This document shows positions 1-64,000 of a stretch of DNA of 64,000 nt, piece by piece. Each line of letters opens with the position of its first letter. Position 1 is the stretch's first letter. The stretch covers positions 372,001-436,000 of the forward strand of contig CANLZL010000001.1 of the NCBI GenBank assembly GCA_947495575.1, written 5' to 3'. A program made the position numbers and the translations under genes. Origin of the DNA: an uncultured Nioella sp. (GTDB lineage: Bacteria > Pseudomonadota > Alphaproteobacteria > Rhodobacterales > Rhodobacteraceae). The notes under the pieces are model-generated. The model was not told where the DNA came from and searched no databases. It worked only from the letters and a program-made list of their open reading frames with translations.

Positions 1-1
1 A

Positions 2-880
2 GCTGCACCAGAGGCCATAGGCGCGCTTTTGATGCTGCTGAGGTTTCGTGGGGAAACTGCTCCGGAAATTGCAGGATTTGTTGAGGCATTGTCGGGCCAT
101 AGCGCGGAATGGGCGGGCTTGCCTGTCGCGCTTGACTGGCCCTCTTATGCTGCCGGGCGCAGCCGTGGCGCGCCCTATTTCCTTCTGTCGGCGCTGCTGC
201 TGGCCCGCGTAGGGCTGCCGGTGATGCTGCATGGCTGGAACGCCCATTTGAGTGGCGCAAATGGGGTGGAAGACACGGCACGCCGGTTGTCTATTCCGAT
301 TGTGACGGAACCCGGCGCTGCCGCACGGGCTTTGACAGAGGCGGGGATCTTTTATGCGCCGCTGGCCGCGATCTCGCCCGCGCTGTTGGATCTGCTGAAA
401 CTGCGAGAGGTTCTGGGTTTGCGCAGCTGTATGAACACGGTCGCGCGGATGCTGAACCCCAGTGGGGCCGCGGCCTCGGTTCAGGGCGTGTTTCATCCCT
501 CTTACCGCGATTTGCAAACGGATGCTTCGGCGCTTTTGGGGCGGGTGGATCTGACCGTCATCAAGGGAGGCGGCGGCGAATTTGAGCGACATCCGGGCAA
601 ACCCATCGAGTTGTTCGGATTGCGGGACGCGCAGGGTTTGGAGGCCGTGGCCGAGCCGATCTGGACCGGTCCGTCGCGTCGTTTGCATGAACCAGATGCG
701 CCTTTGCCGGACCCCGTCGCTCTTTGGTCTGGGCAGGCGGCCGATCCGTTTGCCGAAGCGATCGTGACAGGCACAGCCGCGCTGGCGCTTTGGACGGCCA
801 GAGCCGTGGCAACACGGGCGGAATCCGAAGCGCTGGCCGAAACCCTCTGGTCTGAGCGCCACAAAGATTTAGCCGCCTGA
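2..880 (+). CDS. TrpD2-like (anthranilate phosphoribosyltransferase-fold) glycosyltransferase family protein, 5' end cut by window
   Basis: The reading frame is open to the first bases of the window (the residues before the track start read AAPEAIGALL), so the gene begins upstream and the TTG at 29 is only the track's choice. The visible 292 residues resemble the TrpD2/YbiB group, which shares the fold of anthranilate phosphoribosyltransferase but is not a dedicated tryptophan enzyme: LLMLLRFRGET, a DWPSYAAG segment, an HGWN segment and a glycine-rich VIKGGGGEFERHPGK stretch near the C-terminal half. It ends 11 bp before cysG and is probably cotranscribed with it. No trp genes are nearby, which argues against a role in tryptophan synthesis. 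The reaction in vivo is unknown; the YbiB group is known to bind nucleic acid. The family call is fairly sure and the function is not. Confidence 0.72.
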   Translation, partial: AAPEAIGALLMLLRFRGETAPEIAGFVEALSGHSAEWAGLPVALDWPSYAAGRSRGAPYFLLSALLLARVGLPVMLHGWNAHLSGANGVEDTARRLSIPIVTEPGAAARALTEAGIFYAPLAAISPALLDLLKLREVLGLRSCMNTVARMLNPSGAAASVQGVFHPSYRDLQTDASALLGRVDLTVIKGGGGEFERHPGKPIELFGLRDAQGLEAVAEPIWTGPSRRLHEPDAPLPDPVALWSGQAADPFAEAIVTGTAALALWTARAVATRAESEALAETLWSERHKDLAA

Positions 881-891
881 AGGAGCGTGCC

Positions 892-2283
892 ATGAAAACC
901 TTTCCGATGTTCCTGAAACTGGAAAACCGCACAGTGGTCATTGCAGGTGGCGGGGAACAGGCGATGCAGAAATGCCGCCTGATGCTGAAGACACCGGCGC
1001 GGATCGTCGTGCTGGCCGAGGCGCTGGAGCCGGAATTGGCCGGTTTGGTCGAAGACGGGCGGGTGCTTTGGCACAAGGGACCTATCACTGTGTCGTCCTT
1101 TGAGCAGGTGGCGTTGGCCTTCATCGCGACGGGATGTCCCGGCACGGATGCAGCCTTGCACGCTTTGGCCGAGGTCGCGGGCGCATTGGTCAACGTGGTG
1201 GATCAACCGGATCTGTGTGACGCGATCACGCCCTCAATCGTCGACCGGTCGCCCGTGGTTGTCGCCATCGGAACCGAGGGGACGGCGCCGGTTCTGGCAC
1301 GCCAGATCAAGACCCGGCTGGAAGATATTCTTGAACCACGCCTTGGCGATCTTGCGGCCCTTGCTGGCCGCTTGCGCGGGGCGGCTGCTGCGCGGTTGCA
1401 GCCTCGCCAAAGGCGGGACCTCTGGCGCTGGGTCTTTGGTGACCAACCCCGGACATTGTTCCGGCAGGGGCAGGAGAGGGACGCAGCCAAGCTCATCAAA
1501 ACAGCAATTGAACAAGCAGAGATCCCCGCCGCCGCGCCGACGCCAGTGGCCTTGGTCGGGGCCGGGGCGGGATCGGCTGATTTGATAACCTTGCGCGGGG
1601 TTCAACGCCTGCAGGAAGCCGATATCATCTTTTACGACCGCCTGACCGATCCCGGATTGCTTGAGCTAGCCCGGCGCGACGCAGAGCGGGTCTTTGTAGG
1701 CAAAACGCCCGGTTGTGCCGACTGGCCGCAAGACCGGATCAACGCGCGACTTGTTGCGGCGGCAAAGTCGGGTCAGCGGGTGGTTCGGTTGAAATGTGGT
1801 GATCCCGGCATCTTTGCCCGTGGGGCTGAAGAAGCCGCCGTTTTGGCCGAGGCGGGCATTGCCTGCGAAATGGTGCCGGGCGTCACGGCAGCCAGCGTCG
1901 CCGCGGCCTCTGCCGGCGGGTTTCTGACAGAACGCGGAACCACAAACAGCTTGGTTCTGACAACTGCAACCAATGCGGATGGGCAATTGAATCAATCGCT
2001 TAAGGCGCATCTTTCGCCCGGAACCTCGATGGCAATCTATATGGGCGTGGGCAAGGCGGCTGAGATCGAAGAGGCCGTGCGCGCCACCCCTTGGGCAGGC
2101 GATGTGTCGGCGCGCATCACCGAATCCGCAGGCACAGCAAATGAACGCCACGTGACCTGCAAAGGGCTGGATCTGGCGGCGACAATCGCCGCACATGAGA
2201 TTTCGGCGCCTGCAATCATCCATCTCGTTTTGCCTAAAAGGCAGGCCGCTATCATGCCTCTGCCACAGACCAAAACCGGCTGA
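892..2283 (+). CDS. cysG: Sirohaem synthase CysG (SirC dehydrogenase/ferrochelatase plus uroporphyrinogen-III methyltransferase)
   Basis: This fused enzyme makes sirohaem for assimilatory sulfite and nitrite reductases. Residues ~1-200 form the CysG N-terminal domain: a NAD-binding loop (VVIAGGGEQAMQK), the NVVDQPDLCDAITPS active-site region and the GTAPVLARQIK segment. Residues ~215-450 form the SAM-dependent methyltransferase domain that turns uroporphyrinogen III into precorrin-2, with GAGAGSADLITLRG, YDRLTDP, RLKCGDPGIFARG and the VPGVTAAS loop. The length of 463 aa fits full-length CysG. The ATG follows GGAG with good spacing. It is preceded at 11 bp by the TrpD2-like gene. No sulfite or nitrite reductase gene lies in the window; its partners are presumably upstream. 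Confidence 0.95.
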   Translation: MKTFPMFLKLENRTVVIAGGGEQAMQKCRLMLKTPARIVVLAEALEPELAGLVEDGRVLWHKGPITVSSFEQVALAFIATGCPGTDAALHALAEVAGALVNVVDQPDLCDAITPSIVDRSPVVVAIGTEGTAPVLARQIKTRLEDILEPRLGDLAALAGRLRGAAAARLQPRQRRDLWRWVFGDQPRTLFRQGQERDAAKLIKTAIEQAEIPAAAPTPVALVGAGAGSADLITLRGVQRLQEADIIFYDRLTDPGLLELARRDAERVFVGKTPGCADWPQDRINARLVAAAKSGQRVVRLKCGDPGIFARGAEEAAVLAEAGIACEMVPGVTAASVAAASAGGFLTERGTTNSLVLTTATNADGQLNQSLKAHLSPGTSMAIYMGVGKAAEIEEAVRATPWAGDVSARITESAGTANERHVTCKGLDLAATIAAHEISAPAIIHLVLPKRQAAIMPLPQTKTG

Positions 2284-2375
2284 AAAAATCCACCAATCAC
2301 CGCGAAACCGCTGCGACAAAGTTGATCAACCGATACCCGGTTGACCGATCAACATTGCCTCGCTATCCCAAAAGC

Positions 2376-2484
2376 ACGCGGGGGAGTCCAACCTAAAGGA
2401 CTGAGAGGCGGATAGGGCGAAAGCCCGGTGACGCGACCCTTTGAACCTGACCCAGTTGATACTGGCGTAGGAAGCTAGGCGCGT
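2376..2484 (+). promoter_or_regulatory. TPP riboswitch (THI box) upstream of thiC
   Basis: The 332-bp gap between cysG and thiC holds a thiamine pyrophosphate riboswitch. Visible parts are the CTGAGAG element at 2401, a GGGCGAAAGCCC variable hairpin, the conserved CCCTTTGAACCTGACC stretch (around 2437-2454) and the closing GATACTGGCGTAGGAAGC. ACGCG at 2376-2380 can pair with CGCGT at 2480-2484 to close P1. A short GGGG/CCCC hairpin follows (~2497-2510). About 130 nt then separate the aptamer from the GAGGAG ribosome site of thiC. No clear U-rich terminator is visible, so control may act on translation; that part is inference. Binding of TPP should shut off the whole thi operon. Confidence 0.93.
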
Positions 2485-2489
2485 CTTGA

Positions 2490-5380
<2,891 letters not shown>

Positions 5381-5549
5381 CATCACGGCAACCGATCTGG
5401 CCGCGATGCTGGAAGAGTTGGGCTTTTTGTCACCGGCCATCGCAACCGCTGTTAACGGTCAATTCGTACCTGCGTCTACGCGGGGAAATGCGACCCTTAA
5501 CGAAGGCGACAAGGTTGAGATCCTGTCGCCCATGCAAGGGGGCTAGGCC

Positions 5550-6317
5550 ATGAATTTCTATGGTGTAGACATTGCCTCGCCCTTGCTTTTGGGCACGGCG
5601 CAATACCCATCTCCGGCCGTTTTGGCCAAGGCGATCCGTGCTTGCGGAACGGAAATGGTAACAGTGTCCCTGCGTCGCGAGGCGGCCGATGGCAGCGGCG
5701 AGGGGTTCTGGCGCATGTTGCGTGAGATTGGCGTTAGGGTTTTGCCAAATACCGCAGGTTGCCATTCAGTGCATGAGGCTGTGACAACCGCCAAGATGGC
5801 GCGGGAAATCTTTGGCACCAACTGGATCAAACTGGAAGTCATCGGCCACGCTGACACGCTGCAACCCGATGTCTTCGGGTTGGTCGAAGCGGCGGCTCTG
5901 CTGGCTGAAGATGGGTTTGATGTTTTCCCCTATATGACCGATGACCTGGTCGTCGGTGAGCGCCTGATAGAGGCCGGATGCAAAGTTCTTATGCCGTGGG
6001 GCGCACCCATCGGGTCCGGTCAAGGGCTCAGAACGCCGGATGCCCTGCGATCAATGCGGGCGCATTTTTCTGGCGTGCCGTTGGTCGTTGATGCCGGGAT
6101 CGGAAGGCCCTCTGATGCGGCACATGCCATGGAGTTGGGCATGGATGCGGTGCTTTTGAACACCGCCGTGGCCAAAGCCGGCGATCCCGTCCTGATGGCC
6201 CGGGCGATGGCGCTGGCCATTGAGGCAGGGCAGGCAGGGTGCCGGGCCATTCCAATGGAGCCGCGCGATTTGGCAGTGCCGTCTACGCCTGTACTGGGCC
6301 TGGCGGAGTTTGCATGA
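5550..6317 (+). CDS. thiG: Thiazole synthase ThiG
   Basis: ThiG condenses deoxyxylulose phosphate, iminoacetate and the ThiS thiocarboxylate into thiazole phosphate. The 255-aa TIM-barrel protein shows [12 protein letters not shown] near the N-terminus, MVTVSLRRE (the usual TVALRR region), [13 protein letters not shown] with the Schiff-base lysine context, [12 protein letters not shown] and [29 protein letters not shown] near the C-terminus. The length is typical. It lies 3 bp after thiS, and its stop overlaps the thiE start. Confidence 0.96.
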
Positions 6318-6907
6318 TGGAAAAATTCTATCCGGTGCTGCCAGATGCCGATTGGATCGAAAGATTGGTCCCTCTGGGGATCAAACAGGTTCAGTTGCGG
6401 TTCAAATCTGAGAACCCGCAGGACATCGGTCAGCAGATCGCGCGCGCAGCCAAGGTGTGCCGTGACCATAACGTCCAACTGATCGTTAATGATCATTGGC
6501 AATTGGCGATCGAGGCGGGCTGTGACTTCATCCATCTCGGGCAGGACGATATGGCGCTTGCCGATTTCGACAGGATCCGTGCGGCTGGTTTGCGATACGG
6601 CCTATCAACCCACGACCGGAAAGAACTGGCCTGTGCCTTGGCCTTAAAGCCTGCCTATGTCGCGTTGGGGCCGGTTTATGAGACTCGACTGAAGAAAATG
6701 AAATGGCGCCCCCAAGGGCTGCAAAAACTCGCACATTGGCGAGAGCTGGCCAAGGACACACCGCTGGTGGCAATTGGCGGTTTGACCGTCGAACGCCTGC
6801 CCGGTTTGTGGAAGGCGGGCGCAGATTGCGCCGCCGTCGTCACAGACCTGGTTACGGCCCCTGACCCAGTGGCGCGAACCAAAGAATGGGTGCAGGCATG
6901 TCGATGA
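6314..6907 (+). CDS. thiE: Thiamine-phosphate synthase ThiE
   Basis: ThiE joins HMP pyrophosphate and thiazole phosphate to thiamine phosphate. The product is 197 aa, slightly shorter than E. coli ThiE. It keeps the barrel signatures [26 protein letters not shown] (phosphate and Mg binding), the [13 protein letters not shown] loop and VAIGGLT. The ATG at 6314 overlaps the thiG stop (ATGATG); the earlier track start is inside thiG. The 3' end overlaps thiF. Confidence 0.92.
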
Positions 6908-7869
6908 AGCGCTACGCCCGCCAAATGGCCCTTGCCGAAGTGGGGCATGAGGGGCAGGCCAAAATCCAAGCCGGGCATGTTGTTGTTGTCGGCGCTGGCG
7001 GATTGGGATGTCCGGCGCTGCAATATCTGGCCGGGGCAGGCGTAGGCCACCTAACCATCGTGGATGATGATCAAGTAGAGGTGAGCAATCTTCACCGCCA
7101 GCCGCTTTACCATTCGGGGTGTTTGGGGCAGGCAAAGGCCAAAGCCGCGCGGGCACAACTGACCGCACTCAATCCCGGTCTTTCTTCTTCGGCTGTCTCA
7201 TCTGCACTGACCCCCGCAACGGTTTCAGAGATTGTTGCTGGCGCTGATGTGGTTCTGGACTCAGCAGATAGCTTTGCAGTGTCCTATATTCTGTCAGATT
7301 TTTGTCGGGGGACAGAAACCCCGCTGATCAGCGCCTCCGCATTGGCGTTTGCTGGCTATGTGGGCGGCTTTTGCGGAGGCGCGCCAAGCCTGCGCGCGGT
7401 TTTTCCCGACTTGCCAGCGCGTGCGGGCACCTGTGCCAGTCAGGGTGTTCTAGGGTCGGTCGTGGGGATGCTTGGGGCCATGCAGGCGCAAATGGCCCTG
7501 GCCTGCCTGATTGGGCTGGACCCAAGTCCATTGGGGCAAATGATTACGGTTGACCTGAAGGATTACCGGTTCGGCGGCTTCTCGTTTCATGGGGCGCATG
7601 AACCGGAAAGGTCAGTTCCGTTTTTGGCTCGGTCAGAGATTCGACCAGACGATTATGTGATCGAGTTGCGCGATACCGAGGAGGCTCCGACACCGGTTTG
7701 CGCCAGCGCCCATCGCGCAACTGCGGAACAATTGGACTGTATTGACCCGAGCCCCGGCGCGCGGGTGGTGGTTTGCTGTAAATCCGGGCTGCGAGCCTGG
7801 AACGCGGCGCAGGCGTTGCGACAAAGGGGCCTGCACAATCTGGCGCTTGTCGCATTGGATGCCGCATGA
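6898..7869 (+). CDS. thiF: ThiF/MoeB-family ThiS adenylyltransferase with C-terminal rhodanese domain
   Basis: This is the E1-like enzyme that adenylates the ThiS tail and helps load sulfur. Residues ~1-240 are the ThiF fold: VVVGAGGLGCPALQYLAG (ATP loop), VDDDQVEVSNLHRQ and the QAKAKAAR segment. The TCASQGVLG segment carries the cysteine matching the ThiF catalytic Cys. Residues ~245-323 form a short rhodanese-like domain ending with the loop VVCCKSGLRAW, a plausible persulfide cysteine. Oddly, the first zinc CxxC pair (CYRC in E. coli ThiF) reads SLRA here, and no second CxxC is seen. The start may be ATG 6898 or ATG 6904; both overlap thiE. The operon position makes ThiF, not MoeB, the likely role. 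Confidence 0.88.
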   Translation: MSMKRYARQMALAEVGHEGQAKIQAGHVVVVGAGGLGCPALQYLAGAGVGHLTIVDDDQVEVSNLHRQPLYHSGCLGQAKAKAARAQLTALNPGLSSSAVSSALTPATVSEIVAGADVVLDSADSFAVSYILSDFCRGTETPLISASALAFAGYVGGFCGGAPSLRAVFPDLPARAGTCASQGVLGSVVGMLGAMQAQMALACLIGLDPSPLGQMITVDLKDYRFGGFSFHGAHEPERSVPFLARSEIRPDDYVIELRDTEEAPTPVCASAHRATAEQLDCIDPSPGARVVVCCKSGLRAWNAAQALRQRGLHNLALVALDAA

Positions 7870-8615
7870 CGCACCGGGTGTTGATTATCGCAGGCAGCGA
7901 CAGCAGCGGAGGGGCAGGGGTTGTTCGCGACCTCGCCGTCGCGTCGGATTTTTCCGTTCAACCGGTTCTGGCGGTTACCGCAGTCACCGCACAAGGCCCG
8001 CAAGGGGTGTCGGACATTCATCTGGTTTCGCCCGAAACAGTTGCAGCGCAAATCCGCTGTGCGCTAGAGGCGGGCGTCGACGCGATCAAGATCGGAATGC
8101 TGGGCGGCGCGGCCAATATTGATGCTGTGCGCGCCGAAATTGGCGGCAGAGCCATTCCAACCGTTCTTGACCCGGTTTTGGCCTCATCAACCGGCAGCAA
8201 TCTGTTACCTGTGCGTGACCTGCATCACCTCAGGAAAACCCTATTCCCGCTTTGTGATCTGTTGACGCCGAATTTGCCGGAAGCCGCAAGGCTATTGGAC
8301 AGGTCCGAGGCAACATCTGCTGCAAGCATTAAATCACAGGGGCTGGCCCTGTTGGAGATGGGGCCAAAGGCTGTTTTGATGAAAGGTGGACATGGTAGTG
8401 GCGGGATGTCCACTGATATTCTTATACAAGAGTCTGGGTTTCAGTCCTTCTCCAGCCCACGGCTGGCTGTCACTGCACGCGGTACCGGGTGTAGCCTGTC
8501 AACTGCGATCGCCTGTGCAATGGCAACCGGCCAAAGTGTTCCAAGAGCCTGCGAAACCGCAAAGGCCTACGTGGCTGACTGTTTATCAGGGTTGGCGTCG
8601 GTGACGCCCAAGTAG
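7866..8615 (+). CDS. thiD: Hydroxymethylpyrimidine (phosphate) kinase ThiD
   Basis: ThiD phosphorylates HMP and HMP phosphate to the pyrophosphate used by ThiE. The 249-aa ribokinase-fold product has the N-terminal IIAGSDSSGGAG substrate loop, AVTAVTAQGPQGV, the AIKIGMLGG strand, VLDPVLASSTG, LTPNLPEA and the TARGTGCSLSTAIAC anion-hole motif near the C-terminus. It is the last gene of the thi operon, overlaps thiF by 4 bp (ATGA), and its stop lies 1 bp from the stop of the convergent GntR gene. No terminator hairpin is evident between them. Confidence 0.94.
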   Translation: MTHRVLIIAGSDSSGGAGVVRDLAVASDFSVQPVLAVTAVTAQGPQGVSDIHLVSPETVAAQIRCALEAGVDAIKIGMLGGAANIDAVRAEIGGRAIPTVLDPVLASSTGSNLLPVRDLHHLRKTLFPLCDLLTPNLPEAARLLDRSEATSAASIKSQGLALLEMGPKAVLMKGGHGSGGMSTDILIQESGFQSFSSPRLAVTARGTGCSLSTAIACAMATGQSVPRACETAKAYVADCLSGLASVTPK

Positions 8616-8616
8616 C

Positions 8617-9273
8617 TTAAAGACCAATGGCGCGCATCTGTTGGGACATTTGAACAAACGATCCCCCAACATGTTTGCGGATAGCTGCGTCAGCGCGAGA
8701 CGGATCATGAGCACGGAACGCCTCAAGCAGTTCATCATGCTCTTCCATAATGGTTTGGAATCGGGTGGCGCTGATCCTGAGGCGTGAGGACTGGACGTTC
8801 AACGCGATCCTCAGGTTTCGCCATGTTTCTGCCGCGACCTGATTGTAATGGCGTTTACACAGGCAAGAGTGGAACGCGAGGTCCAGCCGCCTGAATTCAT
8901 CCAGATCGGTGATGGGAGTGAGCTTGATCTGGGCCTGAAGCGCCTCCATCTCTTCAATGTCTTCGGGAGCCGCATAATCGGCAAACCAACTCACGAAATA
9001 GGGTTCAAAGAGTTGAAGAACCTCAAAAATATTTTGGATCGTGGTCGCGTCGATCTGCTTGACCGTTGCCCCGCGATTGGGATGGATCTCGACATAGCCT
9101 TCGCCCTGCATCCTCCGCAAAACTTCGCGAACCGGACTGGTGCTGACGCCGAACCTTTTTGCCAGCTCTGACACTTTTAAACGGTCGCCACCCACTAGCC
9201 GCCCACCGGAAATATCGTTGAGAATTGCCTGATAGAGGGAGGCCTCTCTGTCTTTAGGATCAAGCTCGGTCAT
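8617..9273 (-). CDS. GntR-family regulator, FCD type, of the sulfatase cluster
   Basis: This is a predicted transcriptional repressor of 218 aa. Residues ~12-75 form a GntR winged helix (LKVSELAKRFGVSTSPVREVLRRMQGEGY, quoted in part). The rest is an all-helical FCD ligand domain with the metal-site pattern D..FH (LDLAFHSCL) and the later EEHDELLEAFRAHD and AAIRKH histidines. The ATG at 9273 is chosen over the track start at 9333 because GAAGG precedes it and the alignment to GntR proteins begins there. It is divergent from the sulfatase gene, and an 18-bp perfect palindrome lies between them. The inducer is unknown, perhaps an acid derived from the imported substrate. Confidence 0.88.
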   Translation of the reverse strand: MTELDPKDREASLYQAILNDISGGRLVGGDRLKVSELAKRFGVSTSPVREVLRRMQGEGYVEIHPNRGATVKQIDATTIQNIFEVLQLFEPYFVSWFADYAAPEDIEEMEALQAQIKLTPITDLDEFRRLDLAFHSCLCKRHYNQVAAETWRNLRIALNVQSSRLRISATRFQTIMEEHDELLEAFRAHDPSRADAAIRKHVGGSFVQMSQQMRAIGL

Positions 9274-9454
9274 CTTGGCTGCCTTCTTGTCGGTTGTGGC
9301 GCCCCATATTGACGTCAAAATCCCTACTGGCAAGGCCTTTGGCGACGGTCACGCCCTCAGATCATGCCCAATCCACACAAAAATGACGGTCCAAACAGGC
9401 AATGTTTTAAGGTTTTTTGCGACCAATTCGGAAGTTCTTGTGCACGAAATAAAA

Positions 9455-9472
9455 AAAATCGTCGACGATTTT
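9455..9472. promoter_or_regulatory. 18-bp perfect palindrome, candidate GntR operator
   Basis: The sequence AAAATCGTCGACGATTTT is a perfect inverted repeat in the 259-bp divergent gap between the GntR gene and the sulfatase. Its core TCGTCGACGA fits the TNGT..ACNA half-site style of FadR/FCD regulators, with a 2-nt centre. It sits 60 bp upstream of the sulfatase ribosome site. Autoregulation plus control of the sulfatase operon is inferred. No clear -10/-35 pair could be assigned. Confidence 0.6.
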
Positions 9473-9532
9473 GCAATATTTGTGTTACGAAATGGGCAGG
9501 GAGATTCGAATACGGTTCGAGGAGGGACTGAG

Positions 9533-11107
9533 TTGTCGGCCGAAAACACCAAGCTGCAGAACCAAAAAGCAGGGGCGCAGACGCGCCCAAACATTTTGCT
9601 TATCACAACCGATCAGCAGCGCGGCGACTGCATTGGCGTTGAAGGCCGGGGCGTTAAGACACCGAATATTGATGCCCTCTGTGATCGTGGGACGCGGTTT
9701 TCGACCTGCATCACGCCGCATCCAATGTGTCAGCCTGCCCGGGCCGCCATTCTCACCGGTAAGCTCCCTTACTCAAATGGCGTGCGCGACAACGGTCGCA
9801 ATCTTGCGCCGGAATATGCCGCAAATGGAATTGGCGGTATTTTTGCCGATGCGGGCTATCACACCGAGTTCATCGGCAAGGCGCACCTGTCAACTCACGA
9901 GACTTTTCATGCCACCGGATCGCCTGAATGCTACAACAGCACAGCCGATTACCCAGCCGACTGGGACGGCCCCTATATGGGGTTCGATAAGGTTGGCCTG
10001 ACACTGCGCCCGCATCACCACTGCAACTGGATCGGCCCTCCGTACACTCTGCAATATGAGAACTTTCTGAACCAAGATGGGCAGGGAGAAGCGCGTTGGC
10101 TGAAGGCGAAAGAAGCCGTTGAGCCGAAAAGCAGTCATTTTCAGGCTTGGAGTTCTGCGCTGGACCATCAATGGATGTCGACCCCCTGGATCGGAGATCA
10201 GACTGTTGAGATGATTGAAAAATCCGGTGAGTCCGATCAGCCGTTTTGCGCTTGGGTTTCTTTTCCCGATCCGCACCCACCTTTCCTGGCCTCGTCACCA
10301 TGGACGACACATCACGACAAAGATGAAATCGAGATTGCTAAAAACTACAAGTTGGATCCAGAACGTCGGGTCTGGTGGCATCAGGCATTTCTGGACCAAA
10401 AGAAAAAGAAACCCCTTCAGCGTAAACACGCAGCCGGTTTGCCGGACTGGGGTGAGTTTGGCATTCTGACAGAGGAAAATCTTCGCGACATCACGTCGAT
10501 TTATTTCGGAATGATCTCTGCAATTGACCATGAGGTCGGCCGGATTGTGGCCGCACTTGAAGCCAGCGGTCAGTTGGAAAACACCATCATCGTATTCACC
10601 TCGGATCACGGCGATTGGATGGGGGACCACGGGCTTTTGCTAAAAGGGCCGATGCTTTATGACGGTCTGCTGCGCGTTCCGATGATCATGGCCGGCCCGG
10701 GTGTGCCTGAGGGTCATGTCGTTTCTGATCCCGTATCCACATTGGATCTGCGGTCGACATTTGCAGACATGGCGGACATCGCGGCAGAAGATGACGACGG
10801 AAACTCACTCGTTGGTGTGCTGAATGGCGACGAAAGCCGCGAATATGCTCTCAACGAATGGGAAGTGGACGCCAAACGCTCTGGCATTGATTTGGACCTG
10901 CGCACTATCCGAACCAAGCGGTATCGCATGTCCGTCGATCTGATCACGGGCGCAGGCGAACTTTACGACATGAACGAAGATCCGGAAGAAATGCAGGACC
11001 TCTGGGGGGATCCTGCCCATAAAGCGGCGCAAGCCATGTTGATGGAACTCATCCAAGCGCGCCCTGAACCCGCAATTCCTGCCGCGCCGCGCGTCGGCTG
11101 GCACTGA
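9533..11107 (+). CDS. Sulfatase (formylglycine-dependent, arylsulfatase family), apparently cytoplasmic
   Basis: This is a predicted type I sulfatase that hydrolyses a sulfate ester. RPNILLITTDQQ near residue 20 holds the first metal aspartates. HPMCQPARAAILTG near residue 66 is the C-X-P-X-R signature whose cysteine becomes formylglycine. FTSDHGDWMGDHG near residue 350 gives the Asp-His metal pair and LLLKG the active-site lysine. The TTG at 9533 is preferred because GGAGGG lies 6 bp upstream; the track's ATG at 9275 would run through the regulator's promoter. The resulting 524-aa protein begins MSAENTKLQNQ with no signal peptide, so it should act in the cytoplasm. The next gene starts 9 bp downstream, and an importer follows. 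A phosphonate or phosphodiester hydrolase role is possible but less likely. Confidence 0.85.
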   Translation: MSAENTKLQNQKAGAQTRPNILLITTDQQRGDCIGVEGRGVKTPNIDALCDRGTRFSTCITPHPMCQPARAAILTGKLPYSNGVRDNGRNLAPEYAANGIGGIFADAGYHTEFIGKAHLSTHETFHATGSPECYNSTADYPADWDGPYMGFDKVGLTLRPHHHCNWIGPPYTLQYENFLNQDGQGEARWLKAKEAVEPKSSHFQAWSSALDHQWMSTPWIGDQTVEMIEKSGESDQPFCAWVSFPDPHPPFLASSPWTTHHDKDEIEIAKNYKLDPERRVWWHQAFLDQKKKKPLQRKHAAGLPDWGEFGILTEENLRDITSIYFGMISAIDHEVGRIVAALEASGQLENTIIVFTSDHGDWMGDHGLLLKGPMLYDGLLRVPMIMAGPGVPEGHVVSDPVSTLDLRSTFADMADIAAEDDDGNSLVGVLNGDESREYALNEWEVDAKRSGIDLDLRTIRTKRYRMSVDLITGAGELYDMNEDPEEMQDLWGDPAHKAAQAMLMELIQARPEPAIPAAPRVGWH

Positions 11108-11116
11108 GGTATAAAA

Positions 11117-12286
11117 ATGTCAAAAACAACCATCGCCTCAATCGAAACCATTCTTGCCAGAGTAGGGCAGAGAAACCAGCTTCTTATCAAGGTGGTGACA
11201 GAGGCCGGGATCGTCGGATGGGGTGAAAGCGGCTTGTCAGCGCGTGAAGATGCCGTGGCCGCAACGGTCAATCATTTCTCAGATTTCCTGGTTGGACAGG
11301 ATGCCCGTCAGATCGGTCGGATTTGGCAGGAAAGCTATCGCAGTCAGTATTTTGAGGGCGGGCGTGTCCTGACCGCAGCCATGTCTGCAATTGATATTGC
11401 GCTGCATGACATCGTTGGCAAATGGCTCGACGTTCCGGTGTACCAGCTTTTGGGCGGTAAGCAGCGCGATGTCATCCCGACATTCGCCAGCTGTTCCGGG
11501 CGGACCCATGAAGAGCTGCTGGAAAAGGTTCAACGCCTTGTCGACGGTGGATGGGATTGTGTTCGGACGTACCCGGGCACTTTCGACGGGTTGCAGGACG
11601 ATGTTATCTACGACCCGCGGGCCAGTCTCCATCCTACTGCCGAAGAACTGATCGCGATCCGTGAAAAATTTGGACAGTCTCTTTCCCTGGGGATAGATCT
11701 GCACCATCGCCTGTCCGTGGCCGAAGCCGCCAGCTTTTGCAACATGATGCCATCTGGCACGCTCGATTTCATCGAGGAACCGATCCGCGCCGAAACCCCC
11801 GAAGCATATGGCGTGTTGCGTGGGATGACCAATATCCCTTTCGCCGTGGGCGAAGAATTCAGCTCGAAATGGGAGGCCGCGCGCTATCTTGAGGCCGGCC
11901 ACACCCAGTTCATGCGCCTCGATATCTGCAATATCGGCGGCTTCACCGAAGCGATGAAAGTGGCGGGCTGGAGCGAGCGTCACTATGTCGACCTGATGCC
12001 GCATAATCCGCTCGGCCCGATTTGTACCGCCGCAACGGTGCATATGTCAGCGGCAGTTCCGAATTTCAGCTGGTTGGAGACGCGTCAAAGCTGTGTTGAA
12101 AATCTCGGGTTCCACGACCCGGCGCTCTTTCCACAGCAAGTCGAAATGAAGGGGGCGGTTTATGTCGTTCCAGACACCCCTGGCCTCGGCGTTGAAGTCG
12201 ATGAAGAGGCCATCAAAAAACAAACCGCAACTCATGTTGAGCCGCCACATCTGCAGCGGCCTGACGGTTCTGTCACCAATTGGTGA
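11117..12286 (+). CDS. Enolase-superfamily sugar-acid dehydratase, galactonate/mannonate dehydratase-like
   Basis: This 389-aa mandelate racemase/muconate lactonizing family protein probably dehydrates an aldonate to a 2-keto-3-deoxy acid. Visible signatures are the capping domain (GWGESGLSAREDAV), SAIDIALHDIVGKWLDVPVYQLLGG, the metal-ligand strands GIDLHHRL (Asp plus His, as in D-galactonate dehydratase), DFIEEPI and VGEEF, and the C-terminal LMPHNPLGP histidine. The D-x-H and PHNP pattern points to the galactonate/mannonate dehydratase branch rather than the KxK racemase branch. It follows the sulfatase by 9 bp with GAGGT as ribosome site. The substrate is presumably the desulfated product or a derivative; its identity is unknown. 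Confidence 0.85.
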   Translation: MSKTTIASIETILARVGQRNQLLIKVVTEAGIVGWGESGLSAREDAVAATVNHFSDFLVGQDARQIGRIWQESYRSQYFEGGRVLTAAMSAIDIALHDIVGKWLDVPVYQLLGGKQRDVIPTFASCSGRTHEELLEKVQRLVDGGWDCVRTYPGTFDGLQDDVIYDPRASLHPTAEELIAIREKFGQSLSLGIDLHHRLSVAEAASFCNMMPSGTLDFIEEPIRAETPEAYGVLRGMTNIPFAVGEEFSSKWEAARYLEAGHTQFMRLDICNIGGFTEAMKVAGWSERHYVDLMPHNPLGPICTAATVHMSAAVPNFSWLETRQSCVENLGFHDPALFPQQVEMKGAVYVVPDTPGLGVEVDEEAIKKQTATHVEPPHLQRPDGSVTNW

Positions 12287-12331
12287 CATCACGAAGTGAG
12301 ACAAAGTTTCACGCAGAGGAGGAAACGGAAA

Positions 12332-14266
12332 ATGTCAAAAATATCAGTATTTAAGAGGCGACTCGCCTCCGGCTTTGCCGGTGCAGCGTTGGTTGCCGCA
12401 GCGAGCCTGCCGGCCGCCGCCTGGGAGGAGGCGCCGATGCTGGCCGAGATGGTCGCAAGTGGTGATCTGCCACCGTTGGAAGAGCGCCTGCCGACCGAGC
12501 CCATGGTCATGGAAGTTCTCGATAGTATCGGTGAGTATGGTGGTACTCTGCGTCGCGCCATTCTTGGTGGCGGTGACCAACACAACATCGTTCGCCTGAT
12601 CGGTACCGAAGGTCTGGTTCGCTGGAGTGCGGACTGGTCAGAACTTCTTCCTAATATTGCCTCTGACTGGACAGTCAGCGATGACGCATCGACGTTTACC
12701 TTTACCCTGCGTGAAGGCATGCGTTGGTCTGATGGTGCGCCCTTTACCGTCGACGACATCATGTTCTGGTACGAGGTTCTGACTGACGAACGCTTGACGC
12801 CCACACCACACAGCAACTTTGTTGGCCCATCGGGTGTTGTTGAAGTGACGCAGGTCGACGATCTGACGGTTCAGTTTCAATTCGGTGAACCGAACGGCTT
12901 GTTCCTGCAGAACATGGCCTATGGCTTTGGTTACTATGTGGTGAACTATCCTCGTCACTATCTCGGCCAGTTCCATATCGATCATAACCCGGATGTGCAG
13001 GAATTGGTTGACGCCGAGCCCGCCGCCAATGATTGGGTTTCGCTGTTTAATCTGCGTGCCGGGCCAATGCATACGCCGCTTTACTGGCAGAATCCCGATC
13101 GCCCAACCCTGCATCCTTGGCATCTTGTCAACGCATATGGGTCATCTGATCGTGTGATCGCGGAACGGAACCCATATTTCTGGAAAGTTGATCCAGAAGG
13201 GAACCAATTGCCTTACATCGACCGGATTACGTGGGATCAGGTGGAGGACGCTGAGTCCATTCTGCTGCGGGCCTTTAATGGTGAGATCGACTATATGACT
13301 CGTCACATCGGTCGTCCTACGAACTTGGCTGCTCTGACTGACAACCAAGATCGCGGGCAGTATCACTTCTATGAGGTGAACGACCTTCCGTCGAACATGG
13401 CGATCCTGATGTTCAACCTGAACCACCCAGAACCGGCCATCAATGAGATCGTGAACAACCGCGATTTCCGCCTTGCAGTCAGCCATGCGGTTGATCGCCA
13501 GGAAATCATCGACCTGGTCTATCTTGGCGCTGGCCGTCCGGCCCAAACCGCGCCGCAGCCTGCCGCACCGTTCTATCAAGAACGTTGGGCCACCCAGTTC
13601 ACTGAGTTCGATCCCGATCTGGCCAATGAATTGCTTGACGGAATGGGCCTTGATCAACGCGACAGCGATGGTTACCGCCTGCGTCCCGATGGTGAGCGTT
13701 TCACATTGGTCTTCATGGTTGCAGACGTCTTCGGCGTTCAATTCCCTGATGTGATGGAATTGGTATCCGAATATGCCGCCGATGTTGGCCTTGATTTCCA
13801 GGTACGTGCAACCGACCGGTCGCGCTTGATCGAGATCGTGTCCTCGTCCGAGCATGACGCTTACCTTTGGAACTGTGGTGGTGGTCAATCTGACGCCTAC
13901 ACCAACCCATACTGCTATGTTCCAACAGGCAACGCCGTCTTCTGGGCGCCTGAATGGACCGCATGGGGCTCCAACCGCGATCCTGAAAACGCCCCACCGG
14001 CGCATATTCAGGCTCTCTTCGACGCCTATGACGCAGTGCAAACCACTGGCGACCCGGCGGAACAAGAGGCAGCCTTGGTCAACCTGATCGAATTGGCAAC
14101 GCATGAGTTGCTGACCGTTGGTCTGGTGCAGCCTGATCCTGTCTACGGTATTGCCCGCAACAATGTGCGCAATTACCCGAACCCAATGCCAATTGCTGGT
14201 CAGTTGTGGACCCCTGCACCTTATACGGCGCAGATCTACTTCGAGGGTGGCGCGAACCTTCCCTAA
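12332..14266 (+). CDS. ABC importer substrate-binding protein, Dpp/oligosaccharide type (family 5)
   Basis: This is a periplasmic solute-binding protein of 644 aa, longer than typical DppA (~535 aa). An N-terminal signal peptide is visible (RRLASGFAGAALVAAASLPAAAW). It continues with LPPLEERLPTEP and IGEYGGTLRRA, a start characteristic of the Dpp-like proteins that bind oligosaccharides in other bacteria (known for Thermotoga homologues). WTVSDDASTFTFTLREGMRWSDG is the family 5 hallmark. The ATG at 12332 has AGAGGAGG upstream; the track start at 12296 is too early. The product feeds the four transporter genes downstream. Substrate inferred: a sulfated sugar or short oligosaccharide. Confidence 0.87.
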   Translation: MSKISVFKRRLASGFAGAALVAAASLPAAAWEEAPMLAEMVASGDLPPLEERLPTEPMVMEVLDSIGEYGGTLRRAILGGGDQHNIVRLIGTEGLVRWSADWSELLPNIASDWTVSDDASTFTFTLREGMRWSDGAPFTVDDIMFWYEVLTDERLTPTPHSNFVGPSGVVEVTQVDDLTVQFQFGEPNGLFLQNMAYGFGYYVVNYPRHYLGQFHIDHNPDVQELVDAEPAANDWVSLFNLRAGPMHTPLYWQNPDRPTLHPWHLVNAYGSSDRVIAERNPYFWKVDPEGNQLPYIDRITWDQVEDAESILLRAFNGEIDYMTRHIGRPTNLAALTDNQDRGQYHFYEVNDLPSNMAILMFNLNHPEPAINEIVNNRDFRLAVSHAVDRQEIIDLVYLGAGRPAQTAPQPAAPFYQERWATQFTEFDPDLANELLDGMGLDQRDSDGYRLRPDGERFTLVFMVADVFGVQFPDVMELVSEYAADVGLDFQVRATDRSRLIEIVSSSEHDAYLWNCGGGQSDAYTNPYCYVPTGNAVFWAPEWTAWGSNRDPENAPPAHIQALFDAYDAVQTTGDPAEQEAALVNLIELATHELLTVGLVQPDPVYGIARNNVRNYPNPMPIAGQLWTPAPYTAQIYFEGGANLP

Positions 14267-14277
14267 AGACTGACTTA

Positions 14278-14354
14278 GGGCCATCCCTCCTCCACAATCT
14301 GAGGATGGCCCGAGCAACGGGGGTGAGACCACCGTCTTCCCAGGTCTCACCCCC
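14278..14354 (+). terminator. Two tandem intercistronic hairpins after the binding-protein gene
   Basis: GGGCCATCC (14278-14286) pairs with GGATGGCCC (14303-14311), and GGGGGTGAGACC (14319-14330) pairs with GGTCTCACCCCC (14343-14354). Both stems are perfect and neither is followed by a U tract. They sit in the 153-bp gap between the binding protein and the first permease. They probably protect the upstream mRNA or attenuate, so that binding protein outnumbers permease. Confidence 0.65.
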
Positions 14355-14419
14355 AAATAACCGCGGGTGCCTTTCGCACATCGTCGGTCCGCGCCGGCAC
14401 AACTTTAAGGATTAAGGAC

Positions 14420-15403
14420 ATGCTGGGATTTCTCCTGCGTCGCCTGCTGTACATGATACCGACCGTTTTCTTGGTCTCGGTGGTGACGTTCATCATCATC
14501 CAATTGCCGCCCGGCGACTATCTGGACACTCTTGCCGCAGAGATGAGCGACTCGGGTGGGTTGGACGAAGGCACCATGCAGGCGTTGACTGAACAATATG
14601 GGCTGGGACAGCCGATCTATGTTCAATACTACAAATGGATGTCTGGCATCCTGCTGGACGGAAATTTTGGCATCTCGTTCGAACGCAACCTTCCTGTGAA
14701 CGACTTGATCTGGGACCGCCTCGGCTGGACCTTCACGATCTCGATCCTGACGCTGCTTTTCATTTGGGCTGTTGCATTGCCCATCGGAATTTACTCCGCC
14801 GTTCGCAAGTATTCCGTCGGAGACTACGCCGCGACCTTCTTTGGTTTCATCGGTCTTGCGGTCCCTAACTTTCTGCTGGCACTGGTCATGATGTATGTGG
14901 CCTTCAAGTATTTCGGCCAAAGCGTCGGCGGGCTTGTCAGCCCCGAATATCTGGAAGAGCCATGGAGCTGGGAGAAATTCGTCGACCTGCTCAAGCATAT
15001 TTGGATGCCCATTGTTGTTGTTGGCACGTCTGGTGCCGCAGCCCTGATCCGTATCATGCGCGCAAACCTGTTGGATGAGCTTTATCGCCCGTATGTGGTG
15101 ACGGCCCGTGCCAAGGGCATGTCAGAATTCCAATTGCTGCTGCGCTACCCCGTGCGTGTTGCGTTGAACCCATTTGTGTCCACCATCGGGTGGATCCTTC
15201 CGACGCTTGTATCAGGTGAGATTATCGTGGCCGTGGTGATGAACCTGCCGACAACTGGCCCGCTTCTGCTGCGCGCCCTTTTGGTTCAGGACATGTACCT
15301 TGCCGGCTCGCTCATCCTGATCGTCAGCCTTCTTACCGTGCTTGGCACGCTCATTTCCGACCTGCTTTTGGCCTGGATTGACCCGAGGATCCGTTACCAA
15401 TGA
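14420..15403 (+). CDS. ABC importer permease, DppB-like
   Basis: This inner-membrane permease of 327 aa pairs with the next gene to form the Dpp-type channel. The N-terminus LLRRLLYMIPTVFLVSVVTFIIIQL is the first of about six membrane spans and is typical of DppB. The cytoplasmic coupling loop reads RIMRANLLDELYRPYVVTARAKGMSE, the EAA motif that docks the ATPases. AAGGA precedes the ATG. It overlaps the next gene by 4 bp. Confidence 0.92.
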   Translation: MLGFLLRRLLYMIPTVFLVSVVTFIIIQLPPGDYLDTLAAEMSDSGGLDEGTMQALTEQYGLGQPIYVQYYKWMSGILLDGNFGISFERNLPVNDLIWDRLGWTFTISILTLLFIWAVALPIGIYSAVRKYSVGDYAATFFGFIGLAVPNFLLALVMMYVAFKYFGQSVGGLVSPEYLEEPWSWEKFVDLLKHIWMPIVVVGTSGAAALIRIMRANLLDELYRPYVVTARAKGMSEFQLLLRYPVRVALNPFVSTIGWILPTLVSGEIIVAVVMNLPTTGPLLLRALLVQDMYLAGSLILIVSLLTVLGTLISDLLLAWIDPRIRYQ

Positions 15404-16539
15404 CCTCCGTAACAGAAAATATCCCCGTCGATAACGAGCCTCAGGCCCCTGAGCTGCTTGGCCCGCGCGCCCTTATGTGGCGCAAGTTCCGCCGCCACCG
15501 GATTGCCTATTTCAGCCTCTGGATCGTCGGCATCATCTATTTCATTGCTCTGTTTGGCGATTTCGTAGCGCCACAGGCCCATGATGAGCGCAACCGCCGG
15601 GCTATCTTTGCCCCGCCACAAGGCATTCATTTCATTGTAGAAGAGGAAGACGGCAGTCGTCACTTCCAGATCCATGCACGTCGCCTGCAAATGGAAATTG
15701 ACCGCGCCACGATGCGCCGGACCTATGAAGAGGACCCCAATGATATCATTCCACTAGGGTTTTTCGTTGAAGGCCATGAATATGACCTGCTTTGGATGAT
15801 CCCATCCAACACGCATCTCTTTGGACCCGTGGATGCCGATGACCACGTCTACTTCTTCGGTTCGGATCGGTTGGGGCGTGATATCTTGAGCCGGATTATC
15901 ATCGGCACCAAAATCTCGATGTCGATCGGCCTTGTCGGCGTCGCGATCTCACTGATCGTGGGTGTTACGCTTGGTGGCATCTCTGGCTATTACGGCGGGT
16001 GGATCGACAATATTATCCAACGTCTGATCGAGTTCATTCGCTCAATTCCGACCATTCCTTTGTGGATGGGGCTTGCCGCCGCAATCCCGCTCGACTGGCC
16101 ACCACTTCGAACGTATTTCGTGGTGACAATCATCGTCTCGATGATCGGGTGGACGTCACTGGCGCGCGAGGTGAGAGGCAAGTTCCTATCGCTCAGGAAC
16201 GAGGATTTCATTACCGCCGCACGCCTTGACGGGCTGACCGATTGGCAAGTGATCCGCAAGCATATGGTGCCGAGCTTCTCGTCTCATATCATCGCGTCTC
16301 TGACACTGGCGGTGCCGTTGATGATCCTCGCGGAAACCTCGCTCAGCTTCCTTGGTATTGGCTTGCAGCCGCCCATCGTAAGCTGGGGCACTCTCCTGAA
16401 AGAGGCACAGAATATCCGCACCATCATCGAGGCCCCATGGCTTCTGATTGCACCGGGCACGATGATTGTCATCGCGGTGCTGGCCCTTAACTTCTTAGGA
16501 GACGGCCTTCGTGATGCCGCTGACCCACATGCCCACTGA
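15400..16539 (+). CDS. ABC importer permease, DppC-like with enlarged first periplasmic loop
   Basis: This is the second permease of the Dpp-type importer. It is 379 aa, about 80 longer than usual DppC. The extra length is a charged segment after the first span (starting near PQAHDERNRR and ending near FGPVDADDHVYFFG) that should lie in the periplasm. The conserved FGSDRLGRDILSRII entry, ISGYYGGWID, the EAA loop with AARLDGLTDWQVIRKHMVP and the LAETSLSFLGIGLQPP end are clear. Such insertions occur in oligosaccharide-type Dpp systems; a role in substrate handling is inference. Confidence 0.9.
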   Translation: MTSVTENIPVDNEPQAPELLGPRALMWRKFRRHRIAYFSLWIVGIIYFIALFGDFVAPQAHDERNRRAIFAPPQGIHFIVEEEDGSRHFQIHARRLQMEIDRATMRRTYEEDPNDIIPLGFFVEGHEYDLLWMIPSNTHLFGPVDADDHVYFFGSDRLGRDILSRIIIGTKISMSIGLVGVAISLIVGVTLGGISGYYGGWIDNIIQRLIEFIRSIPTIPLWMGLAAAIPLDWPPLRTYFVVTIIVSMIGWTSLAREVRGKFLSLRNEDFITAARLDGLTDWQVIRKHMVPSFSSHIIASLTLAVPLMILAETSLSFLGIGLQPPIVSWGTLLKEAQNIRTIIEAPWLLIAPGTMIVIAVLALNFLGDGLRDAADPHAH

Positions 16540-17569
16540 TATGAATTCCATCCCCGCCCCTGAAGGGCTGCCGCTGGTCGAAATGCGCGGCCTCAAGACT
16601 CACTTTTTTACCGATGACGGGATCGTCAAGGCGGTAGAAGGCGTTGATCTGGACGTCTATTCCAACCGGACGCTGTGCATCCTTGGTGAATCGGGTTGCG
16701 GCAAGTCGATCATGGCGAGGTCTATTCTGCGCATTGTCGATAACCCTGGCCGGATCACGGCCGGATGCATCGTTTATCGTGCGGCGGATGGTCAAACCAT
16801 CGACCTGGCAAAGGCGCGTCCCGGCAGCAAAGAATTGCGTGAGGTGCGTGGCCAAGACATCTCGATGATCTTCCAGGAACCGATGTCATCGCTTGGTCCG
16901 ATAACTAAGATCGGCAAACAGATCGTGGAAACGATCCTGTTGCACCGCGACATGAACAAAGCGGAGGCCAAGGAAGCCGCGATAGAACTTCTTGATCGGG
17001 TGGGTATTCCCAAACCGGCCGAACGGTTTGAGGCCTATCCGTTCGAATTGTCCGGCGGCATGCGCCAACGCGCTATGATCGCGATGGCCTTGTCTTGTCA
17101 GCCACGATTGTTGATTGCAGATGAGCCAACCACAGCTCTTGATGTGACCACTCAGGCGCAGATCCTAGATCTGATTGCCGAGCTCAAGGAAGAGTTTCAA
17201 ATGGGCGTGATGCTTATCACCCATGATCTGGGTGTGGTTGCCGAAGTCGCCGAAGATGTGGCCGTCATGTATATGGGCAAGGTGGTGGAAAAGGGCGATG
17301 TCTATTCGATTTTTGAAAACCCGCAGCATCCCTATACCCGTGCTCTGTTGCAATCGGTGCCCCGAATTGGCGCTGAGAAACGCAGCAGGCTGCCGGCCAT
17401 CCGCGGCATGGTTCCCCATCCGCTCGCGCGTCCGTCTGGCTGCACCTTCCGCACCCGTTGCGACAGTTTCATGCCGGGCATTTGTGACCAGCGCCAACCA
17501 GCTTTGAAGCCGAAAGGCGACAGCGAAGTGGCCTGTTTCCTGCATTCCGAAGAGGTGAGCCATGACTGA
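16514..17569 (+). CDS. ABC importer ATPase, DppD-like
   Basis: This is the first of two ATPase subunits (351 aa). Walker A is GESGCGKS, the Q-loop segment IFQEPMSSL, the signature LSGGMRQR and Walker B LLIADEPTTALD; the C-terminal oligopeptide-type extension has GCTFRTRC and two further cysteines (about residues 310-345), often a 4Fe-4S or structural site in this group. The gene overlaps the DppC-like stop. GTG 16511, ATG 16514, ATG 16529 and ATG 16541 are all possible starts; AGGAG at 16497 favours 16511 or 16514. Confidence 0.9.
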   Translation: MPLTHMPTDMNSIPAPEGLPLVEMRGLKTHFFTDDGIVKAVEGVDLDVYSNRTLCILGESGCGKSIMARSILRIVDNPGRITAGCIVYRAADGQTIDLAKARPGSKELREVRGQDISMIFQEPMSSLGPITKIGKQIVETILLHRDMNKAEAKEAAIELLDRVGIPKPAERFEAYPFELSGGMRQRAMIAMALSCQPRLLIADEPTTALDVTTQAQILDLIAELKEEFQMGVMLITHDLGVVAEVAEDVAVMYMGKVVEKGDVYSIFENPQHPYTRALLQSVPRIGAEKRSRLPAIRGMVPHPLARPSGCTFRTRCDSFMPGICDQRQPALKPKGDSEVACFLHSEEVSHD

Positions 17570-18545
17570 GACCATTCTCGAAGTTGACGGCCTCAACATG
17601 TACTTCCCGACCGGCGGGGGCATGTTCAAAAAATCCGATGCCGTGGTCAAAGCGGTCAATAACGTGTCGTTTGACGTCAAACGCGGCGAAACCTTTGGCA
17701 TCGTTGGAGAAAGCGGTTCGGGCAAGACGACGCTTGGGCGTTGCATCATGCGGGTGTTGAACCCTACCGACGGTGAGATCACGTTCAACCGCAAAGACAA
17801 ACCGCAGGTCGAACTTGTATCCGGTGACAAACAGACTTTGCGTGATGTCTGGCGGGACATGCGAATGGTCTTTCAGGATCCGCAATCCTCGCTCAACCCG
17901 CGTCTGCGCGTGTTGGACATCGTGGGACAGGTCCTCGCGACCACGGAAGGAATGAAGGGCAAGGCCTTGTCAGACCGCGTGTCGGAGTTGTTGGAACAGG
18001 TTGGCCTGCGCCCGGAATTCCTGATGCGGTACCCGAACGCATTCTCGGGCGGTCAACGCCAGAGATTAGGCATTGCACGGGCCCTTGCCACAAACCCAGA
18101 GCTGATCATTGCGGATGAAGCGGTTTCTGCGCTCGATGTTTCCATTCAGGCGCAAACTCTGAATCTGATGCAGGATCTGCAGGAAGAATTCGACCTGACC
18201 TACATCTTCATCGCGCATGATCTGGCCGTGGTGGAACATATCTGCGATCGGATTGCCGTGATGTATTTGGGTGAGATCGTGGAATTGGCGACGGCTGAGG
18301 AATTGTTCCGCGACCCCAAACATCCCTATACACGTGCGCTGCTGTCCGCGGTGCCGATCCCGGATCCAAGGGCGCGGCGTGGTCAGCGGGAAAAAGTGCG
18401 CCTTGCCGATGGTGCACAATCCACCGAGGGTTGCCGTTTCGCCAATCGGTGCCCTTTCGCAACCGACCTTTGCCGCAACACGGCGCCGCCAAAGAAGAAT
18501 ATCTCAGGTGCTGATGTGTTGTGTCATTTCGCAGGGGAAGTTTGA
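17562..18545 (+). CDS. ABC importer ATPase, DppF-like
   Basis: This is the second ATPase subunit (327 aa), partner of the DppD-like protein. Walker A is GESGSGKTT, the Q-loop VFQDPQSSLNPR, the signature FSGGQRQR and Walker B LIIADEAVSALD. EAVSALD, rather than the commoner EPVSALD, is a mild variant. The C-terminus GCRFANRCPFATDLC is the usual cysteine-containing tail. It overlaps dppD by 8 bp and ends the operon, convergent with the IclR gene 33 bp away. Confidence 0.91.
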   Translation: MTETILEVDGLNMYFPTGGGMFKKSDAVVKAVNNVSFDVKRGETFGIVGESGSGKTTLGRCIMRVLNPTDGEITFNRKDKPQVELVSGDKQTLRDVWRDMRMVFQDPQSSLNPRLRVLDIVGQVLATTEGMKGKALSDRVSELLEQVGLRPEFLMRYPNAFSGGQRQRLGIARALATNPELIIADEAVSALDVSIQAQTLNLMQDLQEEFDLTYIFIAHDLAVVEHICDRIAVMYLGEIVELATAEELFRDPKHPYTRALLSAVPIPDPRARRGQREKVRLADGAQSTEGCRFANRCPFATDLCRNTAPPKKNISGADVLCHFAGEV

Positions 18546-18578
18546 CATCGGCCCAGGGTACAATCGGGCATAGCTTGT

Positions 18579-19358
18579 CTATTGCTCGGTTGTGACCAAC
18601 TGGGACAGCTCAAACGCGGCTTCTTTCAACGTGTCAAGGTATTCCAGTGCCCGTGAGATTGTGAAGCGTTGCGTTGGCGCATGGAATGAAAGTGTCGCCA
18701 GCAAGCGCCCGTTCGTGTCCATGATTGGAACCGCGACAGCGATCATATCAGTCATGAACTCTTCTCTGTCTACGGCATAGCCCTGCTGTCGGATCGCACG
18801 GATTTCGGCCAGAAGGTCGTCACGATTGGTGAGGGAATTTGCGGTCCGTTGTTCCAACTCGGCCGCCTTCAAAAACCGTTGCAAATGGCGGGAGTCCAGC
18901 GCGCTGAGATACATTTTTCCTGACGCAGTGCAATGGAACGGCACGCGCGTGCCAATCGGTAGCTGGATGCGCAGCGGCCACTCAGTTTCGACCCGCTCAA
19001 GGTAGATCATCTCGTGGCGGTCGGGCAGGGCGATGTTGCAGGTCTCACCGATCACTTTGCTCAACCGTGTCAGGATGACCTGACGGGCCGTTCGAATACG
19101 CAGCGAAGACAAAATACCCCCGGCCAACTGCCTGAGGCGTGGACCGGGGGAATAGGTTCGACCGTCCATGTCGCGCTGTAGGAAATCTTCCTCCTCAAGC
19201 GTGGCAAACAGCCGGTGGATGGTTGGTTTGGGAAGGCCGATCGCGGTATTGACCTCTGTCGGGGTCACCGGAACGCCGGCCTTCGCCACTTCCTCAAGGA
19301 CGAGAAGAAGGCGTAGGTTGCTGGGAATGGTTTCCCGACCTCCTCCATCTCCGTCCAT
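18579..19358 (-). CDS. IclR-family regulator of the isethionate/TRAP cluster (IseR-like)
   Basis: This is a predicted regulator of 259 aa. Residues ~10-75 are the IclR winged helix (VTPTEVNTAIGLPKPTIHRLFATLE, in part). The remainder is the IclR effector domain with CNIALPDRHEMIYLERVE, PFHCTASGKMYL and the AVAVPIMDTNGRLLATLSF strand. It lies 16 bp after the TRAP large permease and is probably the last gene of that operon. An IclR regulator is known from isethionate gene clusters in other bacteria, which supports the role. Two inverted repeats in the divergent promoter at 22783-22853 are candidate targets. Confidence 0.87.
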   Translation of the reverse strand: MDGDGGGRETIPSNLRLLLVLEEVAKAGVPVTPTEVNTAIGLPKPTIHRLFATLEEEDFLQRDMDGRTYSPGPRLRQLAGGILSSLRIRTARQVILTRLSKVIGETCNIALPDRHEMIYLERVETEWPLRIQLPIGTRVPFHCTASGKMYLSALDSRHLQRFLKAAELEQRTANSLTNRDDLLAEIRAIRQQGYAVDREEFMTDMIAVAVPIMDTNGRLLATLSFHAPTQRFTISRALEYLDTLKEAAFELSQLVTTEQ

Positions 19359-19374
19359 GGGCGCCTCCTTTGTC

Positions 19375-20733
19375 TTACAGCTCCGGCAATAGCATCGTCG
19401 ACAATTGCGGTACCAAAGCTACGATAATCCAAACCGTCACGAGGGCGATAAGGTAAGGCCAAGTATAACGCAAGAGTCTGAAGTAAGGCACACCCGTCAC
19501 GCCAGAGGCCACATAGAGGTTGAGGCCGTAGGGTGGGGTAATGAAGCCAATGGATGCACCAACCAGGAAGATCACCGCGAATTGAACCGGTTCAACTCCG
19601 ATATCATGCGCGATAGGAGCCAGAATCGGCGCCAAGATGATCGTTACCGGAAGGCTTTCCAGAACCATGCCCGAGATAAAAACGATAATCATCGCAGTAA
19701 AGAGAACCGCGTGATAGCCGCCCATCGAGGTTACGAAACCGCCAATGGCATCCTGGGCACCCAGCACTGAAAGGATTTGCTGCATCACCACCGAAACGGC
19801 GATGAGCGGTGCCAGAATGCCGGTGATCTGAGATGACCGCATTGTAATAGCAGGCAGTTCAAGCGGACCAAAGCCCCGAACAACCAGCATTTCGGCAACA
19901 CGCTTGTCCGAGATTTCGCGGTCTTCGTCTTTTCCGATCATCTTGTGGATTGGAAGGCAAATGAAGCCAACAAGAACACAGAAACCAACGGTCACACCTG
20001 CGGCCTCCGTGGGTGAGAACTTACCCGTGTAAATGCCCCAGAGAACCAGACCAATTGCAAAGAAGCCAAGCCAGGCGCCGATTGCTGTCTTGATAACCCG
20101 AATGGGGCTAAGCGGGATCAGGTAGCCCCAGCCGTTTTTCCAGCAGATCAGGAAACAGGTCAGCATCATCGCAAAAACCATGAGCGAGCCCGGTACGATA
20201 CCGGCCACGAAGAGGTCGGAAATCGGCAGGTTCATCAAGAACCCATAGACGATGAAGATGATCGACGGGGGGATGATGATGCCCACTGTGCCGCCCGCAG
20301 CGGCCGTCGCCGCCGAGAAGCGTTCGTCGTAGCCGCCTTTGACCATTTCAGGATGAAGCATTGAACCGATGGTGGCCGTCGTGGCCGAGTTAGATCCGGA
20401 AATCGCCGCGAAGAGACCGCAAGCACCAAGAGACGCCATCGCCAAACCACCGCGGATCCATCCAAGGCAGGCATAAGCGAAATCGGACAATCGCCGAGCG
20501 ATACCAGACCGGTTGATCAAGTCGCCCGTCAGAATGAAGAGCGGCATGGCAAGCAGGGCAAAGCCATCTGTAAAGACGTCGGCCAGCGCTGCGCCAATAT
20601 TATCGAGCGACAAGCCAAGGACAAATGACATGCCAACGACCCAGTAGCCGATCACCAGAAAGACAGGTGTTCCCAGCATAAAGAGGCCAGTAACCCCAAG
20701 CGAGATCAGAGTGATAATTGTGCTATCGGCCAT
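19375..20733 (-). CDS. iseM: TRAP transporter large permease (DctM family; IseM candidate)
   Basis: This is the large membrane subunit of a tripartite ATP-independent periplasmic importer (452 aa, about 12 spans), which uses the sodium gradient. Signatures are LGVTGLFMLGTPVFLVIGYW, the FALLAMPLFILTGDLINRSGIARRL loop, AAAGGTVGIIIPPSI and GASIGFITPPYGLNLYVASG near the C-terminus. ATG 20733 follows GGAG and begins 1 bp after the small-permease stop. Context with GMC dehydrogenase, Xsc and SoeABC suggests isethionate as cargo. The family is sure; the substrate is inferred. Confidence 0.85.
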   Translation of the reverse strand: MADSTIITLISLGVTGLFMLGTPVFLVIGYWVVGMSFVLGLSLDNIGAALADVFTDGFALLAMPLFILTGDLINRSGIARRLSDFAYACLGWIRGGLAMASLGACGLFAAISGSNSATTATIGSMLHPEMVKGGYDERFSAATAAAGGTVGIIIPPSIIFIVYGFLMNLPISDLFVAGIVPGSLMVFAMMLTCFLICWKNGWGYLIPLSPIRVIKTAIGAWLGFFAIGLVLWGIYTGKFSPTEAAGVTVGFCVLVGFICLPIHKMIGKDEDREISDKRVAEMLVVRGFGPLELPAITMRSSQITGILAPLIAVSVVMQQILSVLGAQDAIGGFVTSMGGYHAVLFTAMIIVFISGMVLESLPVTIILAPILAPIAHDIGVEPVQFAVIFLVGASIGFITPPYGLNLYVASGVTGVPYFRLLRYTWPYLIALVTVWIIVALVPQLSTMLLPEL

Positions 20734-20734
20734 A

Positions 20735-21403
20735 TCAGTCAGCTCCAATCACGGCTTGCTCGATCAAGGGCTTACCCTCTCGAAGGTTGCGAATGTCGTG
20801 AAGCCAATTTTCCATGACGCGGCCAACGACCATGACAAAGGCCAGCGGGACCGAAACCAGGAACCACCACTGCATGACGTTGTCAGTGCCCAACATAATC
20901 TGGAAGTTTGACACCGAGTTGGCGACCACACGGGTCGACGTGACGATGACGATCCAGGAAAAGCCGATCCAAAGAAGGGAGTCCATGGTCAGGCAGAGGA
21001 ACTGAGCCATTCTGGGCATTGCGGTTCGGAACTCTGCAAAGGCCAAATGGGTACGCAGTTTCACGTTATAGGCGCAGCCGAACCAGGTCATGATCAGGAA
21101 AAGGAACGGGGGCAGGGTGGTGGACCAAGGCGCCTGTACCGAGAAGACAAAGCGCCGGATCACTTCAACGAAGATAATCGCACCGATGGCCAGATATGAT
21201 GTGACCATAACGTATTTCTCTAGGTTCCTCTCAAGGAACGGCGAGAGTTTGTAGAGCAATAAAAAGAGAATGCCACCCAATAAGGTGGCGATTAGACCAA
21301 ACGACCACGCGGCCGGATCTCTTAGGGCCTGGCTCAACATCCAGCCGTCATTTGCGGCGAAGGCGCTGAGGATATTGCCCATTCCGGAAAACCATTCCGA
21401 CAT
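20735..21403 (-). CDS. iseL: TRAP transporter small permease (DctQ family; IseL candidate)
   Basis: This is the small membrane subunit (222 aa, four main spans plus a longer N-terminal extension) that partners the DctM-like protein. The spans are visible at AAWSFGLIATLLGGILFLLLY, YLAIGAIIFVEVIRRF, the FLFLIMTWFGCAYNVKLRTHLAF region and the C-terminal WWFLVSVPLAFVMVVGRVMEN. ATG 21403 follows GGAGGAG and is preferred to the track start 10 codons earlier. It lies 122 bp after the binding-protein gene, with a strong hairpin between. Confidence 0.83.
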   Translation of the reverse strand: MSEWFSGMGNILSAFAANDGWMLSQALRDPAAWSFGLIATLLGGILFLLLYKLSPFLERNLEKYVMVTSYLAIGAIIFVEVIRRFVFSVQAPWSTTLPPFLFLIMTWFGCAYNVKLRTHLAFAEFRTAMPRMAQFLCLTMDSLLWIGFSWIVIVTSTRVVANSVSNFQIMLGTDNVMQWWFLVSVPLAFVMVVGRVMENWLHDIRNLREGKPLIEQAVIGAD

Positions 21404-21477
21404 TGGTGACTCCTCCCAGTCAATCTGTCCCAATTTCTTGGCGGCCGCTGCTAGGCATCACGGGGTATTGCCAAGGT

Positions 21478-21505
21478 CCGAAAGCCGCCATCGGGCGGCT
21501 TTCGG
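21478..21505 (-). terminator. Intercistronic hairpin between TRAP binding protein and small permease
   Basis: CCGAAAGCCGCC (21478-21489) and GGCGGCTTTCGG (21494-21505) form a perfect 12-bp stem with a 4-nt loop, 20 bp downstream of the iseK-like stop on the minus strand. No U tract follows. As after the other binding-protein genes here, it probably raises the binding protein's mRNA relative to the permeases. Confidence 0.68.
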
Positions 21506-21525
21506 TATTCGTAAGGTGCTGCCGA

Positions 21526-22761
21526 TCAGGCCGTGCGCCACCAACGGCGCGGCTCGACATTTTCAGGCTTCGTGTCGGTCGGGATCTCACGGGCGATGTT
21601 GTAGATGTCCTGATAGGTATCATCTCCACCTTGCCAGTTATTGATCCGCTCACGCCACTGTTCCCACTCCGCCGGCTGGAACTCGGGCGAGCACATTTCT
21701 TCTGCCATGCGAAGTTGGTCTTCAGGCAAGAATGCAACGCGAACGTCCTCTTGATCAAAGATCGTGCCGGGCAGAACCGGGTTCGAGTGGCCAACGGTCT
21801 TAACCAGTGCAGCCTCGTTTGCGGCTTGCACATGAACCTGCGCCAGATAGGCCGATTCCATGATCGCGTCTTGCAGATGCGGCTCCATGGCGTCGTAAAC
21901 GGCGGCGGACATTGCAGTGTGCTCTGTGCCGCAGAAGAAGCCGAGGTCGACCGACTGGGACACAACAGGACCCATGTTGGCGTAAGCCACGGCCGAAGCC
22001 CAGGTTTCCGCGCCATCGATCAGGCCCTGACGCAGACCGTCAAGAGTTTCTTCCCACGCGATCGGTGTTGGGTTCAGGTTCAAGAGCTGCATGGCAATAC
22101 GGCCAAGCTGCGTACCCGTCACACGGTTCCGCGTACCGAAAAGTTCTTCCAGCGTCGAAACTGTCGGGCGATCCGCGAAGGACTGACCCATTTGCAGGCC
22201 ACGCAATTCGCAGTGTGTGAACAGGAACTTCAGACCGTGACGACGCTCAAGCGGATCCCGCAGGAGGCGCATCGATTCGGGGTGGTACATGAAGTGGTAC
22301 TGTGCCGCACGGCTTGGGAACATGTAGGCGTAGTCCAACACGTTCAGATACGGTGCGCCACCAGCAGAGTTCTGTGTCGAAGCCGAGAACATGTCGATCA
22401 CGCCAAGCTGCGTCTTCTCAACACAGTTCAGCTGGCCACAGATCTGGTTGTCGCCAATGAATTCAACCCGAATTTCGCCTTCTGTCCGCTCTTCGAGGTC
22501 GCGGGCAAATTCAAGCACGCCGGCCCGCTCGATCAGCAGGTTGCGCGCGTTAAAGCCCGACGCACCCAGTGTCAGCTGGTGGCGAGGCTCATTGGCGAAG
22601 CGTTTTTCATAAGTAGATTCTACAGCACGTGCCAACGTGGGCAGCGTTACAGCGCCGGTCAGGGTCGCAGCGCCCATTACAACCGACGAAATGCCATAGG
22701 TTCCGGTGAGCTTCAGCAGGTCCCTACGAGAAACCTGGCTGAGAGCTTTTGATGCTTTCAT
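21526..22761 (-). CDS. iseK: TRAP transporter substrate-binding protein (DctP family; IseK candidate)
   Basis: This is the periplasmic receptor of the TRAP importer (411 aa). The N-terminus SRRDLLKLTGTYGISSVVMGAATL is a twin-arginine signal peptide, so it is likely exported folded. The mature part has DctP features such as VEFIGDNQICGQLNCVEKTQLGVIDMFS and the WEETLDGLRQGLIDGAE segment. Of several ATGs, 22761 is best placed 9 bp after GGGAGG; the track start at 22860 would cross the promoter. It is the first gene of the minus-strand operon and is divergent from the GMC dehydrogenase. Confidence 0.84.
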   Translation of the reverse strand: MKASKALSQVSRRDLLKLTGTYGISSVVMGAATLTGAVTLPTLARAVESTYEKRFANEPRHQLTLGASGFNARNLLIERAGVLEFARDLEERTEGEIRVEFIGDNQICGQLNCVEKTQLGVIDMFSASTQNSAGGAPYLNVLDYAYMFPSRAAQYHFMYHPESMRLLRDPLERRHGLKFLFTHCELRGLQMGQSFADRPTVSTLEELFGTRNRVTGTQLGRIAMQLLNLNPTPIAWEETLDGLRQGLIDGAETWASAVAYANMGPVVSQSVDLGFFCGTEHTAMSAAVYDAMEPHLQDAIMESAYLAQVHVQAANEAALVKTVGHSNPVLPGTIFDQEDVRVAFLPEDQLRMAEEMCSPEFQPAEWEQWRERINNWQGGDDTYQDIYNIAREIPTDTKPENVEPRRWWRTA

Positions 22762-22782
22762 ATTCATCATCCTCCCATTTTT

Positions 22783-22853
22783 TGCAAGTTTGATACTTGC
22801 AGTCTCAATAATGATCAATTTATGCTTACACGCAAGGGAAATCTTTTCCTTGC
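22783..22853. promoter_or_regulatory. Divergent promoter with two inverted repeats (candidate IclR operators)
   Basis: The 121-bp gap between the TRAP operon and the GMC dehydrogenase holds TGCAAGT-TTGAT-ACTTGCA (22783-22801), a perfect 7-bp inverted repeat, and GCAAGG-N10-CCTTGC (22832-22853). The second encloses GGAAA-TCT-TTTCC, which resembles the GGAAA/TTTCC operator style known for IclR proteins. Both outer arms begin GCAAG. Placement between two divergent units suggests joint control; binding is inferred. Confidence 0.55.
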
Positions 22854-22882
22854 CTAACATTGTTGCAGAGGGGGAGTGGGAA

Positions 22883-24508
22883 ATGTCGGCAATTTCAGCA
22901 GATTACGTAGTCGTGGGGGCCGGTTCGGCCGGCTGCGTTATTGCGAATCGCTTATCGGCAGATCCATCGGTTTCAGTGGTGTTGCTTGAGGCGGGGGGGC
23001 GCGACGTGAACCCCTGGATCCATATTCCGGTTGGATATTTTAAGACACTTCACAACCCAAACACTGACTGGTGCTACAAGGCGGAGCCCGATCCGGGCCT
23101 GAATGGGCGGGCATTGGACTGGCCTCGTGGAAAGACGCTTGGCGGCTCCTCCTCCATTAACGGGTTGTTATATGTCCGCGGGCAACCGCAAGATTATGAT
23201 CGGTGGGCCCAGATGGGGAACCCCGGCTGGTCTTGGGACGATGTGCTTCCCCTTTTCAAACGCTCAGAAGGCCATGAGCAGGGCAGTGACGACCTTCACA
23301 ATGGCGAAGGGGATCTTTCTGTTTCGTTAATTCGCGCCAAAAGTGAAATCTCGGAAGCCTTTATTGATGCGGCAGTTGAGATGGGGGTTCCTCGGACGGA
23401 CGACTACAACGGACCCGAGCAAGAAGGCGCTGGATATTTCCATCAGACCGCCAAAAAAGGATTCCGTTGTTCGTCGGCACGGGCCTTCCTGAAACGCGAT
23501 GTAAAAAATCGCCCGAATCTGACCATCATCACTCACGCTCAGGCCGAAGGGCTGATCTTTGACACCACGGATTCCAAGAAAGTTGTCGGCATCCGCTACG
23601 ACCGCAAGGGCAGCAGTCAGGAAGTGCGTTTGAAGGATGGGGGAGAAGTTATTCTTTCCGCAGGCGCCATCGGTTCACCTCAGATTCTTGAGCTTTCCGG
23701 GATCGGCAATGGCAACGTTCTGCAAAAAGCGGGCGTTGACGTGCGCCATGAACTGCCGGGCGTTGGCGAAAACCTTCAGGACCACCTGCAAATCCGTCTT
23801 GTTTACGAAGTAAATGTGCAAACGCTGAACGATGCCATTAACCGGTTCATTCCGCGCATGGGAATTGGGATGCAATATTTCTTTGCCCGGAAGGGTCCAA
23901 TGAGCCTTGGGGCAAGCCAGGTGGCCATCTTTGCAAAGTCGATGGAGGGCCTGGAAACACCAGACATCCAGTTCCACTTCCAGCCGCTTTCCGCGGATAA
24001 ACCGGGCATCGAAATGCACCCCTTCTCGGGGATAACGTCATCAGTTTGCCAGCTACGCCCTGAAAGCCGCGGTCATATCCATATCCATAGCGGAAATTGG
24101 CGGGATTACCCCAAGATCGTACCCAACTACCTGTCAGCAACAGCCGACCAGTTATGTGCTATCCGGGCTGTGAAATTTGCCCGGGCTATGACAGAAACCT
24201 CGGCTTTGAAACCTTACATCGTGCGTGAACACGTCCCCGGCAACAATCCGCAAACGGATGACGAATTGTTAGAGGCGGCGCGCGATATCAGCCAAACCAT
24301 CTATCACCCGACATCGACTTGCAAAATGGGGCCAAATACCGATGCGGCTGCGGTTGTCGATCCTCGGTTGAAAGTCCACGGGCTGACAGGTGTTCGCGTC
24401 GCAGATGCCTCCATTATGCCAGATATCATGTCCGGTAACACAAACGCGCCAGCCATCATGATTGGTGAGAAATGCAGCGACCTGGTGATGGAGGATCGCC
24501 GTCGCTGA
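22883..24508 (+). CDS. iseJ: GMC-family flavin dehydrogenase, isethionate dehydrogenase (IseJ) candidate
   Basis: This is a predicted FAD alcohol dehydrogenase of 541 aa that would oxidise isethionate to sulfoacetaldehyde. The N-terminal FAD fold reads YVVVGAGSAGCVIANRL. GMC signature 1 is RGKTLGGSSSINGLLYVRG, signature 2 GAIGSPQILELSGIG, and the C-terminal active-site regions are YHPTSTCKMG and SGNTNAPAIMIGEKC. ATG 22883 follows GGGGGAG; the track start 59 codons earlier runs through the divergent promoter. A GMC enzyme, IseJ, is known to do this step in Cupriavidus. Position between a TRAP importer and xsc makes the same role likely, although sequence alone would only say choline-dehydrogenase-like. 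Confidence 0.78.
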   Translation: MSAISADYVVVGAGSAGCVIANRLSADPSVSVVLLEAGGRDVNPWIHIPVGYFKTLHNPNTDWCYKAEPDPGLNGRALDWPRGKTLGGSSSINGLLYVRGQPQDYDRWAQMGNPGWSWDDVLPLFKRSEGHEQGSDDLHNGEGDLSVSLIRAKSEISEAFIDAAVEMGVPRTDDYNGPEQEGAGYFHQTAKKGFRCSSARAFLKRDVKNRPNLTIITHAQAEGLIFDTTDSKKVVGIRYDRKGSSQEVRLKDGGEVILSAGAIGSPQILELSGIGNGNVLQKAGVDVRHELPGVGENLQDHLQIRLVYEVNVQTLNDAINRFIPRMGIGMQYFFARKGPMSLGASQVAIFAKSMEGLETPDIQFHFQPLSADKPGIEMHPFSGITSSVCQLRPESRGHIHIHSGNWRDYPKIVPNYLSATADQLCAIRAVKFARAMTETSALKPYIVREHVPGNNPQTDDELLEAARDISQTIYHPTSTCKMGPNTDAAAVVDPRLKVHGLTGVRVADASIMPDIMSGNTNAPAIMIGEKCSDLVMEDRRR

Positions 24509-24818
24509 AACTGGCGATAACGCAGAGCCCATTTTGGCCATATCAGAGCCCACCCGCTTTGTTGAATATGCGCCGGAATTCGACGCGAAGGGAAAAAGTT
24601 ATGAAAACATTTGCAAAGTTAATTTCATTACCTAGTTTCGCCCTTCGTTGGTCCTGACGGAACACAAAAGGATACGCGCAGCCAGGGCAGGAAACTGCTG
24701 CCGTTGCAAGCCAAATGACAGCTGATCCGCCCAAGAATCGGGACGGGGTCAAAACCAGAAAAGATCTGTTCGGGATGAGCCCGAGCACAAGACATCCAAG
24801 GTAAGTGAGGAAATTGCC
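24509..24818 (+). other. 310-bp gap between the GMC dehydrogenase and xsc
   Basis: No convincing gene is present; an 18-codon ORF at 24601 has no support. There is a distant CGAAGGG/CCCTTCG repeat (from ~24588 to ~24649) and a small TCGGG-N5-CCCGA hairpin near 24772-24786. GAGG before the xsc ATG is its ribosome site. The length suggests that xsc has its own promoter, but no -35/-10 pair stands out. Confidence 0.4.
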
Positions 24819-26603
24819 ATGAAGATGACGACTGAAGAAGCCTTCATCAAAACCCTGCAGATGCACGGGATCGAACATGCATTCGGGATCATCGGCTCGG
24901 CCATGATGCCAATCTCTGACCTCTTCCCAGAGGCCGGTATCAAATTCTGGGACTGCGCCCATGAAACATCCGGTGGCATGGTCGCTGATGGCTACACACG
25001 CGCCACTGGCAAAATGTCGATGGCCATCGCGCAAAACGGCCCCGGCATCACCAACTTCGTGACGCCGATCAAAACCGCTTATTGGAACCACACCCCGATG
25101 CTGCTTGTGACCCCGCAGGCCGCCAACAAAACCATCGGTCAGGGTGGCTTCCAGGAAATCGAACAAATGAAACTGTTCGAAGACATGGTTTGCTACCAGG
25201 AAGAAGTGCGTGACCCGTCCCGCATGGCCGAAGTTCTGAACCGCGTGATCGAAAAAGCATGGCGCGGCTCCGCTCCTGCACAGATCAACATTCCGCGCGA
25301 TTTCTGGACACAAGTCATCGATATCGAGCTGCCCCAGATCATCCGTCTGGAACGCCCTGCCGGTGGTGAAGAAGCTATCGAAGCTGCTGCAAAGCTGCTG
25401 TCTGAAGCTGAGTTCCCGGTTCTTCTGAACGGTGTTGGCACCATCCTTGCCGGTGGTATCGACGCATCTGCAAAACTGGCAGAAGCCCTCGACGCACCAG
25501 TTTGTGTTGGCTACCAGCACAATGACGCGTTCCCTGGCAACCACCCGCTCTATGCTGGTCCGCTTGGCTATAACGGCTCGAAAGCAGGCATGGAACTGAT
25601 CGCGAAGGCGGATGTGGTTCTGGCCCTTGGTAACCGGTTGAACCCATTTTCGACCTTGCCTGGTTACGGGATCAACTACTGGCCGCAAAACGCAAAAATC
25701 ATCCAGGTTGACATCAACTCGGACCGCATCGGCCTGACCAAGAAGGTTGACGTTGCCATTCAGGGTGACGCCAAGAAAGTTGCAGAGCAGCTGTTGGCGA
25801 AACTGAGCGATGGTGCAGGCGACAAGGGCCGTGCCGAGCGTAAAGCTCTGATCGCGACGACTAAATCGCGTTGGGCGCAGGAACTGTCCTCGATGGTGCA
25901 TGAAGATGACACCGACGAAGGCATCACCTGGAACGAACGTGCTCGGGCCTCGAAACCCGATCACATGGCGCCTCGTCAGGCATGGCTCTCCATCATGTCC
26001 GCACTGCCAAAAGACGCGATCATCTCGTCTGATATCGGCAATAACTGCGCAATCGGTAACGCGTACCCGTCCTTCGAGAAGGGTCGTAAATATCTTGCGC
26101 CGGGCCTCTTCGGTCCTTGCGGCTACGGTCTGCCTGCCATCCTTGGCGCGAAAATCGGTTGCCCGGATACTCCGGTTGTTGGTTTTGCTGGCGACGGCGC
26201 ATTCGGCATCTCGATGAACGAAATGACCGCATGTGGTCGTGACGATTGGCCTCCAATCACCATGATCATCTTCCGCAACTATCAGTGGGGCGCCGAAAAG
26301 CGGAACACCACCCTGTGGTTCGACGATAATTTCGTCGGCACCGAGCTGGATGAAGGCGTAAGCTATGCCGGTATCGCGAAAGCTTGTGGCCTGGAAGGCG
26401 TGCAAGCCCGCACGCAAGACGAAGTTGAACAAGCCCTCCGCACGGCGATCAAGGACCAGATGGAGAATGGTAAAACCACCTTCATCGAAGTCATCCTGAA
26501 CCAAGAGCTGGGTGAACCCTTCCGTCGCGACGCGATGAAGAAACCTGTCCGCGTTGCTGGCGTTTCCATCGAGGACATGCGCCCCCAAACGGGCGACGTC
26601 TAA
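24819..26603 (+). CDS. xsc: Sulfoacetaldehyde acetyltransferase Xsc
   Basis: Xsc is a thiamine-diphosphate enzyme that splits sulfoacetaldehyde with phosphate into acetyl phosphate and sulfite, the desulfonation step of C2 sulfonate breakdown. The 594-aa product has MHGIEHAFGIIGSAMMPISDLFPEAGI at the N-terminus, the ThDP-activating glutamate in AHETSGGMVADGY, NGPGITNFVTPI, and the C-terminal ThDP/Mg motif VGFAGDGAFGISMNEMTACGRDDWPP with NYQWGAEKRN. These are diagnostic for Xsc rather than acetolactate synthase. Acetyl phosphate goes to Pta downstream and sulfite to SoeABC. Codon usage looks strongly optimised (many CTG/ATC/GGT codons), as expected for a highly expressed enzyme. Confidence 0.96.
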   Translation: MKMTTEEAFIKTLQMHGIEHAFGIIGSAMMPISDLFPEAGIKFWDCAHETSGGMVADGYTRATGKMSMAIAQNGPGITNFVTPIKTAYWNHTPMLLVTPQAANKTIGQGGFQEIEQMKLFEDMVCYQEEVRDPSRMAEVLNRVIEKAWRGSAPAQINIPRDFWTQVIDIELPQIIRLERPAGGEEAIEAAAKLLSEAEFPVLLNGVGTILAGGIDASAKLAEALDAPVCVGYQHNDAFPGNHPLYAGPLGYNGSKAGMELIAKADVVLALGNRLNPFSTLPGYGINYWPQNAKIIQVDINSDRIGLTKKVDVAIQGDAKKVAEQLLAKLSDGAGDKGRAERKALIATTKSRWAQELSSMVHEDDTDEGITWNERARASKPDHMAPRQAWLSIMSALPKDAIISSDIGNNCAIGNAYPSFEKGRKYLAPGLFGPCGYGLPAILGAKIGCPDTPVVGFAGDGAFGISMNEMTACGRDDWPPITMIIFRNYQWGAEKRNTTLWFDDNFVGTELDEGVSYAGIAKACGLEGVQARTQDEVEQALRTAIKDQMENGKTTFIEVILNQELGEPFRRDAMKKPVRVAGVSIEDMRPQTGDV

Positions 26604-26631
26604 GCAAGCCGCTTGGATTGAAAACACTTGC

Positions 26632-26654
26632 GGGGCCGGAGCATAACCGGCCCC
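26632..26654 (+). terminator. Hairpin between xsc and pta
   Basis: GGGGCCGG (26632-26639) pairs perfectly with CCGGCCCC (26647-26654) around a 7-nt loop, 28 bp after the xsc stop. No U tract follows, so it is more likely an mRNA-stabilising or attenuating element than a full stop. It would let xsc be expressed above pta. Confidence 0.6.
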
Positions 26655-26691
26655 CATGCCCATTTGATAAGAAGTAACGGATCGTTGCCCC

Positions 26692-27690
26692 ATGAGCCTG
26701 ATCGACCAAATCATCGACAATGCACGCCAAGCGGGACAGCGGATTATTTTGCCCGAAGGCACGGACCTAAGGGTGGTCAATGCGGCGGCGCGAGCGGCCA
26801 AAGATGGGATAGCCAAAGTAAGCGTCGTTGCCAATCAGGCCGAATTTGACGCGATTGCGAAGACCGTCGATGGGGCCGATCTGATTGAGGTACATGATCC
26901 TGCGACCTCAACCAAAACCGAAATCTACGCTCAAGCCTATTTTGAATTGCGCCAACATAAAGGTGTAGACCTTGAAAAGGCCCGTGCTGTGATGTCTGCG
27001 CCGGATGGTCTTGGATTTGCGGCCATGGCCGTGCGACAAGGAGATGCCGACGGTACTCTTGGAGGTGCTGTGGCCACGACCGGCGACACTGTTCGCACCG
27101 CGCTACAAATTATCGGCACTGCACCTGGAATCAAGACCGTCTCCAGTGCCTTTCTGATGCTTTTGCCAGCGCCCTTTGAGCGCCCGGTTACATTTGGCGA
27201 TTGTGCCTTGGTGATTGATCCAACGGCCGAACAACTTGCCGCGATTGCCATGGCATCGGCAAAGACATTGACGGCATTGACCGGTCTCAGCCCGAAAGTT
27301 GCGTTGTTGAACTTTTCAACGCTCGGAAGTGCGCCTGCAAAGATGCACCCAACCATCGGTCGCGCTCAAGAGGCTGTGGAGATCCTGAAATCAGAAGCAC
27401 CTGAATTGACTGTTGATGGTGAGATGCAGTTTGACGCAGCCATAATGCCAGATGTTGCTGCAAAGAAGGCTGCGGGCTCTCCTGTGGCAGGGCAGGCGAA
27501 TGTGTTTGTCTTCCCGGACCTCAACGCCGGAAACATTGGCTACAAAATCGCGCAGCGTATCGGCGGCGCGGTGGCTCTGGGTCCGGTTCTGCAGGGATTG
27601 GCCAAGCCCGCCAATGACCTTTCGCGCGGATGTAGCGCCGAAGATGTTTACCAGATGATCGCGATCACGGCTGCACAGGCCGCCAGCTAG
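26692..27690 (+). CDS. pta: Phosphate acetyltransferase Pta
   Basis: Pta converts the acetyl phosphate made by Xsc into acetyl-CoA. The 332-aa product is the short, single-domain form: IILPEGTDLRVVNAAARAAKDGIAKV near the N-terminus, AVRQGDADGTLGGAVATT in the middle, and the C-terminal VDGEMQFDAAIMPDVAAKKA and VFVFPDLNAGNIGYKIAQRIGGA segments typical of phosphotransacetylases. It follows xsc by 88 bp, a pairing conserved in sulfonate-degrading bacteria. Confidence 0.95.
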   Translation: MSLIDQIIDNARQAGQRIILPEGTDLRVVNAAARAAKDGIAKVSVVANQAEFDAIAKTVDGADLIEVHDPATSTKTEIYAQAYFELRQHKGVDLEKARAVMSAPDGLGFAAMAVRQGDADGTLGGAVATTGDTVRTALQIIGTAPGIKTVSSAFLMLLPAPFERPVTFGDCALVIDPTAEQLAAIAMASAKTLTALTGLSPKVALLNFSTLGSAPAKMHPTIGRAQEAVEILKSEAPELTVDGEMQFDAAIMPDVAAKKAAGSPVAGQANVFVFPDLNAGNIGYKIAQRIGGAVALGPVLQGLAKPANDLSRGCSAEDVYQMIAITAAQAAS

Positions 27691-27761
27691 ACCAAGGCGA
27701 CATCGAACGGAATTTGAATGCGCCTTGTTGCACAGGGCAGAATAAGAAAGCGAACTTAAAG

Positions 27762-28793
27762 ATGGCTGCGTCCGAGACAGCGAATTTAACAGTATTTGAC
27801 CGTCTTTCGGAAAAGGCGCGTCTTTTGTTTCCGGGTGTCATCGTTGCCCTGATCGTGGCCGTCACCGCTCAGTTCCTCGCCGAACACTACGGCACGCCCG
27901 CGATGTTGCTGGCGCTATTGCTCGGCATCGCGCTTGGGTTCCTGGGCGAAGAGGGCAAAACCGTTCCGGGCGTTCAGTTTTCGGCGCGAACGTTGCTGCG
28001 TATGGGCGTGGCCTTCCTGGGGGTCCGAATATCGGCCACCTTGATGGCAGGCCTCGGGCTTGAGCTGATTGCCTTGATTGTGGGCGGTGTGCTGCTGACG
28101 ATCCTCTTCGGCCTCTCCATTGCGCGTTTCTTCGGCCATAAGTGGCGGTTTGCCTTTTTGACTGCAGGGTCAGTTGCAATTTGTGGCGCGTCTGCCGCCG
28201 TTGCTATCAGCGCCATCCTGCCAAAAGACGAACGTTCCGAAGAGCGGCTGGCCTTTACGGTGATGGGGGTCACCATCCTGTCCACGGTCGCAATGATTGC
28301 CTATCCTATCTTGGTGCAAGCGTTGGACATGAATGATTTTGCCGCCGGCGTTTTCCTTGGCGGCACAATCCATGATGTGGCGCAGGTTGTCGGTGCGGGC
28401 TTCACAATCTCGGAAGAAGCGGGCGACGCCGCGACCTTGGTCAAGCTATTCCGTGTGGCGATGCTGGCCCCGATTGTTCTGGTCGCCTCGATCCTGATCC
28501 GCAAATACGCTGAAGCCGATCCCGGGGAGAAGCGCCCGCCGCTGATCCCTGGCTTTGTTCTTGGATTTCTGGCGCTTGCGGCGCTGAGTTCTTTCAATAT
28601 CGTGCCGGCCTTTATCACAGAATTTCTGAGCGATCTGTCCCGTTGGCTCTTGCTAACCGCGATTGCAGCCGTTGGGATGAAAACCAATCTACGTCAGGTC
28701 ATGTCGGTCGGAGGGGCCGCCATCGCCCTGATTTTCCTGGAAACACTATTTATTGCCGGGCTTATCTTGGCAGGGATCACGTTCTTGACCTGA
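27762..28793 (+). CDS. YeiH-family (UPF0324) membrane protein, TauZ-like sulfite/sulfate exporter candidate
   Basis: This polytopic membrane protein of 343 aa has about ten spans and the family's VKLFRVAMLAPIVLV and GGTIHDVAQVVGAGF segments. Related proteins sit beside xsc and pta in several taurine and isethionate degraders (TauZ) and are proposed to export sulfite or sulfate; this has not been firmly shown. The ATG at 27762 is used because the TTG at 27714 adds a 16-residue tail unlike the family; a strong ribosome site is lacking for either. Position between pta and soeA fits disposal of the sulfonate sulfur. Confidence 0.8.
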   Translation: MAASETANLTVFDRLSEKARLLFPGVIVALIVAVTAQFLAEHYGTPAMLLALLLGIALGFLGEEGKTVPGVQFSARTLLRMGVAFLGVRISATLMAGLGLELIALIVGGVLLTILFGLSIARFFGHKWRFAFLTAGSVAICGASAAVAISAILPKDERSEERLAFTVMGVTILSTVAMIAYPILVQALDMNDFAAGVFLGGTIHDVAQVVGAGFTISEEAGDAATLVKLFRVAMLAPIVLVASILIRKYAEADPGEKRPPLIPGFVLGFLALAALSSFNIVPAFITEFLSDLSRWLLLTAIAAVGMKTNLRQVMSVGGAAIALIFLETLFIAGLILAGITFLT

Positions 28794-28819
28794 TCCAAAA
28801 ACAATAAAAGGGAGGCCAG

Positions 28820-31681
28820 ATGAATATCCAGCAACCTAAGGTTGAGACCTCGGCGCCGGTAGGCGATGAAGTCAAGCAGACGACTTGTTACATGTGCGCG
28901 TGCCGGTGCGGCATCAATGTGCACCTGAAAGATGGCAAGGTTCGGTATATCGAGGGCAACCGCGACCACCCGGTAAACAAGGGCGTTCTTTGCGGTAAAG
29001 GTGCATCTGGCATCATGCAACACTACTCGCCCGCGCGGCTGCAATCGCCTATGAAACGGGTGGGCCCGCGCGGATCCGGTCAGTTTGAGGCGATCTCGTG
29101 GGAAGAGGCGCTGGAAACAGCAACCGAATGGCTGGGCACAGTCCGAAAATCTGATCCAAAGAAACTGGCCTTTTTCACTGGCAGGGATCAAAGCCAGTCG
29201 CTGACTGGCCTGTGGGCCATGAAATACGGAACCCAGAACTTTGCCGCGCATGGCGGGTTCTGCTCTGTGAACATGGCCGCCGGTGGTCTTTACACATTTG
29301 GTGGCGCGTTCTGGGAATTCGGCGATCCGGATTGGGATTACTCCAAATACTTTATGCTCTTTGGCGTTGCCGAAGATCACGCGTCGAACCCGATCAAGAT
29401 CGGCATGGGCAAGCTGAAAAACAACGGGGCCAAGATCGTTTCGATCAACCCTGTTCGGACAGGCTATAACGCGATTGCCGATGAATGGGTTGGCATTCGC
29501 CCCGGCACGGATGCTCTCTTTGCCGGCGCCCTTATCCATGAGCTGTTCCGCACTCAGCAAGTCGACCTCGATTACCTTATCCGCTACACCAATTCACCTT
29601 GGTTGGTCATTCAGGACCCCGGCGCAGCCGATGATGGTTTGTTTGCGCGAGACGAGGACGGCAACCCACTTGTCTGGTCACGAGATGCTGAAGGATTTGC
29701 CAGCGGCAAGGCGGGTGATCTGAGCGCATCCTTGACCGGTAGCCGTACCCTGGCCGATGGCCGCACTGCCCGCCCTGTATTCGAATTGATGGCGGAACGC
29801 TATTTGGACGAAGAGTACAGCCCGGTCGCAGTTGCAGAAAAAACCGGTATCCCCGCCGATCAAATCAGTCGCATCGCAGCGGAACTGGCGCATGTTGCCT
29901 TCAAAGAAGAAATCGTGATCGAGCGCGAATGGACCGACGCATGGGGCCGAAAGCATGACAAGCTGATCGGACGCCCTGTATCGATGCATGCAATGCGCGG
30001 GATTTCGGCCCACTCAAACGGGTTCCAGACTTGCCGGATGATCCACATCCTGCAGATCCTATTGGGATCAATCGATTGCCCCGGCGGCTTCCGCTACAAG
30101 CCGCCATATCCCAAGCAGACACCGCCCAATCTGTTGCCACATGGCGCTGTGCAAGACATCAAGCCGGAATTACCGCTTGGCGGCCCGCATCTTGGCTTCC
30201 CCCATGGTCCGCAGCATTTGTTGATCGATGATGACGGCAATCCAAGTCGGATCGACAAGGCGTTTAGCTGGGATGCGCCGATGTCCTCGCACGGGTTGAT
30301 GCACATGGTCATCAATAATGCGGCCAAAAAGGACCCTTACGGCATCGACGTCATGTTCATGTATATGGCCAACATGGCCTGGAACAGTTCGATGAACACA
30401 CCGGGCACGTTGGACGCACTGACCGCCAAGGATGAAAATGGCGAATACGTCATTCCCAAGATCATCTATTCGGATGCCTATTATTCCGAAACCGTGGCCT
30501 TTGCCGATCTGATCCTGCCGGACACCACGTATCTGGAACGGTGGGATTGTATTTCTCTCCTCGATCGCCCGATCTCAGAAGCCGAGATGATGGCCGACTC
30601 GATCCGCCACCCCGTGGTCGAGCCTGACCGTGATGTCCGTGGGTTCCAGACAGTATTGATTGATCTTGGTGCGCGTCTTGGCCTGCCGGGCTTTACCAAG
30701 GACGACGGAACGCCGCTCTATCCCGGTGGATATCCGGACTACATCGTAAATCACGAACGCAAACCCGGCATCGGCCCATTGGCCGGTTGGCGCGGCAAGG
30801 ATGGTGAGACGTTCGGGGTAGGGGAGCCGAACCAGAACCAATTGGATCGCTACATCGAAAATGGCGCATTTTTCGAGCATAAGATCGCGCCGGAACATGC
30901 CTATTTCCGTCATGCCAACCGCGGTTATATCGACTGGGGCATCGAAAAGGGCATTCGTATGTCGCCCGACCCCACGATCTTTCAACTCTACTCGGAACCT
31001 GTTCAACGTTTCCGTTTGGCGGCCCAAGGTCACGGTGACCGCCAACCGCCCGCGCGTGCCAAGGACAGGATCGAAACGCATTTTGATCCGTTGCCCTTCT
31101 GGTATGCACCGTTGGAAGAAACGATGGTTGATACCAACACTTTCCCACTGCACGCGATCACGCAACGCCCGATGCATATGTACCATTCCTGGGGGTCACA
31201 GAACGCATGGCTTCGCCAAATCACTGCCGAAAACCGTCTCTATATCCACACGGATGTCGGCAAATCGATTGGCGCCAAAGATGATGACTGGGTTTGGCTC
31301 AGTTCGCATCACGGCCGCATTAAATGTCAGGTACGCCTAATGGACGGGGTGAACCCGCACACGGTCTGGACCTGGAACGCTATTGGCAAACGTCGTGGTG
31401 CTTGGGGCCTGGATGATGATGCACCGGAATCCAATCGCGGCTTCCTGCTCAATCACCTGATTTCCGAGCTGTTGCCAGAACGAGAGGGCGGGTATCGCTA
31501 CTCGAACTCGGATCCCATAACCGGTCAGGCTGCCTGGTTTGACCTGCGGGTTGCGATTGAAAAGGCCGAGGATGGCGCTGGCCATACCGAGCCCTTCTAT
31601 GAGCCAATTGGAACCGGCAACCAGCCTGCATCGCCAGAGAAACTCGCCTATGGCAAAGAGTTCAGAAAGGCCAAGTCATGA
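28820..31681 (+). CDS. soeA: Sulfite dehydrogenase SoeA, molybdopterin catalytic subunit
   Basis: This molybdopterin oxidoreductase of the DMSO-reductase family (953 aa) is predicted to oxidise sulfite to sulfate on the cytoplasmic side. There is no twin-arginine signal, matching the known cytoplasmic SoeA. The N-terminal 4Fe-4S ligands are Cys23, Cys26, Cys30 and Cys58 (CYMCACRC ... GVLCGKG). Further motifs are GRDQSQSLTGLWAMKYG, FCSVNMAAGG, IVSINPVRTGYNAIADEW (pterin binding) and a C-terminal RPMHMYHSWGSQNAWL domain. It starts after AGGGAGG and overlaps soeB by 4 bp. Family and context (Xsc sulfite) make this call strong; a thiosulfate or polysulfide reductase is the main alternative. Confidence 0.88.
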   Translation: MNIQQPKVETSAPVGDEVKQTTCYMCACRCGINVHLKDGKVRYIEGNRDHPVNKGVLCGKGASGIMQHYSPARLQSPMKRVGPRGSGQFEAISWEEALETATEWLGTVRKSDPKKLAFFTGRDQSQSLTGLWAMKYGTQNFAAHGGFCSVNMAAGGLYTFGGAFWEFGDPDWDYSKYFMLFGVAEDHASNPIKIGMGKLKNNGAKIVSINPVRTGYNAIADEWVGIRPGTDALFAGALIHELFRTQQVDLDYLIRYTNSPWLVIQDPGAADDGLFARDEDGNPLVWSRDAEGFASGKAGDLSASLTGSRTLADGRTARPVFELMAERYLDEEYSPVAVAEKTGIPADQISRIAAELAHVAFKEEIVIEREWTDAWGRKHDKLIGRPVSMHAMRGISAHSNGFQTCRMIHILQILLGSIDCPGGFRYKPPYPKQTPPNLLPHGAVQDIKPELPLGGPHLGFPHGPQHLLIDDDGNPSRIDKAFSWDAPMSSHGLMHMVINNAAKKDPYGIDVMFMYMANMAWNSSMNTPGTLDALTAKDENGEYVIPKIIYSDAYYSETVAFADLILPDTTYLERWDCISLLDRPISEAEMMADSIRHPVVEPDRDVRGFQTVLIDLGARLGLPGFTKDDGTPLYPGGYPDYIVNHERKPGIGPLAGWRGKDGETFGVGEPNQNQLDRYIENGAFFEHKIAPEHAYFRHANRGYIDWGIEKGIRMSPDPTIFQLYSEPVQRFRLAAQGHGDRQPPARAKDRIETHFDPLPFWYAPLEETMVDTNTFPLHAITQRPMHMYHSWGSQNAWLRQITAENRLYIHTDVGKSIGAKDDDWVWLSSHHGRIKCQVRLMDGVNPHTVWTWNAIGKRRGAWGLDDDAPESNRGFLLNHLISELLPEREGGYRYSNSDPITGQAAWFDLRVAIEKAEDGAGHTEPFYEPIGTGNQPASPEKLAYGKEFRKAKS

Positions 31682-32421
31682 CCACACTTCCCCAATCCAC
31701 TGGCAAAAAGCTGGGTCTGGTCATCGACCTTGATATCTGTGTGGGCTGCCAGTCCTGCGCGACCAGCTGTAAAGAATGGAATACCGGCGGATATTCTGCC
31801 CCACTGTCAGATCACGACCCTTATGGGGGCGATCCTTCGGGGGCATGGCTCAACCGGATCCACTCATACGAGTTCGATGATGGCCAACAGGCCAAGACCG
31901 TCCATTTCCCGCGCTCTTGCCTGCATTGCGAAGAGCCTGACTGCGTCACTGTTTGCCCAACGGGAGCAAGCTATAAACGCGAAGAGGACGGCATCGTTCT
32001 GGTCAATCCGGATACATGCATCGGTTGTAAGCTATGTTCCTGGGCCTGTCCTTATGGCGCGCGCGAATATGATTATGACGATGGTGTCATGAAGAAATGC
32101 ACGCTGTGTGTAGACCGGATCTATAACGAAACCATCCCGGAAGAAGACCGTGTTCCGGCCTGCGTGCGGTCCTGCCCAACCGGTGCCCGCGCCTTTGGTG
32201 ACTTGGATGATCCGACCTCGGACGTCTCCAAATCGGTGATCGCCCGAGGCGGGTTTAACCTGCTGGATGAGTTTGGCTACAAGCCGACCAATAAATACCT
32301 GCCGCCGCGCAAGGCCGAAGTGCCTGCCGCGCCGGTTGAACGTCAACCAGAGCAAGTTGCCGCGCCCGGCAACACGGCCATCGAGAAGTTGTTCTCGTGG
32401 GTCGACAAAGCGCTGTCGTAA
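31678..32421 (+). CDS. soeB: Sulfite dehydrogenase SoeB, iron-sulfur subunit
   Basis: SoeB is an electron-transfer subunit of 247 aa with four cysteine clusters. The first is CVGCQSCATSCKEWN (about residue 21), the second CLHCEEPDCVTVCPTGA, the third CIGCKLCSWACPYGA, and the fourth is made of CTLC and CVRSCPTGARAFGDLDDP. Its layout matches DmsB/PsrB proteins. It passes electrons from SoeA to the membrane anchor SoeC. The last ~40 residues are a low-complexity tail without clusters. The start overlaps the soeA stop and the gene ends 12 bp before soeC. Confidence 0.9.
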   Translation: MTTLPQSTGKKLGLVIDLDICVGCQSCATSCKEWNTGGYSAPLSDHDPYGGDPSGAWLNRIHSYEFDDGQQAKTVHFPRSCLHCEEPDCVTVCPTGASYKREEDGIVLVNPDTCIGCKLCSWACPYGAREYDYDDGVMKKCTLCVDRIYNETIPEEDRVPACVRSCPTGARAFGDLDDPTSDVSKSVIARGGFNLLDEFGYKPTNKYLPPRKAEVPAAPVERQPEQVAAPGNTAIEKLFSWVDKALS

Positions 32422-32433
32422 GGGAGAGATCAG

Positions 32434-33372
32434 ATGCATCCAGCTTATTCCGTTATCTTCTTCACCACGGCCTCTGGCGCCGGCTACGGCCTGCTCTTTT
32501 GGTTATCTTTGGCCGAGGCCGTTGGCGCGATGCCAGGGGGGCGGTGGCTCTCCTTCGCAATCATTGCCGTGGCCCTAACCCTGATCTCGCTCGGGCTCCT
32601 CTCCTCGACCCTCCACCTGGGTCACCCTGAGCGGGCCATCGGCGCCTTCTTGCAATGGCGATCTTCGTGGCTGTCGCGAGAAGGCGTCGCCGCTGTCCTG
32701 ACCTATATTCCGGCGGGCCTATTGGCTTTAATGTGGCTGTTCAATATCGAAAGCGGCCTATCCAGCATTCTGGCAATCCTGTCGGCGGTTGGTGCGGCAG
32801 TGACCGTCTATTGTACCGGGATGATCTATGGGTCTTTGCGTACAATCCGCCAGTGGAGCCATCATCTTGTTCCCCTGATCTATCTCGGGTTTGCTGCGGC
32901 AACCGGGGCCCTTTTGTTTGGGTTTTCGCTGGCCATTTGTGTCAGTTTGCCGATGTGGACGACCTTGTTGATCCTGGTGACAACAGTGACGGCGGCGGTC
33001 ATGAAAATCAGCTATTGGAAGCAGGTTGACGCTGATCCGGGTCAGTACACTCGTGAAATGGCCCTGGGGATGCCGCATCTGGGCACGGCGCGTCCTTTGG
33101 ATCCACCACACAGCCGGCCCAATTTCGTGATGCGCGAGATGGGGTATTCCGTGGCCCGCAACCATGCCGAAAAGCTGCGTACCCTGACCATGGTGACATT
33201 AATGGGGGCACCTATTGTGCTGACCCTGCTTGCCATGCTCATCGGGTTGACCGGTCTTTGGCTGGCCCTTGCCGTAATCGCTGCGGGTGTTGGAATTGTC
33301 ACTGAGCGGTGGCTGTTCTTTGCAGAAGCGGAACATGTGAGCCAGCTCTACTATGGGGCTGCGCGGGCCTAA
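32434..33372 (+). CDS. soeC: Sulfite dehydrogenase SoeC, membrane anchor (DmsC family)
   Basis: This membrane subunit of 312 aa, with about eight to nine spans, should pass electrons to the quinone pool. It starts MHPAYSVIFFTTASGAGYGLLFWLS and has the DmsC-type loop STLHLGHPERAIGAFLQWRSSWLSREG with the conserved LGHP histidine and WL.RE motif. GGGAGAG precedes the ATG. It is the last gene of the sulfonate operon and is followed by a clear terminator. Confidence 0.89.
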   Translation: MHPAYSVIFFTTASGAGYGLLFWLSLAEAVGAMPGGRWLSFAIIAVALTLISLGLLSSTLHLGHPERAIGAFLQWRSSWLSREGVAAVLTYIPAGLLALMWLFNIESGLSSILAILSAVGAAVTVYCTGMIYGSLRTIRQWSHHLVPLIYLGFAAATGALLFGFSLAICVSLPMWTTLLILVTTVTAAVMKISYWKQVDADPGQYTREMALGMPHLGTARPLDPPHSRPNFVMREMGYSVARNHAEKLRTLTMVTLMGAPIVLTLLAMLIGLTGLWLALAVIAAGVGIVTERWLFFAEAEHVSQLYYGAARA

Positions 33373-33402
33373 ACCGGGGCAGTTTCGACGAAAGCAAAAA
33401 GG

Positions 33403-33433
33403 CGGCCCCTTGCACATCCCGAGGGGCCGTTTT
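33403..33433 (+). terminator. Rho-independent terminator after soeC
   Basis: CGGCCCCT (33403-33410) pairs with AGGGGCCG (33422-33429) and is followed directly by TTTT. It lies about 30 bp after the soeC stop and closes the sulfonate operon ahead of the LacI gene. Confidence 0.85.
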
Positions 33434-33465
33434 CGGTTCAGGGACGGGTGAAAACCCTTCCGAAT

Positions 33466-33481
33466 TTGAATGCGTTTTCAA
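33466..33481. promoter_or_regulatory. LacI-type operator upstream of the LacI gene
   Basis: TTGAATGCGTTTTCAA matches the LacI-family operator pattern TTGAAANCGNTTTCAA at all fixed positions but one, with the usual central CG. It ends 26 bp before the regulator's ATG, so autorepression is likely. No second copy was noticed upstream of neighbouring operons. Confidence 0.65.
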
Positions 33482-33507
33482 TTCTGAGCTTTGAGGAAGG
33501 CGACGTC

Positions 33508-34530
33508 ATGCCGATCAGGAAGCAAAGCAAAGCAGATATCGTTGCCGTGGCCAATGAGGCAGGAGTGTCCATTTCCACTGTCTCGCGCAGTTTCAATCAC
33601 CCGGATCTGGTGAAGCCGCAAACACGCAAAAAGATCGACCGTGCTGTGCGCAAGCTTGGTTATATCCGTAACCGGGCCGCTCAAACCATGCATGGTATTC
33701 GCTCGGCCACAATCGGGTTGGTTGTGCCGACAATTGATCACGCAATATTTGCCGAAGTGACCCAGGCCTTTTCGGACGCCGTTGAACATCATGGGTTTAC
33801 CATTCTTGTGGCCTCTCACGGTTACGACCTTGAGCGCGAATATGCGATTTTCCGGAAATTTCTGGAGCACCGGGTCGACGGAGTTGCCTTCATCGGCATG
33901 GATCACAGTGAAGATTTACGCCAATTGATTGCGCACCAAGACATCCCGGCCATGTCGGTTTGGAACTATGATCCAAGCTCTGGCTACTCATGCGTGGGGG
34001 CAGATAATAAGGCTGCCGGGCGGACGGCTGCGCAATATCTTCTGGATCTGGGGCACCGCGATATCGTGACGATGTTTCCGCCAGTGACCGATAATGACCG
34101 GGCGCGCGCGCGCCGTGATGGGGCGATGGACGCTTTTGAACAAGCAGGACTAGAGATGCCCCAAGCGCGACAGCTAGAGGTCAGCTATAGCATTGCAGAA
34201 GCGAAGGCACGGACAGTTGCATTGATTGAGGCAGACGTGTTGCCGACCGCAATTCTTTGCGGCAACGACATCATCGCGCAGGGCGTACTGCATGGGTTGC
34301 GCAAGAAGGGTATCGACATTCCCGGGCAGGTCTCCGTTATGGGGATAGGTGATTTCCCCGGCTCAAAAGAGATGGAGCCACCATTGTCGACCGTGCGCAT
34401 TCCGGCCCGTGAAATCGGGTCACGGGCCGGAGAGACCTTGGCGCAGGCCATCATCCATCAATCAAGCGATATTGTGCATATTCAATGCGATACTGCTTTG
34501 GTTCCGGGGGGAACCTGTCGGCCTGTCTGA
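33508..34530 (+). CDS. LacI-family transcriptional regulator
   Basis: This is a predicted sugar-responsive repressor of 340 aa. Residues ~8-55 are the LacI helix-turn-helix and hinge (DIVAVANEAGVSISTVSRSFNHPDLV, in part). The periplasmic-binding-like core has ATIGLVVPTIDHAIFAEV, the DGVAFIGMDHS region, PTAILCGNDIIAQGVLHGLR and VMGIGDFPGSKEMEPPLSTVR. ATG 33508 follows GAGGAAGG, and the start at 33448 would include the operator. It is convergent with the mutarotase gene (10 bp apart). It probably controls one of the sugar operons downstream, but which one is not visible from sequence. Confidence 0.9.
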   Translation: MPIRKQSKADIVAVANEAGVSISTVSRSFNHPDLVKPQTRKKIDRAVRKLGYIRNRAAQTMHGIRSATIGLVVPTIDHAIFAEVTQAFSDAVEHHGFTILVASHGYDLEREYAIFRKFLEHRVDGVAFIGMDHSEDLRQLIAHQDIPAMSVWNYDPSSGYSCVGADNKAAGRTAAQYLLDLGHRDIVTMFPPVTDNDRARARRDGAMDAFEQAGLEMPQARQLEVSYSIAEAKARTVALIEADVLPTAILCGNDIIAQGVLHGLRKKGIDIPGQVSVMGIGDFPGSKEMEPPLSTVRIPAREIGSRAGETLAQAIIHQSSDIVHIQCDTALVPGGTCRPV

Positions 34531-34540
34531 CATCCATTGC

Positions 34541-34885
34541 TCAATCGAGGTGAAAAACCTGTTCCATCCGGGCCCACCACTCACCTTCGGCCCGCGTCTT
34601 AAGCGGGGCTTGCATAGGACCGCAAAGCTTCCACCACTCTTGCGTCACCGGATCAGCCGAGACCGCTGCCATATCGGCCTCAAAATCGCTGCCCACATAT
34701 TCCCAATAGCTGAACATCAGCATTTCCGGTTCACGTAAGAAAATCGAGTAATTGGTCACGTTGGATTGGCTGAGGCGGGCCAGAACGTCGGGCCAGACAT
34801 CGGCGTGCAGCCGAATGTATTCGGCCTTGTCCTCGGGCTTTAGCCCGATGACCATTCCCATGCGCTGCACGTTTTTCTTGGTCAT
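34541..34885 (-). CDS. L-rhamnose/L-fucose mutarotase family protein (RhaM, DUF718)
   Basis: This 114-aa protein of the RhaM ferredoxin-like fold interconverts anomers of a 6-deoxy- or L-hexose. Family features are MGMVIGLKPEDKAEYIRLHADVWPDV (catalytic His in LHADVWP), NYSIFLREPEMLMFSYWEYVG, and the C-terminal WWKLCGPMQ and EWWARMEQVFHLD. It overlaps the lactonase by 4 bp with GGAGGGG before its ATG, so the two are cotranscribed. In this context an L-galactose or L-fucose mutarotase is more likely than rhamnose, because no rhamnose isomerase, kinase or aldolase is present. Confidence 0.88.
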   Translation of the reverse strand: MTKKNVQRMGMVIGLKPEDKAEYIRLHADVWPDVLARLSQSNVTNYSIFLREPEMLMFSYWEYVGSDFEADMAAVSADPVTQEWWKLCGPMQAPLKTRAEGEWWARMEQVFHLD

Positions 34886-35721
34886 GCTGACCCCTCCAAT
34901 CCATAAAATGTCGCTGCGGTTGTGCCAAAAACAGCAGCTTTGTCTTCATCTGCCAATGACGCGGTTAGGTCCTGCGCGACGGACAACCAGCCTGGATAAT
35001 CGCCCGCCATTTCCAAGACAGGCCAATCGCTGCCCCACATAAGTCGTTCGGGGCCAAACTCGGCCAACACATGGGTGTATACGGGCTGCAGAGCCGCCTT
35101 GCTCCAACCGGGGCCATGTTCATTGGCCAGGCCCGACAACTTGCACGTCACGTTCGGCAGATCCGCCAATCGGGACATGCCATCGCGCCATAATGGCCCG
35201 GGATCGGTGCCACCCGCGATGACGGGTTTCGCACAATGGTCGATGACAATGGGCAGGTCCGGAATAGCTTTGGCCAAGTTTTCAATCACTGGCAAATGGC
35301 GGGGTTGGATCAACGCATCCAATCGCAAACCAAGGTCTGTCAAATGTTTCAATTGCGCCATTCGGTTGGGTTCAAGCACCCAGTCCGTTTGCTCAACATC
35401 CTGCAACATTGGCCGGATTCCCTTAAATTTCGGATCACCTGCGAGGCGCTCCAACGTCTGCCGCGTATCGGTGCGGTCAAGATCGACCCAGCCGACAACG
35501 CCCTTAATCAAGGAATGATCGGCTGCAAGGGACAGCAAGAACTCGGTTTCTGCCACGGTCGGTGCGGCTTGGACGGCGACGCTCCCGGTAATCCCCATGG
35601 GCGGGGCGAGACTTTCCAGATCAGGGGGTAGGATGTCCCGACGGATCTTGGCGACCTTGTCGCTCATCCAGCTGTAATCGCCCCGGTCAATCCGCCAGAA
35701 ATGCTGATGTGCGTCGATCAT
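34882..35721 (-). CDS. COG3618 amidohydrolase, sugar lactonase (L-galactono/L-fuconolactonase candidate)
   Basis: This metal-dependent hydrolase of 279 aa is predicted to open an aldonolactone. MIDAHQHFWR at the N-terminus is the COG3618 signature; other landmarks are GVVGWVDLDR, FKGIRPMLQD, LPIVIDHCAKP and RLMWGSDWPVLEMAG with the late metal-site Asp. Characterised relatives are L-fuconolactonase, L-rhamnonolactonase and L-galactonolactonase. ATG 35721 has GGAAGGG upstream and is preferred to the track start. It is divergent from the UxaB-like gene and followed by the mutarotase. Confidence 0.86.
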   Translation of the reverse strand: MIDAHQHFWRIDRGDYSWMSDKVAKIRRDILPPDLESLAPPMGITGSVAVQAAPTVAETEFLLSLAADHSLIKGVVGWVDLDRTDTRQTLERLAGDPKFKGIRPMLQDVEQTDWVLEPNRMAQLKHLTDLGLRLDALIQPRHLPVIENLAKAIPDLPIVIDHCAKPVIAGGTDPGPLWRDGMSRLADLPNVTCKLSGLANEHGPGWSKAALQPVYTHVLAEFGPERLMWGSDWPVLEMAGDYPGWLSVAQDLTASLADEDKAAVFGTTAATFYGLEGSA

Positions 35722-35759
35722 GTTTGCCCTTCCCATTGACCGCTTACGAAAGTTGTTGC

Positions 35760-35789
35760 TTGACAGAACCGTATTTAATCATAAAAAAC
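35760..35789 (+). promoter_or_regulatory. Promoter -35 with 19-bp motif shared with 38907-38925
   Basis: TTGACA at 35760-35765 is followed by GTATTTAATCATAAAAAAC (35771-35789), which matches GTATTTAATAATAGAAAAC at 38907-38925 in 17 of 19 positions. The motif is an imperfect inverted repeat (GTATTT...AAAAAC) lying where the -10 and start would be, a repressor position. It sits in the 90-bp divergent gap between lactonase and UxaB-like genes, so it could control both. Confidence 0.55.
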
Positions 35790-35811
35790 CGATAGACGAA
35801 GGAGCGCCCTC

Positions 35812-36936
35812 ATGTCAATCACGCCGATCGTTCAGTTTGGGACCAGCCGGTTCTTGCAAGCCCATGTGGATCTGTTCGTGTCCGAAGCGCTTGAGCGGGG
35901 CCAGGCACTCGGGCCCATTACGGTTGTGCAATCAAGCGGCGATGCCGCCCGCGCCACAAGATTGGCGGCCTTGTCTCATCCTGAAGGCTTCCCGGTGCGG
36001 GTCGAGGGCATAAAGGAGGGAGAATCCGTCCGCTTTCAAACCTCCGTTACATCCGTGCGCCGAACGCTTTCGACCGCCACGGATTGGGACCTGTTGTGCC
36101 AGATCGTATCGGAGGAGGCTGAAATTATCCTGTCCAATACAAGCGACGCGGGGTGGAAACCGCACGCGGTCGATGGGGCAGGGGCGTTTAATCAGGCGAT
36201 GTCCTATCCGGCAAAGCTGACCCACCTGCTTTGGGCGCGGTATCAGGCAGGGCGACCGGGGCTACAGGTCATGCCGACTGAATTGGTGCCGCAAAATGGT
36301 GCCGCGTTGCGCGAACTGGTATTGCCGCTTGCCGCAAGCCTGTCAGGTGACTTCGGCCATTGGGTCGCCACGGAAATTCGCTTTGTGAACTCCTTGGTTG
36401 ACCGGATCGTCTCAGCGCCTCTTGAACCTGCGGGTGCCGTTGCAGAACCCTATGCGCTTTGGGCCATCGAGGATGCCCCCGGGCTGATCGTGCCGTGCTC
36501 GCATCCTGCGGTTCAGGTCGTGCCGTCTTTAGAGAAGATCGAAGCACTTAAACTGTTCATTCTGAACCTTGGCCATACCTATCTGGTCGAAAACTGGATC
36601 CGAGCCGAACAGCAAACCGGAGAATTTGTTCGGGACCTGCTGGCAGATCGCGCGATCAGGTCAGATCTTGAACGGCTATACACGACCGAGATCCTACCAG
36701 CCTTTCAGGCCGCCGGATGGGGCGACGCTGCACAGGCCTATATTCCCGACACTCTGGATCGGCTTGCAAATCCGTATCTCGATCACCGCCTTGCGGATAT
36801 TGCGCAAAATCACGCAGAAAAGGTTGACCGTCGGATCGGCGGTTTCCTTAAGTTTTCCAAATCCCAAAATGGAGCGGCCTGCCCAACGCTCTCTGCGATC
36901 CTGCGGGCGTCACAAAATGAGGAAGCCGTATTATGA
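35812..36936 (+). CDS. Mannitol-dehydrogenase-family oxidoreductase, tagaturonate reductase (UxaB)-like
   Basis: This is a polyol-specific long-chain dehydrogenase of 374 aa that is predicted to reduce D-tagaturonate to D-altronate with NAD(P)H. The N-terminus ITPIVQFGTSRFLQAHVDLFV resembles UxaB, SNTSDAGW lies in the cofactor domain, and the catalytic motif KLFILNLGHTYLVE has the K-x5-N-x2-H pattern. It is shorter than E. coli UxaB (~480 aa). GGAG precedes the ATG. It overlaps the aldo/keto reductase by 4 bp, and UxaA is encoded nearby, which supports the altronate role. Fructuronate reductase or mannitol dehydrogenase are alternatives. Confidence 0.75.
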   Translation: MSITPIVQFGTSRFLQAHVDLFVSEALERGQALGPITVVQSSGDAARATRLAALSHPEGFPVRVEGIKEGESVRFQTSVTSVRRTLSTATDWDLLCQIVSEEAEIILSNTSDAGWKPHAVDGAGAFNQAMSYPAKLTHLLWARYQAGRPGLQVMPTELVPQNGAALRELVLPLAASLSGDFGHWVATEIRFVNSLVDRIVSAPLEPAGAVAEPYALWAIEDAPGLIVPCSHPAVQVVPSLEKIEALKLFILNLGHTYLVENWIRAEQQTGEFVRDLLADRAIRSDLERLYTTEILPAFQAAGWGDAAQAYIPDTLDRLANPYLDHRLADIAQNHAEKVDRRIGGFLKFSKSQNGAACPTLSAILRASQNEEAVL

Positions 36937-37898
36937 AACGCAACCAAATCGGCAAAACAGACGTTCGCGTCACCGACATTTCCTTTGGCTGTGGCGCTAT
37001 AGGTAACCTCTACAGAGCAATTACCGATGATGCGGCTGCCAAGGTTTTGCAGACGGCGTGGGATCACGGCATTCGGTACTTCGATACTGCACCTCATTAC
37101 GGGCGCGGTCGGTCCGAAGCCCGATTGGGCGCGTTTCTCAAAGGCCGTGATCGTGACGAGTTTGTGGTTTCGACCAAGGTCGGACGGCTCCTTTCGCCAG
37201 GCCAGCCAATGGAGAAAGCCGATGGGTTTTTTGACCCACTGCCCAACGATGTTCGCTACGATTATTCTGGCGACGGGATCGAAGCCGCCTTTGAACAAAG
37301 CTGTGAGCGTCTTGGCCTGTCGTGGATTGATATCATCTATGTCCACGATATTGGCACCTATGCGCATGGGGACAACAATGCGACCCACTACGCAGATTTG
37401 ATGGGGTCCGGTTTTGATCGACTGGAGGCCTTAAAGGCGAAAGGTCGGATTGGGGCCTATGGGGTTGGTGTGAACGAGAACAGGATTTGCCTCGACATCC
37501 TCAAAGATCGCGCGCTCGATGTAATCCTTTTGGCAGGCCGTCTGTCTCTGTTGGATCGGTCCTCTGAGGAAGAGCTGGTCGGCGTCTGTCAGGAAAAAGG
37601 CACCAGCCTGGTTCTTGGGGGCATCTTCAATTCTGGGATTTTGGCCACTGGCCCGGTATCTGGTTCCCATTATGACTATGGGCCTGCCCCGAAAGAGGTG
37701 CTGGAGAGAGTTCAGGCGCTTCAATCTACAGCCGAAGCACATGGTATGCCGCTGGCAACTGCCGCGCTACAATTTGTCCATCATCACGCAGCAGCAGCCT
37801 CAATCCTTCTGGGCACAAGCAAACCGGCTACGTTAACGCGAAACATGAATGCGCTCGCAACGGAATGGAGCGCCGAAGCAGCAACGGCATTTGCTTAA
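36933..37898 (+). CDS. Aldo/keto reductase, L-galactose/L-fucose (D-threo-aldose) 1-dehydrogenase candidate
   Basis: This NAD(P)-dependent aldo/keto reductase of 321 aa is predicted to oxidise the C1 hydroxyl of an L-sugar to its lactone. The catalytic tetrad is visible: Asp and Tyr in FDTAPHYGRGRSEARLG, Lys in VVSTKVGRLL and His in DIIYVHDIG. The sequence around GVGVNEN and LLAGRLSLLD fits the D-threo-aldose dehydrogenase branch, which accepts L-fucose, L-galactose and D-arabinose. It is coupled to the UxaB-like gene (ATGA) and ends 2 bp from the convergent GntR gene. The lactone product would feed the divergent lactonase. Confidence 0.82.
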   Translation: MKRNQIGKTDVRVTDISFGCGAIGNLYRAITDDAAAKVLQTAWDHGIRYFDTAPHYGRGRSEARLGAFLKGRDRDEFVVSTKVGRLLSPGQPMEKADGFFDPLPNDVRYDYSGDGIEAAFEQSCERLGLSWIDIIYVHDIGTYAHGDNNATHYADLMGSGFDRLEALKAKGRIGAYGVGVNENRICLDILKDRALDVILLAGRLSLLDRSSEEELVGVCQEKGTSLVLGGIFNSGILATGPVSGSHYDYGPAPKEVLERVQALQSTAEAHGMPLATAALQFVHHHAAAASILLGTSKPATLTRNMNALATEWSAEAATAFA

Positions 37899-37900
37899 AG

Positions 37901-38803
37901 TCAAATCAAAGAATGGGTGTTGAGAGAAGCCAGAAGCGTCTGTTTTGACGTGGTCATATGCATGCGCGCAGCCGTGAGCGCCGCGGACTCATCCCGCGTG
38001 CGCAGGGCCTCAATTATTCGCAAATGCTCGGCAATGGCGGCCGCGTTCCGATCCAACTCATCCTTCTTGTCCCACTGGTAGTGATAGTGGAAGACCAGCG
38101 AAATAACCTTTTGAAATTCAGCAACAAAGCGGTTTTTGACAACCCCATCTATGGTTGCGTGAAATTGCTCATCCAAGAGAGAAAAATCGTGGTACTTCGT
38201 TTCGATCTCGGCTGCCAGAGCCCGATGCGCGGCATCAAGGCGATCCAATTCAGGCCATATGTCATGGTCGTCTGGAAGGCGAACCAGCTGTGAAACAGCG
38301 TTAAGTTCCAGAATTGTTCGGAAATCTGACAACTCCACCGCAAAATCACGTGTAAACCCCAACAACTCCCATCCGCCTTTGCGGCGGCGTTGCACCAATC
38401 CAAACCGGCTCAGAGAGGCCAGAAATTCCTGCAAGGCGTGAGCAGAAACCCGAAACTGGCGCGCCAGATCCGTGACGTTTAACGGGGTGCCAGGCGGCAC
38501 GTCAAAGCGTAGGATCCAGTCTAGAAAGCGGCGTTCCAATTCGTCAGGCGAGACCGGTTCGGATCGAACCCGTACCCGATCAGAAGCCACAGGTTTTCGC
38601 AGCAATTGCTTTTGGCGGCCGCTCCAGCGAATAATCCCCTCGGCGTCCAGTCTTTGTAAAGCAGACCGAATAACAGTCCGACTGACATCCAGATCATCGG
38701 CTAGCGCCAGTTCAGAAGGCAGTTGCGCCTCAAGCGGAAGATTCTTACAAATGGACAAAAGGGCATTATAGGCTTCCCGAAAACGCTCATCCGTGCGTGC
38801 CAT
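37901..38803 (-). CDS. GntR-family regulator with two winged-helix domains and an FCD domain
   Basis: This is a 300-aa predicted repressor, about 70 residues longer than ordinary FCD regulators. The first winged helix lies at ~8-60 (LPSELALADDLDVSRTVIRSALQRLD, in part). A second winged-helix-like segment lies at ~90-150 (LNVTDLARQFRVSAHALQEFLASLSRFGLV, in part). The FCD ligand domain follows, with LLDEQFHATIDG, AEHLRIIEALRTRD and a late histidine. ATG 38803 follows GGGG and is preferred to the track start. It is divergent from the RbsC-like permease, whose promoter holds a 19-bp motif shared with the UxaB-like gene promoter. Confidence 0.85.
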   Translation of the reverse strand: MARTDERFREAYNALLSICKNLPLEAQLPSELALADDLDVSRTVIRSALQRLDAEGIIRWSGRQKQLLRKPVASDRVRVRSEPVSPDELERRFLDWILRFDVPPGTPLNVTDLARQFRVSAHALQEFLASLSRFGLVQRRRKGGWELLGFTRDFAVELSDFRTILELNAVSQLVRLPDDHDIWPELDRLDAAHRALAAEIETKYHDFSLLDEQFHATIDGVVKNRFVAEFQKVISLVFHYHYQWDKKDELDRNAAAIAEHLRIIEALRTRDESAALTAARMHMTTSKQTLLASLNTHSLI

Positions 38804-38854
38804 GCCATAACCCCTTTTTGCTAGCCTCATGGAAGTGTTAGCAAATTTTGCACT

Positions 38855-38925
38855 TAGTCGACAATAATTAAAAACAATTGACAGAGCCGCATGTATCTCA
38901 TCTATGGTATTTAATAATAGAAAAC
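38855..38925 (+). promoter_or_regulatory. Promoter region of the RbsC-type importer operon, with two candidate operators
   Basis: TTGACA at 38878-38883 has TCTATG (17-bp spacing) or TATGGT (19-bp) as possible -10 boxes. TAGTCGACAA at 38855-38864 has the same TNGTCGACNA core as the palindrome at 9455-9472. GTATTTAATAATAGAAAAC at 38907-38925 repeats the motif found at 35771-35789. All lie in the 155-bp gap between the GntR gene and the permease. Start-site assignment is uncertain. Confidence 0.5.
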
Positions 38926-38958
38926 AAAAATTCGCTATCGGTGTCTGGGAGGACTGAA

Positions 38959-39981
38959 ATGGGAGACTTGATCGCTAAGGCGCGAGCGCAGGGAAGGGCG
39001 CTCAGTTTATCGCCAGAGGCGTTCCATAAACTGTCGGCCCTCGTGACGCTGTTGATTTTGATCTTTGTATTCGCCCTGTCCAGTCCGGCGTTTTTATCGA
39101 TTAACAATGGTCTAACTGTACTACTGCAAACTTCCGTGATCGGGTTGTTGGGCATCGGCATGACCATGGTGATCATCACCGGCGGCATCGATCTGAGTGT
39201 TGGCTCAGTACTCGCCCTATCCGGAACGGTCACAGGTTTGCTTGTTCAGGCCGGCGTGCCGGTATTGCCAGCCATGTTGGCGGGGATTGCCGTTGGTGCG
39301 CTATGCGGGCTGGTCAATGGGTTCGTCATTACAAAAATGCGGATCACCCCTTTTGTGGCGACACTTGGCATGATGCTGATTGCGCGGGGCATCGCCCTGC
39401 AACTGACCGGGGCTGCACCAATTTCGCGCTTGGGCGAGGCCTTTGGCATCCTTGGAAATGGCGCACTATTTCGAATTGTTGAGATGCGCGAAAACGGGTT
39501 TCCGCGTGTGGTTTTCCCGGGAATTCCGTATCCAGCGATCCTGCTCTTAATCGTGGCTATTGCGGCGGCTTACTTGCTGCGCCGCCGTCAGATCGGGCGC
39601 CATATCTATGCCACCGGATCTAATGAAGAGGCCGCACGCCTTTCTGGGGTTGTGGTCGACCGGACCAAGATGATTGCCTATGCGCTTTCGGGCGCTCTGG
39701 CGGGCCTGTCCGGCATGGTTCTCATGTCTCGACTGGTCACCGTACAACCCAATGAAGGCGTAATGTACGAGCTGGACGCAATTGCAGCCGCCGTCATCGG
39801 AGGGGCGTCCCTGATGGGGGGCGTTGGCAACATCTCAGGCACCATGATCGGGGCCTTCATCATCGGAATTTTGCGCAACGGACTGAATATGGCGGGGGTG
39901 TCCTCGTTTATCCAACAGATCGTAATCGGCGTTGTGGTCATCCTGGCCGTCTATGTCGATCAGCTGCGCTCGCGTCGTTAA
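38959..39981 (+). CDS. Sugar ABC importer permease, RbsC family
   Basis: This inner-membrane permease of 340 aa belongs to the ribose/fructose-type ABC family. It has about eight to ten spans. The family's GIGMTMVIITGGIDLSVGSVLALSG motif is near residue 70, GLVNGFVITKMRITPFVATLGMMLIARGIAL follows, and the coupling-loop region reads ATGSNEEAARLSGV. The C-terminal AAAVIGGASLMGGVGNISGTMIGA is characteristic. ATG 38959 follows GGGAGG. It is the first gene of the permease - binding protein - ATPase - dehydrogenase - uxaA operon. Substrate by context: L-galactose or a related L-sugar. Confidence 0.91.
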   Translation: MGDLIAKARAQGRALSLSPEAFHKLSALVTLLILIFVFALSSPAFLSINNGLTVLLQTSVIGLLGIGMTMVIITGGIDLSVGSVLALSGTVTGLLVQAGVPVLPAMLAGIAVGALCGLVNGFVITKMRITPFVATLGMMLIARGIALQLTGAAPISRLGEAFGILGNGALFRIVEMRENGFPRVVFPGIPYPAILLLIVAIAAAYLLRRRQIGRHIYATGSNEEAARLSGVVVDRTKMIAYALSGALAGLSGMVLMSRLVTVQPNEGVMYELDAIAAAVIGGASLMGGVGNISGTMIGAFIIGILRNGLNMAGVSSFIQQIVIGVVVILAVYVDQLRSRR

Positions 39982-40017
39982 CTGAATGAAAAAAGTCCAA
40001 TAGGAGGAGGACAACTC

Positions 40018-40959
40018 ATGAATAAGACACTGAAAACTTTGCTGGCGGCCACTGCGCTTAGCGTGGTCCCTGCGGCCCTGATGGCTGGCGAGATTGCGGT
40101 CATCGTGAAGACGACAAACTCAAATTTCTGGCAAAATGTGCGCCTTGGAGCTGAGGCCGCAATGGAGGGGATGGGCGAACATACGATGACTTTCCAAGGT
40201 CCCGCGTCTGAAAGCGCGGTGGCTGATCAGGTCAACATGGTCGAAAACGCGATCAACCGCGGTGTGGCTGGAATTGTTCTTGCTCCGTCCGACCCCGAGG
40301 CACTTGCACCGGTCGTTCGCCGTGCTTTTGAAAACGGTATCCCTGTTGTGATCATCGACTCTGGTCTTGGCGACGGGGCGGACGGAACCTATCAGGCCTT
40401 CCTTTCGACCGATAACTGCGCCGCTGGTGAACTTGTAGCGCAGCGCATGATCGAGTCTGTCGGCACAGAGGGGTCAGTCGCTGTCATGTCCTATGTTGCA
40501 GGTGTCGGTTCGGAAATCGGACGTGTCGGGTGCTTTGTCGACTACCTGGGCGAAAACTCCGATCTGGAAATAGTCGGCCCCTACTACTCTCAATCCCAAA
40601 TGGCTACGGCGCTGAACCAAACTACGGATGTTCTGGCAGCAAACGAAGATCTGGTCGGTATCTTCGGTGCCAATGAGCCGACGGCCGTGGGTATGGGGCG
40701 GGCGATTATGCAGGCTGGCCGCGCTGGTACGCTGACTGCCATGGGCTTTGACGGGAACGGCGATTTGCAGGACTTTGTCCGCGACGGAACATTGCTGGCC
40801 ACCGCAGTTCAAGGCTCGTTCCAGATGGGCGAACTGGGTGTTGGTGCCGTAATGGACATCTTGGCAGGTGAAACCGTCGACAGCTTTATTGATACCGGGG
40901 TTGTCTTGGTGGATGCCGACAATATCGACGAACCTGAGGCTCAGAACGTCCTCTACTAA
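40018..40959 (+). CDS. Sugar ABC importer substrate-binding protein, RbsB type
   Basis: This is a periplasmic receptor of 313 aa with a signal peptide (LKTLLAATALSVVPAALMAGE). The mature domain is the ribose-binding type: IAVIVKTTNSNFWQNVRLGAEAA, GVAGIVLAPSDPEALAPVVRRAFENGIPVVIIDS, LVGIFGANEPTAVGMGRAI and GFDGNGDLQDFVRDGTLLATAVQ. AGGAGGAG precedes the ATG. It lies 36 bp after the permease, and a hairpin follows before the ATPase gene. Confidence 0.92.
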   Translation: MNKTLKTLLAATALSVVPAALMAGEIAVIVKTTNSNFWQNVRLGAEAAMEGMGEHTMTFQGPASESAVADQVNMVENAINRGVAGIVLAPSDPEALAPVVRRAFENGIPVVIIDSGLGDGADGTYQAFLSTDNCAAGELVAQRMIESVGTEGSVAVMSYVAGVGSEIGRVGCFVDYLGENSDLEIVGPYYSQSQMATALNQTTDVLAANEDLVGIFGANEPTAVGMGRAIMQAGRAGTLTAMGFDGNGDLQDFVRDGTLLATAVQGSFQMGELGVGAVMDILAGETVDSFIDTGVVLVDADNIDEPEAQNVLY

Positions 40960-40969
40960 GGGCGCTTTG

Positions 40970-41008
40970 GCGGCGGCCTTCTTGATTTCCCGTTGAGGGG
41001 GCCGCTGC
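40970..41008 (+). terminator. Intercistronic hairpin after the RbsB-type gene
   Basis: GCGGCGGCC (40970-40978) pairs with GGCCGCTGC (41000-41008) with one G-T pair and a 21-nt loop, 10 bp after the stop. AAAAAG rather than a U tract follows. It is likely an mRNA-stability element favouring the binding protein. Confidence 0.5.
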
Positions 41009-41035
41009 AAAAAGACGTAATGGAGAAGACCAATC

Positions 41036-41827
41036 ATGGCGCTTGATGCCCCCCAAATCCAGCCTCTGGTCGAGATGAAGGCGATTGAAAAACACTTTGG
41101 AGGTGTAGAGGCTGTCAAATCGGTCAGCGTCGATCTTTATCCGGGCGAAGTCGTTGGAGTTTTGGGTCACAACGGGGCGGGAAAATCCTGCCTGATGCGT
41201 ATTTTGTCCGGTGCCATGATGCCAAACGGTGGCGAGATTCATGTGGCCGGGCAGAAATCAGATATAACCTCTCCTCATGATGCGCGCGACCTGGGGATCG
41301 AAACGATTTACCAGACCCTTGCCTTGGCCGATCATCTGGACGCGCCGGCAAACCTGTTTCTTGGGCGAGAGCTAAAGACCCGTTTCGGTAATCTGGACGA
41401 CAGGCGAATGTTACGCGAAGCGCAGGAGGTCTTGCGGCGTCTCAATCCCAACTTTAAAAATCTCGGTGATCCGGTTAGCAGCCTTTCAGGTGGGCAACGC
41501 CAGGTTATCGCCATTGCGAGAGCGATCTATTTCGACGTTAAGATCCTGATCATGGATGAACCAACGGCGGCGCTTGGTCCTTCTGAAACGGCGATGGTGG
41601 CCGACCTGATCCGCCAACTGCAATCTGAGGGCATCGGAATCTTTCTTGTCAGTCATGATATGCACGACGTGTTCGATCTATGTGACCGTGTCGTTGTGAT
41701 GAATAAGGGCCGCAATGTCGGCGCTTTCAAAATCGAGGATGTGACCAAGGATGATGTGTTAAGTTTGATTATCAAAGGGGAATTGCCTGACGATTGGGCT
41801 CCCCGCAATTTGGAGACCGCCCGTTGA
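41036..41827 (+). CDS. Sugar ABC importer ATPase, single-domain (FrcA-like)
   Basis: This energy-coupling ATPase of 263 aa has one nucleotide-binding domain, as in the FrcA-type importers, so it should act as a homodimer. Walker A is GHNGAGKS, the Q-loop IETIYQTLALAD, the signature LSGGQRQV, Walker B ILIMDEPTAALG and the switch His in LVSHDMHDVF. It works with the RbsC- and RbsB-type proteins upstream. Its stop overlaps the TTG start of the next gene. Confidence 0.92.
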   Translation: MALDAPQIQPLVEMKAIEKHFGGVEAVKSVSVDLYPGEVVGVLGHNGAGKSCLMRILSGAMMPNGGEIHVAGQKSDITSPHDARDLGIETIYQTLALADHLDAPANLFLGRELKTRFGNLDDRRMLREAQEVLRRLNPNFKNLGDPVSSLSGGQRQVIAIARAIYFDVKILIMDEPTAALGPSETAMVADLIRQLQSEGIGIFLVSHDMHDVFDLCDRVVVMNKGRNVGAFKIEDVTKDDVLSLIIKGELPDDWAPRNLETAR

Positions 41828-42837
41828 AGATCAATCCAACCATGAACTGCGGCGTGTGCGTGACGCCCGGCCAGTTTGAGTTGCTAGAGCGGCCATTGCC
41901 GGATGTCGCCCCAGAGGGATGGGCGCTGGTTGAAATCAAGGCGGTTGGCCTATGCGGCACTGACTATCACATCTTTGAAGGCAAACACCCGTACTTGAAT
42001 TACCCGCGAGTCATTGGCCATGAGCTGAGCGGTGTTGTTGTGTCGCCGGATGCCACGATCGCAGAGGGTACGCTTGTCACAATCAACCCATATCTAAGTT
42101 GCGGAACTTGCCGTGCGTGTCAGCGCGGAAAGCTCAATTGTTGTTCGTCCATTGAAGTTCTGGGTGTTCATCGTGACGGCGGTCTGTGTCGGCGGATCGC
42201 GGTGCCGGTCAGCAACCTTTACCCTGCCGATGGCTTGACTGAAATCGAAGCCGCAATGGTTGAGTTTTTGGCCATCGGGGCACATGCCGTCGCTCGATCC
42301 GGCATTACCAATATGGATCGCGTTTTGGTCACTGGGGCCGGGCCAATAGGATTGGGCACCGCCTTGTTCGCACGTCTGTCGGGCGCTGAGGTTCATCTTT
42401 TGGATCTCAGCGCACAACGCCTTGCCATGGCGAAAGAGAAGTTCGGTTTCGACAATCTTCATTCTGATCCGGCCACGATCCTACAAGGGCAGCTTTCCGA
42501 CGGGTTTGACCTGATCTTTGATGCGACAGGCAACACGAAAGCCATTGAAGCGGGTTTTCCGCTACTTGCCCATGGCTCCAGCTATGTTCTGGTAAGCGTG
42601 GTGAAAGACGCCATCCAGTTTGACGATGCTGAATTCCATAAGCGTGAGACGCGAATTATCGGCAGTCGCAATGCGCTAAAAGCAGATTTCGACCGCGTGA
42701 TGCTGGCCTTGCGTTCGCGTGAAATTGACAGCGATGCACTCTGTTCAGAAATACTGGACCTTGCCGATTTGCCCGCCCGATTTGGTGCTTTGGCAGGGGA
42801 TCGGGGCAATGTGATCAAGGCCGTGGTGCGACCATGA
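41824..42837 (+). CDS. Zinc alcohol dehydrogenase (MDR family), L-galactonate 5-dehydrogenase candidate
   Basis: This NAD-dependent medium-chain dehydrogenase of 337 aa has catalytic zinc ligands in VGLCGTDYHIFEG and VIGHELSG. The structural zinc lobe reads SCGTCRACQRGKLNCC, and the Rossmann segment is VLVTGAGPIGLGTALFA. The TTG at 41824 is chosen because GGAG lies 8 bp upstream and it overlaps the ATPase stop (TTGA); ATG 41842 is the alternative. It sits between the importer and uxaA (4-bp overlap). By pathway logic it would oxidise L-galactonate to D-tagaturonate, like E. coli LgoD. Substrate by inference only. Confidence 0.82.
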   Translation: MKINPTMNCGVCVTPGQFELLERPLPDVAPEGWALVEIKAVGLCGTDYHIFEGKHPYLNYPRVIGHELSGVVVSPDATIAEGTLVTINPYLSCGTCRACQRGKLNCCSSIEVLGVHRDGGLCRRIAVPVSNLYPADGLTEIEAAMVEFLAIGAHAVARSGITNMDRVLVTGAGPIGLGTALFARLSGAEVHLLDLSAQRLAMAKEKFGFDNLHSDPATILQGQLSDGFDLIFDATGNTKAIEAGFPLLAHGSSYVLVSVVKDAIQFDDAEFHKRETRIIGSRNALKADFDRVMLALRSREIDSDALCSEILDLADLPARFGALAGDRGNVIKAVVRP

Positions 42838-44354
42838 CCGGCACCGTGACTGCGCCCATTTTGCGGTTAAACACAGCCGACAATGTTGTCATCGCGTTGA
42901 GGGATATACCGGCGGGGGCAGATCTGGGCGACGGGCTTGTGGCCGCCGAGGATATTCCGCAGGGCCACAAGATTGCCGCGAAGCCAATCAGTGTGGGCGA
43001 GACTGTTCGCAAATACGGACAGGTTATCGGGGTTGCAACGCAGGTCGTGGCGGCCGGATCGCATGTGCACATCCATAATCTTGGCATGCAGGATCATCGC
43101 CGGGAAGTTGGGGCCGCAGACGTGGCCAACCGCATTCAACCTGCGCCACGTCAGGATAGTTTCCTTGGGTATCACCGTCCGTCGGGCCGGGTCGGTACGC
43201 GCAACTACCTCGGTATTCTGACCACCGTGAATTGCGCCGGATCGGTGGCACGGTTTATTGCTGAACGGGCTGAGAAAGACGGCCTGCTGGATAGCTTCGA
43301 AAATATCGATGGGATTGTTCCCATCAGCCACGGATCGGGCTGTGGAATGTCGGGGCAGGGCGAAGGGTATGATACGCTTTTTCGAACCCTTGCGGGCTAT
43401 GCACAGAACCCAAATTTCGGCGCGATCCTTTTGGTCGGATTAGGCTGCGAAGTGATGCAGATCCCGGCGCTGATGGGCAAAGGCGGGTTGGCCGATCAGG
43501 CGCGGTTCCGTTTCATGACCATTCAGCAAACCGGTGGCACGGCCGCAACCATCGAGGCTGGCGTCGCTGTGTTGAAAGACCTCGCTGAACAAGCCAACAA
43601 AGCACAACGCGCGCCCGCACCGGCCTCGGCCTTGATGCTGGGCATGCAATGTGGCGGTTCAGACGGCTTGTCCGGGATTACGGCAAATCCGGCACTTGGG
43701 GTAGCCTCTGATCTATTAGTGGCGCAAGGTGCAACGACCATCCTGTCGGAAACCTCTGAAATCTATGGCGCGGAACATCTTTTGACCCACCGCGCAGCAC
43801 CTGATGTGGGCGAGGCCCTGATGGCGCGGATCGCGTGGTGGGAAGACTATTGCGCGCGAAATTTCGGAGAGATGGACAACAATCCCTCACCCGGCAACAA
43901 ACGCGGCGGGTTGACGACAATCTTGGAGAAATCTTTGGGCGCGGTGGCCAAAGCAGGCACAGCGCCGCTTGAAGGAGTGTACCTTTTTGGAGAAAAGATT
44001 GACCGTCCGGGCCTAATTTTCATGGACAGCCCCGGCTACGATCCCTGTTCGGTTACAGGTCAGATTGCATCGGGAGCGAACCTGATTGCCTTTACGACGG
44101 GGCGCGGGTCAGTCTCAGGCTACATGCCGGTCCCATGTATCAAGCTGGCCTCGAATACGGTTTTGTATAATCGCATGCAGGCCGATATGGATGTAAATTG
44201 CGGTGATATTGTCAGCGGGGTTTCGATCACGGACAAGGGCGCCGAAATCTATCGCCTGCTTCTGAGTGTGGCCTCTGGTGAAAAAACCAAAAGTGAAGCT
44301 CAAGGTTTTGGCGGCGTGGAATTTGTGCCTTGGCAAATCGGCGCGGTGATGTAA
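42834..44354 (+). CDS. uxaA: Altronate dehydratase UxaA
   Basis: UxaA dehydrates D-altronate to 2-keto-3-deoxygluconate. The 506-aa product has the small N-terminal SAF domain (~residues 1-90, DNVVIALRDIPAGADL and HVHIHNLGM), then the large dehydratase domain with GYHRPSGRVGTRNYLGIL, HGSGCGMSG, LVGLGCEVMQIPAL, LGMQCGGSDGLSGITANPALG, SETSEIYGAE and the C-terminal SGYMPVPCIKLASNT. The length matches the UxaA/GarD family; galactarate dehydratase is a less likely alternative given the UxaB-like partner. It ends the operon and is convergent with kdgK. Confidence 0.87.
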   Translation: MTGTVTAPILRLNTADNVVIALRDIPAGADLGDGLVAAEDIPQGHKIAAKPISVGETVRKYGQVIGVATQVVAAGSHVHIHNLGMQDHRREVGAADVANRIQPAPRQDSFLGYHRPSGRVGTRNYLGILTTVNCAGSVARFIAERAEKDGLLDSFENIDGIVPISHGSGCGMSGQGEGYDTLFRTLAGYAQNPNFGAILLVGLGCEVMQIPALMGKGGLADQARFRFMTIQQTGGTAATIEAGVAVLKDLAEQANKAQRAPAPASALMLGMQCGGSDGLSGITANPALGVASDLLVAQGATTILSETSEIYGAEHLLTHRAAPDVGEALMARIAWWEDYCARNFGEMDNNPSPGNKRGGLTTILEKSLGAVAKAGTAPLEGVYLFGEKIDRPGLIFMDSPGYDPCSVTGQIASGANLIAFTTGRGSVSGYMPVPCIKLASNTVLYNRMQADMDVNCGDIVSGVSITDKGAEIYRLLLSVASGEKTKSEAQGFGGVEFVPWQIGAVM

Positions 44355-44373
44355 CTCCCGCGCCGGGATTAAA

Positions 44374-45267
44374 TCAAAGGATCGCGCCTTTTACACCGAT
44401 CACCCGAGAGGCCAGTTTATGCGCTGCCTCGGCGGCCTTGGTCACATCGCCAGTACGCAGAAAGTTGCCAAGAAACCCGCCATTGAAGCTATCGCCCGCG
44501 CCGGTGGTATCTACAACGCTGTCAGCGGGTCCACAGCCTTGCGGGGCAGGGGCGGCCGCCGGTGTAAGGATTACCGGACCCTCGCCACCGCGCTTCATCA
44601 CACAAACTGGATGAGCATAGCCATGGAACCGGGCGATGACCTCATCCGCAGTTTGATCACAAAGCGCCATTTCATCATCGATGGAGGGGAACGCGATATC
44701 GCTGATGCGCCAGTATCGTTCCATCCAGTCCCGTGCGGTCGCCTGGTCCTCCCACAGTTTCGGGCGGTAGTTGGAATCAAAGGCCACCCGCGCGCCTTTT
44801 GCGCGCAGCCCGTCCAAGTGCGCCAGCAACGCGGCCCGGATTGCCGGGCTGAGGATCGCCACGGTGATCGCTGTGACAAGGATCACATCTGCGCCTTCCA
44901 GCGCCGAAAAATCCGGCGCTTGATCTTGCCCAAACATGACGCGGGCGGCCGAAGTGCTTCGCCAATATGTGAAGGAGCGTTCGCCGGTTTCGTCGATTTG
45001 GATGGCATATAGCCCAGGCCCACGTTCAGAGTTGCGCGCCACGCCTGTGCAATCCACACCGTGGCCTTTGGCAAATTCAACGATATGGTTCGAGAAAAAA
45101 TCAGTGCCGACAGCCGACACGAAATGCACATCCCCCTCATCGCCAATGCCGCGCTTGACGTAGATTGCGGTGTTCAGCGCGTCGCCTGCGACGCCGATTT
45201 TGGCGCTTTTCAAGTTCGGTTCAGGCGATAGTTCAACCATGGCTTCGCCAATGCAACAGATCTTCAT
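44374..45267 (-). CDS. kdgK: 2-dehydro-3-deoxygluconokinase (KDG kinase), PfkB family
   Basis: This sugar kinase of 297 aa is predicted to phosphorylate KDG to KDPG for cleavage by an Entner-Doudoroff aldolase outside the window. PfkB features are CCIGEAMVELSP at the N-terminus, GVAGDALNTAIYVKRG, GPGLYAIQIDETGERSFTYWR (KDG-kinase-like), FDSNYRPKLW and the C-terminal DTTGAGDSFNGGFLGNFL with the catalytic Asp. AAGGA precedes the ATG. It lies 68 bp after the GntR gene on the same strand and is probably cotranscribed with it, while serving the product of UxaA next door. Confidence 0.88.
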   Translation of the reverse strand: MKICCIGEAMVELSPEPNLKSAKIGVAGDALNTAIYVKRGIGDEGDVHFVSAVGTDFFSNHIVEFAKGHGVDCTGVARNSERGPGLYAIQIDETGERSFTYWRSTSAARVMFGQDQAPDFSALEGADVILVTAITVAILSPAIRAALLAHLDGLRAKGARVAFDSNYRPKLWEDQATARDWMERYWRISDIAFPSIDDEMALCDQTADEVIARFHGYAHPVCVMKRGGEGPVILTPAAAPAPQGCGPADSVVDTTGAGDSFNGGFLGNFLRTGDVTKAAEAAHKLASRVIGVKGAIL

Positions 45268-45335
45268 GTCAGTCCTTTAGATTGGTGCGGCCGCGATCCG
45301 GGCCGTTGCAACAGGTGTGCGGTGGGGAGCGCCGA

Positions 45336-46052
45336 TTACTCAAACTCGAATGTGACGCTTACATATTCCCATGCGTTTTTGAGATGCGCACGGAGGGCCT
45401 CTTCGGCGGCATCAGGGTCGCGTTCCAATATCGCGTCATAAATGGCTTTATGGGCGAGGTAGTTGCCTTCATTGCGTTCCGGCGAACGTTTCATCTGATC
45501 CCATTGCGGGGCCAGCCACGCAACGAGACCATCATGTAAGGCGGCAAAGACGGGGTTGCCTGAGATCGCGTACAGGACACCGTGGAAGGCGACATCGGTC
45601 TCATAAAAGCCCTCAGAATTGGATATTGACGCTTCGTTGGCCATCAACGCAGATTTCAAATCCTGAATATGTTCGCGGGTTGCGTGGGCCGCTGCCTGGC
45701 GTGCCAGTCCGGCCTCTGCAAAGACACGGACTTCGTAGAGGTTTTTCACCCCGTTGGGGTTTGACAACAGGTGGCGCACTACAGAATCGGTCGAGGCAAA
45801 GATGGTGTCGAAGCCCAGCTTCTGAACAATTGGCCGAAACCGCGGTCGTGTCAGGACTAGCCCCCGATTTGAAAGCGCTGTAATGGCCTCTCGCACGACG
45901 GTGCGACTGGCACCATAAGTTTCCATCAGCTCACGTTCCGAGGGTAAGGGCTGACTGTCCTGCAATCGGCCGTCAGCGATCTGCGCCTCTATCGCCGAAA
46001 CGATGGAATCGGCTGCACGGTTCTCTCCACCGGTTGCTTTGACTTGGGCCAT
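45336..46052 (-). CDS. GntR-family regulator, FadR/FCD type
   Basis: This is a predicted sugar-acid-responsive repressor of 238 aa. The winged helix spans ~12-75 (LPSERELMETYGASRTVVREAITALSNRGLV, in part). The FCD domain has LYEVRVFAEAGLARQAA, ETDVAFHGVLYAISGN (D..FH metal pair), HKAIYDAILERD and AEEALRAHL. ATG 46052 follows GAGG and is preferred to the TTG at 46067. It is divergent from the enolase-superfamily operon and upstream of kdgK. A FadR-type site lies at 46234-46244. Confidence 0.88.
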   Translation of the reverse strand: MAQVKATGGENRAADSIVSAIEAQIADGRLQDSQPLPSERELMETYGASRTVVREAITALSNRGLVLTRPRFRPIVQKLGFDTIFASTDSVVRHLLSNPNGVKNLYEVRVFAEAGLARQAAAHATREHIQDLKSALMANEASISNSEGFYETDVAFHGVLYAISGNPVFAALHDGLVAWLAPQWDQMKRSPERNEGNYLAHKAIYDAILERDPDAAEEALRAHLKNAWEYVSVTFEFE

Positions 46053-46193
46053 TTGCGCCTCTTTCAACTCTCGCTTGCATCATATGGATAGACCACGGCT
46101 GTGCCATTGTCTTGCAAAAATATTGGCATAACGCCCGCATTCGGTATTTTGGTAGGATAAAAACGCAAAAAATATAGAAAGTTTCAGAAAAAC

Positions 46194-46244
46194 TTGACAG
46201 CGGTACCCTGTTTGGACAATCAATGATCAAGTTTGGTCGTACAA
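46194..46244 (+). promoter_or_regulatory. Promoter and FadR-type operator in the 312-bp divergent gap (46053-46364)
   Basis: The gap between the GntR gene and the enolase-family gene holds TTGACA (46194-46199) with a weak CAATCA -10 at 17 bp. TGGTCGTACAA at 46234-46244 matches the TNGTNNNACNA consensus of FCD regulators. It would overlap the start of the transcript, a repressor position. AT-rich sequence with GGTATTTT and ATAAAAAC elements (46142-46163) lies upstream. The next ~120 bp to the GTG start form an untranslated leader without an evident gene. Confidence 0.6.
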
Positions 46245-46364
46245 AACGGAATCAGTCATGCTGCTAAGCGCGTTTCAGTCTCTCCCTGCTCCTGCTGGTG
46301 CAATGCCATTTTCGGACGGTCGTTTATTTGGCACCGGCGGGAGTTCTTTTTTGGAGATGCCCCT

Positions 46365-47486
46365 GTGACCGCGATTGCAGATATTCAGGCGCAGCTTTTT
46401 GAAGTGCCGTTGGCCGAGGTGCTGGTTGATGCCAAGCATGGAACGCACACTTTCTTTCAATTGGTCACCGTAACCATCCGCCTGTCCGATGGGTCGGAAG
46501 GAACCGGTTACACATATACCGGCGGTTGGGGCGGCCACGCTATTCTGGCCATGATCAACCATGATCTTGCCCCATCGCTGATCGGTCGGGATGCCACAAA
46601 GGTGGAAGAGATCTTTGACGACATGAACTGGCATATTCATTATGTTGGTCGTGGCGGCATCGCCTCTTTTGCAATCTCTGCGATCGACATCGCGCTTTGG
46701 GATTTGCGCGGCAAGCGCGAGGGGAAGGCGCTTTGGCAGATGGCTGGCGGTGCGGCGGATCGTTGCAATGCCTATTGCGGGGGCATTGATCTCAACTTCT
46801 CACTTGAGAAACTGCTGCGCAGCATTCAGGGATATATCGATCGCGGCTTCAATGGCGTTAAGATTAAGGTTGGGCGTCCAAACCTTGCCGAAGACGCGGC
46901 CCGCGTCGCTGCGGTTCGTGACCTGATCGGCCCGGATCGTGCCTTTATGGTCGATGCCAATTACGCTCTGTCCGTTGACGAGGCAATTGAGGCTTGCAAG
47001 GCCTTTGCCCCGGCCAACCTGACCTGGTTTGAAGAACCAATCATTCCCGATGATTACGCAGGCTTTGCCCGTATCACAGAGGAAACCGGGATGCCTTTGG
47101 CGATGGGTGAAAACCTGCATACCATTCACGAATTTGAAATGGCCTTTGCGCAGTCCAAACTCAGCTTTATCCAGCCCGACGCGTCAAATTGCGGTGGGAT
47201 TACTGGATGGCTTCGAGTGGCTGAACTCTCCGAACAGTATGGAATGCCGGTTTGCAGCCATGGGATGCAAGAGCTGCATGTCAGCCTTGTTTCGGGTCGG
47301 AAAAACCCCGGCTGGATCGAAGTACACTCGTTTCCGATCGACGAATACACAACTCGCCCGCTGGTCGTGGAAGACACAAAAGCCGTGGCACCGAACGTGC
47401 CGGGCACAGGGGTTGAGTTTGACTGGGACAAATTGAAATCGGCCCATGCCGCGCATGTGGCCAGCACAAGGAAAGCAGCTGAATGA
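46365..47486 (+). CDS. Enolase-superfamily (mandelate racemase/MLE) sugar-acid dehydratase
   Basis: This 373-aa protein is predicted to dehydrate an aldonate or aldarate to a 2-keto-3-deoxy acid. [21 protein letters not shown] is the usual capping-to-barrel link. [12 protein letters not shown] holds the KxK acid-base lysines, [10 protein letters not shown] the first metal Asp, TWFEEPI and [13 protein letters not shown] the Glu ligands, and [11 protein letters not shown] the barrel histidine. The KxK plus His set resembles talarate/galactarate or rhamnonate dehydratases; the specificity is not decidable. GTG 46365 has GGAG 8 bp upstream and is far better than the track ATG at 46233, which would include the operator. 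It overlaps the next gene by 4 bp. Confidence 0.84.
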
Positions 47487-48514
47487 GTATTAAGGCGGCA
47501 TATTATTGCGGCGATAAGACCTTTCGCGTGGAAGAGGCCGAGGCGGTTGCGCCAGGCCCCGGCGAGGTTCAGATCGACGTTGCCTTTTGTGGGATCTGCG
47601 GCACGGATCTGCACGTGTTCCTAGGGCATATGGATGCGCGCATCGGCAACCACCGGGTAATCGGACATGAAATGTCTGGCGTTATTTCGGCTGTGGGCGA
47701 AGGCGTCGAGGGGCTGACAACCGGGCAAAACATCGTTGTGCGTCCGCTGGATCACTGTGGGGATTGTCCTGCCTGTAATGCCGGGCACCAGCATATCTGC
47801 CACAAGCTGAAATTCCTGGGTCTCGACACGGATGGAGCGTTCCAGCAGAAATGGACTGTTCCGGCCCATACGATTCACGTGCTGCCCGAGGGCGTGCCGC
47901 TGGACCAGGCTGCGATGGTTGAGCCGCTGGCTGTGGCCTGCCACGATGTGGCTCGCGCAAAGGTTGCCGAGGGCGAAGACGTCCTGGTGATTGGCGGTGG
48001 CCCGATCGGAATGCTGGTTGCGTTGGTTGCCCGTCAGGCCGGTGGTCGCGTGATGATCTCAGAGATCAACGAAAACCGCCTCGCCTTTGCTGAAAAGCTC
48101 GGGTTTGAGACGGTGAACCCAAAGGACGGTGACCCGGTCGCAGCTATCAACGCCAAGACGGGCGATAAGGGCGCAGATGTGGTCTTTGAAGTTTCGGGCA
48201 GTGGCCCCGGGGTCGCCCTAATGACAGCCGCCGCCGCAACGCGTGGCCGGATTTGCATGGTTGCTATCCACGCCACCAAGCCAGAGGTCGACCTGTTCCA
48301 GTTCTTCTGGCGTGAGCTGGAGATGATTGGCGCGCGTGTCTACGAACCCGCCGATTACGACACCGCTTTGAACTTGTTGGGCAGAGGCGCGTTGGATGTT
48401 GCATCGCTGATCACCGATTTGCGGGGACTGGATGACATTCAGGACGCGTTCACCAGCCTTACCCAAAACCCGAACTCTATGAAGACCCTGATCCGGGTCA
48501 CCGAGGACGCTTGA
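47483..48514 (+). CDS. Zinc alcohol dehydrogenase (MDR family), sugar-acid or polyol type
   Basis: This NAD(P)-dependent medium-chain dehydrogenase of 343 aa has catalytic zinc ligands in [14 protein letters not shown] and VIGHEMSG. The structural zinc lobe reads [16 protein letters not shown], and the cofactor fold is [18 protein letters not shown]. It resembles the sorbitol/threonine/idonate dehydrogenase group. It is coupled to the dehydratase upstream (ATGA) and 3 bp from the SDR gene downstream. It could oxidise a hydroxyl of the sugar acid before or after dehydration; the exact substrate is unknown. Confidence 0.85.
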
Positions 48515-48517
48515 CCC

Positions 48518-49282
48518 ATGGCACTCTCTCTTGATCTTTCAGGCAAAACCGCCCTTGTCACCGGTGCCAAACGCGGCATCGGTCGGGGCATGGCCGAGGC
48601 ATTGGCGGCGGCCGGCGCAAATATCATTGGCGTCAGTGCCAGCTTGGCTGCCGATGGCGGCGAGGTTGGCGCGGCCGTCCGGGACATGGGGCGTGAGTTT
48701 CATGCTTACCAATGTGACTTCGCTGACCGCGCAGCGGTAAAAGCATTTACCGCTCAGGTTCAGGCTGATCACCCGGTGATCGACATTCTGATCAACAACG
48801 CAGGCACCATTCGTCGCGCACCAGCTGTGGAGCACGGTGACGACATTTGGGACGAGGTGATCGAGGTCAACCTCAACGCGCAGTTTGTCATTACGCGGGA
48901 AATTGGCCGCGGCATGGTGGAACGCGGATCCGGCAAGGTGATCTTCACCGCGTCGCTTCTGACGTTCCAGGGTGGCATAACCGTACCCGGTTACGCCGCT
49001 TCGAAAGGCGGAATTGGGCAGCTTACCATGGCGTTTGCCAATGAATGGGCCGCCAAAGGTGTCAACGTCAACGCCATCGCGCCTGGCTATATCGACACCG
49101 ACAACACCGAGGCATTGCGTAATGACCCCGTCCGCTCGAAGGCGATCCTTGATCGGATCCCGGCAGGGCGTTGGGGCACGCCACAGGATTTCGGCGGTCC
49201 CGCCGTTTTCCTTGCCTCAGACGCAGCATCTTACGTGCATGGAACCATTCTGACCGTCGATGGCGGTTGGATGGGACGCTGA
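48518..49282 (+). CDS. Short-chain dehydrogenase, KduD-like
   Basis: This is an SDR of 254 aa. The N-terminal cofactor loop is LVTGAKRGIGRGMAEAL, NNAGTIRRAP is the structural segment, the catalytic Ser-Tyr-Lys set is FTASLLTFQGG, with Tyr and Lys in PGYAASKGG, and the C-terminus VHGTILTVDGGWMGR is typical. NNAGTIRR and the length resemble KduD (2-keto-3-deoxygluconate 5-dehydrogenase); 2-keto-3-deoxy-L-fuconate dehydrogenase is another option. Position just after the dehydratase and zinc dehydrogenase suggests action on a keto-deoxy acid. Confidence 0.85.
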   Translation: MALSLDLSGKTALVTGAKRGIGRGMAEALAAAGANIIGVSASLAADGGEVGAAVRDMGREFHAYQCDFADRAAVKAFTAQVQADHPVIDILINNAGTIRRAPAVEHGDDIWDEVIEVNLNAQFVITREIGRGMVERGSGKVIFTASLLTFQGGITVPGYAASKGGIGQLTMAFANEWAAKGVNVNAIAPGYIDTDNTEALRNDPVRSKAILDRIPAGRWGTPQDFGGPAVFLASDAASYVHGTILTVDGGWMGR

Positions 49283-49289
49283 GCCTACA

Positions 49290-49310
49290 GGGGGCGTTCG
49301 CGCCGTCCCC
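49290..49310 (+). terminator. Intercistronic hairpin with TTCG loop between SDR and permease genes
   Basis: GGGGGCG-TTCG-CGCCGTCCCC can fold with GGCG/CGCC around a TTCG tetraloop and an outer G/C stem with a small bulge. It lies just after the SDR stop. No U tract follows. It shares the GCGTTCGCGCC core with other hairpins of this operon. Confidence 0.5.
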
Positions 49311-49338
49311 GACCGGTTTAGTTTGGGAGGACTACAAA

Positions 49339-50295
49339 ATGACTAATGCGGCCCGTCTCTTTCGGGAAAACAACATCATCTTCGTGACGCTGGCTTGTTG
49401 CCTCGTCTTCTTTCTAATCTCGCCCCGCTTTGCGAGCCTCGACAATATGTCGGCCATCTCGCGGCAGATCGTTCCCATTGGGTTGATCGCGCTTGGGCAG
49501 TTCTTTGTCGTCGTGTCAGGAAATATCGACTTGTCGATGGGTATGGCCTCGGTCTTTTTCTCCATCGTATTGGGTGTTTTCTTTGGGATGACCGGTGGCG
49601 TGGCCTGGGGCATCGTTGCTGTTATCGCAGGCTCGGTTGCGATGGGTGTCTTTAACGGCACGCTTGTGGCCAAGCTCAAGCTTCCGGCCTTCATCGTCAC
49701 GCTTTCGACGCTCTTTATGGCGACCGGACTGTCGGGCCTTATCATCCCGCGCGGACAGCAGATTTTCCTGATCGGGCCCTTCTTCCGCTATATCGGGGCA
49801 GAGAAGTACTTTGGCATCTATGCCTCGTTCCTCTTCCTCGCGGCGCTCTTTATCCTGGCTTATGTGGTCTACAACCACACCCGGATCGGCTCTTACATCA
49901 TTGCGATCGGCAATAACGAAGAGAATGCAAAATTGTCCGGCATCAACGTTAATGCGGTGAAAATCGGCATATTTGCCTTTTCCGGCCTGTGTTCCGGTCT
50001 TGCCGGGATCATCCTGTCGGCGCGCATGGGCTTTGTTCAGCCCGGCCTCGACGGCAACGGCCTGCTGATGGACGGCATCGCCGCAATCATCATCGGGGGC
50101 ACCCTTATCCTTGGCGGCCGGGGCACAATCGGCGGCGCCTTCTGGGGCCTAATCTTTATCGGCGTGATCAACAACAGCCTTAACCTGCTGAATGTGGAAG
50201 ACGTTTGGCACCTTGTTTTCAAAGGTGTCGTGATCATCGCCGCGTTGGCCATGAACTGGGTTCTCTGGGAATCCCGTCAGGTCCAAACGCACTAA
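49339..50295 (+). CDS. Sugar ABC importer permease, RbsC family (first of two)
   Basis: This inner-membrane permease of 318 aa carries the family landmarks ALGQFFVVVSGNIDLSMGMASVF, GVFNGTLVAKLKLPAFIVTLSTLFMATGL, IIAIGNNEENAKLSGINV (coupling loop) and DGIAAIIIGGTLILGGRGTIGGAFWG. ATG 49339 follows GGGAGG; the track start at 49171 is inside the SDR gene. It probably forms a heterodimer with the permease at 51537, an arrangement seen in importers with two different RbsC-type subunits. Confidence 0.91.
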   Translation: MTNAARLFRENNIIFVTLACCLVFFLISPRFASLDNMSAISRQIVPIGLIALGQFFVVVSGNIDLSMGMASVFFSIVLGVFFGMTGGVAWGIVAVIAGSVAMGVFNGTLVAKLKLPAFIVTLSTLFMATGLSGLIIPRGQQIFLIGPFFRYIGAEKYFGIYASFLFLAALFILAYVVYNHTRIGSYIIAIGNNEENAKLSGINVNAVKIGIFAFSGLCSGLAGIILSARMGFVQPGLDGNGLLMDGIAAIIIGGTLILGGRGTIGGAFWGLIFIGVINNSLNLLNVEDVWHLVFKGVVIIAALAMNWVLWESRQVQTH

Positions 50296-50296
50296 C

Positions 50297-50316
50297 GACC
50301 GGGGTTGGCCCCGGTC
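50297..50316 (+). terminator. Intercistronic hairpin between permease and binding-protein genes
   Basis: GACCGGGG (50297-50304) and CCCCGGTC (50309-50316) form a perfect 8-bp stem with a TTGG loop, 2 bp after the permease stop. There is no U tract. It may protect the 5' side of the binding-protein message. Confidence 0.55.
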
Positions 50317-50378
50317 ATCCCGGGGCCCGTCTCACACGCGCAATCTAACGAAGTTCAGACAATATAGGGAGGAACCAA

Positions 50379-51407
50379 ATGTCTGTAAAAACCCTCGCAA
50401 TGAAGACTGTGGCCGCAACGGCTCTGCTTGCAACAGGTGCAATGGCTGACGCGCATGATCCGCTTGAGATCGTGTTCATCAATGACGGTCACGTCGCGCC
50501 ATATCACGTTGCATGGCTGACCGGCCTCGAAGATGCGATTGCAGCCTATGACGAAGCCTTTGGCGGCGTATCCGGCCATTGGTTGTCGGCAGAAGGCAGC
50601 CTTGAGCGCATGATCCAGCAGGTTGAAACCACCATCAACGAAGGCCCTGACGTGATGTTCGTGAACGCGATCAACACCGAAGCGTTTGAGCCGCTGATCG
50701 CTCAGGCGCAAGAAGCAGGTATCGTTTGGGTTGCTGTTCACAGCCCGATGGAATCGGCTGACTACTCCTTCACCCTGGGTGACGTCACCAACGGCACAAA
50801 CCAGGGTCTGGCAATGTGTGCCCTTCTGCCCGCCGGGTCGACTGTTGGCATCATGCTTGGTCAGGCAGGTAACCCCTCGGGCGAGGCGCGCCACGAAGGT
50901 ATCCTGAACGGCCTGTCCACCTGTGAAGGTGACATCGAAGTTGTTGCCGAACAGCCCGCCGATTGGGACACCGTTCGTGCGCAGTCCATCGCCGAAAACT
51001 GGTTGACCCAGTTCCCGGATCTGACAGCGATCTCTGGTGTAACCGACGCCTATCTCTACCCTTCCATCGCTATCGCACAGTCCGCTGGTCGTGATATCGC
51101 GTTCTTCGGGTATGACGGCGACGTGCCAATCATGAGCCAGATGAACGGTGGTCCCGTGATGGCGGATATCCTGCTGTCGGGGACACGCGAAGGCTGGAAC
51201 TTCGTTCAGATGGCATATCGCATCCACCGTGGTGACGAGCTGGAGCATCTCTATGACTTCTTCACCCCGCTGGTGATGACCGAAGAGAACCACCAGCGCG
51301 CTTTGGCCAACGGTTTCCCTGCAGATGTTCAGGTTTACTACACTGACGCAGCGCTTGAAGTAGCCGAGTTCGGCTATCTCGAGTTTGGTCCAGACTCGGT
51401 TCAGTAA
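50379..51407 (+). CDS. Sugar ABC importer substrate-binding protein (periplasmic binding protein type 1)
   Basis: This is a periplasmic receptor of 342 aa with a signal peptide (MKTVAATALLATGAMADA). The mature part has IVFINDGHVAPYHVAWLTGLEDAI, QQVETTINEGPDVMFVNAINTEAF and the hinge strands IAFFGYDGDVPIMSQMNGGP and GWNFVQMAYRI. It belongs to the ribose-binding-like family but is not close to RbsB itself. GGGAGG precedes the ATG. A very strong hairpin follows. Codons look optimised, as expected for an abundant receptor. Confidence 0.9.
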   Translation: MSVKTLAMKTVAATALLATGAMADAHDPLEIVFINDGHVAPYHVAWLTGLEDAIAAYDEAFGGVSGHWLSAEGSLERMIQQVETTINEGPDVMFVNAINTEAFEPLIAQAQEAGIVWVAVHSPMESADYSFTLGDVTNGTNQGLAMCALLPAGSTVGIMLGQAGNPSGEARHEGILNGLSTCEGDIEVVAEQPADWDTVRAQSIAENWLTQFPDLTAISGVTDAYLYPSIAIAQSAGRDIAFFGYDGDVPIMSQMNGGPVMADILLSGTREGWNFVQMAYRIHRGDELEHLYDFFTPLVMTEENHQRALANGFPADVQVYYTDAALEVAEFGYLEFGPDSVQ

Positions 51408-51418
51408 TCTGACCGGTC

Positions 51419-51459
51419 GGTCGGGGCAGCACCCTCTCATCTCCTCCGCTGCCCCGACC
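51419..51459 (+). terminator. Strong hairpin with short T run after the binding-protein gene
   Basis: GGTCGGGGCAGC (51419-51430) pairs perfectly with GCTGCCCCGACC (51448-51459), followed by TCCCTTTTTG. The 12-bp stem with a nearby T run resembles a partial Rho-independent terminator. Because two more transporter genes follow on the same strand without an obvious new promoter, it is best read as an attenuator favouring the binding protein. Confidence 0.7.
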
Positions 51460-51536
51460 TCCCTTTTTGAACTCGTGTTTGGCGTCCGGGAAGACATTGG
51501 CCAAAGGCGGTTTCGACAGACGCGCAAGGTAAAGAC

Positions 51537-52514
51537 ATGACTGCTGCAACGCTCAATACCGAAGGCCAAAGCCCAAAAAAGATCCAGTTGAACACGCGCT
51601 ATATGTTCCTGATCGGGCTTATTGTGGTGGCCTCTGTTGGTTTCTCAATTGCCAACCCCAACTTTTTCTCGATCGCCAATATTGGTATTTTGCTGCGATC
51701 GATTTCTGTTCTGTTCCTTCTTTCGATGGGCATGACATTTATCATGCTGACAGGGGGCATTGACCTTTCTGTTGGCTCGAACGTGGCATTCGCAGGCGGG
51801 GTTGGCGTTGTTGTCCTGACCTCCACCGGGATCCCTGTGCTTGGGTTTGCGGCCGCGCTGATCGCAGCCATGGCCATAGGCTTCATCAACGGATTCTTTA
51901 TCGGCAAGCTCAAGCTGTCGGCCTTTATGGTGACCCTTGCCACGATGGCATTGGCCCGTGGTCTTGCGCTGGTCATTTATGATGCGGATTCGATCAATGT
52001 CACCAACACCACTTTCTTGTGGTTGGGCGGTACGTCGATCGGCAATTTCCCCATCGTGATCCCCTTTGTGGCACTTGTTTTCGCAGCGCTTTGCGTGGTG
52101 CTTTACAAAACCGCCTATGGGCGTGACGTCTATGCCGTCGGCTCCAACATCAATACCGCCTTCCTTATGGGGCGGCAGGCAGATCGCACTGTGGTTTCAG
52201 TTTACGTGCTGACCGGTCTTTTGGTTGGTATCGCGGCCATCATCACAGTTGGGCGGGTCTCTTCTGGTCAGCCTTGGGCAGGACTCTACTTGGAATTTGA
52301 CGCCATTACCGCGGTGATCCTAGGCGGTACCAGCCTCTTTGGCGGACGCGGCAAGCTATTTGGCACAATTCTCGGCGTGCTGCTTTACGGCATCATCATC
52401 AACGGGCTGATCCTGACTGGTACCAACCCATATCTGCAAAGCCTGATCAAAGGCCTCATCCTGCTTGGTGTGGTTCTGATTGATACGATCAGCCAGCGCC
52501 GCAGCGCACAGTGA
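51537..52514 (+). CDS. Sugar ABC importer permease, RbsC family (second of two)
   Basis: This is the second permease, of 325 aa. Landmarks are SMGMTFIMLTGGIDLSVGSNVAFAGG, GFINGFFIGKLKLSAFMVTLATMALARGLAL, YAVGSNINTAFLMGRQADRT (coupling loop) and AVILGGTSLFGGRGKLFGTILG. It is 17 bp ahead of the ATPase gene. Two non-identical permeases with one double-domain ATPase suggest a heteromeric importer. Confidence 0.91.
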   Translation: MTAATLNTEGQSPKKIQLNTRYMFLIGLIVVASVGFSIANPNFFSIANIGILLRSISVLFLLSMGMTFIMLTGGIDLSVGSNVAFAGGVGVVVLTSTGIPVLGFAAALIAAMAIGFINGFFIGKLKLSAFMVTLATMALARGLALVIYDADSINVTNTTFLWLGGTSIGNFPIVIPFVALVFAALCVVLYKTAYGRDVYAVGSNINTAFLMGRQADRTVVSVYVLTGLLVGIAAIITVGRVSSGQPWAGLYLEFDAITAVILGGTSLFGGRGKLFGTILGVLLYGIIINGLILTGTNPYLQSLIKGLILLGVVLIDTISQRRSAQ

Positions 52515-52531
52515 TCCAGGAGGGATAGAAA

Positions 52532-54040
52532 ATGAAAAACGAAAACCTTCTGGAAATGAAGTCGATCTCGAAAAGCTTTTTCGAGACCAAGGCCCTCAAC
52601 AATGTTGATTTTGCCTGCCACGCGGGTGAGGTTCACGCGCTTGTTGGCCTGAACGGTGCTGGCAAATCCACGCTGACAAAAGTGTTGGGCGGCGTCATCC
52701 AGCGAGATGAGGGCGAGATCCTGTTAAATGGGTCGCCTGTGGCCATCTCTCGGCCGTCAGACGCCAACGATATCGGCATTGCCACGATCCACCAGGAATA
52801 TTCGACCATCAACGAACTGACCGTCGCGGCCAATATCTTTCTTGGGCGTGAGCTGACTATTGGCAAAACACCCTTTCTCGACAAGCGTCGCATGGCGGCG
52901 GAAGTGCGCGAATTGCTGAAACGGTTCGGGCTTGAGATTGATCCGCGGGAAACAGTGGGCAATCTCAATTCCGGCGAAAAGCAGATTGTGGAAATTCTGC
53001 GCGCATTGGCAACCAAAAGCTGGCTCATCGTTATGGATGAACCAACTTCTGCTCTGTCCGAAGAGGATAAGCAAAAGCTGTTTGAGTTCATCCGACGGAT
53101 GCAGGATGAGGGTATCTCGATCATCTATATTTCGCACCACATGCCCGAGATCTTCGGGATTGCGGATCGCGTTACAGTGATGCGGGACGGCAAGATAGTT
53201 CTGTCAGAAAAAACGGGTGAAACCAGCGAAGATGCCGTGATCCGCGAGATGACCGGCGAGGACCTTGACGATTTCATCAAGCCCGAAAAAACGGTCTCTT
53301 CCGACAAGGTGCTGGAGGTGAAGGACTTGAATAAGCCTGGCCAGTTCCGGGACATCAATTTCACTGTCGCACGGGGCGAAATCGTGGTGATGACGGGCCT
53401 GCGGGGTTGCGGCGCACCAGAGATTGCGAAGTCGATCTTTGGCCTTGAGAAAGACTATGCAGGTGAAATTACCTACCGCGGTCAGAAGCTTGCCAAAGGG
53501 CAGGGGCCCGCATGGTCCGTGCGCCATGGAATGGGGTTTGTATCGGAAAACCGCGATAAAAACGGCATCCTTGCACCGCTTTCCGTGGCGGATAATATTT
53601 CCCTGCCATTCCTTTATAAGAATACCAAACTTGGTGTGATTGACGGGGGCGCAGTCAACGGAATTGTCGACAAGGCCATTCGCGACACAGGCACAAAAAC
53701 CCATTCCTCTGCGACCGAAATCCGGTTTCTGTCGGGCGGCAACAAACAGAAAGTCTGTTTCAGCCGTTGGCTGGATGAAAACCTTGAACTTTTGATCCTT
53801 TTGGAGCCCACCCGTGGCATTGACGTGCATGCGAAGGCCGATATCTACCGGATCATTGAGGATCTGGCGGTGCGCGGGGTTGGTATTCTGGTTCTGTCCT
53901 ATGAGGTCGATGAAGTACTGCTTTTGGCCGACCGGGTACTGACGCTCTACCAGGGCGACGTCGTTTCGGAATATGGCCAGTCGAATATGGAAAAGGAAAT
54001 GCTGCTGGCCGACATGGCTGGCGTCCAGAAATCTGCATGA
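52532..54040 (+). CDS. Sugar ABC importer ATPase with two nucleotide-binding domains (RbsA/MglA type)
   Basis: This is a fused ATPase of 502 aa. Domain 1 (~1-240) has Walker A GLNGAGKST, ATIHQEYSTINELTV, the signature LNSGEKQ and Walker B WLIVMDEPTSALSEED. Domain 2 (~255-500) has the degenerate Walker A region GLRGCGAPEIAKS, FVSENRDKNGIL, FLSGGNKQKVCFSRWL and the ILLEPTRGIDVHAK Walker B. A degenerate second P-loop is usual in this family. AGGAGGG precedes the ATG. The stop codon lies inside a perfect hairpin (54035-54056). Confidence 0.93.
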   Translation: MKNENLLEMKSISKSFFETKALNNVDFACHAGEVHALVGLNGAGKSTLTKVLGGVIQRDEGEILLNGSPVAISRPSDANDIGIATIHQEYSTINELTVAANIFLGRELTIGKTPFLDKRRMAAEVRELLKRFGLEIDPRETVGNLNSGEKQIVEILRALATKSWLIVMDEPTSALSEEDKQKLFEFIRRMQDEGISIIYISHHMPEIFGIADRVTVMRDGKIVLSEKTGETSEDAVIREMTGEDLDDFIKPEKTVSSDKVLEVKDLNKPGQFRDINFTVARGEIVVMTGLRGCGAPEIAKSIFGLEKDYAGEITYRGQKLAKGQGPAWSVRHGMGFVSENRDKNGILAPLSVADNISLPFLYKNTKLGVIDGGAVNGIVDKAIRDTGTKTHSSATEIRFLSGGNKQKVCFSRWLDENLELLILLEPTRGIDVHAKADIYRIIEDLAVRGVGILVLSYEVDEVLLLADRVLTLYQGDVVSEYGQSNMEKEMLLADMAGVQKSA

Positions 54041-54056
54041 GCGTTCGCGCTCATGC
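54035..54056 (+). terminator. Perfect TTCG hairpin overlapping the ATPase stop codon
   Basis: GCATGAGCG (54035-54043) and CGCTCATGC (54048-54056) form a perfect 9-bp stem with a TTCG tetraloop. The ATPase TGA (54038-54040) is inside the left arm. No U tract follows, so it looks like an mRNA 3'-end stabiliser or processing site before the aldehyde dehydrogenase gene. Confidence 0.62.
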
Positions 54057-54079
54057 CCCAAAAATCCAAAGAGAGTGAC

Positions 54080-55516
54080 ATGACCTTCTACAAAGCTTTC
54101 ATCGACAACGAATTTATCGAGTCCTCGAACGGTGAGCGGCTGCAGGTTGAAAACCCGGCAACGGGCGAGATTTGGGCAGAAGTGCCCGCCTGTACCCCGG
54201 CGGATGTAGATCGCGCCATCGAAAGCTCTCAGGTCGCGCAGAAGAAATGGCAGATGTTGCCAGCCTTTGAGCGTGCCAAACACATCTATGCGATTGCCGA
54301 AGGCGTGGAGGCCAACCGGGCCGAATTCGAAGAGCTGTTGGTTAAGGAACAGGGGAAAACCCTGGCCGAGGCGGCTGGTGAAGTCACGGATACCATCCGT
54401 TACATGACATACGCGGCTGAGGCTGCGCGGCGTATTCAGGGGGATATATTCCCCTCAGATAATCCGAATGAACAGCTCTTCATTTACAAAGTGCCATACG
54501 GTGTCACGCTAGGCCTTTGCGCCTACAACTACCCGCTGGCGCTGATTGGTCGAAAGGTCGGTCCGGCGCTGGTAACGGGCAATACCATGATCCTGAAGCC
54601 GCATGAAGCGACGCCGGTCACGGCCTCTGTTTTTTGTCGGGTCGTACAAGAGGCAGGCGTACCAGAAGGTGTGATCAACATGGTCTCGGGGACGGGTGCC
54701 GAAGTGGGCGCACCGCTGGTCGAAAGCCCGGTTGTCCGCCTGATTACTCTGACGGGGTCTATTCGCGCCGGTCAGGCCATCATGGCGGCCTCTGCCAAGA
54801 ATGTAACTGCGCTGTCTTTGGAGCTGGGCGGTAAGGCCCCGTTTATTGTTCTGAAGGACGCCGATATCGACAAGGCCGTTGAGGCAGCCGTCATCGCCCG
54901 CTACGCCAATGCTGGTCAGGTTTGCATTTGCAATGAGACCGTGATTGTCGAAGAGGCCGTAGCCGACGAGTTCACCGACAAGCTGCTTGCGCGGGTTGCT
55001 GAAGTCAAACCGGGCGATCCGATGGTCAATGGTGGTATGGGTCCAGTCACGACTGCTGATGCGCTGTCGCGGATCGAGAAGATCGTGGCAGACTCCATTG
55101 CAGATGGCGCCGAACTGGCTATGGGCGGCGGTCGTCCCCAAGGCGCGGCGTTTGAGGGCGGCAACTGGATGGAACCTACGGTTTTGCTCAATGCCACACC
55201 GGACACTACCGCCGTTAGAGAAGAAATCTTTGGCCCAGTGCTGCCGGTCATGCGTGTGAGCGATTACGAAGAGGCGCTTGCCATCACCAATGCGCGTCCC
55301 GATGGGCTGTCGGCCTATCTTTGGACGCAAAACCCCTCGGTCTACATGGATGCAATTCACCGGATGGAAACGGGCACGATCTTCCTCAATTCCGGCATCA
55401 CCGGACTGATCCAGGGCTACCATAATGGCCACAAACTTTCCGGTCTCGGGGGTGAAGACGGCATTTATGGCATCGAAGGCTATCTGCAAAAGCGGACCGT
55501 CTACATGAAATACTGA
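54080..55516 (+). CDS. NAD-dependent aldehyde dehydrogenase, lactaldehyde/glycolaldehyde (AldA)-like
   Basis: This aldehyde dehydrogenase of 478 aa shows [41 protein letters not shown], the [10 protein letters not shown] and [13 protein letters not shown] (active-site Glu) segments, and the catalytic cysteine in [19 protein letters not shown]-like wording is closer to AldA than to succinate-semialdehyde dehydrogenases. ATG 54080 starts the family alignment; the track start 9 codons earlier lies in the hairpin region. As the last gene of the sugar-acid operon it probably oxidises a short aldehyde made by the aldolase step to an acid. A terminator follows. Confidence 0.85.
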
Positions 55517-55517
55517 G

Positions 55518-55551
55518 GCCAGAGCCCCGTTCGCGCCGGGGCTTGGCTTTT
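55518..55551 (+). terminator. Rho-independent terminator after the aldehyde dehydrogenase gene
   Basis: GCCA-g-AGCCCCG (55518-55529) pairs with CGGGGCT-TGGC (55537-55547), followed by TTTT to 55551. The loop contains GTTCGCG, as in other hairpins of the operon. It ends the sugar-acid operon, so the following GMC gene is probably a separate unit. Confidence 0.82.
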
Positions 55552-55623
55552 CACCAAAACTTCACCGCCCCGCAATCGGAGCGGCAGGGAACCTATTGGC
55601 GAGTGGAGGCGCCGGGGGAAGAC

Positions 55624-57246
55624 ATGGAAACATTCGATCATATCGTAATTGGAGGCGGCTCTGCGGGCAGTGTCGCAACCTCGCGTCTTGTGGAAGGCGG
55701 CAACAAAGTTTTGCTGCTGGAAGCGGGCCATCACCACCGCCATCCGCTCTTGGATATGCCTCCAGGCGTGTTCAAGCTGCTGAAAAACGGCTCAAAGTTC
55801 TTCAAAACGCATCAATCGGTGCCGCAGGAACATCTTGATGGCCGCCGGGCCGAGATCCCGCAGGGCAATGTCCTTGGCGGCGGTTCGACCGTGAATGGGC
55901 AGGCCTATGTGCGTGGCCGGCCGGATGACTACAATGAATGGCAGGAGATCCTGCGCGGCAATAACGACACCATCCCATGGGATTGGGAGGCGGTGTTGCC
56001 GCATTTCAAACGGCTGGAATGCAACCAGAAATTCAACAATGAGCTGCACGGAACAGATGGAAAGCTAATCGTCTCTGACCCCGGTTACGTCGATGATATG
56101 GCACGTTGGTTCGTGCAGGCTTTGCAGGCCCAGGGCGTTCCCTACAACCCGGATTTCAACGGGCATGAGCAAACTGGAGTTGGCTATTTTCAGTTCACTT
56201 ACAACAAAGGGCAACGGGTTTCGGCGGCTTATGCCTTCCTTGATCCGCTGAAAAACAATCCCAAGCTAACCATTCGTTTGCAATCGCCGGTCCAGAAAAT
56301 CCTGATCGACAAGGGCCGCGCTTATGGCGTGATCTACAAGGACAAATCGGGCGCGTTGCATGAGGTGCGGACAGACGGTGAGATCATCCTGTCACCAGGT
56401 GCGTTCATCACGCCCAAAGTGCTGATGCATTCGGGTCTGGGTCCGGCCGATCACCTGAGAGAGCACGGCATCGATGTGGTCGAAGATATCGCAGGCGTCG
56501 GTCAAAACCTGAACGATCACCCAGATGTCTCGGTTGTGGCGCGCTGTAACGGCCCCTATGGTTATTACGGGCAGGATCGCGGGCTGAAGATGCTTAAGAA
56601 CGGCATTGAGTTCAAACTCTTTGGTCGTGGCAGGATCACCTCAACTGGGCTGGAGGCCGCGGTGTTCGTGAACCCTACCAATCCAGACGAACCCGCCACA
56701 CATGAGGCTTATTGCATCCCGATCATCTATCTTGATGACGAAAAGCTGGCCCAGGTCGGCGGCGACGGCTACGGCGTATCGATCCAGATCGTGCTTCTGA
56801 AGCCGCATTCGCGTGGGGAAGTTCGCCTTGCTTCTGGCAATCCCGATGACATGCCGCTGGTTTCGCCAAACTTCCTCAAAGATGAACGCGACATGGAAGA
56901 GATGGTCAAGGGCCTGCGCTACTTCCGGGACACGATGGAAACACGGCCCATGGCCGATAAGATTGAAAAGATCCTCGCACCAGACCCGATGGATTTCTCG
57001 GACGAAGCGCTGCGCGCGCATTGCCGTAAGATGGTGAAAACCAACTTCCACCCGGTTGGCACGGCCAAGATGGGCGCCGATAGCGACAATATGGCGGTGC
57101 TGGATTCCCGGATGCGGGTACGCGGTGTCGAAGGGTTGCGTGTCTGCGATATGTCCGCAGTGCCTGAGATCCCCGCAGGCAACACCAACGCGCCTGCAAT
57201 GATGCTGGGCGACCGGTGTGCCGATCTGGTGACGGGCAACCTCTGA
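55624..57246 (+). CDS. GMC-family FAD alcohol/choline dehydrogenase-like oxidoreductase
   Basis: This flavin dehydrogenase of 540 aa is predicted. The FAD fold is HIVIGGGSAGSVATSRLVEGG; GMC signature 1 is QGNVLGGGSTVNGQAYVRGRP, signature 2 is SPGAFITPKVLMHSGLGPADHL, and the C-terminal active site reads NFHPVGTAKMGADS and PAGNTNAPAMMLGDRCADL. ATG 55624 (METFDH) is preferred because the track start at 55543 falls in the terminator. It is related to but clearly different from the enzyme at 22883. The substrate is unknown. It lies between the sugar-acid operon and the CoA-transferase gene, with terminators on both sides. Confidence 0.86.
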   Translation: METFDHIVIGGGSAGSVATSRLVEGGNKVLLLEAGHHHRHPLLDMPPGVFKLLKNGSKFFKTHQSVPQEHLDGRRAEIPQGNVLGGGSTVNGQAYVRGRPDDYNEWQEILRGNNDTIPWDWEAVLPHFKRLECNQKFNNELHGTDGKLIVSDPGYVDDMARWFVQALQAQGVPYNPDFNGHEQTGVGYFQFTYNKGQRVSAAYAFLDPLKNNPKLTIRLQSPVQKILIDKGRAYGVIYKDKSGALHEVRTDGEIILSPGAFITPKVLMHSGLGPADHLREHGIDVVEDIAGVGQNLNDHPDVSVVARCNGPYGYYGQDRGLKMLKNGIEFKLFGRGRITSTGLEAAVFVNPTNPDEPATHEAYCIPIIYLDDEKLAQVGGDGYGVSIQIVLLKPHSRGEVRLASGNPDDMPLVSPNFLKDERDMEEMVKGLRYFRDTMETRPMADKIEKILAPDPMDFSDEALRAHCRKMVKTNFHPVGTAKMGADSDNMAVLDSRMRVRGVEGLRVCDMSAVPEIPAGNTNAPAMMLGDRCADLVTGNL

Positions 57247-57261
57247 CTCATCTGCGAATCA

Positions 57262-57300
57262 AAAAAAGGGGGCGGGCCATTTGGCCCGCCCCCTTTGTTT
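57262..57300. terminator. Strong bidirectional Rho-independent terminator
   Basis: GGGGGCGGGCC (57268-57278) and GGCCCGCCCCC (57283-57293) form a perfect 11-bp stem with an ATTT loop. A run of A precedes it and TTTGTTT follows, so it can stop transcription from the GMC gene and from the convergent CoA-transferase gene. Confidence 0.92.
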
Positions 57301-57314
57301 CGCTTGATCCATTG

Positions 57315-58469
57315 TCAGCTGCCCGCCAACTCTGCCCTGATCGCGTGACTATGCGCACCAAGCGCGGGCCCCGGACGGGTAGAGCCCATGCGCGCGCCGT
57401 TCAGGCGCATCGGAATTCGCGCCGTTTTCATTGTCCCGCCTTCATCGAGGGCAATCTCTTGCACCATGTCGATGATCTGACCCTGCTCACTGGCCAAAAG
57501 CGCCTCCCAATCCATCACTTCGGCGCACCAGATATCCGCGGGTTGCAGGATATCCAGCCAATATTGAGTGCTCTTGCCGATCAGACGTGCGCCAAGGGTG
57601 GCCTTCATTTCATCCCGGTTCAGCGTCACGTCATTTGCGCTTTGGTCGATTTCTTTTAGCGCCGGGCAACCGATCAGGTCGGCCAAACGATCCATTGGTG
57701 TCATTGCGATGGCCAGATACCCGTCTGCCGTCTCGTACACGCCATAGGGCGCAGGGGCATAAGCATTGGCGTTGCTTTGGGACGACCGGCGCGGCAATTG
57801 TCCTTTGTTCATATACATGGCCAGTTGTTCAAATTGCAGGTCCAGAAGCGTGTCCAGCAGGTTGGTTTCGATCAACGCACCTTTCCCTGAACGCGCACGC
57901 CCGACCAGCGCTGCCAGAATGCCTTGCGCTGCGGTCACACCGGTCGAGACATCGGCCAGCGCCAAACCGGTCGGCGTTGGTGCGTCGCCCTCGTTTCCAG
58001 ACAGCCACATGATGCCAGAGCGCGCCTGCGCCAGCAGGTCCTGACCGGGCAGGCCAACCCAGGGCCCTTCGGCCCCGTATCCTGAAATGGCCGCGTAAAC
58101 GAGGCCGGGGTTGCGCTTTTTCATCTCGTCATAGCCAAAGCCCAATCGCTCGGCGACGCCGGGCCGGTAATTCTGGATCAGCACATCTGCCTTGTCGATC
58201 AGTTTGAACAACACGGCGCGGTCGGTCTCATCCTTGAGGTTCAGTGCAATGCTTTCTTTGCCGCGGTTGATGATGTGGAACAAAAGCGAGTCAATTTCAT
58301 CATCTTCTTTGTAAAGCCCGCGCGACGGGTCGCCGCCATCGGGCCGCTCGACCTTTATGACGCGCGCGCCAAGGTCTTGCAGGCGGAGCGCTGCAAACGG
58401 TCCGGCAAGGAAAAGGCTCATATCAAGAACCAAAAGGCCCGCGAGGGGCAGGTCGGGTGAATCAGTCAT
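57315..58469 (-). CDS. CaiB/BaiF family (class III) CoA-transferase
   Basis: This CoA-transferase of 384 aa is predicted to move CoA between carboxylic acids through an enzyme-bound anhydride. Family segments are LAGLLVLDMSLFLAGPFAALRLQDLGARVIKVERP, SIALNLKDETDRAVL, ADVLIQNYRPGVAERLGFGYDE, YAAISGYGAEGPW and GQDLLAQARSG followed by the Asp-containing ALADVSTG. ATG 58469 (MTDSPD) is preferred to the track start 49 codons upstream, which covers the divergent promoter. It is divergent from an enoyl-CoA hydratase gene, so the two may activate and hydrate an unsaturated or hydroxylated acid. Confidence 0.88.
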   Translation of the reverse strand: MTDSPDLPLAGLLVLDMSLFLAGPFAALRLQDLGARVIKVERPDGGDPSRGLYKEDDEIDSLLFHIINRGKESIALNLKDETDRAVLFKLIDKADVLIQNYRPGVAERLGFGYDEMKKRNPGLVYAAISGYGAEGPWVGLPGQDLLAQARSGIMWLSGNEGDAPTPTGLALADVSTGVTAAQGILAALVGRARSGKGALIETNLLDTLLDLQFEQLAMYMNKGQLPRRSSQSNANAYAPAPYGVYETADGYLAIAMTPMDRLADLIGCPALKEIDQSANDVTLNRDEMKATLGARLIGKSTQYWLDILQPADIWCAEVMDWEALLASEQGQIIDMVQEIALDEGGTMKTARIPMRLNGARMGSTRPGPALGAHSHAIRAELAGS

Positions 58470-58485
58470 CAGGCACCTAGGGTTG

Positions 58486-58509
58486 TCGGAATTTTCTGGA
58501 TTATTCCGA
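58486..58509. promoter_or_regulatory. Inverted repeat in the CoA-transferase/hydratase divergent promoter
   Basis: TCGGAAT (58486-58492) and ATTCCGA (58503-58509) form a perfect 7-bp inverted repeat with a 10-bp spacer in the 145-bp divergent gap. AT-rich sequence (TATAAAA, AATATAAAATA) follows. It is a candidate site for the IclR regulator encoded just downstream of the hydratase gene. Confidence 0.5.
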
Positions 58510-58614
58510 ATATAAAAGCTATTTGCAAATATAAAATACACAAACACAGCCTGCGCCACACAATCTAATAAAAGAATGGGTGCGGGCAGCCGGATGATAG
58601 AAAGGGATAATGCC

Positions 58615-59361
58615 ATGGATGGCGAGATTCACCTAACCGTTGCAAATCACGTGGCCGAAATCCTGTTGGATCGTCCTGCCAAGCATAACGCTCTGACGCC
58701 GGAAATGTATGAAGGTGTGACGCGTGCAGCCGCGGAGGTTAACGCGCGCGATGACGTTAATGTGGTAATTATCCATGGTGCAGGTGAGCGCGCCTTTTGC
58801 GCAGGCTCGGATATCAAGGCGTTGGACGGCTATGAGGATTTCTGGGCATGGCGCAATCGCTCCACCGACTATATCCACGCTATTCGCGCGATCCGCAAAC
58901 CTGTGATTTCGGCCGTTAAGGGCTGGGCACTTGGCGGCGGATTAGAGATCGCATTGGCCTCGGACTTGCGTGTGGTTTCAGAAACCGCCGTATTCTCTGC
59001 TCCGGAAGTAACGCTAGGCTGGACCGGCGCTGGCGGGGCAGCTCAGCACCTCACCCGCGGCGCGGGCTATGGCAAAGCATTGAAATACTTGCTGACCGGT
59101 GACCGCTTTGACGCCAAGACCGCGGATGACATGGGGTTGGTGGAATGGTTGGTCCCCGCGGGAGAGGAACTTGACAAGGCGCGTGAGGTTGCGTCACGTA
59201 TCGCGGGCTTTGCGCCTGTGGCGACCCAATCGGTCAAAGCAGCGGTGCGCGCGGCAATGAACATGCCCGTCGATCTGGGCCTTCAGGCAGAAAATGAGCT
59301 GATGTCGCTCTGCTTTGCCAAGAATGAGGCGCAGAAACGGGCGAAGGATCAAACCGGCTAA
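58615..59361 (+). CDS. Enoyl-CoA hydratase/isomerase family protein (crotonase fold)
   Basis: This crotonase-fold enzyme of 248 aa has VAEILLDRPAKHNALTPEMYEGV at the N-terminus and the two oxyanion-hole segments GERAFCAGSDIKAL and VKGWALGGGLEIALASDLRV. The family's SAPEVTLGWTGAGGAAQHLTR and the TGDRFDAKTADDMGLVEWLV helix follow. The hydratase glutamates are not in standard positions: one is seen in APEVTLG, while the first region reads GGLEIAL. ATG 58615 follows AAAGGGA. It acts on an acyl-CoA that the divergent CoA-transferase probably makes; the natural acid is unknown. Confidence 0.87.
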   Translation: MDGEIHLTVANHVAEILLDRPAKHNALTPEMYEGVTRAAAEVNARDDVNVVIIHGAGERAFCAGSDIKALDGYEDFWAWRNRSTDYIHAIRAIRKPVISAVKGWALGGGLEIALASDLRVVSETAVFSAPEVTLGWTGAGGAAQHLTRGAGYGKALKYLLTGDRFDAKTADDMGLVEWLVPAGEELDKAREVASRIAGFAPVATQSVKAAVRAAMNMPVDLGLQAENELMSLCFAKNEAQKRAKDQTG

Positions 59362-59386
59362 AGCCGCCTTTTGCAAAAGGATCGTC

Positions 59387-60184
59387 ATGCCTGACACATC
59401 GGATCAATCTGGCACCCAGCCCCGTTCGAAAAAGAACAAATCCGATGTGCCCTCGGTCGAGAAAGCGCTGGATATCATCGAGCTGCTGACGGATGCCCCT
59501 CATGGCATGACGATGAATGAAATAACCCAGGCGCTGGATCGCACCATGGGTGAAATTTATCGGATTACGGTTTACCTGGTGAATCGCGGCTACCTACACC
59601 GCGACAGTGCAGGAGACCGGTATTCGCTGACGTTGAAGTTGTTCGAGTTGTCGCACCGTTTTGACCCAACCGCGCAGCTTTTGCAGAAATCCTTGCCAGT
59701 AATGGAGCGCATATCGGCAACGACCGAGCAATCCTGCCACTTGTCAACGCTGACCGGCAGTTCCGTTTTGGTGCTGGCCTCGGTTCCCAGTCCGCGTCCG
59801 GCCGGGTATTCGGTTCGGACCGGAGCGATGTTCCCGTTCCTTCACACCAGTTCCGGCTCCGTTATCATGGCATATCAGCCGGATGTCGCTGCCGAGGCGT
59901 TGCTTTCGGGCCTGCCCAAGGCGGAACAGGCAGGCGTACGCCAAAGGTTGGAGGAAATCCGCGGCAACGGGTTTGAGACTTCCCCCAGTACGCTGGTGCA
60001 GGGCGTTACTTCAATCAGTGCCCCGGTGTTTTCACGCGACGGGATCGTTGCGGCTTTAACCTCTGGCGTGATCCAACAGGCGGATGACGCACTTGGCCTG
60101 GCCGAGATGAAGGACGCAGTTGTAGAAGGTGCGAAAGAAATTAGCGCATTGCTGGGTGGGGCCGTCTATCTGCTTGAAACCTGA
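59387..60184 (+). CDS. IclR-family regulator of the CoA-transferase/hydratase unit
   Basis: This is a predicted regulator of 265 aa. The winged helix is at ~20-85 (SVEKALDIIELLTDAPHGMTMNEI and LDRTMGEIYRITVYLVNRGYL). The effector domain has YSLTLKLFELSHR, SCHLSTLTGSSVLVLASVPSP and FPFLHTSSGSVIMAY. ATG 59387 lies 7 bp after AAGG and 25 bp after the hydratase stop, so the two genes form a unit. It is convergent with kynU, 7 bp apart. Confidence 0.88.
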   Translation: MPDTSDQSGTQPRSKKNKSDVPSVEKALDIIELLTDAPHGMTMNEITQALDRTMGEIYRITVYLVNRGYLHRDSAGDRYSLTLKLFELSHRFDPTAQLLQKSLPVMERISATTEQSCHLSTLTGSSVLVLASVPSPRPAGYSVRTGAMFPFLHTSSGSVIMAYQPDVAAEALLSGLPKAEQAGVRQRLEEIRGNGFETSPSTLVQGVTSISAPVFSRDGIVAALTSGVIQQADDALGLAEMKDAVVEGAKEISALLGGAVYLLET

Positions 60185-60191
60185 AACAGAA

Positions 60192-61385
60192 CTAGGTTAC
60201 CCGCGCTCTTACCGCGAATTGCGGTTCACGCCAGCGTTCGGTGCCCATAATTTCAGACAGAATATCAACGGCCTGTAAGATATCGTCGTCAGCCAGATAA
60301 AGCGGTGTGATCCCGAAGCGCATGATATCCGGCGTGCGATAGTCGCCAATGACCCCCTCGGCGATCAAGGCCTGCATGACTTCATAGCCATGTTCAAAGG
60401 CAAAACAGACCTGACTGCCACGCAGGGCGGGATCGGCGGGTGAGGCGAGGTTCAACTGCGGACATCTGGCCGCAACCTCTTTTAAGAAAAGCTCTGACAG
60501 GCGAACCGAGGACGCACGCAACTCCTGCATATCGATATCCGCCCAAATCTTCAGCGCTTCTTCCAATATGGCCAGTTGGATAATGGCGGGTGTTCCGATG
60601 CGCAGGCGTTCGATTGACGCCGCCGGGTGATAGGTTGGTTCCATGGCAAAAGGTGCGGCGTGACCGAGCCATCCTGCCAAAGCGGGTTGGATCGTTTCGA
60701 TCAGGTCAGGTCGGGCATAGATGAAACCGGGTGATCCGGGTCCACCATTGAGGAATTTGTATGTGCAACCCACGGCCAGATCGGCCGTACAACCGGCCAG
60801 ATCAACCGGCACCGCGCCGGTGGAATGGGCCAGATCCCAGATCATGACTGCGCCTGCCGCATGTGCCTTGGCCGTGACCCTTGCCATATCGAACATGGCT
60901 CCGGTCCGGTAGTTCACATGTGTGAGCAAGACCGCCGCCACTTCCTCTGTGATCGCGCCGGGAATGTCTTCAGGCGGCACTGTCCGCAATTCATATCCCT
61001 TGCCCAATAGGCGGATTAGTCCATCGGCCATATAAAGATCGGATGGGAAGTTGGTGGTGTCTGACAGAATTACGCGGCGTTCTGGCCTAAGGCCGACCGC
61101 GATCGTAAGGGACTGAAATACTTTGATCGACAGCGTATCGCCGGTCACAACACTGCCATGTGGAGCGCCAATCAATGGTGCGATCTGGTTGCCGACCTTT
61201 TCCGGCATCGCCATCCAATCCGCGCTGTTCCATGCCCGGATCAGCTCATTTCCCCATTCGTCGCGCATCACGCTTTCAGCGCGGGCAATGGCGGTATTTG
61301 GCAATGGGCCAAGCGAGTTGCCATCGAGGTAGATCACGCCCTCGGGCAGGTGAAACAGATCTTTTCGGGGCAGGGACAGAGGCAT
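60192..61385 (-). CDS. kynU: Kynureninase KynU
   Basis: KynU is a PLP enzyme that cleaves kynurenine to anthranilate and alanine. The 397-aa product has the family start VIYLDGNSLGPLP, HGSVVTGDTLSIKVFQSL, NFPSDLYMADGL, the cofactor Asp in VMIWDLAHSTGAVPVDLAG, the PLP lysine in GCTYKFLNGGPGSPGF and the C-terminal SQVCFAFEHGYEVMQALI and IMRFGITPLYL. No kynA, kynB or regulator is next to it. It lies 85 bp after the inositol aldolase gene on the same strand, so it may be read through from iol genes or have its own promoter. A 10-bp palindrome GTAATATTAC (61448-61457) is in that gap. Confidence 0.94.
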   Translation of the reverse strand: MPLSLPRKDLFHLPEGVIYLDGNSLGPLPNTAIARAESVMRDEWGNELIRAWNSADWMAMPEKVGNQIAPLIGAPHGSVVTGDTLSIKVFQSLTIAVGLRPERRVILSDTTNFPSDLYMADGLIRLLGKGYELRTVPPEDIPGAITEEVAAVLLTHVNYRTGAMFDMARVTAKAHAAGAVMIWDLAHSTGAVPVDLAGCTADLAVGCTYKFLNGGPGSPGFIYARPDLIETIQPALAGWLGHAAPFAMEPTYHPAASIERLRIGTPAIIQLAILEEALKIWADIDMQELRASSVRLSELFLKEVAARCPQLNLASPADPALRGSQVCFAFEHGYEVMQALIAEGVIGDYRTPDIMRFGITPLYLADDDILQAVDILSEIMGTERWREPQFAVRARVT

Positions 61386-61470
61386 GGGATTTCCGGCGGG
61401 GTTAGGTCACATCGTCGGAAACTAGGCTGCAACAGGTCGATGGGCTAGTAATATTACACTCACCATGACC

Positions 61471-62295
61471 TTAACGAAGCGTCCGTAGAACCTTTCGCGC
61501 TGCTTCAACGACCGGGTCATGTGTGTCCTTCAGGATTGCCACGCGGTCAAAACGGTCAGCATCGGCATTTACGGCCGCCCGCAGAGCATTGCCAAAGGCT
61601 TGGCGCAGCTCTGTCCCGATGTTGTATTTGCAGATCTTCGACGTCCGAGCCAGCATCTGGCGCTGTGCCGCAGGAACCCCGGACCCGCCATGGATAACCA
61701 GAGGCGTGTTTGTCAGAGCCTCGATAGCACGGATGCGCGGTTCATCCAGACCACCCGATTGGTCGGTTTGCAAATGCACGTTGCCAACAGAAATCGCCAT
61801 GGCGTCGACGCCGGTTTCGCGGGCAAAGCGCGCGGCTTCTTCCGGGTCGGTTCCTTTAGACGCTTCACCTTGAGAATAGCCGACAAAGCCGATCTCGCCT
61901 TCACAGGAGATCCCGGCCGCATGGGCCATTTCAGCAATTCGCGCTGTTTCCTCGATGTTTTGCTCCAACGGCTTTCGCGATCCGTCAAACATCAACGAGG
62001 TAAACCCACTGTCCAAAGCCTCTTTGCAATCCTCGAATGTATATCCGTGATCAAGATGCGCCACGACTGGAACCGTGGCGCTTTCGGCCAGGTAGCGGAA
62101 CATCTTACCAAGGATCGGCAGGGGGGTATGTTCGCGACACCCCGGACCGGCCTGCAATATAACCGCGCAGTTTTCGGCCTCTGCCGCTGCCACGTAGGCG
62201 TGCATATCTTCCCATCCTAGGGTCACCAACCCGCCCACGGCATAGCCGCCCTTCAACGCAGGTTGAAGAACTTCACTCAATGTCGCCAGTGTCAT
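61471..62295 (-). CDS. iolJ: Class II (zinc) fructose-bisphosphate-type aldolase, IolJ candidate
   Basis: This metal-dependent aldolase of 274 aa has the first zinc histidine in VPVVAHLDHGYTFEDCKEALDSGFTSLMFDGS. VGNVHL and LVIHGGSGVPAAQ hold the other ligands, and KYNIGTELRQAFGNAL is the C-terminal phosphate-binding part. It overlaps iolB by 4 bp and follows iolC, so it most likely splits 2-deoxy-5-keto-gluconate 6-phosphate into dihydroxyacetone phosphate and malonate semialdehyde. Fructose- or tagatose-bisphosphate aldolase is the alternative by sequence alone. Confidence 0.82.
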   Translation of the reverse strand: MTLATLSEVLQPALKGGYAVGGLVTLGWEDMHAYVAAAEAENCAVILQAGPGCREHTPLPILGKMFRYLAESATVPVVAHLDHGYTFEDCKEALDSGFTSLMFDGSRKPLEQNIEETARIAEMAHAAGISCEGEIGFVGYSQGEASKGTDPEEAARFARETGVDAMAISVGNVHLQTDQSGGLDEPRIRAIEALTNTPLVIHGGSGVPAAQRQMLARTSKICKYNIGTELRQAFGNALRAAVNADADRFDRVAILKDTHDPVVEAARKVLRTLR

Positions 62296-63128
62296 TTGAA
62301 CTTCGCAATCATGTCTTTGATGCCCGGAATGGTTTCAACCTGATAGGCATGGGTGGGTTGGAAATACTGAACCAGCGAGCGTTGCGACAGCCCCCCCAGA
62401 ATGGTGAAGTAGTACATCTCGTAGCCGGGCAGCACCGCGCAGGGGTGATAACCGGTGTCGATACAGAACGTAGATCCATCCACGATATGATAGGCCTCGC
62501 CCGGTTTGCCATCTTCGCGTTGCAACATCTGCAATCCTGACCCGTGATTGGGACGAAAGCGGAAGTTGTAGGTTTCGTCGTGGCGCGTTTCAGTCGGCAA
62601 GCGATCGGTATCGTGCTTGTGGCTTGGGAAGCCCGACCAGCCGCCCTGGCCGACGGTATAAAGCTCCGACACCAATAGCCGCCCAACCTTGTCATGTTGT
62701 TTTTGGCCCAGGATGTGTTTGATTTTGCGATGTGTTTTGGTGTCATCCGAGCCATATTGGACAAGGTCTGGTTCGCGGACATCAAACGGTTCCAGCACTT
62801 TGTCAAACTTCGCCCCTGCAATGAACACTTCGGTGGCATCCGACGTGCATGTGATGGTCGCCTTCGCGCCGGTGGGGATGTAGACGCCCTGAGGTTCTCC
62901 GTCCCAGACATCGACGCCACGTCCACCAAGGTCGCTGTAAGTGATCCCCTCGACCTCGACCGATACCGTGCCGGTTGCCGGTACGATACAGGTCTCATAG
63001 CCCGGAACCTGGTATTCGAAGCTCTGATCTTTTTCGAGCTTCACGATGTTAAAATAATTTAGTGGAACCAGCGGGTTGCCAGCGGCCACAATCGGTTCGT
63101 TCTGATTGTCATAAGGCGCGATATGCAT
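62292..63128 (-). CDS. iolB: 5-deoxy-glucuronate isomerase IolB
   Basis: IolB isomerises 5-deoxy-D-glucuronate to 2-deoxy-5-keto-D-gluconate in myo-inositol breakdown. The 278-aa double-cupin protein has an N-terminal cupin (YETCIVPATGTVSVEV) and the metal-binding C-terminal cupin with GWSGFPSHKHD, ETYNFRFRPNHGSG and the CAVLPGYEMYYFTILGG strand. It lies 3 bp after iolC and overlaps the aldolase gene. Confidence 0.93.
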   Translation of the reverse strand: MHIAPYDNQNEPIVAAGNPLVPLNYFNIVKLEKDQSFEYQVPGYETCIVPATGTVSVEVEGITYSDLGGRGVDVWDGEPQGVYIPTGAKATITCTSDATEVFIAGAKFDKVLEPFDVREPDLVQYGSDDTKTHRKIKHILGQKQHDKVGRLLVSELYTVGQGGWSGFPSHKHDTDRLPTETRHDETYNFRFRPNHGSGLQMLQREDGKPGEAYHIVDGSTFCIDTGYHPCAVLPGYEMYYFTILGGLSQRSLVQYFQPTHAYQVETIPGIKDMIAKFK

Positions 63129-63131
63129 CTG

Positions 63132-64000
63132 TCAGCTCCTTGGGCTGAGGGGCTTGGTGGGCCCGGAATGGGTGTTCAGGAAATCGTCAAGCTCGGGTGG
63201 TGTGGGCATTGCGGCGGCACAACCGACGCGGGACACGGTGATTGAGGCACAGGCTGATCCACGCAGGATCGCCTCTTTCATTGGGCGCCCTTCTGAAAGG
63301 CTTGAGACAAAACCGGCCATGAAACTATCGCCGGCTCCGGTAGGTTTCAGCGCCTCGACCGGATAGATCCCTGTGGCTATTTCGTCGCCGCCGGCAAAGG
63401 TGATCGCTCCTTCGGGCCCACGTTTGTAGATAACGATCTCAGCGCTGGAAGAAGCGAGGTCGCGGGCTTTGTTCAATCCCTTGGTAATGTCGCCAGCCAT
63501 AAAGCCAAATTCTTCGTCATTGCCGACAATCACATCAGCCAACGCACCTGCACGGCTCAACACGTCTTCGGCCACTTCGGGCGAGGGCCAAGAATAGGGG
63601 CGATAATCGACGTCGAAGATGATCGGCAGCCCGGCGTCTTTGGCCAGTTCAAAGGCCCGAAAAGCGGCGCTGCGTGACGGTTCGGCCGCAAATACTGTGC
63701 CTGCCGTGATCAGGGCGCCGTATTGTGCATAATCGACCGCCTCAACATCCTGCATATCCATTTGGAAATCGGCAGCATTGTTGCGATAGATGACAGATTG
63801 ATGCCCTGCGATCCGGCTTTCATATACCGCAAGCGAGGTCCGTTCCTCGCCCTTGATCTTGCGCACATGGGTCTTGTCGATACCATAATGATCCAGCTGG
63901 TTCAGACAATACCAACCAACCGCATCGTCCGAGACGCAGGTGACCAGCGCGGTCTCGCAACCGAACTTTCCCAAGCCCGCTGCAATATTTGCGCTGGATC
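63132..64000 (-). CDS. iolC: 5-dehydro-2-deoxygluconokinase IolC, 5' end cut by window
   Basis: IolC is a PfkB-family kinase that phosphorylates 2-deoxy-5-keto-gluconate. The minus-strand frame stays open to the window edge (residues SSANIAAGLGKFG just before the track start at 63974), which is the normal IolC region after the first ~30 residues, so the start lies outside. Visible motifs are ERTSLAVYESRIAGHQSVIYRNNAAD, IIFDVDYRPYSWPSPE, VIVGNDEEFGFMAG and KPTGAGDSFMAGFVSSL with the catalytic Asp. It is the first of the visible iolC-iolB-iolJ genes; iolD, iolE and iolG are not in view. Confidence 0.9.
   Translation of the reverse strand, partial: SSANIAAGLGKFGCETALVTCVSDDAVGWYCLNQLDHYGIDKTHVRKIKGEERTSLAVYESRIAGHQSVIYRNNAADFQMDMQDVEAVDYAQYGALITAGTVFAAEPSRSAAFRAFELAKDAGLPIIFDVDYRPYSWPSPEVAEDVLSRAGALADVIVGNDEEFGFMAGDITKGLNKARDLASSSAEIVIYKRGPEGAITFAGGDEIATGIYPVEALKPTGAGDSFMAGFVSSLSEGRPMKEAILRGSACASITVSRVGCAAAMPTPPELDDFLNTHSGPTKPLSPRS

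Follow-up and report, generated by a model that had tools for sequence, protein, structure and literature searches.

The gene cluster considered here, which probably serves the uptake and catabolism of an L-galactose-type sugar, raises the question of which protein reads a 19-bp motif found at two of its promoters, and what that protein does there. An earlier note had described two copies, and their positions and their identity at 17 of 19 bases were confirmed in the window, by which we mean the whole 64-kb stretch of DNA analysed: GTATTTAATCATAAAAAAC lies at 35771-35789 and GTATTTAATAATAGAAAAC at 38907-38925, both on the + strand, and they differ at two positions. No further copy with three or fewer mismatches was found in the 64-kb window or across 100 dinucleotide shuffles. 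Allowing five mismatches brought out a third, weaker copy that had been overlooked, GTCGACAATAATTAAAAAC (38857-38875, + strand; 14 of 19 positions of the degenerate consensus), situated 50 bp ahead of the permease-side copy. The two-copy description thus holds for the sites that it covers, but it is incomplete: there are three sites, hereafter O1 (38857), O2 (38907) and O3 (35771), and two of them, O1 and O2, form a fixed 50-bp pair that brackets one promoter. A matrix built with the window excluded gave its three highest scores in the window to these sites (29.0, 26.8 and 21.7 bits), with the runner-up at 13.2 bits and a chance expectation of about 0.45 sites at 14 bits or more. In a scan of the 3.68-Mb genome with a degenerate pattern, the only zero-mismatch matches were O2 and O3, and the one-mismatch matches were O1 and one unrelated site. 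Because the near-exact sites O1-O3 all sit in the cluster, with this one unrelated site besides, the regulon is local.

The motif is, as had been proposed, an imperfect inverted repeat, its arms pairing at 7 of 9 positions in the first copy and 6 of 9 in the second. Each of these two copies is indeed preceded by a TTGACA box, but at unequal distances, 5 bp for O3 (box at 35760-35765, + strand) versus 23 bp for O2 (box at 38878-38883, + strand). The first box is the -35-like element of the uxaB promoter, and TTGAC is present at about the same position in most uxaB loci; O3 covers the expected -10 location of this promoter and stands, in addition, upstream of the divergently transcribed amidohydrolase and rhaM genes. 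The second box, the -35-like element of the transport promoter, follows 2 bp after O1, which stands between gntR and that promoter and is conserved in relatives. A candidate -10 hexamer, TATGGT (38903-38908, + strand), would abut or overlap O2, which ends 33 bp before the permease ATG. The fit of this hexamer in the window is imperfect, with a 19-bp spacer from the -35 box versus 16-18 bp in relatives.

The genes controlled by these sites would form a coherent pathway. O3 separates a UxaB-like tagaturonate reductase gene (35812-36936, + strand), followed by that of an aldo/keto reductase (akr; 36933-37898, + strand) that is probably an L-galactose (or L-fucose) 1-dehydrogenase, from a divergent pair encoding an amidohydrolase of the L-fuconolactonase family (amh; 34882-35736, - strand) and a RhaM-like sugar mutarotase (34541-34885, - strand). 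The putative O1/O2-controlled operon (38959-44354, + strand) encodes a sugar ABC permease, binding protein and ATPase, a zinc alcohol dehydrogenase, probably L-galactonate 5-dehydrogenase, and a UxaA-type dehydratase. Mutarotase, aldo/keto reductase, lactonase, zinc dehydrogenase, UxaB, dehydratase and transporter together fit a full route from L-galactose through L-galactonate, D-tagaturonate and D-altronate to KDG. From this fit we infer, in line with the earlier assignment, that L-galactose is the substrate; an L-fucose-like compound or another L-galactose analogue could also serve. Beyond the operon, a neighbouring sugar-acid unit (44374-47486) carries a KDG-kinase-like gene, a second GntR/FCD regulator and an enolase resembling L-talarate/galactarate dehydratase, and the 19-bp motif is absent from it. 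On the other side, 24819-33372 encodes Xsc (sulfoacetaldehyde acetyltransferase), a phosphotransacetylase, a YeiH/TauZ-like exporter and a three-subunit oxidoreductase with molybdopterin, Fe-S and membrane components, which we take to resemble the sulfite dehydrogenase SoeABC; this region is probably an organosulfonate (taurine/isethionate-type) C2 and sulfite module.

Conservation of the motif was assessed in loci recovered by a GntR protein scan of sequenced genomes, which gave 80 loci; the conservation set (n=51) consisted of the window and 50 loci whose GntR orthologue is 55% or more identical. When the regions upstream of gntR were searched iteratively for two sites, with spacing left unconstrained, the result settled on an imperfect palindrome of 19 bp, roughly GTNTTNAATNATTAAAAAC. 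Both sites exceeded the threshold in 43 of the 51 loci, always 49, 50 or 51 bp apart, and a recognisable second site was missing in about eight. By contrast, O1 lay anywhere from 5 to 73 bp from where the gntR match starts. In a held-out test, a symmetric matrix whose training set excluded both the window and all uxaB-side sites was applied to 587 kb outside the gntR upstream regions and returned 21 sites of at least 20 bits, 19 of which fell no more than 150 bp ahead of uxaB, akr or amh, the positions that correspond to O3. Of the other two, one lies at what seems to be a uxaB remnant (L006) and one belongs to an AT-rich genome (L027). Four loci (L019, L020, L048 and L109) carry the motif directly upstream of amh with no adjacent uxaB. 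The motif is therefore kept in both the divergent gntR promoters and the uxaB/amh promoters across Rhodobacteraceae and Rhizobiales, the conservation that the earlier note had asked to see. Janthinobacterium and Massilia loci, where gntR lies within a row of same-strand genes, yielded no recognised site. A paralogous GntR (about 40% identical and of similar length) beside another sugar ABC operon is preceded by GTTTTTTATAAGTAATATAC adjoining a TTGACC box, and another AT-rich repeat lies some 46 bp from it (L010:10000-10160, L014:9910-10072); given this similar layout, the promoter bracket may be a trait of the subfamily.

Judged from sequence, the motif is very probably the operator of the local GntR/FCD protein (gntR, 37901-38803, - strand; start MARTD, with a longer ORF to 38830), acting as an autoregulated repressor of L-galactose-type uptake and catabolism. 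O1 and O2 would lie on either side of the core promoter of the transport-dehydrogenase-dehydratase operon, with O1 in contact with the -35 box and O2 with the -10 element and start site; O1 would also lie within the gntR promoter region, and O3 would cover the uxaB -10 region and the start region of amh-rhaM. Without inducer, GntR dimers on these operators would exclude RNA polymerase, and a pathway sugar acid, L-galactonate or a downstream keto acid, would release them by binding at the FCD metal centre. In this scheme, the sites, how they are conserved and spaced, their association with GntR and not with LacI, and the predicted build of the regulator are what we observe; binding, repression rather than activation, and the identity of the effector are what we infer. 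The metal ligands of the FCD domain (D214, H218, H263 and H285) are invariant in 42 of 42 sequences, and E. coli DgoR binds D-galactonate through such a metal (PMC7674646), which makes an L-galactonate-like effector likely.

The architecture of the protein is unusual. GntR-type winged-helix (wHTH; PF00392) similarity scored 70.8 bits over two stretches and FCD (PF07729) 59.6 bits, and an AlphaFold2 model (mean pLDDT 85) places wHTH1 at residues 4-70, wHTH2 at 89-150 and FCD at 155-299, the last being all-helical with six helices, as in the VanR group. The FCD (FadR/VanR) group has one wHTH per subunit and the model has two, which we regard as an extension of the family rather than as grounds for exclusion. 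Solved relatives match residues of about 84-291, or parts such as wHTH1, and none spans both wHTHs; the best fold matches cover about 205-225 of 303 positions. Because these structures correspond to a one-wHTH FCD regulator or to parts of the protein, wHTH1 appears to have been added to an otherwise ordinary FCD repressor. It is in this added domain that DNA-contact residues of the Atu1419 type are found: Arg45 and Arg49 are invariant across the 42 sequences, Glu34 is present in 40 of them, and Thr46 is also kept. In wHTH2, all 42 sequences have Pro, Ala, Val, Gln or Thr in place of Arg45, and the equivalent of Arg49 is Gln in 25 of the 26 sequences of the window's clade.

The operator departs from the usual type as well. 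It lacks the canonical FadR-subfamily core, GT-N3-AC (PMC4494728), also in its N2-4 variants. Its outer GT and AC boxes are instead separated by about 15 bp in the clade of the window (by 14 bp in some loci), and by 16 bp in seven of ten Methylobacterium, Roseomonas and Tardiphaga loci, whose interior sequence is different. A scan of half-site spacing under relaxed criteria gave no single clean peak in the clade of at least 55% identity (spans of 18-20 and 27), because the half-sites there are asymmetric; the wide-box claim therefore rests on the aligned logos in that clade and on a clean 20-bp peak in the Methylobacterium-type clade. The kept wHTH1 contacts and the wide boxes would both fit a role of the added domain as the reader. 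A more specific proposal, which we put forward tentatively and at somewhat less than even weight, is that the N-terminal wHTH was gained and took over sequence reading, while the FCD-linked wHTH, taken as ancestral, lost its base-reading arginine and became a spacer; the reading heads would thereby have moved outward, which would explain a separation of 15-16 bp and not 3 between the GT/AC boxes. Literature searches found no tandem-wHTH GntR protein with an FCD domain.

Four wHTHs per dimer, the near-constant spacing across genera and the precedents for tetrameric GntR proteins would also suit a different arrangement, in which the 50-bp pair acts as one recognition unit, spanned by a tetramer or by one four-wHTH dimer as in BusR, or looped as in Atu1419. 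Against this, the spacing follows the -35/-10 geometry. In the aligned relatives, read in the transport orientation, O1 is followed after two bases by TTGACA, then by 16-18 bp and a -10-like hexamer whose final T is 98% conserved, and last by O2; the variation of 49, 50 or 51 bp between the operators falls in the 16-, 17- or 18-bp promoter spacer. Because O1 abuts the -35 box and O2 the -10-like box, the fixed spacing equals the length of a sigma-70 promoter, and the 50-bp distance is the one expected if each operator is locked to one promoter hexamer. O3, moreover, is usually single in relatives. We therefore consider a single recognition unit rather unlikely.

The position of O1 immediately upstream of the -35 box is also that of a class II activation site, and the regulator could accordingly be an activator or a dual regulator. 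The promoter-side half of O1 is the best conserved element among the relatives, and the -35 box is TTGGCA or TTTACA in some genera. This reading is improbable, since O2 and O3 overlap or directly follow the -10 element, where a block to polymerase is expected, and it is from these positions that repression is deduced. Most FCD regulators of sugar-acid pathways are repressors.

Of the two candidate binders named in the earlier note, the two-winged-helix GntR protein is favoured by motif conservation and co-occurrence, and the LacI-family protein (33448-34530, + strand) fails. The latter gene is nearby and LacI proteins bind imperfect palindromes, but LacI operators usually have a central CG and the motif is an odd-length, AT-rich repeat with none. 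Among 150 genomes of the family, a GntR orthologue of at least about 57% identity is present in ten apart from this one, and in each of the ten there are motif sites close to gntR; a LacI orthologue of at least 48% identity occurs in 14 others, with no overlap, so that a close LacI orthologue and a GntR orthologue of 55% identity or more are found together only in the present genome. Eleven LacI-orthologue loci (54-63% identity) lacked a strong site, one having a weak match (17.3 by an earlier matrix), and no LacI protein above 30% identity was found near motif-bearing loci. This co-occurrence pattern rules out the LacI-family protein as the common binder and leaves it only the faintest likelihood as the owner of this operator. 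The second GntR protein (45336-46067) was likewise rejected, there being no motif copy near its gene. Equally hard to credit is a conserved promoter or AT-rich (UP-element) sequence with no specific protein, for although the sites are AT-rich and adjoin promoter boxes, their conservation is dyad-symmetric with fixed outer G and C, the motif is absent from the genome's other promoters, O3 and O2 are placed differently relative to the -35 box, and at L006:7009-7027 the operator survives beside the apparent uxaB remnant where the TTGAC box is gone.

The proposed GntR system has several partial counterparts. E. coli DgoR, the GntR/FadR-type D-galactonate repressor, shares the GntR wHTH, the metal-binding FCD, a sugar-acid pathway and two inverted repeats overlapping one promoter (PMC7674646); it differs in having one wHTH per chain and sites with the usual 3-nt GT/AC gap (PMC4494728). 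Agrobacterium fabrum Atu1419, a tetrameric VanR-type FCD protein, is the top-ranked structural match to the model (about 215 columns) and has the same E34/R45/T46/R49 contact set, located here in wHTH1, and several operators at two promoters (PMC7797058), but it has one wHTH, binds 10-bp palindromes 190 bp apart with a loop, and serves another pathway. BusR (GntR-type wHTH with RCK_C) provides a fixed-distance bipartite operator in the GntR superfamily (PMC8517857), although its 22-bp separation is read by a coiled-coil tetramer, its effector is c-di-AMP and it has no FCD. Constant-spacing paired sites between regulator gene and target are a described class in FadR/HutC-subfamily divergons (PMC4494728); those sites mostly have the canonical core, whereas here the GT/AC boxes stand far apart and the paired sites bracket the -35 and -10 elements. 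The lgo, lgn and lgu clusters for L-galactonate and L-gluconate in E. coli, Paracoccus 43P and Luteolibacter LG18 have the same or analogous chemistry, the steps from L-galactonate through D-tagaturonate and D-altronate to KDG being described for E. coli and Luteolibacter (PMC12632266). Their regulators differ, Paracoccus LgnR being of IclR type and Luteolibacter LguR a described probable activator, and no report of the present GntR was found in our searches. The L-galactonate loci of Halomonas contain other genes, and the main text of that study mentions no such regulator (PMC5507952).

In our assessment, the regulation itself is ordinary, an autoregulated GntR repressor with several operators; what is unusual is the architecture of the regulator and the spacing of its operator. 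The literature searches made returned no report of a regulator for an L-galactose-type pathway in Rhodobacteraceae or Rhizobiales, and what began as a resemblance between two sequence copies becomes a defined, testable regulon for this pathway in both groups. The analysis also suggests a GntR/FCD subfamily in which each chain has two DNA-binding domains, one of them apparently retired, and whose type of operator would escape the published GntR motif rules.
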